From NCBI RefSeq assembly GCF_026151205.1, contig NC_087073.1, positions 2,252,501 through 2,316,500 on the forward strand: a stretch of 64,000 nt of DNA, written 5' to 3'. The stretch is from Bolinopsis microptera (taxonomy: Eukaryota; Ctenophora; Tentaculata; Lobata; Bolinopsidae). The position numbers and the translations under genes are program-made. Below are positions 1-64,000 of this stretch, in pieces; the stretch's first letter is position 1, and each line of letters begins with the position of its first letter. Under the pieces are notes generated by a model. The model searched no databases and was not told the origin of the DNA. It saw only the letters and a program-made list of their open reading frames with translations.

Positions 1-329
1 CTTATTTACTAATCACTCCTAAAGTGAACGTTTTTGAGTATATGATGTGCATGAGTCGGCAATTTCAAACAATTTGCTGTTAGCAACTGACCCTTTGACC
101 TTTACTTTGACCTTTACTAAAGAAACCGTAATTTTGAAAAATTGCCCTTTCGTAAGACACAAATATGCTGCTGTCCTGGCCCATTAAGAGAGATGCCCAA
201 TAAAGTAGATTATTCTCCAATTTTTTTAGGTGTTTCTGGACACAAAGTGAGTCATCTTACATCTTGTGACAAATGCTATGTTCCTCATAAGTCTTCTTTA
301 AGACCTTTTTAGTTAACAGTCCAATAGCC

Positions 330-840
330 CATTTGTGAATACTGTCTTGTTCGCTCGGCAAAAATTCGTTTTTCAGCCACATTTCCGAAAGTAAGCCTTT
401 TAGGGTATAATATGTTGATTCATAATTTGTAGATAAATGTGGCCATTATGTACATTTTAGTATATCAGAATAGTCTCTACGACCTTCCTAGGCGGAATTG
501 CCAAAAATCACGGAAATTATGAACTGCGTCAAGCCAAAAACCGTTTTTTCGGCCATAATTCCGAAACGAAGCATTTTAAGGTATATGTTGCTTCATAAGT
601 TGTATATAAATGTGGCTATTAGGCACATTTTAGTGTATCAGAATAGTCTCTGCGACCTTCCTAGGCGAAAATGCCAAAAATCACGGAAATTATGAACTGC
701 TTCAAGCCAAAAACCGTTTTTCGGCCATAATTCCGAAACGAAGCATTTTAAGGTATATGTTGCTTCATAAGTTGTATATAAATGTGGCTATTAGGCACAT
801 TTTGGTGTACCAGAATAGTCTTTTAGACCTTCCTGAGCTG
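330..840. repeat. Tandem repeat, ~173-bp period, three degenerate copies
   Basis: The block containing AAAACCGTTTTTCGGCCATA, the GTATATAAATGTGGC segment and CGACCTTCCTAGGCG recurs with a 173-bp spacing (for example at 500 and 673). A more diverged copy precedes it from about 330. Copies 2 and 3 are nearly identical. No convincing coding potential. It could be a local satellite or part of a larger repeat. Confidence 0.75.
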
Positions 841-1500
841 ATATACAAAAATTCGAGTGACCGCGAAACCCTGAAAAAGGGTGTGGCCGAAAACGCCCTC
901 ATTGCATTTATTTCAAAAATGCAATGAAGTCCAAATGTTTTAAGAATCATCTAGAGAGGTGATAACCGTTGAGAAATCGCTTTTAACACGAAAAGCTAAC
1001 GAGATTCCGTTTCGTCCCTGACTAAATATAGTAATCGGCTACAGACATATCTACGCCTATGTGGGGACGCACACAAAAATAATGGAAATAATTATCGGAC
1101 TTTATTATTCACGGACCTTAATGCCACAGACATTATTTTCACGGACATAATTATTCACGCTGAGGTCTTCAGTGTGAAAGTAATGTCCGTGATAATAATG
1201 ACCGATAAGGTAGATAACATGCTTGTCCTTGCATGTTAGAGTTCCTTCTAGCACCAGTTCTATGTTGTTGACCATGATCTTTTGAGTCTTTGTCAAAGAG
1301 GTTAGAGGACGGGGCAAATTTTGCAGCTAGGTCCATTACACCTCTGTAATTGTCCTACATCAAGGGTTTTCAGTTGTCCCAGTTGTCGATTCTTTTTTAG
1401 TGTATTACCGATTGAAGGGTGTTTCCTAGTGGCAAATACTATCCGTACATCCCCACATAACATTAACCTAGTAGCTTAATGACCAGATTAAGTTCTTAAC
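841..1500. other. No gene seen; degenerate inverted motifs
   Basis: No supported coding region. Around 1,090-1,205 several short motifs (CGGACNTTATTATTCACGG and its reverse complement) give weak inverted-repeat structure, probably decayed mobile DNA next to the Penelope-like relic. Bases 1-329 are likewise without recognisable features. Confidence 0.4.
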
Positions 1501-1522
1501 CAACTTTTTAAGACTAATGTTA

Positions 1523-2107
1523 TCAAGAGTGTTGTACGGAAAATACGAGGCTCTGTTGTGTCTTATCCTCAGTGTCTCTGGTTGGATTTCCTGGGTTCTC
1601 AATAGACCTCTGTATTGCTTTCGGCTCGATTTCTTCTAGTTTGTCACCGTTGTTGTTGTGTCCGCATCTGGCAAGATCCTCCTTTAGTTCGCCCAGGTCC
1701 CCCACACATGGTGGGGTTGGAAACTACATATGTATCTGATCTCAAGTAGTTCCTAGCATCTGTTTCCTTTCTAAATAGCTTGTACCAGATCTGATTTTCT
1801 GAGTCCAAGCTCAAGGTAAGGTCTAATAAGTTAACCTTGATTCTATATATGGTTCTGCCAGTTTGATTTAGCCAGTTTGTTCAACAATTCGACAAACATT
1901 GTAAATTGTCCCCATCCACACTCCAAATATGTCGTCGATGAATCTCTCCCAAAAGTTTATCAGGGTCGCACTCTTTATCTTTTTGCTAACCTTTTTGAAG
2001 AGCAACCAATGCATAGTAACGTCTGACACTTGTCTGGAGATACAGTTTCCAGTAGTAGGCATGAGGCAGGGAAAATTAGTGTGTGACTGATTTAAGCAGT
2101 TGGTCAC
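1523..2107 (-). pseudogene. Penelope-like reverse transcriptase relic
   Basis: On the minus strand a broken frame reads FWERFIDDIFGVWMG, close to the RYIDDIF-W-G catalytic block of Penelope-like reverse transcriptases. About 30 residues on, in a shifted frame, comes LLDLTLSLDSENQIWYKLF, matching the FLD-T-----I-YK-Y motif that follows in that family. Further on LVFSVQHS sits where a conserved L-V---H-- block is expected. Frameshifts and stops separate the parts, so it is dead. No GIY-YIG endonuclease was recognised. The family call rests on remembered motif order. A DIRS or other RT relic is less likely. Confidence 0.55.
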
Positions 2108-2399
2108 CAGAGTTCAGTTCGAGTACTAATTTTAAGGAAATTAGTGACGTTTTAATGTTAATAAAATTGATTGAATTCACGTATTTTTGTTGACGTTAAC
2201 AAGGCTCATACCTCCCCCTCCCGTCAGCAACCGTCAGCATTTCCAAACACCCTTTTCCCTCGGCTGCTGACGTCATACATGAACGCTCGCTTATGTTAGC
2301 TATACATTTTGTAACAGCAACATTTACATTGTATTATGTATTATATTGTATTATGTAATTACATTAAATGACGGGTGGGCGACAATTTACCCCCCGACA

Positions 2400-2716
2400 A
2401 TATAATTTAATACAATTAACCCTGACCCTGACCCTGATCCAGGACCCTGACCCTGACCCAGGACCCTGACCCTAACCCTAGGCCTTACCCTGACCACTGA
2501 CTCTGACCCTGACCCTAACCCGATCAATTGACCCAGTGTAATTACATGGGGGTCAATTGTCGTACTAAGTCCTAGATTTCGCGACAATTGACCCTAGTGT
2601 AATTACATAGGTAGGGGGTCAATTGTCGTACTAAACCCTAGATTTCGCGACAATTGACCCCAGTGTAATTACATAGGGGGTCAATCGTCGGGGGGTCAAT
2701 TCACAATTGTCGCGGT
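2400..2716. repeat. Degenerate telomere-like CCCTGA/CCCTAA tract and ~70-bp palindromic tandem units
   Basis: Bases 2,412-2,520 are imperfect repeats of ACCCTG/ACCCTA, resembling an old interstitial TTAGGG-type tract. From 2,533 to 2,716 a ~70-bp unit repeats about 2.5 times; it contains GACAATTGACC and its complement GGTCAATTGTC, so units can fold back. No gene. Confidence 0.6.
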
Positions 2717-2829
2717 ACCTAAATGACATGTACTTTTTCAGGATCAAGTCGAAGTCAGGCAGCTGCAGCGACGAGCCCCTTTCTTTCGGATAGTGAAGTG
2801 TAATGTTTACTGGGAGTGGGATTCTTAGC

Positions 2830-2945
2830 CACAGCCGTATTTCATGCCATGTTTAAGTAGCCGAAGAATCCAGGTCCAAGGAATCCAAGGTTGCAACTAT
2901 GCAGGTCGTGGGTTCAATTCCCGCTCTCGGCACATCTCACCCCGA
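2830..2945 (+). repeat. Possible tRNA-derived SINE head
   Basis: GTGGGTTCAATTCCCGC forms a T-arm-like hairpin with a good RNA polymerase III B box. TCTCGGC after it can pair with GCCGAAGA about 70 bases upstream as an acceptor stem. The anticodon arm does not fold well, so this is more likely an old SINE than a functional tRNA. Confidence 0.35.
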
Positions 2946-4440
2946 CTTTTCATGAAAACGTACTACCTGCCTTGATTCAATTAGCTGAACGAGAATAGAC
3001 CATGCTGACCCACCAGATGAAATGAAGTGTAATGTTAATGTTTAATGTAGCTGTTTAACGTTGAAAAATTGTTAGTTTGTAATTGTTTTTGAGAGAAGCA
3101 AAATAATTAATCTGAGAAGTGTTTCCAGTTTTATAAAGCTCAGGCATGGGCACCGTATTGTTTATTTAGTTATATTTTATACAATATCTTTGACCTTTGT
3201 CGCATTAAGTTGTAGTACTACTACTGGTACTAGTAGCGGGGTAGTACTAGTAAATACTGAATACTGTGTTTCGTTTATTCTATAAGTATATAAATATTGC
3301 ATTGTGTATCTTTGTCGCATAGTATAAGTTGATAAGTAGCGAGGTAGTTAATACTGTTTCGTGATGTATTTTGATCGTGCAATCTTAATTATTCGTATTA
3401 TTATACCGCAGTTCCTGTATTTTATCGTCTAAAAGTGAACAATACCAAATTAAAATAAACAAGAGGCATTTATAGCCTTCGATAAGTATAAATAATCGCA
3501 CACGATGTACGTGCACCCGGGGTTAAATACGACGCAATTGTCAGCACTGCGCGCGCACACACGTACCATCTTATGTGTGCTGATCTGTATGTGCCTATCC
3601 TACTTGTGAAACAAGCGCGTCACGCAGTACGCGTAGGCACATGGCTATGTGAAGTCCTCACTCTTAAAGACTACGGCAGCAAGACCAAAAAACGTAAAGT
3701 ATCCCCAGGTAATAGTCAATATGATATTTGAAGCATTTAACTCATGATATCTGCTCGTGCTAGAAGTTAGAACCTGTTACCCCACATTAAGACTACATCA
3801 AACAAGGCTCGACATAAAGCTGGCTGAGTTTCTAGCGGTCTTCGGACCAGATCATAATCACCAGTCATTATGCTCACACCTTACATGTTACAAGTCGATG
3901 GTTTGTAGTCTACTTAAATATTTTGTACGTTATACTATGATCTATGGCACCCCTCTGATTTCACCTCTACTGTGTCAAAATTTATGACATGCGTCAGCGT
4001 GCTAAGGAGACCCCATATTTACTTGCAAGCGCGTCACGTAGTATACAAGCTTTTAGAAACGATCATTACTTGACTTCTGAGGGTCAGTTTCCTATGGAGT
4101 CTTAATCATTCGAGAGATAATCCTTCATAGTCATACTACAGTTCAGTCTAAAAACAAAGTCCGAAAGAAGTTAAATTTCGTCGATAATTACGACAAAAAT
4201 TTGGATTATTGGACTTGAAGCCTTCGGCTGCTTCCCCTGAATTCCGGGATCAGTCCGCCTGACTACATTTTATTGCGTCAGTTAGAGGAGAAAGAAAGCT
4301 TTTATAAAATCTATAGTTTTCCGCTCCTACTAAATCGCTCGCCCAAATTTTAAGAAAATCCGAATCACCCCCCATGACGTAGGGTAAAAATTCTTCCCTG
4401 GAGAGTTATGGGCAAAAAACCGTTTTGGTCACGTGACAGG
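2946..4440. other. No gene seen
   Basis: AT-rich sequence with scattered GCGCGC and GCGTCACG(C/T)AGTA motifs (about 3,610 and 4,030). No ORF with family resemblance and no structured repeat beyond these. Confidence 0.4.
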
Positions 4441-4464
4441 CTAGTAAAACATAAATTCGATTGT

Positions 4465-4560
4465 CTAGGGCTCGGGTTAGGGTTAGGATTGTGGTAAGGG
4501 TTATGGTTAACTTCGGGGTTATGGTTAGGGTTAGGGTCATGGGATTAGGGTTTATGTAAA
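4465..4560 (+). repeat. Degenerate interstitial telomere-like TTAGGG tract
   Basis: GGGTTAGGGTTAGG and several diverged copies (GGTTATGGTTAGGGTTAGGG) over about 95 bp. Suggests TTAGGG telomeric repeats in this animal and an old internal insertion. Too short and degenerate to be a chromosome end. Confidence 0.6.
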
Positions 4561-4627
4561 ACCGTTTTGTATTGGAGGACTTCGCCGCTTCGACGCGCCG
4601 CGCAAACTGGCATTCTTGCTTCACATC

Positions 4628-4695
4628 GTTGATCGTTGCTCTGCTTCGCAGAGCAACGATCTCGACGGATTGACATCGTCAATCAACGTTTTGTA
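4628..4695. repeat. Hairpin repeat with GATCGTTGCTCTGC stem
   Basis: GATCGTTGCTCTGCTTCGCAG is followed at once by its complement AGAGCAACGATC, giving a near-perfect hairpin. The adjoining GATTGACATCGTCAAT palindrome also occurs in the palindromic complex at 44.4-45.5 kb, so this is an isolated member of that family. Confidence 0.6.
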
Positions 4696-5786
4696 CGGCT
4701 GTTAAACCATAAAAACCAAAGTCACGTGAAATTTTTGGGCGAGCGAATTAGTAAGAGCCATGGCATATAGCGCGCGCCTTGAATTTATCTCAAATGTCCC
4801 ATTTTGATGATTCTTCCATTCTCCAGCTGTGTCCCCGTTTCCTTGTTTCCACTCTCTATCCTTCCTTTTCTCCATACCTGAGAACTTTTCAATTAAACGG
4901 TCAATGTATATGACCGTTGGCGTTTACTGTTGCCAATATCAAAGAAAAACGATGAAATTCTGAAAATTAACCGACCAAAGTCAGTCATCAGTGGGTATAG
5001 GAGTATCAGTACACGATAATTAATCAGTATCGTATTACATTATACATAAAATATGCTTTAATAACATCTTCAGTACACATACCACGAACATCTTATCCGC
5101 TTAATATTACACACATTAAGCTACTAGTACTATAGTACTAATATACTGAAGAATGTTAAAAGATACACAGAACTGAATAGTTGAGGAGTAAAGCTTGAAG
5201 TTGAACGGAATTACACATGACCAGTCGGTCTATATTTAAGTCTACAGTTACACTGACTGCAAGACTAGACCATAACTCCGAATAGGCGTTCATAATACTG
5301 CTGCACTTCAATTTTCACTATAAATCGCAAGATTAGCGTCTTACATAAAAGAGGGTACTTGACAGATGAAAGCGCTCAAATATCAAACTTAAAATCCAAT
5401 ACTCAAACACATATCTTTATTCTATACGCTGTAGCCAATAAGTTTCAACTCAAAACATTTACATGCTGCAAAAGTCTGGTAATTCTGCCGTGATACATTG
5501 CTTTTCCGAAAAAAGTATATCGACATTTCTACTTGCAGAAATGTATATTAATATCAAAGATTCTAATCTGCTGAACTGAAATTTTCATATCATAATTCGA
5601 TTGCAGGGCAAAGAAAATTGTAAATGTAAATCTTAAATAATACAGTTGACAGCTGAATATCAATTACTATCAGGTCACTGCATTCTTTCACAACAGACTG
5701 TCGTCTTCAAAATAATTTATTATCATCAAACCCCGCTTACTTAACCAGAGTCTTCCCACAACTGGACAACACTCCAACAGACCTGA
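4696..5786. other. Intergenic, no gene seen
   Basis: AT-rich DNA downstream of the KDM5 stop codon (minus-strand sense). It probably contains the KDM5 3' UTR and polyadenylation region, but I cannot fix its end. No repeat or ORF stands out. Confidence 0.35.
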
Positions 5787-5789
5787 CTT

Positions 5790-5878
5790 CAACATCACGT
5801 GACGTCACATCAAACTGGCGTGACGTAATAATAACGTCACAAAAAGTTAGCGTGACGTCACGTTCCACCCTGATGACG

Positions 5879-5885
<7 letters not shown>
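5790..5885. repeat. Inverted-repeat arm 1 rich in TGACGTCA and CACGTG
   Basis: Contains several TGACGTCA (CRE-like) and CACGTG cores. It is the reverse complement of 6,446-6,509, sharing CAACATCACGTGACGTCA, TGGCGTGACGT and TTCCACCCTGATGACGTCAC, with about 31 extra bases in this arm. The KDM5 stop codon (5,879-5,881, minus strand) lies inside the arm. Confidence 0.7.
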
Positions 5886-35531
<29,646 letters not shown>

Positions 35532-35855
35532 GTTGCACTAGGTTTATTAGAACATTTCCTAAGTGAAGAATATGTTCAATGCTTGCTTACCTTCTCATTC
35601 AATTGTGAACTATAATTTTGTAAATCAGAGAGATATTAATTTGTATTGCAAATTAACAAATCATGAATATTTTAACTATTGATTATTTACAAAAATGAAA
35701 CTATAAATATCTCAAACCAAGCTTTATATCATCTGTAAGAACACTAACTAAAAACATTCGTGACTTTGGGGTTAAATCGCAATTAAAAATATCAATAATC
35801 AGTTGTATTGAGCCAGCTCAAAAAGGGTAAAATCATTACGAAACATATAATTAAA

Positions 35856-38024
35856 TCAATCTTTGGCTAAGTGTTTTCTTAATTCATCTTTCCAGTTAGT
35901 CTCATCAATGGCCCCTGCCCAAGGTGGGGGCGCTATGCTCATGCAACTCATACTGTCCCTTATAAAGTTCTCATCTGTTTCTGAGAGCGCCAAGTTAGCT
36001 CGCCTCGCATCTTCTGATCTTTGTGAAGGATTAAAGTTCAGATTCAATGGGGGAACTTCAGGGAAGCCGGGTCCTCTGTTCACATCAATATCAGGTAAAG
36101 TGAGGGCTTGTTCAATCCTAGCGTCAATGTCTAATGAAGATGAAATGGCATGACTAGCGGTATCAAGTTGGGAGTCTAGTTTAAAAGAGTCTTCTTCTTC
36201 TTCTTCCTCGTCACTGCTGAAAATGCCAGTGTCTCCTGAAATTTTGTGGAATATTAAGCTTAAATAGATGTAATGAATTAGTGCTATTTGATTTTAACCT
36301 TTTTAGTCCACTGAAACAAACCTAGCATGCCTTGGTTGCCGCATCGCTTCACTTATTTAAGGTGCATTTAGGGCCCGATCTAATTCAAATAACCAGTTTA
36401 TTATTACTGGTCATTATTACTGGTTTATCATTACTGGTAATCTGGTGTTTCGGTGTCCCTAATTTTGTTACCACTCGGTCACTTATCAAGGCATGCATGT
36501 ACAGATCTTTCGGCGAATTTTCTTTGTGATAAAATGATGTAAGTTACTTTTTTATTTGTGTAACTATTTGAAAGTTTATTGATTAAAAAAGTTAGGTCGC
36601 CGGACAAATCACGCCAAGATCATGATATATTTATAGGTGGTAATCCTGCGCGGTCGATCGCTTATTTCGAGACGTAATACAGCGTAAAAGTTGAAGACAA
36701 GTTCAATCAAATGGTTCTTTAGACACTTATTCATCTTTCGTGCAATTATCTTGAAGTAAAGTTTTTTAGAATGGAAATACTTTTAGCTTTACTGATGGAA
36801 CGTTTCACGATGTTCTAGAGTCAACGTCATCCATTTAAGTGACAAAAGGACGCTACATGTCACAGAATGACTTGATTTTCCGTTAAAAGTGGCCATTAGG
36901 TAACTTCATGGCCTTAGCAATGTTTATTTCGTGTTGGAAGTAAATTATAAGCTCTCTGTGGAATTTGGCTAAACGTGGTATTGACGAAATTTACGAAATT
37001 ACGTATAAATTGACAAAATGGCGACAAAATGGCGTACAAGGTCAACATTTGTAACGGAAACGAAACAACGCGCCAAACGAGCTAGACTGACTCGAACATT
37101 TCTCACGTGCGAGAGCTCTACTGCGCGTTCCACAGACATGTGGGCACCATTTCACTGAAACTCAGGTTGTTTTGCGCCGTTGCTAGCTGGAGTTATATTT
37201 CAAAATGTGTGCGAGTAGGCGTGTTTCTGACTTGACTTATATTATTGCGTTTATCAAATACACGGATATTTGTAAACTTATCATACTTTATGCTATCGTT
37301 TGGAAAAGTTATTTGTACATAGATTCCAGAAATTTTCATGATTGCATCATTTTATTACAATTTATCATGAGCTTTTGAAAACAGTCCGACGCTGAGCCCA
37401 AATTTCAGCAAAATAACGCCGTTTTTTCGTAACACTTTTTTTGATTCAATGCCGTTTTAAAATCACGATATTCCAACAATGCAAGTTTTCCCAGAATTAT
37501 GGCCGTGTGTTCTGATCTCATCATCGTTAGAACTATACCATGATACCAAAAATTTGTAAATCCGAGAAACAAAATAATTATTGATTATCACCTAATATTT
37601 AATGAATACGATTTAAATAAGTAATGCTACTTTTTTTGTTTACATTCATATAATATGCATGAGAAGAACTGCATGATATACATTTGTAAACTTTGACTTT
37701 TCGCGAAAATAAACCATTGTACAAATAATCTTATCAGTAATTATATTATTATTATATAATTACATAAGAGTGAATACCGTACGAGATCCACAATACAGCT
37801 TGACAATTATACAGCTTGCAGTGCTTAAAAAACCGGAATTTGAAAATTGCAAATATTTACGGACCAGTAAAGTCAGCAAGCTGCGTATACTGATCCTCCT
37901 CAACATTATCCTCATCACTCCAAACATCTTCTCCGGAGTTGTCGTCATCAACTCCTGCTCCGTGATGACGGTGTACCACTACATCTTCACTCCCATTGTC
38001 AAATGACCGACAAGGCATCAGCAT
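35856..38024 (-). CDS. MEA1-like acidic protein, two exons
   Basis: Exons 37,865-38,024 and 35,856-36,235 join in phase (ACTG|GTCCG donor, TTTCAG|GAGAC acceptor) to give 179 residues. The N-terminal part is acidic (SGEDVWSDEDNVEEDQYTQL), the middle has an EEEEEE run, and the C-terminus reads IAPPPWAGAIDETNWKDELR. Acidic N-terminus, a Y-x-x-L motif and a C-terminal P-x-WA...W module are what I recall of male-enhanced antigen 1, a small conserved protein of unclear function; this is resemblance only. ATG at 38,024 was chosen because it is the first in frame; 38,018 is also possible. It lies 325 bp upstream of KDM5 in the same orientation, with AATAAA only ~15 bp before the KDM5 ATG. Confidence 0.6.
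36236..37864. other. Intron of the MEA1-like gene
   Basis: No repeat array or ORF recognised. AT-rich with a few CG-containing stretches. Confidence 0.4.
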
Positions 38025-38040
38025 AAACTCGATAGTCACA

Positions 38041-39960
38041 GCTTATAATAACTTGGTAAGGATTGATTAGAATCGATTATTTAGTCGAAACTGCTTAGAT
38101 TTATTTGCGATGAAGAATAGGTAGGGCCGGTTCTAAACTTCATTCAGGTTCTTCACCATTTGAAACCATACCACCTACCTGAATAATAGGAATTAGCGGA
38201 AAAATTAAGCTGTAAGTATCAAATCTGCAAAAATCAAAATATTATCACCAAGAATAATAAAACCTTGTAGAAAACGATGAAGTTTGAGGATATTGGTAAA
38301 CAAAAAATAGCGTTTTCGACGATAGTGGCTTAATTTTAGCATCTATTACTCTAGCGTGTTCATAAGTTCTGAACATTAGCCACGTGACCCATACTCCCAT
38401 TATATGCACTGCTCAGAAATAAAATTTATTGTTGTTAGGCATTATAATAGAAAAAATGTCACATTTTTGTGACTGTGTTAACCATAGCTGCCCAATTAGC
38501 ATTCCTTGGTCTAAAATATAGTAGATTAAAATATTGTGGATTAGGTCAATCTAACAATTATGATACAACATTGGGCAGGGATCGAACGGTTTTAAGGCAA
38601 TATTTCCTAAACTTTGTCACACTCAGAATACGATACCTCTTTTCTACTGTGAGGTGTCCTCAAAACCCTTTCAACTCATTATTTGATGGTTCTTCTACCA
38701 ATAATAGCCCTAAAATATGTTGTTTTGAAAAGTTAGCAAATACATGCACTTGGTTATTGGGAAATGAGGTAAATTCTGTCACATGTGGAATTTGAAATTT
38801 TGGGTGAATTGCCGAAATCATTTATTTCTGATTTTGGTTTGGACTGTGCGGGAAAACTCTATATAAGGACGATACAGTTGATTCAAGTTAGGGGCAGTTG
38901 ACGTTAACATTGTCACAAAATGATATGAAGTTGTAAATAGGTTAAATTAGGAAACAATGATTATAAAATGACAATGTGACGTTACTTGCCTCATTTGAAC
39001 AAGACGTGACAAAATTAACTTTCCCTGCCACAGTAATAGTATCAACTTGGTGTGAAAAATAGGCATATTTTTCAGCAAATTACTTCGCCAACAAGGAGCA
39101 AACAAAGTTATAATATTTTTTGTGGCGAACTTTACATATTTTTACGATGTTGAGGTGTTAAAATTTTGCCAATGTTAACATATTGCTACCACATAATAAT
39201 TTATATGACAAGTGTGTGGTTGAAATTATTAATTTATCCATTGTACCTTTGTACGTAATATAGGGTGTTTAAGTTGGTATAGATATACTAATATTTGCTC
39301 AATTTCACACATGTTGAGATATCATACAAATCTATGTGACAAAGTTTACCTATTTGTGCCTTCAGCATTTTTATTTGCTTATAACAATGAGATATGTTAA
39401 TAATTCCCAACACATTCAGCTCACAAAATAATGCTAGACTATTCGACATTTCGTGTCAGGATGTCATAAACATCCCTCATATAAATTTCTTAAATATTTG
39501 AGTTTTGACTGAATTTACCTGGTGGCTGGTGGTACCATTTAACAAAAAAGTCGCTAAATATGTTGATAATACTAATTTACTAATAGTCATATGGAACTAT
39601 CCTATGCATATGAACTGAAAATTCGAAAATTTAGTCAAACACGGCAGCAAGGGGCCCATGTAGTCTCGGTCACGTTTTTATAGTGAAAAAGTTTACAACT
39701 CACTGCCAGCCGAATTTAAGCGATATCTGATAAAGATATCATTATGTGACTAGTTTGTCTAGAGAATGAGACGATTATCCTAACCATTGAGGGTTTATTT
39801 AGTTTCATAGTGTGACAAATTTTACCTCATCGTGCCATTTAATAGAGCCACTAATATTTGAGGGACCAAAACGCTTGGGGCTAACAATGGCCCATTTAAT
39901 CTAAAAATAATTGAGTCCAAAAATCTATCTTCTACATTTTTGAGCAATCACCTTGAAACT
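38041..39960. other. Intergenic, no gene seen
   Basis: AT-rich. Presumably contains the promoter of the MEA1-like gene near 38.05-38.4 kb, but no core element can be assigned. A 108-codon plus-strand frame at 38,469-38,795 looks random. Confidence 0.35.
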
Positions 39961-40049
39961 TTCAGGATATGTTTTTTTTATCTAGACACTTATTTTACTT
40001 CGGTGTATTCCAACAGCCACAATGTTACACAAGTGCAACCAGCCAATTA

Positions 40050-40330
40050 CAGGAAGCCGAAGGATCTTTTTGGCCAGTGACGGTTAAGGTAGTGTGTACC
40101 ATACTTTCTTCGTCCGAGACTTTGCTGCAATGTGCAGCTCCTCATTTAACCCTCACACCCGATTTCTCGAGTATTCGGCTGAGTAGACCGGGGGGCTGCA
40201 TAGACCACTCATGATCCTTAGCTGAACGTCGACGACGCTCACCCCACGACCAGGCAGTCAGTGGGTTTCGAACTCGCAACCTAACGATTGTAAGACAGGC
40301 GTTCTAACCAACTGCGCTACCTGGCCGTTA
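40050..40330 (-). repeat. tRNA-derived SINE
   Basis: Minus strand: GGCCAGGTAGCGCAGTTGGT carries an acceptor strand and A box; GCGAGTTCGAAACCC is a B box; CCTGGTC pairs with the 5' GGCCAGG. The anticodon and T stems are eroded, so it is a SINE head rather than a tRNA gene. The unrelated body continues to about 40,050. Confidence 0.55.
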
Positions 40331-40670
40331 AGGACCAAATAACAACTCTATAAATTAATCTATTTTTGCTATATCTAAATTAAGAGGTTAACTGCATTTA
40401 AAAACGTTTAGATTTCGTTTTTACTGACAATTATGAACCTAAAATTTAGAGTTAACATTTGCTGACCGAAAATAACAAAATATTTTGGAGTGTAATGAAA
40501 TCTTAACCTAAAATTTATTTACCTCAATGTTGTATAGTTAATTTTTTAAGAATCGGCTAACCTCATTTATCAAAAAAAGTTAAGCAGCTATAAATATGTG
40601 AATGGCAGCAAAATTTGTGTCATCAAAGAATGAATTTATTTAAAGTATCATTTTTTTGACCGTTTACCCC

Positions 40671-40733
<63 letters not shown>
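40671..40733. repeat. Poly-C run of about 60 bases
   Basis: CCCCACC followed by an unbroken C homopolymer. The length may be unreliable. Potential i-motif/quadruplex. Confidence 0.85.
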
Positions 40734-40734
<1 letters not shown>

Positions 40735-40805
40735 TGGTCTTAAGCTCTTAATTTATTTATGATTTAAGTAATGTAAAATAAAACTTATTGTTTCATCAAA
40801 AACTA

Positions 40806-42474
40806 CAGGGTGGCCCAAAAGTAACTACCCACACGCAACGCTTTAAAAACTCACGTAAATTGTGTCAGAATTCCACAAAAATTTCAGAGCATTATATAAC
40901 TTAAAATTTCATTGATTACAGAGGGCGTGGCACGTCACTCCCTTTTTCTCACTATTGTCGCCATAAAGTGAGAACCCTTCGAGCTAGGAACTCCAAAGTT
41001 TATAGACACATTTGGTTTGATAATTCAAGTGATTTCCCAAAATTTCAAGTTGATTGATCATAATTAAGCAGAGTTATGATCATTTTAAGATATGGTGGAT
41101 ACTTGATCCCGACACTTAATCAGTGATCTCCTCACTCAATCAACCATCTGATTGGTTCGAGACTGCTTATAGGGCAGTAACGGAAGCGATATAACGCGAA
41201 TATCTTTGAGTTTAAGGAAAGTCACTATCTCTCTCTCTCTCTCTCTCTCTCTGTTCTGGTCAACGGTTTCTGGCCTCTTACTTAATGAAGGGGGCCTTCT
41301 CGCCGTGCCCACAGAATGCAACTCCAGCTAGCTGCATTCCAGGACTCCCAAAGTATATACGAAATCATAAAATAATAAATATCAATGCAACAGACCTCTG
41401 GAGTCTTGAAGCTGTCACTACCTGTCTCAGAGCAAACCCACTTCGGTTGTGGTACTTCGGTGGGCAGACAAGGGACTTCCGAGCAAGGTCATCTCCTGGA
41501 ATTGGTGCTATTATTAGTTTACCTGGGCGTGGTTATTTCCTGATGTTGTTTTCCTGAAATTGTGTTATTTCCTGGTGTTAAATCCTAGTAGTTTACCCAA
41601 ACAGATCTTCCTTGTCTAGTCTTTTTGACTGGTCCACAAACTTTATGATGTGGTTGAGTTTGCTGTTGATAATTTCCTCCATTGTGAGTAGAGGTTTACC
41701 AAATATTCTCATTCTGATAGTCATCAGCTGTACACATTCACAGAGGAAATGTTGTGATGTTTCTGCTTCCCCTGGGCAGTGTTCGCAGTCTTGCATCTCA
41801 AAGTTGACGTTGTTAGCCACAGTCTGAAAGTAAGCTAGTGGGCTGTGCCCTGAAAGTAGCCATGTTAGCCATCTGAGGTGAGTTCCTGTGATATTAATAT
41901 TCCTGTATTTGTATTTGTTAAGGAATAGTCCAAGAGGGATTTTCCCTTTATCACTGAGGTCGACCTGTTGGTATGTGTTGAGGTGAAAGTCACTATCAGT
42001 ATTCACTCAAAGTGATCAGATCGTCATCCCCCAACATGTTTGGTACTGCCTAATGAGGCTCATTTTTGCACGTTAGCGAATAACTCCCGATGAGATCACT
42101 GATTGGTTGACGAAATCACTGATTAGTGATTAAGTGCCGAGATCACGTATCTGCAAGATCTTAAAAGGGTCATAACTTGCCTAAATTGTGTTCAATCAAC
42201 TTGAAATTTTGGGAAATCATTTGAATTATCTAACCAAATGTGTTTAGAAACTTTGGAGTTCCTAGCTTAAAGCGTTCTCACTTTATGTCGACAATAGTGA
42301 AAAAGAGGGAGTGGCGTGCCACACCCTCTGTAATCAATAAAATTTTGCGAAACTTTCAGAAATTCTAATTTTGACCTGGATATCTATATTCTCTGAAATT
42401 TTTGTGAAATTCAAAGACGAATTATGTGAGTTGTTAAAGGGTTGCGTGTGGGTAGTTGCTTTTGGGCCACCCTG
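40806..42474. mobile_element. Long-TIR foldback DNA element with TA target duplication
   Basis: Left end TA|CAGGGTGGCCCAAAAGTAAC and right end GTTGCTTTTGGGCCACCCTG|TA. The inverted ends extend about 360 bp (shared blocks include CTATTGTCG-CATAAAGTGAGAA and TTCCCAAAATTTCAAGTTGA) at roughly 80% identity. A TA duplication and CAGGGTG ends suggest the Tc1/mariner superfamily. No transposase is present. The centre is a LINE 3' fragment. Length 1,669 bp. Confidence 0.8.
41225..42006 (-). pseudogene. LINE C-terminal fragment and 3' tail inside the foldback element
   Basis: The minus-strand frame 42,006-41,593 reads HLRWLTWLLSGHSPLAYF and CEHCPGEAETSQHFLCEC, the C-x2-C...H-x3-C zinc-like segment at the end of RNase H-bearing non-LTR retrotransposons. 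Downstream lie TTTGGGAGTCCTGGAATGCA, CATTCTGTGGGCACGGCGAG and an (AG)n tail ending at 41,230. Truncated at its 5' side. Confidence 0.65.
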
Positions 42475-42585
42475 TACTTATACCCATAAATAATTAATGC
42501 AAACGTTGGTGGGGAAATATTTATTATATATTTATTTACATAGTGCGATGATATTTTGTAGATAAATGTGATGATGTAATAAATT

Positions 42586-42765
42586 TTACTTTACTTTACT
42601 TTGGGAGTCCTGGCATGTAGCTAGCAGGAGTTGCATTCTGTGGGCACGGCGAGAATGCTTCCCACTTACCTTAGGAGGCCAAAAACCGTTGACTGTAACC
42701 GAGAGAGAGAGAGAGAGAGAGACTTTACTTTACTTTACTTTACTCTACTTTACTTTATTCATAAT
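42586..42765 (+). repeat. Second LINE/SINE 3' tail, TTTAC repeats
   Basis: TTTGGGAGTCCTGGCATGTA ... CATTCTGTGGGCACGGCGAG ... (GA)n GACTTTACTTTACTTTAC: the same 3' tail as at 41,230-41,350 but on the plus strand and ending in (TTTAC)n. It is itself preceded by TTTACTTTACTTTAC, suggesting insertion into another copy's tail. Confidence 0.65.
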
Positions 42766-42819
42766 TCAATAGATGTTTCAGTACACTTCAATACTATTTT
42801 GAAATATTTGGTGATATAA

Positions 42820-42860
42820 TACAGGGTGACCATCGAAAACTTCCGCTAGGGATAACATTT
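42820..42860. repeat. Possible transposon end TA|CAGGGTGACCATCG
   Basis: TACAGGGTGACCATCGAAAA resembles a second Tc1/mariner-type terminus. The matching inverted end was not found downstream. Confidence 0.3.
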
Positions 42861-42889
42861 CTCCATGAGATAAAAATTAATAAAATTAT

Positions 42890-43436
42890 TCAAACAATAT
42901 ATACTTGGCCTTGTGGCTCCAAGTTAAGATCTAGACTGTTTATATCAACAATGTTTTTTCTCGCACCTCTGTCTCCACGGAGAGAAATCACTGTTGTTCT
43001 TAGGATTTCAAAGCGAAGGCGCTTTCTAATGTATCCTACAGCATCCGAGTACCTCTGGCCAGTGCGGTACTCCATCTTACTGGCCAGCTTCTTAACCAGT
43101 CTTTCAGCTTCACCACCCATTCCACCAGAAGTCGAGAAAACTAAAGGTGTGAAGCTTCCTTTCTCCACTTCAAGAAACCCTTGCGTTGTAACATCGCTTT
43201 TTCTCATTTTCATGGGACTGGTACATCGCTGGGATCGATTTGCTTGCATTGGAGGGGGCTGGGGCATGAAATACCCTTACATCAAAAAATGCCCTCTCTG
43301 AAGCATTCCAAATCGATCTTGCAGAAATGTCCAGCCTAACTTGGTCTCCTAGGACTGTTCCCTTTGGTAGCTCTAGACCATCAACTGGAAGAAGAACCGG
43401 CTCAGTCTGCACATCCTTGCATTTCACAGTTCTCAT
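42890..43436 (-). pseudogene. Retroelement C-terminal relic (non-LTR type)
   Basis: Minus strand: RLDISARSIWNASERAFFDV, RVFHAPAPSN, then after a frame change near 43,200-43,260 GSFTPLVFSTSGGMGGEAER and GYIRKRLRFEILRTTVISLR. The order (DIRA--W---Q-AFFDVRVF, FTPLVFS--GGMG-EA, I---L-F-LLR--I---RG) matches the conserved C-terminal region of a class of invertebrate reverse-transcriptase ORFs that I recognise from cnidarian and sponge genomes. The 5' part including the catalytic core is missing. Confidence 0.65.
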
Positions 43437-43479
43437 TAGTTCTGCAAAGGTGTCTCTCAGCGAGTTGTGTCGCAGTGAT

Positions 43480-44200
43480 AAAAATTGACATTTTCAAATT
43501 TTCCTTCCATTAAAGTTTTCTCCGGATATTCAGGTCCTAGCACCTCGATCGTAACTTTTGTCACTTCCAGTGACCTCATTGATTGATTAAGGGTCAAAAA
43601 TGGTCAATATTGTGAAATTTCTGTCAAAGAAACGGCAGAAGAGATTTTGTTAAAAAAACATTTCTTTTTAATTTCTGATAGTTTTCCAGTTATCATCTTT
43701 CTTAATCTAGCTTTCAGTACCTAAATCGTGTCTCATGCCATCCACAGTTAACTCACAAACTGGTCGTTGAAAAAATTCAGTCAAAAACGCGAAATTTGGG
43801 TCACAGAAAGTTAATATTTGAAATTGTCCCACCCATTCGACATTTTCGAAGTTACCTTTCATCAAAGTTTTCTCCGGATATACAGCTTTCGATACTTAAT
43901 TGATGGCGACTTGTTTCACTCTCACAGACCTGACTGATTGGTCAAAGGTCAAAAATTTATAAATCAAAACTGCGAAATTTCGGTCAAAGAAACGACAAAA
44001 TTTTTTTTGTTAAAGAACCTTCAAAAAATGTTTTATTAATTTCTGATGGTTTAATTCCAATAATAACACAGTTATCTTTCATAATTAAACTAATTTCAGT
44101 ACATCAATCGTGTTTCGTGCCATCCACAGTGAACTTATAAACTGGTCATATCAGAAAAATTCAGTCATAACCCATAACGGTGAAATTTAGGTCCACCGCT
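43480..44200. repeat. Degenerate tandem repeat, ~355-bp period, two copies
   Basis: GTTTTCTCCGGATA recurs at about 43,518 and 43,871. Both copies continue through a GACCT-ATTGATTG-TYAA-GGTCAAAAAT block and GTGCCATCCACAGT. Non-coding. Confidence 0.8.
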
Positions 44201-44329
44201 CATAAAACAGCGTTTTTCGCAAATATTTGCCCATACTAGCTTATACTTGCTTATAAACTAGCTTGCTAGTTTATTAATGCTGATTAGATCCTCTATAATA
44301 ATTACGTATATCCAAGAAGCTCGAAAAGA

Positions 44330-45690
44330 GCACCGTACTTGTAGCGCGATGCGTTACTGTGCCCTGCCGCGCACTCAATGAGGCTTCTCTGGCTAGATCG
44401 GCGAGATGCGCTACTGTGCCGCGCCGAGCTGCCATGAATTGACATCGTCAATTAAGCACCGTACATTATGTGTTGTGTATGCGCGATGCACTACTGGCCG
44501 CGCCGCACATCCAATTTAGTATAGGAATCTTATAGGTTGTACTGGACTTAACAAGTTTATTTTAGGATGCAATGTCTACTTATATTTATTATGATATCAT
44601 TATTCATTGTAATGGCAATAAAATTTAAATTTTGTTTTCCTTAAAGCATAAACAGCTCAAATATCGTTTTACAAACCTGTCACATGCGCGCGCTCGACAA
44701 AAATGGTTAATTGCTCATAACTCGTTAAAAATTATTTTTCCCACAGCTTATTCATTTACTGGGCGTTACTGGGCCACGCTCAGCCTGTCATTCCGCCTAA
44801 CATAATATATAGCCTGGGGTCCCCAGGTAAACTGGGCAGCGCTCGCGCTCAGCAGTACGTCAGCCTGTCATTCCGCCGAATCTCTATTCGGGCTGAGTGA
44901 ATTACGCGACCTCAATCGCCCTGATATGAAAAAAGTGCGAATGCTCATTGGATGTTAAAGCGCACGTGTTTAGATTACTCACAGGGGGGCTGAAACCAGG
45001 TTTTTGATCAAATGCTGCCATTTGTAGTCAAATGTCGCCAACAGTTGCTCTCGTCCAATGAAATCGCTGCAGTTTGCAAGTCAGTATGCATAATTGAATT
45101 ACATATATTCATATGCGGAGCTTGGCTTACATGATGAAGCGATTTCATTGGACGAGAGCAACTTTTGGCGACGTTTGACTACACATGGCAGCGTTTGATC
45201 GAAAACCTGGTTTCAGGTCCCCAGCTGTGTACTGGGCCGCGCTCAGCCTGTCATTCCGCGCCTAATCCCTATGTTTATGAACATGATAGCTTGATTCACG
45301 ATGTCAATCCTTCGCAGTTCGGTGAGGCACAGTGGTGCATCTCGCCGATCTACCGAAAATGCACTACTGGGTCGCACCGCGCATCAAATAATTCTTCTCG
45401 CCGGTAGATCGGCGAGATGCACCACTGTGCCTCACCGAGCTGCAAAGGATTGACATCGTGAATCAAGTTTGAAACCCAAAGTAAGAAATCGGGATCAAAT
45501 ATGATTGATACGTAACGCGCGCGTATAACATCAAACATGTGCTCATCCAATGCGAAACTAAAAGTGGTGAAAATGGAAGAATCGACTGTAGAGTGATTTA
45601 GCTTACCTGGGGACCGCAGGCTATTATGTTCATAGAGATTCGGCGGAATGACAGGCTGAGCGCGGCCCAGTAAGATTTAGCGCGACCGCT
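44330..45690. repeat. Nested palindromic repeat complex
   Basis: Three nested inverted pairs: (a) 44,815-44,890 GGGTCCCCAGGTAA...GTCATTCCGCCGAATCTCTAT with 45,605-45,670; (b) 44,993-45,072 AAACCAGGTTT...GCTCTCGTCCAATGAAATCGC with 45,140-45,222; (c) 45,290-45,360 TGATTCACGATGTCAATCCT with 45,405-45,475. A related block, GATCGGCGAGATGCGCTACT, is at 44,395-44,460. Looks like foldback or MITE elements inserted within each other. No transposase. Confidence 0.75.
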
Positions 45691-45694
45691 TGAG

Positions 45695-47640
45695 GGTTGG
45701 AAGCTGTCAGTCATTAAAGGGTGCTACTCGTAAAAATTATGTTCGTCGGACGAGTCCACTCCGGCGCGCGTCCCAACATTTTATTGTCAAATTGTAATAG
45801 CTTACCGACACACCCTGTGTACAGTAAAGAAAGATGTTTAAAAACAAAACAAAAACAATTTAAACAAGATTATGCGGCCGCTTTTCTTTTGTGGATGGGC
45901 CGCTCATTCCCGAACCGTGATGGCGTATTTATTCATTATTCCAAACAACTGGGGGACGGCCCAGTCTTTACTGTTTATATAAACATGCAAATATGGCGAA
46001 CGTGACATTGCGACTGCGCGCGCGCCCAGTTAATAAATTCTATATTGAATTTTGAAAATGTGTAAACTTCTATGTAAAAACCATATGTTTATTGTTTCTG
46101 CAATGAACGGATCTGTGCAACATAGTAATACTAACACAAATACTAATAATCTGCGATCAATTAGAGCCTAGTGGGATACGTACATGATGAAATTAATAAT
46201 GTTACTGGTAGGTTCGCGCCGCGCGTCAACAAATATCTAATTCAGATTATCACGCAAATAACTTTGCGCAGGTAGTTCCACGTGGGCGATAAACAGTGCT
46301 CGCAGGCACGTACGCCGCACTCAACGCAACGCACGCTCGTAGCAAAGCTACCATATTACAAAAAAAAACCTCGATCGATTACACCTTGGCTTGAACCTCT
46401 TTGTGCCTTCGGCACGAGTCATGGATCGGGAAAAAATATGTTCTATAGCGATCTATTTATAAATATAAAACCAATCCCATTATTAATTCATGATCATTCG
46501 TTTCCGTTTACTCCAAAATGTCAGATTTATCAACTTTCACTATAATCAGAGAAAGAAACTGCGAAGCTGAAGAACAAAAAACGTTGTATCCGTTGTGACC
46601 CCCCTGTCGTTCACTATCGTCCTGACGATACAGGGGGAGCCGATAACGCACTGTGCGCGGCGGTTATACAACGTATTAACACAAAAACGTACTTCACCAA
46701 GGATTTCGGTGGCAGTATTCTGCACCTAAGATCGTCGCGATTCTGTCTATCCTAGATTGTACATAAGCGTGCATGGAAGGTCCTCGCCCCCCGTGCGCAT
46801 AGGAGCGGAGTTATACCCTACCTTGAGTTGAACGTACTAAGGATCGGATCAAGGGTTCAGGAGGCTTGAGATGTAGATTGTGGACACGATATCAACTAAT
46901 CCAGCGTCGCGTCTGCCCCCGCCACCGCTCCAGAGTCCTGTTCGTTTTCACAAAACCCATGTAGTTGCGTAGAGCTCTGTTTTGTACGGCGCCGCCGTAC
47001 AGTCGGTCGTACGCTCTAGAGGTCACGGTCCGCGGTGCTCACAATGGGAGGAGGAGAGACGTAGGATATCATTTCTTACTTTCTTGTACTTATTATGTTA
47101 GTTAGGGACATTTAGCTGCGCAGCTTCTGGTATCAGAAAAAACTGAAATTGTTTCTGAGACCGAAATTTATGGCTGGAAAGATGAAAAGATCACCGGCCT
47201 TTTCACTGCACCCTTGTGTGTTATATCAAGAAATTCATATGTGGCCCTCTGCACTCTGAAAGTCGCACAGACTTCGAATAGCTCCAAAATCATTGCATAT
47301 TAATATGTCCATACTATTTTGTTATAAATGACTAGAATTGCAATTTATGGTTTTCCAAGTTTATTTCCGAAAGAGAAGTGAAAATTCCTGAATATAGTTG
47401 TCCTTAATAAAAGTTCCCTTAATAATATTGATCAATATTATGAAACAAATCTACATGAGTCATGTAGTCTGGAACATGACATAATAAAATTAACTACAAT
47501 AACTCTGAATACTGTCAGATAACTAAAACTATATGTGGTTATTTATTGGAAATAATTGATAATACCAATTATAAAGCATTAAATTAAAAATATAGAGCAA
47601 AATATGAAAAATAAACATCAGTCGATTATAATCTGTGTTG
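45695..47640. other. Repetitive or intergenic DNA, no gene seen
   Basis: GC-richer patches with GCGCGC, and a hairpin CCCCCTGTCGT...ACGATACAGGGGG at 46,599-46,638. No ORF has family resemblance. Includes the likely 3' UTR of the aminopeptidase gene next to 47,646. Confidence 0.4.
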
Positions 47641-47645
47641 AGAAA

Positions 47646-47828
47646 TCAGTATAGTACTGTCACAAAACATCGCCTAATTCTAATTAGCGATGTTTTGACT
47701 GACTCCTGAACAGCAGATTTGTGTTTCTCAAGCCAACCAATGTTTCCCTTGATACTCTGAAGAGCTGATTCGTAAGCTGCTCTGCCAGGTCCCAGACTTT
47801 CCAGTTGACCGGAGAAGAACTCTGTTAT
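47646..47828 (-). CDS. M1 aminopeptidase last exon
   Basis: ITEFFSGQLESLGPGRAAYE, then ALQSIKGNIGWLEKHK, the family's final A-E-----NI-W---- helix. The last residues and stop region include a near-perfect hairpin (47,664-47,696). Confidence 0.85.
   Translation of the reverse strand: MTEFFSGQLESLGPGRAAYESALQSIKGNIGWLEKHKSAVQESVKTSLIRIRRCFVTVLY
47664..47696. repeat. Hairpin over the aminopeptidase C-terminus
   Basis: AAAACATCGCCTAATT and AATTAGCGATGTTTT pair with one bulged base, about 15 bp of stem and a 2-base loop, 16 bases from the stop codon. It could be a termination or 3'-end structure, or a small foldback insertion that altered the C-terminal residues. Confidence 0.7.
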
Positions 47829-48068
47829 CTGAAATATAACCTCAGTTAGATTAACACTATCACACTTAGTTCTCCTGATTTATAAATAGCTTCTAATATT
47901 TGACCGGCCTCATGGGACTATGGCTTGCTGAAATAGTAACATCAACTAATCGAAAACTGTACTGAGGAATCGTAAATTATTACCAAAAATGAAAAAACTT
48001 TCCTCCGATTGTGGAGATTTAAAACAAATAACACTGGCAGGGAAGCCCTCCAGGTGGGAAAAACTAAC

Positions 48069-48143
48069 CTCGTATGTTTGTTGGTCAGCGGAAATCAGAA
48101 CAGAACTCAGCGATGGTAAAGCATTCAACAGCAAATAGGGCAT
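48069..48143 (-). CDS. M1 aminopeptidase exon
   Basis: 25 codons, MPYLLLNALPSLSSVLISAD then QQTYE, fitting the L-------F-T--E helix. Phase 0. Confidence 0.7.
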
Positions 48144-48242
48144 CTGTGAATCTGAAAACAGGCAGTCAACGGTTATTGTTTTACCGTTTTTAAATTTCTC
48201 AATGGATGATATTTTGTCGAGACCACGAATAATTGAGATCAA

Positions 48243-48364
48243 TTATTCGAGGTCTCGAAAAAAATCATTCATTATTCTGAATTTAAAAATAAAATTAAAG
48301 GAGGACAAAGAATATAAGCAGAAACAGAGGAAGCCAGAACCTTTAATTAAAAACATTAAAAAAC
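48243..48364. other. Intron between aminopeptidase exons
   Basis: A palindrome GAGACC...GGTCTC flanks AATTGAGATCAATTATT near 48,222-48,258. Otherwise plain. Confidence 0.4.
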
Positions 48365-48515
48365 ATACTCTTCGGTGAATTCCCGTTGCCAGTTTAGCAC
48401 CAAAAAATCCCAAGAAACCTCTCGTCCAAGCTTAGTTTGAGCGATACTCCGGCCCAGTATTGTAGAGGGAGTCACTTCGACGCATAAGATAGGATCCAGG
48501 CAAAACTCAGAGAAA
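48365..48515 (-). CDS. M1 aminopeptidase exon: C-terminal helical domain
   Basis: LDPILCVEVTPSTILGRSIA, then SWDFLVLNWQREFTEEY, matching I--QD-------ia----G---W-F---NW. Donor TAT|GTTTTTT is unusual but is the only one that keeps phase with the next exon. Confidence 0.75.
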
Positions 48516-48565
48516 CTGAAGTGTAAATAAGAGCTGAGTAGTTGGGAAGTAAAAGTGGTCAGCGT

Positions 48566-48666
48566 ACCTAGTGGTACACTGTGGTACACTGTGGTACACT
48601 GTGGTACACTGTGGTACACTGTGGTACTAGTGGTACACTGTGGTACCTAGTGGTACACTGTGGTAC
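48566..48666. repeat. 10-bp tandem repeat GTGGTACACT
   Basis: About ten copies with minor variants (GTGGTACTA, GTGGTACCTA) in an aminopeptidase intron. Confidence 0.9.
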
Positions 48667-48777
48667 TATGAGATATTCATATAAGGAAAATTTTGATAAT
48701 TTTAAAAGCAGAGACCAACAACCTGAATTAATATTCGGATACGTAATCTTGATAATAAATACTTTGTAGAAACTTAC

Positions 48778-49055
48778 TTTTTGAGCGTATCCTTGTCCTG
48801 AATCAGACCTAAAGCTTGATAAATTGTTTGTTGTTCACTGGCTGAGTCAGAATTCTGGAATTTTTTCCACAAGAAGTTCCAGTTATCTATAACATCTCGT
48901 AATTTACCAGACATAACCGTGTTCAGCATAGTGATCTTAAACTCGGATTTAGGCTCAATGCCGTTTTTATAGGCATCGAATTTAGCTTTTGCAACATTGA
49001 CACACTCCTCGACTTCGTAAGGCATGCTAACTGGACAGCAAACAATACTTTCAGC
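48778..49055 (-). CDS. M1 aminopeptidase exon: C-terminal helical domain
   Basis: VEECVNVAKAKFDAYKNG, then WNFLWKKFQNSDSASEQQTI and YQALGLIQD, matching the C---A---F--W------I-P---- and W--------S--E---L---L helical repeats. The acceptor CAG|GCTGAAAG is chosen by phase. Confidence 0.8.
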
Positions 49056-50117
49056 CTGGTCAATAAATAATGTTTCAGATAATTTGAAAAGCTTCCAATA
49101 TTTTCCATGGTGGGTAGTCGGCGACACGTGGGGGGTCGGCGGCGCGCAGATGAAACACAGGTGCAATATAAATATGTAATTAATAATGTTCAATTTAAGC
49201 ATATTTGGTGTCTTGAGTTCAATTTGTATGCGTATCGTTTACTTTTTGCTTTCTATGTCTGAGGTTCGTCAAAATAAGGCTTAAATAAAAATGATAGGTA
49301 AGGTTTAAACACTCAAACATGTCTTGAAACCGTGTTGCAGCATCATAGGTAAGTCTTTTTCAGCTGTGGCGTTAGTTTGAAGGTAGTCGGCCCCGAATTT
49401 CATCCAAACAGTGTCTTAAAGGTACCCTGGTACTTGCTCTGCAATGCACATATTTGGAATGTTAGATTTACGCCCATGCACACAACCAGGCTTTCTCTCC
49501 GAAGTCAAGAGAAGACTATTGAATTCTGGGTGAAGAACAAAACTGGTCGGATGCGATAATTTCCCCCCATCCCCAACATTCCCCCACCCAAACTTCAAAA
49601 TCAAAAATAACAAATAACAAAAAATCACCCAACACTCTCCTCGCAGAGTAAACCCCTCATATGACATGTCGTGTCTGCTAATTATTCCTACTATCTGCCC
49701 CTGTACCTCTACCTCACACCTATTTTAACTCCACTTCTGACATTACTCACACCTCCCCACGCCCACCAAATCCAACTCTATACCCTAATCCAAATATGTA
49801 TTAACCCTCTGCCGTAGTGACACTGCTCCTAGCGAGCAGCATGGTCAAGGGCGCGTACGCTCATAATCTCTGTCAATGCAATTATACTATATTATATGCA
49901 TCTTAGTAGTCCCCTGAGAATGGGTGAGTACTGACTAGTATAAACGCAGGAATGTGTCGTACAGTAAGCCCTGAACTTCTGGTATTTTTAGAGCCTGAGT
50001 GGGAGACAAATCAGTAAAATCAGTGTTAAGAATCTAATGCTGAGTTATTAAAGCTGACTGATAATTCGACTGAATAAAAATTAGAAACGTTCGAATAAAA
50101 GTTAAAGAAAAAGAAAC
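49056..50117. other. Aminopeptidase intron; expected exon(s) not found
   Basis: M1 enzymes have about 95 more residues here (the helices after the NYD motif). A short candidate behind CTCCCACTCAG at ~50,000 (ALKIPEVQGLLYDTF) has no good donor and I do not call it. The rest is AT-rich with C-rich patches. Confidence 0.4.
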
Positions 50118-50334
50118 CTTGTAGTTTTCTTCATCACTGATATGTTTCGTGAGCCTCTCGTTAAGATCAAAACTGTAGTTAACGATGTAGTAACCCGCGC
50201 TATTCATGTTCAGCCTGATGAAGCTATCAAGATCGGAGAAATCAAACTCTATAAGGACCGTGTCATGAGGTTTCAGCCACGCGAACTCGATATCGGCTCC
50301 TGTCATGTATTCGATGGGCACATACCATTGGTAC
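50118..50334 (-). CDS. M1 aminopeptidase exon: start of ERAP1-like domain
   Basis: YQWYVPIEYMTGADIEF and LNMNSAGYYIVNYSFDLNER, matching W-VP-----------W and N-N--G-YRVNYD of the family. 217 bp, phase 2 in and 0 out. Confidence 0.88.
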
Positions 50335-50501
50335 CTGCTCACATTCAGTGATGTTATTGTTAAACTAAAAACATTGTATTACTATTAGAAGTCCAAGCGA
50401 CTGGATTTCGTGTAATAACGACACTGTTGTTCGTGGCCGTTTTTATAAAATCCTAAAAATGATTTTTATGAGTCCCTTGTTAAAACAACAGCGGAAATTA
50501 C

Positions 50502-50641
50502 CCGTAAGGAGATTCTTTGTCCCCAGACACATCAGATCCTGAAATAAGGAACCGTCTTTGAGAGATGGCAATATGGTTGTCATCATAACGTCTTACTTCC
50601 AAAACAGGAAAGTTCATTTGCAGAGTCCAAGTATTCATCAC
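50502..50641 (-). CDS. M1 aminopeptidase split exon, 3' half
   Basis: MNTWTLQMNFPVLEVRRYDD ... SQRRFLISG ... SPYG, the junction between the catalytic and C-terminal domains. It begins at the left LTR; 50,637-50,641 is the other ATCAC copy. Confidence 0.88.
50637..50641. repeat. Target-site duplication, left copy (ATCAC)
   Basis: ATCAC immediately before LTR TGTAAG, matched by ATCAC at 60,645-60,649 after CTTACA. Five bases is typical of Gypsy, BEL and Copia integrases. Confidence 0.9.
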
Positions 50642-51708
50642 TGTAAGAACCTCCGATGGTTCAGCATATCGGTGTGTATTCAGCATACCAGTATGTGTTC
50701 AGTTACCTGTGTGTAATGCCTCTTGGATATTAATTCTTTAGATTATCGGAGTTAATTGACTTCAGCCAACGATAGTTGGTGAACCCACGTCAGTGTCAGG
50801 ACCAAGATAAAAGTGACAACCAAGATAGCGTTTTGGAGCAATCACAAAGCTGAAGCGAGCGCAGTCAATCATAACTAATCAAGCTAAGTTAAGATAGCGC
50901 TCTAAGGAACCCCTCACGGTCGTTAAACGGAGTTAGTCAATCGAGAAGTAATCAAGATAACACAATTCTCATTAACGACCTCCTAACGAGGAGGATATAA
51001 ATATACGGCACAATACTTAGTTGGGGCTCTCTCTCTCTCTCCAGTCCTCACCAACCTGGGTTCTCTCCACAACGGACTCTCTTACGACAGGATGGAATAC
51101 TACTCTTGGAGGAGCACTGACGACATATCATCGTGAACAGCGGAGATCATCACATATCTAGAGTCCAACCCATCGGAACTCCTTTCCTGTAACTAACTCC
51201 TTTCCTATACTGAGGTGAGTACTCCTAGGACGGGCTAATAGGTTACGTGTTAAATATTCTATTGAAGACTATTGTATGTTTACTTCTAATTACATTGATG
51301 TCGGAAGTTCTATTCCGGCCCCCTTAAATAGGCGTATGTTACTAGTCTCTAAACGAAGTATGTGACTATTGAGTCACCAGCCAGGAAATATCCTGAGCTA
51401 TAATTGTGATTGAAATTACTAAGTTCCTTCCCGCCACTTGCGGGAATAATGCTCCCGAGTATCCGTGGTTGGGTACCACTATATTAGTGGGACGTTACGA
51501 ACTCGGGACCCTGGTGGACCTGAAGGAGGACATGATGTAGGTAAGTCGAACTCGTTACTCCGGCTAGCCAGGCATAATCATGTTTCAAGAGTTGTAGGAG
51601 CGCTCTTGTGGAGCCTAAAATAAGCACTCCACCCTAGGTTTATCTAAGTACAGTTTGGTCCACCATTGTAGATTACGGTAGTCTTCCACCTGACCGCCGG
51701 GTCTTACA
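50642..51708 (+). repeat. Left LTR, 1,067 bp
   Basis: Compared by eye with the right LTR. The 3-base length difference is fully explained by one missing CT in (CT)n at ~51,030 and one C (CTAAACGAAG versus CTAAACCGAAG). No substitution was noticed. TATAAATA at 50,996-51,003 is a likely core promoter. Confidence 0.95.
50996..51003 (+). promoter_or_regulatory. TATA box in left LTR
   Basis: TATAAATA following GAGGAG; transcription would begin about 30 bp downstream, near the (CT)n tract. The same site in the right LTR is 59,929-59,936. Confidence 0.6.
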
Positions 51709-51710
51709 AA

Positions 51711-51744
51711 TTGGAGCCTGATACGGGACCCAACTGCGGGTCCC
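51711..51744 (+). promoter_or_regulatory. Putative primer-binding site and adjacent hairpin
   Basis: TGGAGCCTGATACGGGACC starts at 51,712, 3 bases after the LTR, the usual place for a tRNA-complementary site beginning TGG; I cannot assign the tRNA. GGGACCC-AACTGC-GGGTCCC (51,725-51,744) is a perfect 7-bp hairpin overlapping its end and could serve packaging or dimerisation. Confidence 0.4.
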
Positions 51745-51811
51745 CGGGCAGTATTGTACCCTGTGTGGAAGCAGGAAATGAACGAGTAATACTATTAATA
51801 ACACGCTCTAA

Positions 51812-52099
51812 TTGAGGCCTGATATGTGCACTCACAGTACTTCAATTGAAATACGAGCCTACATATTATACGTAACACGTCCTTATCAGTACAAACACGA
51901 GTATATAGCTCGCATAAGTAAAAGCGTACGTGATCTAAAAGATTTGTTAACAAATTTCTCCCGCATATTATACTGGAGTGACGCTGACGTGGATCTAGAC
52001 GAGAAACACAGTACGAGTGATGACGGAAACAACGACTCCAGAGGACACTTCTTGGAAACACTACACACTATGGAATCCACGGCCAGGATGAAAATCTAG
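51812..52099 (+). CDS. Small ORF in element leader, unknown
   Basis: 95 codons; the later part is hydrophilic (SKSVRDLKDLLTNFSRI, then DADVDLDEKHSTSDDGNN). No family recognised. It may be chance or a leader-encoded exon. Low confidence. Confidence 0.2.
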   Translation: MRPDMCTHSTSIEIRAYILYVTRPYQYKHEYIARISKSVRDLKDLLTNFSRILYWSDADVDLDEKHSTSDDGNNDSRGHFLETLHTMESTARMKI

Positions 52100-52908
52100 G
52101 AAAAACAGGTCTGTGTATTCAACATTATTGGCTATCCACAGTAATATCGATCCCCGTTAATGGATCATTAACTCAGGGTCTAGCCACCCCCTTCTTTTAT
52201 ATCGGGTAATCTTTCGTAAAATATTGACATTGTACCAAGAAGTTTCAAATACACTGAGATACTGTAGTGTAGGCACTTTGCCACAGCAATTTTTAAATCT
52301 AAAAACGGGAGTGTTAAGTTACAAGTTTGATCGTTAATCGCCAGTCACAGCGAGATGACGATAGTGAGGTTTAAGAGTTAATATTTGACCAACCTTCGGA
52401 GAAGGGAGGCGATGCGTCCAGTATATTATTAACTAGGATCACTTCACATTCACCGTAGCGTTACCTTGGTTACCTTCATAATCACTATCACCCAACCAAA
52501 ATCCACATTCATTGACTGTAACCGGGGTAACGAAAATTGCGTTTAAGGAAATTAAACAGAGCCCGGACATTAAACTGGTGTCATGCCAAACCTTGATAAA
52601 GTTCGCGTGACCGTTCAGCGCTCTGCGCTACGAGCTATATCATGATTAACAAATTCCACTCCATCACCGTTTATGTGTGGAGACCGAAAATTGGCATCAC
52701 GTGACACTGGTCAATTGATGGGATCTAAACACTTCGTCACTCACGGGTCATACCAAGGGGTGCTAACCCTAATGGTTGTCTAACTAACGTGTCATGATTA
52801 TTTTTTATATGCGAAAAAAAAAAGAATTGTGCGGAATATCATTTAGTGTTATTAGGCACGTTCTAAGTGTTGGGAACACTGTGAAAAGTTACGAGTGGTA
52901 ACTTGTTA
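52100..52908. other. Element interior, no feature
   Basis: Non-coding AT-rich sequence between the leader ORF and the first minisatellite. Confidence 0.4.
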
Positions 52909-53240
52909 AATGAGCCAATAGTGACTCATCATGGTCGAGCAGTGACTCGTTGAAATGAGCCAATAGTGACTCATCATGGTCGAGCAGTGACTCGTTGAAA
53001 TGAGCCAATAGTGACTCATCATGGTCGAGCAGTGACTCGTTGAAATGAGCCAATAGTGACTCATCATGGTCGAGCAGTGACTCGTTGAAATTTACAATAG
53101 TGACTCATCACGGTCGAGCAGTGCCTCGTTAAAAAGAGCCCACAGTGACTCATCACGGTCGAGCAATAGCTCGTTGAAAGGAGTCAATAATGAACCAACA
53201 CGGTCGAGTGGTGGCTCGTTAATATAAGCCAGCAGTGGCC
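52909..53240. repeat. 45-bp minisatellite inside the LTR element
   Basis: AATGAGCCAATAGTGACTCA + TCATGGTCGAGCAGTGACTCGTTGA, about seven copies, the first four near identical and the last three decayed. Each unit has CGAG-CAGTGA-CTCG. Confidence 0.92.
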
Positions 53241-55030
53241 GGCAAATGGTTCATAACATAGCTTAAAACACCTTCCGATCAGAGTAGCAGTGTTCCTCCG
53301 TCAGATTAAAGTGCAGGGGAAATGTGATGTTGTGTTGTTGTGTGGTAAAGTGGAACTCGTAACCACTCCGTTTAGAAACCGGGGCCACCGGGGCCAATTA
53401 CCGCGGTTTTTGAGGTAGAAAATTCCAAATTTACAATATTGACTTTTTCCCCCCTACTTCTTCACATATATCATTTTATTCCTGTACTCCTTCTGGATCC
53501 CGACTTTCAGTGAACTGCTACTTTCAGTTACCTATCTACCTGAAGGTAAGAGTTGTACGTTAGAATCGGCCGTAAACAAGCACTTACGTTAATAGACCTC
53601 TGATGGGCAATGGGAATCTAGTCCACTCAATCGGGGTAATGTATTGGTAAAGGTCTAACAGCACATATTCATACCACACAATTCCATACCGTAGAACCTA
53701 GGTTAATAGATGATTTAACATTATGGCATTAATAACATTATATTTACGAGGCTGAAATAAAAACACCAGTAGTAGTAGTTACCAGAAGTTGTGAAATGTT
53801 AGTTAACCATAATGTACACGCTGTAGTCAAATAGTTAACTGTCACAAATAGTGCAAATTAAGTAATCGGCCACATTCTACCTTTGATCCTACGTTACATG
53901 GAACACTTGTTTTAATTGGATGTGATCATCATCGGGAATCATCTACATAAGTACATAGGTGCAACAAGCAGTACACGCCATCTAGCCTCAGTGGGATTGC
54001 GGACCCACTATACTAGGAGACCTTGTGTGTCACCAGCGTGAACCTAAAAGCATATGGCGTTAACCGTATTACCACAGAGCCCTACAATTAACTAGAAGAG
54101 ATAAGACACTAAGACTTATTTTCGTAAACTTACCTCCGAGCACTGAAAAGCGTACTGACACGCAGTAATTCAAGTTAAGTAAGTTGACTCTATAGTGGCA
54201 ATATAATATTAAAATACGGCTGAAAACACCCATATATAACGTGATCGAATAACGTAATCGGACTATGGGCGCATAAAACATTTAACAGAGCTAAACAGAC
54301 TTAACACTGGTTAAGTTAATCAAACAACGGGTTTCAACATAATAGTCAATATAACTGACCCACTATAAATTAAGATAAAGGGCAGTCATTATTTTTGTTA
54401 TTTCAATTAGGCGCTTAATAGGGTGGATATCAGTCAACTAAATAGTTATTATCCACCATATACAGCAAAACCACTGAAATTTCCCTTATTTTGCCCTTTA
54501 TAAAATTACTATTACCGTATTGCCAATTAAAACGTCGTCTGGGGAAGGGAGCTGGAAGGTGCAACTGCTAACGATCATAATAAGAGTATATAAGGAGTGA
54601 ATATAGTTAATCATATGCGAACTAATAGGGCCATTAAGGACTAGTTGGAAGTACCTGGTAAGGACACGGCTGATTCAGTAAGTTATGTGTTGTAAAGCGA
54701 TAAAGGTATACTCACTGAACTCCTGGTTATTCAACCTTACGATCAGTGTTATCCTTATAACGCATTCCCGAACACACGTGCCGTTGCTTTAACAGGTGAC
54801 TCGCGAGTCTTAAACAAACCTAGGTAAGGACTAGCCACCGGCCCTATTAAATAAAATAAAAAGGTAAGTGAGTGTAGAGATCTCAAACGAAGTAGTTATT
54901 AACCTCTGCAGATGGTATATTCCTGCAGATGTTACGGCTGATATTGCCGATTCCGCCAACGTAAAATTATTGCATATGTAAAATATTGGGCGAAGAAGTA
55001 CTAGGTCTAGAAATAACTAGGGTACTTACA
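53241..55030. other. Element interior, no gene seen
   Basis: 1.8 kb without protease/RT/RNase H motifs on either strand. AT-rich, short frames only. Confidence 0.45.
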
Positions 55031-55632
55031 AGATAAGCCATGTGAAAGGTCACATGTTATAACGGCATAAATAAGCCATGTGAAAGGTCACATGTTATAA
55101 CGGCATAAATGAGCCATGTGAAAGGTCACATGTTATAACGGCATAAATAAGCCATGTGAAAGGTCACATGTCATAACGGCATAAATAAGCCATGTGAAAT
55201 GTCACATGTTATAACGGCATAAATAAGCCATGTGAAAGGTCACATGTTATAACGGCATAAATAAGCCATGTGAAAGGTCACATGTTATAACGGCATAAAT
55301 GAGCCATGTGAAAGGTCACATGTTATAACGGCATAAATAAGCCATGTGAAAGGTCACATGTTATAACGGCATAAATAAGCCATGTGAAAGGTCACGTGTT
55401 ATAACGGCATAAATAAGCCATGTGAAAGGTCACATGTTATAACGGCATAAATAAGCCATGTGAAAGGTCACATGTTATAACGGCATAAATGAGCCATGTG
55501 AAAGGTCACATGTTATAACGGCATAAATAAGCCATGTGAAATGTCACATGATGTAAACGGCATAAGAAGCCATGTAAAAGGTCACATGATGTAAACGGCA
55601 TTAGAAGCCATGTGAAAGGTCACGTGTGGTAC
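55031..55632. repeat. 38-bp minisatellite inside the LTR element
   Basis: AAATAAGCCATGTGAAAGGT + CACATGTTATAACGGCAT, about 16 copies. Each has the palindrome CATGTGA-AAGG-TCACATG. The last two copies are diverged (ATGATGTAAACGGC). Confidence 0.95.
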
Positions 55633-56465
55633 CAAAGTAAGAAATCTAAACAAATAACAGGATGTAACAGTTGTTAAAAGGCCATGAGAGGGCTCACAGA
55701 TTGTCAGGTGTTATGTTAACAAATCACCACGTATCACATGTTAGATACAAGTGTTAGGAAGTATACATAACATCACAATGGCAGCTACTATGGAGTGTAC
55801 GGGTGGTTGCGTCGATTGTGCGGGTCTGGCTGCGTAGTTGGGAGCACCAAGGGATGCTGGAAATCAGCGCCCCCCTCTCCCTGTATTTCAGCGAACCAAT
55901 GGGTAAGCGGCAATTCTGCTCGCAGATTGTTGGGTACAGGATGAAGGTGCAAGTGTCCCTAAATGGATGCAATAATTCTCTTGAAAATCGGATCGGGGAT
56001 CCGTCGGCTTGATCTACTCCCAAGAGCAACTAGTGCCCAGCACCCGCCGCAGTCGATGCGATCACACGTGCCCTTAAATCATATACGGTGTATGTTAAGA
56101 TTATAAGAAGTGAGTTAAGAAACATAAAAATACCGTATACCTAAAAAGGCCCAGGCAAAAGCAGTTCATTCTATAAAAGTTCAAAGTAAGTTAATCTTAA
56201 GAATGATTAAGAGAGGCATGCATGCATGGAAGTGTGTCCCAGGTAAGAGTGGCCACTCGTTTAGGTAAGGTAACACAGGACAGGGAGTATAGGTACTATA
56301 TTGGACACACTCCATAAGCAGAAATTTCTATATTATTCAATTAAATACCCAACGTATGTAATGAACTGTTACAAATTACGACCACAATTATAAAATTAAT
56401 TAAATAACTAATGCCGGTGACATTAGAAGTGATAAGACCGAGAACGTCAGTATTGTACGTATTTT
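55633..56465. other. Element interior, no gene seen
   Basis: Short frames on both strands around 55,754-56,029 have no recognisable family. Confidence 0.4.
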
Positions 56466-57110
56466 CGACATATGGTAACCCGGTTACACATATGGTAACA
56501 CACCTGGTAACCCGGTTACACATATGGTAACACACCTGGTAACCCGGTTACACATATGGTAACACACCTGGTAACCCGGTTACACATATGGTAACACACC
56601 TGGTAACCCGGTTACACATATGGTAACACACCTGGTAACCCGGTTACACATATGGTAACACACCTGGTAACCCGGTTACACATATGGTAACACACCTGGT
56701 AACCCGGTTACACATATGGTAACACACCTGGTAACCCGGTTACACATACGGTAACACACCTGGTAACCCGGTTACACATATGGTAACACACCTGGTAACC
56801 CGGTTACACATATGGTAACACACCTGGTAACCCGGTTACATAAACGGTAATAAACCTGGTAACCTGGTTACATAAACGGTAATAAACCTGGTAACCTGGT
56901 TACACATACGGTAACAAACCTGGTAACCTGGTTACATATTCGGTAACAAACCTGGTAACCTGGTTACATAAACGGTAATAAATCTGGTAATCTGGGTACA
57001 TAAACGGTAATAAACCTGGTAACCTGGTTACATAAACGGTAATAAACCTGGTAACCTGGTTACATATTCGGTAACAAACCAGGTAACCTGGTTACACAAA
57101 TATGGTAAAC
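56466..57110. repeat. 32-bp minisatellite inside the LTR element
   Basis: GGTAACCCGGTTACACATAT + GGTAACACACCT, about 20 copies. The first 11-12 are near identical and later ones decay to CATAAACGGTAATAAACC variants. GTAACC(C)GGTTAC is a near-perfect palindrome. Confidence 0.95.
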
Positions 57111-57140
57111 AAGTAGATTGCTCATTCCCGCTCCCCCTTT

Positions 57141-57395
57141 TTGTTTCCCTTGTCGTCACATACATCATTGCAACGGCATTTCCCTCTAGCTAGCAATGCA
57201 AACGGCAATGCATTTATTTTCACGGTACTTGATTGCTTTACCAAATTCACCTGGGATTTTCCCTTGGTAAAGTCAATGCCGGGTAGTGCTATTCTAAAAA
57301 CTATTATAAAACATCGGAATACTGTATACTTGTATACAAACTCAGCAAGCTTCGTTTTTGCACGTGAGATATTTATTATATTATTTGAGAGATAA
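57141..57395 (+). pseudogene. Integrase-core-like fragment
   Basis: NGNAFIFTVLDCFTKFTWDF, then PLVKSMPGSAILKTI, resembles the GN-YILTV-D-FTKF-W--PL-----A--I segment of retroelement integrases (rve fold). Only about 45 residues match; the rest, including the distal catalytic residues, is absent. It lies 5' of gag, opposite to the gag-pol order, so it is either a rearranged remnant or a foreign insertion. Confidence 0.45.
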
Positions 57396-58006
57396 CGAAT
57401 ACTCCTGGCAAAGCATCAGATACACTTTGATTTAAAAACCAGTCAACGTTTATTTTTACCAGTACTGATGATCTGGATTTGCTCCATCGTGCAACAAAAG
57501 TGGAACTATGTAGTATTAATACTTATAATAATCATATTATTAGAAATTACCACCTTAACACAGTACCGTCTATAATTGATCTCAGTAGTATAGTGCAAAA
57601 TCACAATTCACTACCTTACAGCGTTCTGGAATAAGAGAAAAGCAACTTGCACCTTTGAAATTTTGAAGTTGACACTGTCGTTCTTTTGGAAATGGCAAAA
57701 GTCACACGTGAAATGCAACTGGCCGCATTCCGAATCAGCCTTATCTTAGATCAAGTTCCTTTAAAAAAAATGTGTGCGGACAATAAGTCGCAATTAATCC
57801 GCATTTCCAAACACTCATATATTATGTGCAAACTGTTATTCCTGGACGTGTGAGATCATAGTAACCAAAAATCCAGATCATTTCTTATACTCTCATATCA
57901 TACTCTTATACTACAATGTACTAGTAGAGTTTTGATTACAAAGTACAAAGTTATTGAAAAAAAAAATGCACTTAAATAACACCCCTACTAATCGGTACTT
58001 TGACAG
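57396..58006. other. Element leader before gag; candidate 3' splice site
   Basis: No coding signal. It ends with CCCCTACTAATCGGTACTTTGACAG, which has a branch-point-like TACTAAT 15 bases before an AG, three bases before the gag ATG. Confidence 0.45.
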
Positions 58007-58009
58007 AAA

Positions 58010-58747
58010 ATGGCCGATCCGCAAGGTAATAACGCCGCCGCAGCAGCAGCCGCTGCCGCCAGAATGCCACAGCGTCTCAACCCGATGTTCATAAGAGCAC
58101 CACCACAGTTCAAGAGCGGGATGGACCTGGATCTATACCTACAACGGTTCCGGGCGTACTCCAGATCCATTAACTGTCCGGCAAACGAACAAGCGGACCT
58201 TCTAATAAGCTTGCTGGAGGACAAGGTACTAGAAGGGATCTCGAGAACGGTTCAACTCGTGCAGAGCGATTTAGACGAACTCATCGCCCAAATCAGGCGT
58301 GCAGAAGGGCAAGGCCGTAACAGAGAACGGTACATAACGGAGTTACGCAACAGAAAAAGACTTCGGACAGAAGGTATCTGGGAATACCACCTCGAGTTAC
58401 ACAAACTGGCAAAGAAGGCTTATCCAAACAATGATGCTATGAGAAACGGGTCTCTCAGAGAATCATTTATCGCCAACATCAACGACTCCTATTTAGCATC
58501 GCGGCTAAGGGAACTACAAGAGCTCGAAATGGAGCAGCTGTTGGATGCAGCGATCACCTTACACGGATGCCAAACGGCATCAATAAAGCCAGTCAACGTG
58601 GTAACGTATCAGGAGGACAACGGGAGTTTTGAACGGGAAAGAGATCAGATCTGGCAGCGGTTAGACGATTTATCTCTTCGGATGGAGCAATTGGAAGTTA
58701 ACCAAATCATTTATAACGAGCCGGGAGCCACATCTCCTTGGTGGTAA
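58010..58747 (+). CDS. Gag-like capsid protein of the LTR element, 245 aa
   Basis: MADPQGNN followed by an alanine run and APPQFKSGMDLDLYLQRFRA, which matches the P-F--G-D---(F/W)L-RF--Y start of the Ty3/Gypsy-type gag capsid domain. Alpha-helical stretches with many charged residues continue to ~210. A coiled-coil-like end has DQIWQRLDDLSLRMEQLEVN. No CCHC zinc knuckle is seen. It would form the particle shell. The same strand as the LTRs supports element ownership. It is a single intact frame, consistent with recent activity and with selection for gag in a non-autonomous element. Could also be from a domesticated-type gag family, but the LTR context argues against it. Confidence 0.7.
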   Translation: MADPQGNNAAAAAAAAARMPQRLNPMFIRAPPQFKSGMDLDLYLQRFRAYSRSINCPANEQADLLISLLEDKVLEGISRTVQLVQSDLDELIAQIRRAEGQGRNRERYITELRNRKRLRTEGIWEYHLELHKLAKKAYPNNDAMRNGSLRESFIANINDSYLASRLRELQELEMEQLLDAAITLHGCQTASIKPVNVVTYQEDNGSFERERDQIWQRLDDLSLRMEQLEVNQIIYNEPGATSPWW

Positions 58748-59574
58748 CGACAAAAGCTACAAGTTGGAAACGTGACCAAGAGGCTTCGTAGCACCAGATC
58801 AACGACAACCCTACCGGAACATCTACCCGACACCTTCTTCACAGCTACCTTCGAAACACCCCCACACCCACCTGTCTAAGTATTACCTGTCACAGTAAAT
58901 TCGGTATCAACTGATGACATCTTTTATAGGCCTCATTTTTAGGCCCCATTTTTAAGTTAGTAAAACTATCATTAACGGAAATACTAACTATATATGCACT
59001 AAGCTACGACCATAGTAAAATGATGAATCCTATAAAAACTTAGCACTAAGTCCCTTCACTTCTGAAGGAACACAACACTTTCTCCAAGCTGAATCACTAA
59101 CTACCCCCTTTTTCAGAACGCGGCTATTGATGACGAGAACGGAACACATCAACAAACCAGAGCCAGAGAACAACTCTCAACCCTATACCTCCATCGGGAC
59201 TACAAATATATCCCCACCAAAGGAACTGGACAATTGCAGTAGAACAATAACGTTAAATTATTTATCCCTGAACTAAAGAATGCAATAGGACCAGAGAGTT
59301 AAATTATTTAGCCAATGACCATAATCACCTGCAGTAGGGTAACTGACGTTACCCTAGCCTAGTTATGTCCAAGTTCAACGGAGCGATACCTTATAGTATC
59401 ATTGAACAAATCACTAGACCTTTTGTTTAGATGTGTTAAATAGCCCCTAGTTCGTGTAGGAAAACCCACACTCCTTACCCTTGGACTCTAGGAAAAGCCG
59501 GACTCACAGCCGAGGTTCTCACCACTGGGATGCCTCAGTCTTGACGCGGACGTCAAAGTTAAAAAGAAGAAAGC
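58748..59574 (+). other. Region between gag and right LTR, ends in purine tract
   Basis: No ORF. AAAAAGAAGAAAGC immediately before the right LTR fits a polypurine tract for plus-strand priming. Confidence 0.5.
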
Positions 59575-60644
59575 TGTAAGAACCTCCGATGGTTCAGCAT
59601 ATCGGTGTGTATTCAGCATACCAGTATGTGTTCAGTTACCTGTGTGTAATGCCTCTTGGATATTAATTCTTTAGATTATCGGAGTTAATTGACTTCAGCC
59701 AACGATAGTTGGTGAACCCACGTCAGTGTCAGGACCAAGATAAAAGTGACAACCAAGATAGCGTTTTGGAGCAATCACAAAGCTGAAGCGAGCGCAGTCA
59801 ATCATAACTAATCAAGCTAAGTTAAGATAGCGCTCTAAGGAACCCCTCACGGTCGTTAAACGGAGTTAGTCAATCGAGAAGTAATCAAGATAACACAATT
59901 CTCATTAACGACCTCCTAACGAGGAGGATATAAATATACGGCACAATACTTAGTTGGGGCTCTCTCTCTCTCTCTCCAGTCCTCACCAACCTGGGTTCTC
60001 TCCACAACGGACTCTCTTACGACAGGATGGAATACTACTCTTGGAGGAGCACTGACGACATATCATCGTGAACAGCGGAGATCATCACATATCTAGAGTC
60101 CAACCCATCGGAACTCCTTTCCTGTAACTAACTCCTTTCCTATACTGAGGTGAGTACTCCTAGGACGGGCTAATAGGTTACGTGTTAAATATTCTATTGA
60201 AGACTATTGTATGTTTACTTCTAATTACATTGATGTCGGAAGTTCTATTCCGGCCCCCTTAAATAGGCGTATGTTACTAGTCTCTAAACCGAAGTATGTG
60301 ACTATTGAGTCACCAGCCAGGAAATATCCTGAGCTATAATTGTGATTGAAATTACTAAGTTCCTTCCCGCCACTTGCGGGAATAATGCTCCCGAGTATCC
60401 GTGGTTGGGTACCACTATATTAGTGGGACGTTACGAACTCGGGACCCTGGTGGACCTGAAGGAGGACATGATGTAGGTAAGTCGAACTCGTTACTCCGGC
60501 TAGCCAGGCATAATCATGTTTCAAGAGTTGTAGGAGCGCTCTTGTGGAGCCTAAAATAAGCACTCCACCCTAGGTTTATCTAAGTACAGTTTGGTCCACC
60601 ATTGTAGATTACGGTAGTCTTCCACCTGACCGCCGGGTCTTACA
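59575..60644 (+). repeat. Right LTR, 1,070 bp
   Basis: Near-identical partner of the left LTR. Contains TATAAATA at 59,929-59,936 and the same GAG|GTGAGT and GTAG|GTAAGT donor-like sites. Confidence 0.95.
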
Positions 60645-60649
60645 ATCAC
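60645..60649. repeat. Target-site duplication, right copy (ATCAC)
   Basis: Matches 50,637-50,641. It lies within the interrupted aminopeptidase exon. Confidence 0.9.
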
Positions 60650-60700
60650 CTCAACTATATCTACACGAGTTTCAGATGTATCCTTCTTAGCTCCGTATAT
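60645..60700 (-). CDS. M1 aminopeptidase split exon, 5' half
   Basis: IYGAKKDTSETRVDIVEV ends directly at the right LTR. The GTGAT at 60,645-60,649 (ATCAC on plus) is one copy of the target duplication. Removing the element and one ATCAC copy gives VEVMNTWTLQMNFPVLEV, the normal V---W--Q-G-P---V block. Confidence 0.88.
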
Positions 60701-60836
60701 CTGTTGTGAAAAATGAGCAATTAATGAAAGTATCATAAGGTGTGAACACGACTATCAGACTATTCACTTTAAAAGACGGAACACCAGTTGTGAAGTGATA
60801 TCGGTCACAGTTCATTATCTTGTCACGTGATATTAC

Positions 60837-60983
60837 CTTGTCTAACTGCTCGTAAAGATCAGTCTGTTCCGCGTTACCGTACTCATACTGTTTCACGTAA
60901 CTCCTGATAGCATTCTCAAAGTTCTCAGTTGTCGATTCAGTACCATCCATGAACATTTTAGCCTGCACTAGCAACGCCGAGCC
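60837..60983 (-). CDS. M1 aminopeptidase exon
   Basis: GSALLVQAKMFMDGTESTTE, then YVKQYEYGNAEQTDLYEQLD, matching G-SV--ML---------F---L--Y---H-Y-NA---DLW. Confidence 0.9.
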
Positions 60984-61126
60984 CTGTGAAAGTTCAGTTT
61001 TATTCAAAACTCGGTGGTGGGTGTGACAAAAGAAATTTAAAACTTATGTCTGGATTATATTTCTGGAGAAATAAGAAAACAAATCTATTTACACATAATT
61101 CATTTTGCACCTTGTCCACTTTGTAC

Positions 61127-61261
61127 CTTAGAGTAGGAGATAGAGTCGAACTGAGCAGTGATATCGTCAGGCTTAGAAACTTCGATTGAAGCGGGTCGGG
61201 AACTCATGTAGGAGTCTATGGCGAATGCTCGAGATTTGTCGGAAAAAGTCTGGAAGTCAAG
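61127..61261 (-). CDS. M1 aminopeptidase exon: SYSKG region
   Basis: FQTFSDKSRAFAIDSYMSSR ... PDDITAQFDSISYSK, matching ...IEVPV--P-EI-E-FD-ISY-K. 45 codons. Confidence 0.9.
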
Positions 61262-61455
61262 CTGAAATAGTTCACATAGTTCAACAGCATGGTACTTTTT
61301 ATCTTATTTCTAATTGTAGTTTCAGTTTAATTTTGCTAAGAAATAAAGCAGTCCTTTTTAAATCCCAGCAAGGATGTTCTATTAGTATTAAATTTTGACG
61401 ATAAATATGTCCAGCTAATTTTGCAAAATTAATATAAAACCACGAGGAAACTCAC

Positions 61456-61724
61456 GTAGTTCCACTGAGGTTCAGATTTGACAGTTCCAATCCACTCGAC
61501 ATAAGAAGCGAACCCCTCGTTTAGCCACAGGTCATTCCACCACTTCATGGTGACCAGGTTTCCAAACCACTGGTGAGCCAGCTCGTGAGCCACCACAGTG
61601 TTAACTCTGGCTTTGTTGTTGTATGTGTCTTTCTTGGGGTCCCAGAGCAGGGCTGTCTCTCTGTACAGGATCAACCCCCAGTTCTCCATAGCTCCCGCAC
61701 TGAAGTCAGGTACCGCTACTGAAT
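61456..61724 (-). CDS. M1 aminopeptidase exon: GAMEN and zinc site
   Basis: [19 protein letters not shown] carries the substrate N-terminus-binding GAMEN motif. HELAH (two zinc His and the catalytic Glu) and WLNEGFA (third zinc ligand Glu) follow at the usual 18-residue spacing. All catalytic residues are intact. Confidence 0.95.
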
Positions 61725-61896
61725 CTGATGGGAAAGTTACCATGACAATCACAACGGGTTATCTACTTGACTTTAAACTTCATTCCTCACTGTCACAATA
61801 TTTCGCAAAATTCCGGGCAACATGATGGCCATTAGCCTCAGGCACGAAACCAATAACTCTTTTGTTGGAAAACTCAAAATGTCAAAGGTCACGTAC

Positions 61897-62023
61897 CAAT
61901 CTTCGGAAGGGGGAAGTCTGTCCCGTAAAACGTTTCGTACTCATCAATAATCTTTGCTGTGATTTTGGCGGAGTATAAATCTGCTCCTGCATCAACAGGT
62001 CCTTTTCTACCACAAGTTCTTAC
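61897..62023 (-). CDS. M1 aminopeptidase exon: entry to catalytic domain
   Basis: VRTCGRKGPVDAGADLYSAK, then FYGTDFPLPKI, matching the Y---FPLPK motif that precedes GAMEN. Confidence 0.88.
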
Positions 62024-62251
62024 CTGATGATATTACAAAAATCTGAGAGAAAATCACTGAAATACCAACTAAAAAGTCGATTGACTATATTAGTATTTAA
62101 TAGCGAGAGGGTTATCACGTGGCGGATATTCTGGGACTGAAGAAAAGTCACCTAATATAAATAAATATTTATCTAGTCTATTCTATCATTGATACTGATG
62201 AATTAAAATTCGCCTTAATATCCACTATAAGTTATTTTGACAGTGCCCTAC

Positions 62252-62534
62252 CTTGACTCCTTTAGTACTTTCAATGATCGGTTCAGTGCACTTAAAGTCT
62301 GCTACAACAAAAGCCAGCAAGTAAGTTGACATTTTGACGCTCTTCTGGAAAACAAACTTGTTCCATGTATCGTCCACAGCAGTATTGCTCATCTCTGGCA
62401 TGTTCCACAGGACTAGCGGGTAGGTATTCTCCGCTGTTATCTCCATGGAGAAGGTGGCTTTAAAAGAGGGCTCATCAAAACATGGCATCACTTTCCTGGC
62501 TGCTAGTGGCTCCATTTGAGAAGCTAGTACTTTC
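62252..62534 (-). CDS. M1 aminopeptidase exon: FDEP motif
   Basis: LASQMEPLAARKVMPCFDEP, then SFKATFSMEI and MSTYLLAFVVADF, typical of the N-terminal beta-domain. 283 bp, phase 2 in and 0 out. Confidence 0.9.
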
Positions 62535-62672
62535 CTGGGAGACAAGCAGCTGAGTCCTGGTACCGTGGTCACGTGGTCTTACATGTCACGTGGCTTTCAG
62601 TGTAAAGTCACATCAAACTAACATCTTTGTAATATAATTACAAAGATTTTGGAGATGTAATATAAGTCTTAC

Positions 62673-62766
62673 TTGTCAAGACCATCTTCCTTGTAGCTAC
62701 TGATGTAAATCCCGTCCAGTCCTCGAACCAAGCGAGACTCCCATTCGAAGTAGATCTTATATTTAC
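62673..62766 (-). CDS. M1 aminopeptidase exon: N-terminal domain
   Basis: KYKIYFEWESRLVRGLDGIY, then ISSYKEDGLDK, matching the ...DLDGFYRSSY strand of M1 peptidases. Enters in phase 1, so a 5' exon exists upstream. Confidence 0.82.
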
Positions 62767-64000
62767 CTGCATAGTAAACTGATACAGTAACTGAACTTTT
62801 AAATGTCTGAACACTTAATTTACCCAGCCCTTTGCCAACGTGTTCAGGTAAGAGTGTTACAAACCGCGATAACGTTCAGTATAGGTTTTTAAAGTGTGTC
62901 TCGTGAGTGTCAAGAAGCAATTCTATTAAAATATCCTGTAGACCGTCACCATGTGAACAGTAGACGAAAAAGAGAAGTTTTTACTTTCTTATTGTCCTCT
63001 GCAGCAAGTCTGAGGTTTAACTCGCTGAGAGCGACGATGAAGATGATAGCAGTTACATCGCCAAAACAATGTATTGAGTTACAGAAAATGAATAGCAGCC
63101 GGTTTACACTTTACAGAATTGCACATGATATATACATGACACAGGGGCTCCGTCACCAAGCAGACGATCGAGCAGACGAAACAGCTGACAGGGAAAATAC
63201 AAGAAGTGATTCCGAACGGGTGTAAGAACTATAAAATGGTATAGCTCTCGATGTACGAGTGTGCACGTGTGCGCGGCTCCGTTGTGGTAATAAATAACCA
63301 GCTGATATATAATGATATCCCGCCAAAAATTGAAACAGCTAGTACTGTGTCTTCTAGAATGTTCGCTTGGATGTTATGACAGCTTAAGACAGATATTTAC
63401 TAATCCACAGTTCAAATCTTTGACGATGAAATTGTAAATGTATAGGTATTATAATAGTTGAAATTTATAGATGTTTAGCTACCGAGCTGGCCGTGGTTAC
63501 GTGATGTTGAGAAATTTGTTGATTTCTGCATTTTCGAAACGTTCTTTTTTCGAAAAGGAACGCAAAGCCGTTTCCTGTCAGTCCGACTAACAAACTGAAG
63601 GGTGTTCCCACAATCCGGTCCGAGGTCCGGTTAACTTAAGCAGCTGTGAGCTGTTTAAGTGATAGCGAGAGGCAGATAGATGTAAAACTCTGCAGCTGCA
63701 GAACGAGAAGTGTCCTGCCTACTTATTCCTCAAACTAGCTCTTTCCTAGTTTAAACCGGAGGCGCCATATAGAGAATTTCCTTGGATAGCTGTCACGTGA
63801 CAGTCACGAGATATCGATTGAGCGCGTTTACTGGTTGAATATATAGCGCGTGATATTGAGCTATTATGCAGAGCCATTACGGACCCTATAAGGCGTAATT
63901 AAGAGCTGCAGCTAGCTCGGTCTCTATCACTTTCACTAGCTGCATCTAGCACGTGATATTTGCACAGCTAATTACACGCCTTATACGGTATAATCAACAG
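62767..64000. other. Aminopeptidase 5' intron or upstream region, no gene called
   Basis: No N-terminal M1 exon (short tail, membrane anchor, first beta-strands) was recognised. A 109-codon plus-strand frame at 62,896-63,225 is basic and has no family resemblance. 63,500-64,000 has several short palindromes (CAGCTGCAG, AGCTGTGAGCT, GTCACGTGAC). Confidence 0.35.

Follow-up and report, generated by a model that had tools for sequence, protein, structure and literature searches.

Large retrotransposon derivatives (LARDs) are long, non-autonomous LTR elements with a large non-coding interior. The TR-GAG elements of plants carry two LTRs and a single gag-like ORF, lack pol, and have moved recently; one Arabidopsis element of this type has been observed to transpose (PMC8704663). 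Judging from titles and the opening lines of abstracts, one group of papers found on gag-only elements concerns plants, and no such animal element is named in the titles or abstract starts listed for ctenophore LTR elements and gag-only elements. The honey bee genome paper (PMC4028053) is among those in which terms for such non-autonomous elements occur.

Here we analyse a window of 64,000 nucleotides (that is, the whole stretch of DNA under study) from the ctenophore Bolinopsis microptera. We are largely confident that it contains a pol-less LTR retrotransposon, with a Gag-like ORF only, whose recent antisense insertion broke the frame of a single unit within a multi-copy M1 locus of the aminopeptidase N type.

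The insertion and the gene it splits

The first-pass annotation of the window had proposed that a nearly new LTR retrotransposon of about 10 kb splits a coding exon in an M1 aminopeptidase gene, and this is borne out by an element of 10,003 bp flanked by an ATCAC target-site duplication (TSD). The limits proposed, 50502 and 60700, are about those of the exon, and not those of the element. We refer to the interrupted gene as unit A; its features, and those of the insertion, are as follows.

47686..62875, minus strand: M1 aminopeptidase gene, span of recognisable exons with the element inside (first and last exons not defined)
61459..61722, minus strand: M1 catalytic exon (21-residue motif stretch; M1 domain match)
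60645..60703, minus strand: split M1 exon, 5' part (QIYGAKKDTSETRVDIVEV)
50502..50636, minus strand: split M1 exon, 3' part (MNTWTLQMNFPV...KESPYG)
50642-60644, antisense to the M1 gene: LTR element, defined by LTRs and TSD
50637..50641, no strand: left ATCAC TSD
60645..60649, no strand: right ATCAC TSD
50642..51708, plus strand: 5' LTR, 1,067 bp, TGTAAGA...TCTTACA
51712..51729, plus strand: primer-binding site TGGAGCCTGATACGGGAC, which can pair with the last 18 nt of a tRNA-Lys(UUU), including CCA
59561..59573, plus strand: polypurine tract AAAAAGAAGAAAG, before the 3' LTR
59575..60644, plus strand: 3' LTR, 1,070 bp

The element thus has the direct terminal repeats (TG...CA), short TSD, tRNA primer site and polypurine tract of an LTR retrotransposon. 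A tRNA 3' end matching the primer site is found in the genome, and ARAGORN calls one such place tRNA-Lys; a search of the window against Rfam gave no match. Exactly as first noted, a single CT unit and a single C are all that separates the two LTRs; over 1,067 aligned sites there are 0 substitutions, a figure from which the age of the insertion may be underestimated, since short-read polishing can homogenise LTRs.

Once the element and one copy of ATCAC are taken out, the host exon is open across the empty site (...KKDTSETRVDIVEV joined to MNTWTLQMNFPVLEVRR...), as had been claimed. M1 domains lie on both sides of the insertion (Peptidase_M1_N 1.3e-22, Peptidase_M1 7.2e-43, ERAP1_C 4.9e-10), and the catalytic motifs, said earlier to be intact elsewhere in the gene, are indeed present as in members of the M1 family: GAMEN, HELAH and, downstream, WLNEGFA. 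Read from the exon into the element, translation gives VEV and 31 element-coded residues and then a stop; the product would be a truncated peptidase. The gene hit is probably a comb-jelly (Bolinopsis microptera) peptidase.

The element's interior and family

The following features are found in the interior of the element.

52901..53231, no strand: 45-bp minisatellite, 7.4 copies
55033..55627, no strand: 38-bp minisatellite, 15.7 copies
56473..57108, no strand: 32-bp minisatellite, 19.8 copies
57201..57389, plus strand: integrase-core remnant (sub-threshold rve match, E 0.086)
58010..58747, plus strand: open Gag-like ORF, 245 aa, next to the 3' LTR

The family members found in the genome are three full-length copies of 10.0-11.6 kb, namely that in the window and two sisters (C10 and C6), and three solo LTRs. 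A perfect 5-bp TSD flanks 6/6 of the family insertions that have both ends; further matches (L010/L038, L011 and L012) stand outside these six, a full LTR with both ends not being seen there. The LTRs of the three full copies differ within a copy by 0/1,067, 2/1,065 and 0/1,064 substitutions. The polypurine tract precedes the 3' LTR in all three copies, and the primer site is the same in the window and C6 copies and different in C10.

An ORF of pol length is absent from the window copy and from the C10 and C6 copies, and the counterparts of the integrase remnant in both sisters hold stops. L031 and L033 cover portions of the C10 and C6 elements, and no ORF of at least 100 aa lies wholly inside these portions; within the elements in L032 and L034, nothing but gag exceeds 90 aa, except for a 100-aa run in C6. 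Lacking pol, and left with no more than a decayed piece of integrase, the element is non-autonomous, a point that the first-pass annotation had missed.

The Gag-like ORF is open in all three full copies with a dN/dS of 0.14-0.16 among them, which is the single-gag-ORF organisation of TR-GAG elements, and, as judged from these sequences, it is under purifying selection (dN/dS about 0.15). The name Gag is a putative one, given on position and homology: Pfam's Retrotrans_gag is matched below the cut-off (E 0.091) in one copy, the window copy matches no Pfam gag family, and a profile search of the ORF against PDB found no capsid, the best match (E 0.0083) being a myotonin-protein kinase chain. The fold model of the ORF is poor (pLDDT 48). 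A domesticated gag gene was considered and rejected, since three near-identical full copies occupy separate positions in the genome and each is flanked by a TSD of its own.

Two of the six family insertions are in host exons (C2 and C6), three span no open run longer than 40 aa, and the one on C7 lies in a multicopy ORF (26 matches) that looks like a mobile element's. The C6 copy splits an exon of an ankyrin-patatin gene, an intact relative of which is 80 kb away. At C10, 84 bp separate the insertion from an open run of 258 aa. Four insertions of relatives were tested, a fifth pair (C4) standing outside these four: one, at C11:6.28 Mb, is in a run of 177 aa that belongs to a multi-copy family with at least 38 matched pieces (40 candidates scored); a second is in a 157-aa run that we take, by eye, to be reverse transcriptase-like; a third interrupts a tandem repeat, and the fourth no clear ORF. 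The case for exon targeting by the family, at 2/6 insertions in host exons, is weak, and we set it aside.

Neighbouring copies of the gene and the status of the insertion

A genome search for an uninterrupted allele or paralogue, as the first-pass annotation had advised, gave two copies without the element at the site, A' and B. The first of these answers to the redundant paralogue suggested there: A' lies about 18 kb from unit A, is 98% identical to it over about 3 kb, and is uninterrupted. Its empty site is collinear with unit A, such that positions 800-1506 of L043 correspond to 49946-50642, and 1501-3850 to 60645-62984, with ATCAC shared once. Over the close stretch the two are 0.9% apart (28 substitutions in 3,031 bases of A). 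Comparing 473 codons from seven exons, a set that excludes exon 9 as well as exon 8, which has a frameshift in A', we count 13 synonymous and 5 nonsynonymous differences, or a pS of 0.042 versus a pN of 0.0045. Thus, unit A was a constrained gene before the insertion.

Exon 8 of A' as assembled has two 1-bp insertions, and the 3' third of A' is only 74% like A; A' may therefore not be intact over the whole gene. Indel events in that third are balanced (94 insertion, 98 deletion), unlike the profile of B, and real divergence there is conceivable. Identity to A falls in steps (98/89/74%), for which gene conversion is a possible cause, and partial polishing may account for them equally well.

The other copy, B, is unbroken and lies between A and A', directly beside unit A. 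It has about 10% mismatches, with transitions at 126/374 (two of the five compared segments overlap by 46 bases), its insertions outnumber its deletions, and exon and intron are equally bad; this profile looks like that of unpolished raw long-read sequence. The Bolinopsis microptera assembly was made from CLR reads of one F3 adult with wtdbg, TGS-GapCloser and pilon (PMC10232365). We reject B as an ordinary tandem paralogue, since its divergence resembles read noise; it may be the allele that lacks the element, or else a third unit in tandem.

We put at slightly under even the chance that the insertion is heterozygous, B being the element-free allele of unit A, placed as an uncorrected read in a scaffold gap. 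The noise in B and the manner of assembly both agree with this, as do the upstream repeat and the near-equal spacing to the next unit that B shares with A, and a near-zero LTR age fits a segregating insertion. At 28 diagnostic sites, however, B agrees with A at 16 and with A' at 8, and differs from both at 4, so that B is not simply A minus the element, and may be a third unit. That there is no tandem array, but rather one locus whose haplotypes A, B and A' were strung together by misassembly, is improbable: an unpolished gap fill in B, perhaps in part of A' as well, and the closeness of A and A' would suit it, but three distinct sequences exceed one diploid locus, B as assembled continues head-to-tail into A', and the repeat found upstream of A and B is absent from A'.

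An old, fixed insertion whose LTRs conversion or polishing has kept similar is likewise improbable. Among the full copies the LTRs (0.7-1.3% apart) are indeed closer than some interior stretches (up to 3.8%), but the TSD is intact, the host frame of the split exon is open without further stops, and unit A versus A' shows no nonsynonymous excess. Finally, removal of the element as an intron, suggested by the donor- and acceptor-like ends in host sense (GATT/GTAAGA and TTCTTACAG/TGATG), is rejected on frame and has very little chance of being right, since the join would retain 5 surplus bases and bring in a TGA at once (read by hand) and a 10-kb intron would be far above the short introns of the M1 gene.

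Most likely, a gag-only element, moved with enzymes provided in trans, has recently produced a null insertion that is tolerated through redundancy. Enzymes for reverse transcription and integration would be supplied by a gag-pol relative, and loss of unit A would be tolerated because an unbroken version is present in a neighbouring unit or on the other allele. The disruption is clear and recent, and ordinary in kind; the pol-less element is its unusual part. It provides a ctenophore insertion that is very young, breaks a gene and is mapped precisely, with a comparison copy unbroken at the site, and suggests that pol-less elements with a selected gag have moved recently in this genome. It is also a warning that an apparent unpolished gap fill in this assembly can pass for paralogues that have diverged or undergone frameshifts.

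Comparison with known systems

Unit A has the domains and catalytic motifs common to the aminopeptidase N / M1 family and differs in being cut by the element. None of the 11 long gag matches (at least 179 query residues, 74-100% identity) lies within 20 kb of an integrase hit among those listed (150 scored of 394 candidates). Beyond the copies of this family, the integrase remnant has a sole match, at C5:5683149 (44% identity over residues 2-43, E 1.4e-4). It falls in an open frame of 1,373 aa, and gag pieces that are 60-65% identical (C5:5686559-5687444) stand about 3.2 kb upstream of it. This locus (C5:5683041-5687444), known from search matches alone, appears to have a gag-pol arrangement and, unlike the window element, pairs its integrase-bearing open frame with the normal order of gag before integrase. 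A closer gag-pol relative may exist on C11, where shorter gag pieces, 88-96% identical (751741-752842, minus strand), lie about 11 kb from a same-strand integrase hit (C11:740153).

The window element is, like a LARD, long and non-autonomous with a large non-coding interior, but unlike a LARD it keeps a selected gag ORF. In its two LTRs, single gag-like ORF, lack of pol and recent movement it resembles the plant TR-GAGs; it differs from them in belonging to an animal genome, in the 10.0-11.6 kb of its family, and in a gag that lies next to the 3' LTR, after a long non-coding minisatellite leader and an integrase remnant. We give roughly even odds to the broader proposition that a comb jelly harbours an LTR lineage of gag-only parasites, which would produce a capsid-like protein of their own and retain it under selection, take all their enzymes in trans, and be moving now and hitting the coding exons of duplicated genes: an animal counterpart of TR-GAG with a reordered interior.

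A young LTR element in an aminopeptidase exon

The element interrupts a coding exon of A, the M1 aminopeptidase unit of the window, and its target can be compared with two further M1 copies on the same contig (C2).

50642-60644 (window; host gene on the minus strand): LTR element, flanked on both sides by ATCAC
C2:2330765-2333815: A', an M1 copy about 18 kb from A, matching it at 98% on both flanks of the insertion, with the target present once
about C2:2317.6-2325.1 kb: B, an M1 copy between A and A', without the element

The element is young: its LTRs (1,067 and 1,070 bp) show no substitutions and differ in length by one CT unit and one C, as the first-pass annotation had stated, and the 95% upper bound on their divergence is 0.28% (from 0 in 1,067 sites). 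The same annotation had claimed that the host exon continues over the empty site, and this is borne out by an open frame across the reconstructed site and by M1 domains on either side of the element; in the details checked, that observation is correct. Among solved structures, those of aminopeptidase N come closest to the catalytic exon (E 7.3e-43). The reading frame is lost within the element, where translation from the exon proceeds for 31 residues beyond VEV and then stops; a truncated product would end inside the LTR. The gene-breaking event itself is ordinary. The LTR ends TGTAAGA/TCTTACA (50642-50648, 60638-60644) offer a GTAAG donor in either orientation and, in the host sense, an acceptor too where the target-site duplication (TSD) starts with G.

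Neighbouring copies of the gene

A search of the genome for an uninterrupted copy, as had been proposed, finds both A' and B free of the element at the target. A and A' differ by 13 synonymous and five nonsynonymous changes (473 codons, seven exons). Exon 8 of A' carries two 1-bp insertions, near a zone where identity falls to 89% and then to 74%; in the 74% part, indels are balanced and transitions number 62 of 157. Of the 28 substitutions between A and A', five, each of them a transition, are grouped in the 31 bp adjoining the insertion site (window 60650-60680), and synonymous divergence (4.2%) exceeds intron divergence (8/1,306 bases) across window 49946-62984.

B differs from A by about 10% mismatches (transitions 126/374), with more insertions than deletions and with exon rates equal to intron rates, a pattern that fits the profile of an uncorrected CLR read. 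For the Bolinopsis microptera assembly, gaps were closed with TGS-GapCloser and polishing was done with pilon (PMC10232365). C2:2317605-2325090 clearly appears to have an unpolished raw-read profile that imitates diverged, frameshifted M1 paralogues; C2:2326221-2330514 appears, less clearly, to do the same. Scored at the 28 positions that distinguish A from A', B matches A in 16 cases, A' in eight and neither of them in four. This split means that there are three distinct M1 sequences, whereas a single diploid locus has room for two at most. A', uninterrupted at this site, supports the earlier proposal of a redundant paralogue. B may be A's element-free allele or an additional unit.

Two further M1 pairs with equal match scores (C2:11376997 and 11513295, 136 kb apart; C5:20031385 and 20182808, 151 kb apart) would be either recent duplicates or haplotypes that were both kept in the assembly. 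A fragment of M1 sequence some 300 kb from the broken gene (C2:2616890-2620458) lies beside the same repeat that is found upstream of the broken gene. The window, at 41.4% GC, also holds a large TCC-rich tract (9293-12418), a 33-bp x 63 array (14366-16449), a 56-bp x 76 array (19980-24246) and a 66-base poly-C run (40667-40732).

A sister insertion in a second exon

C6:20692500-20707500 (region): sister copy of the element in a host ankyrin-patatin exon

The LTRs of this copy show 0/1,064 substitutions. It interrupts a 677-aa open frame with ankyrin repeats, and the part before the element has a patatin match of 27.5 bits, just below the Pfam cut-off of 27.7. An intact copy of the host gene, 80 kb distant and in the opposite orientation, matches the rejoined protein at every one of the 208 residues covered by the search; the two genes differ by 22 synonymous and four nonsynonymous changes (333 codons). 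Since A' and this intact copy exist, both young exon insertions lie in genes with a close, site-unbroken relative, as expected if redundancy lets such insertions persist (n=2, no test). In the M1 unit, the loss of the frame would be tolerated through redundancy or heterozygosity.

The element family and its gag frame

In the genome searched (264.65 Mb, 232 contigs; largest contig seen 26.2 Mb), the LTR has at least 41 matches (40 scored of 50 candidates). Nine listed matches at 94% or more over the whole, or nearly the whole, query correspond to six insertions.

Full copies: C2 (window), C10, C6
Solo LTRs: C9, C7, C1

All six have perfect 5-bp TSDs. The full copies measure 10,003, 10,539 and 11,608 bp. 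The primer site of the window copy, which pairs with tRNA-Lys(UUU), is shared by the C6 copy and differs in the C10 copy. None of the three contains a pol-length ORF; each retains a gag-like frame, still open, adjoining the 3' LTR, together with a short remnant of integrase.

This gag is under constraint, with dN/dS of 0.14-0.16; its dS (0.06-0.12) is greater than LTR divergence between copies. Searching for gag yielded 51 matches from 129 candidates, and the 11 long matches listed (at least 179 residues, 74-100% identity) are free of stops. No integrase lies within 20 kb of these 11, among 150 hits listed of 394 candidates. Outside that count are shorter gag pieces on C11, with 88-96% identity to the window gag; one cluster of them is some 11 kb away from a same-strand integrase hit, and this stretch (C11:740153-752842) is possibly a closer gag-pol relative. 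On C5, gag pieces at 60-65% identity stand about 3.2 kb ahead of an integrase-bearing open frame of 1,373 aa, which is the sole match of the integrase remnant outside its own family. These similarities are consistent with a supply of enzymes in trans by a C5-type gag-pol relative, by which the element would be mobilised. A related gag-bearing element at C11:6282500-6291500, with one LTR substitution in 1,086, sits in a 177-aa open run whose multi-copy family has no Pfam match.

What is unusual is a pol-less family that keeps its gag, in a ctenophore.
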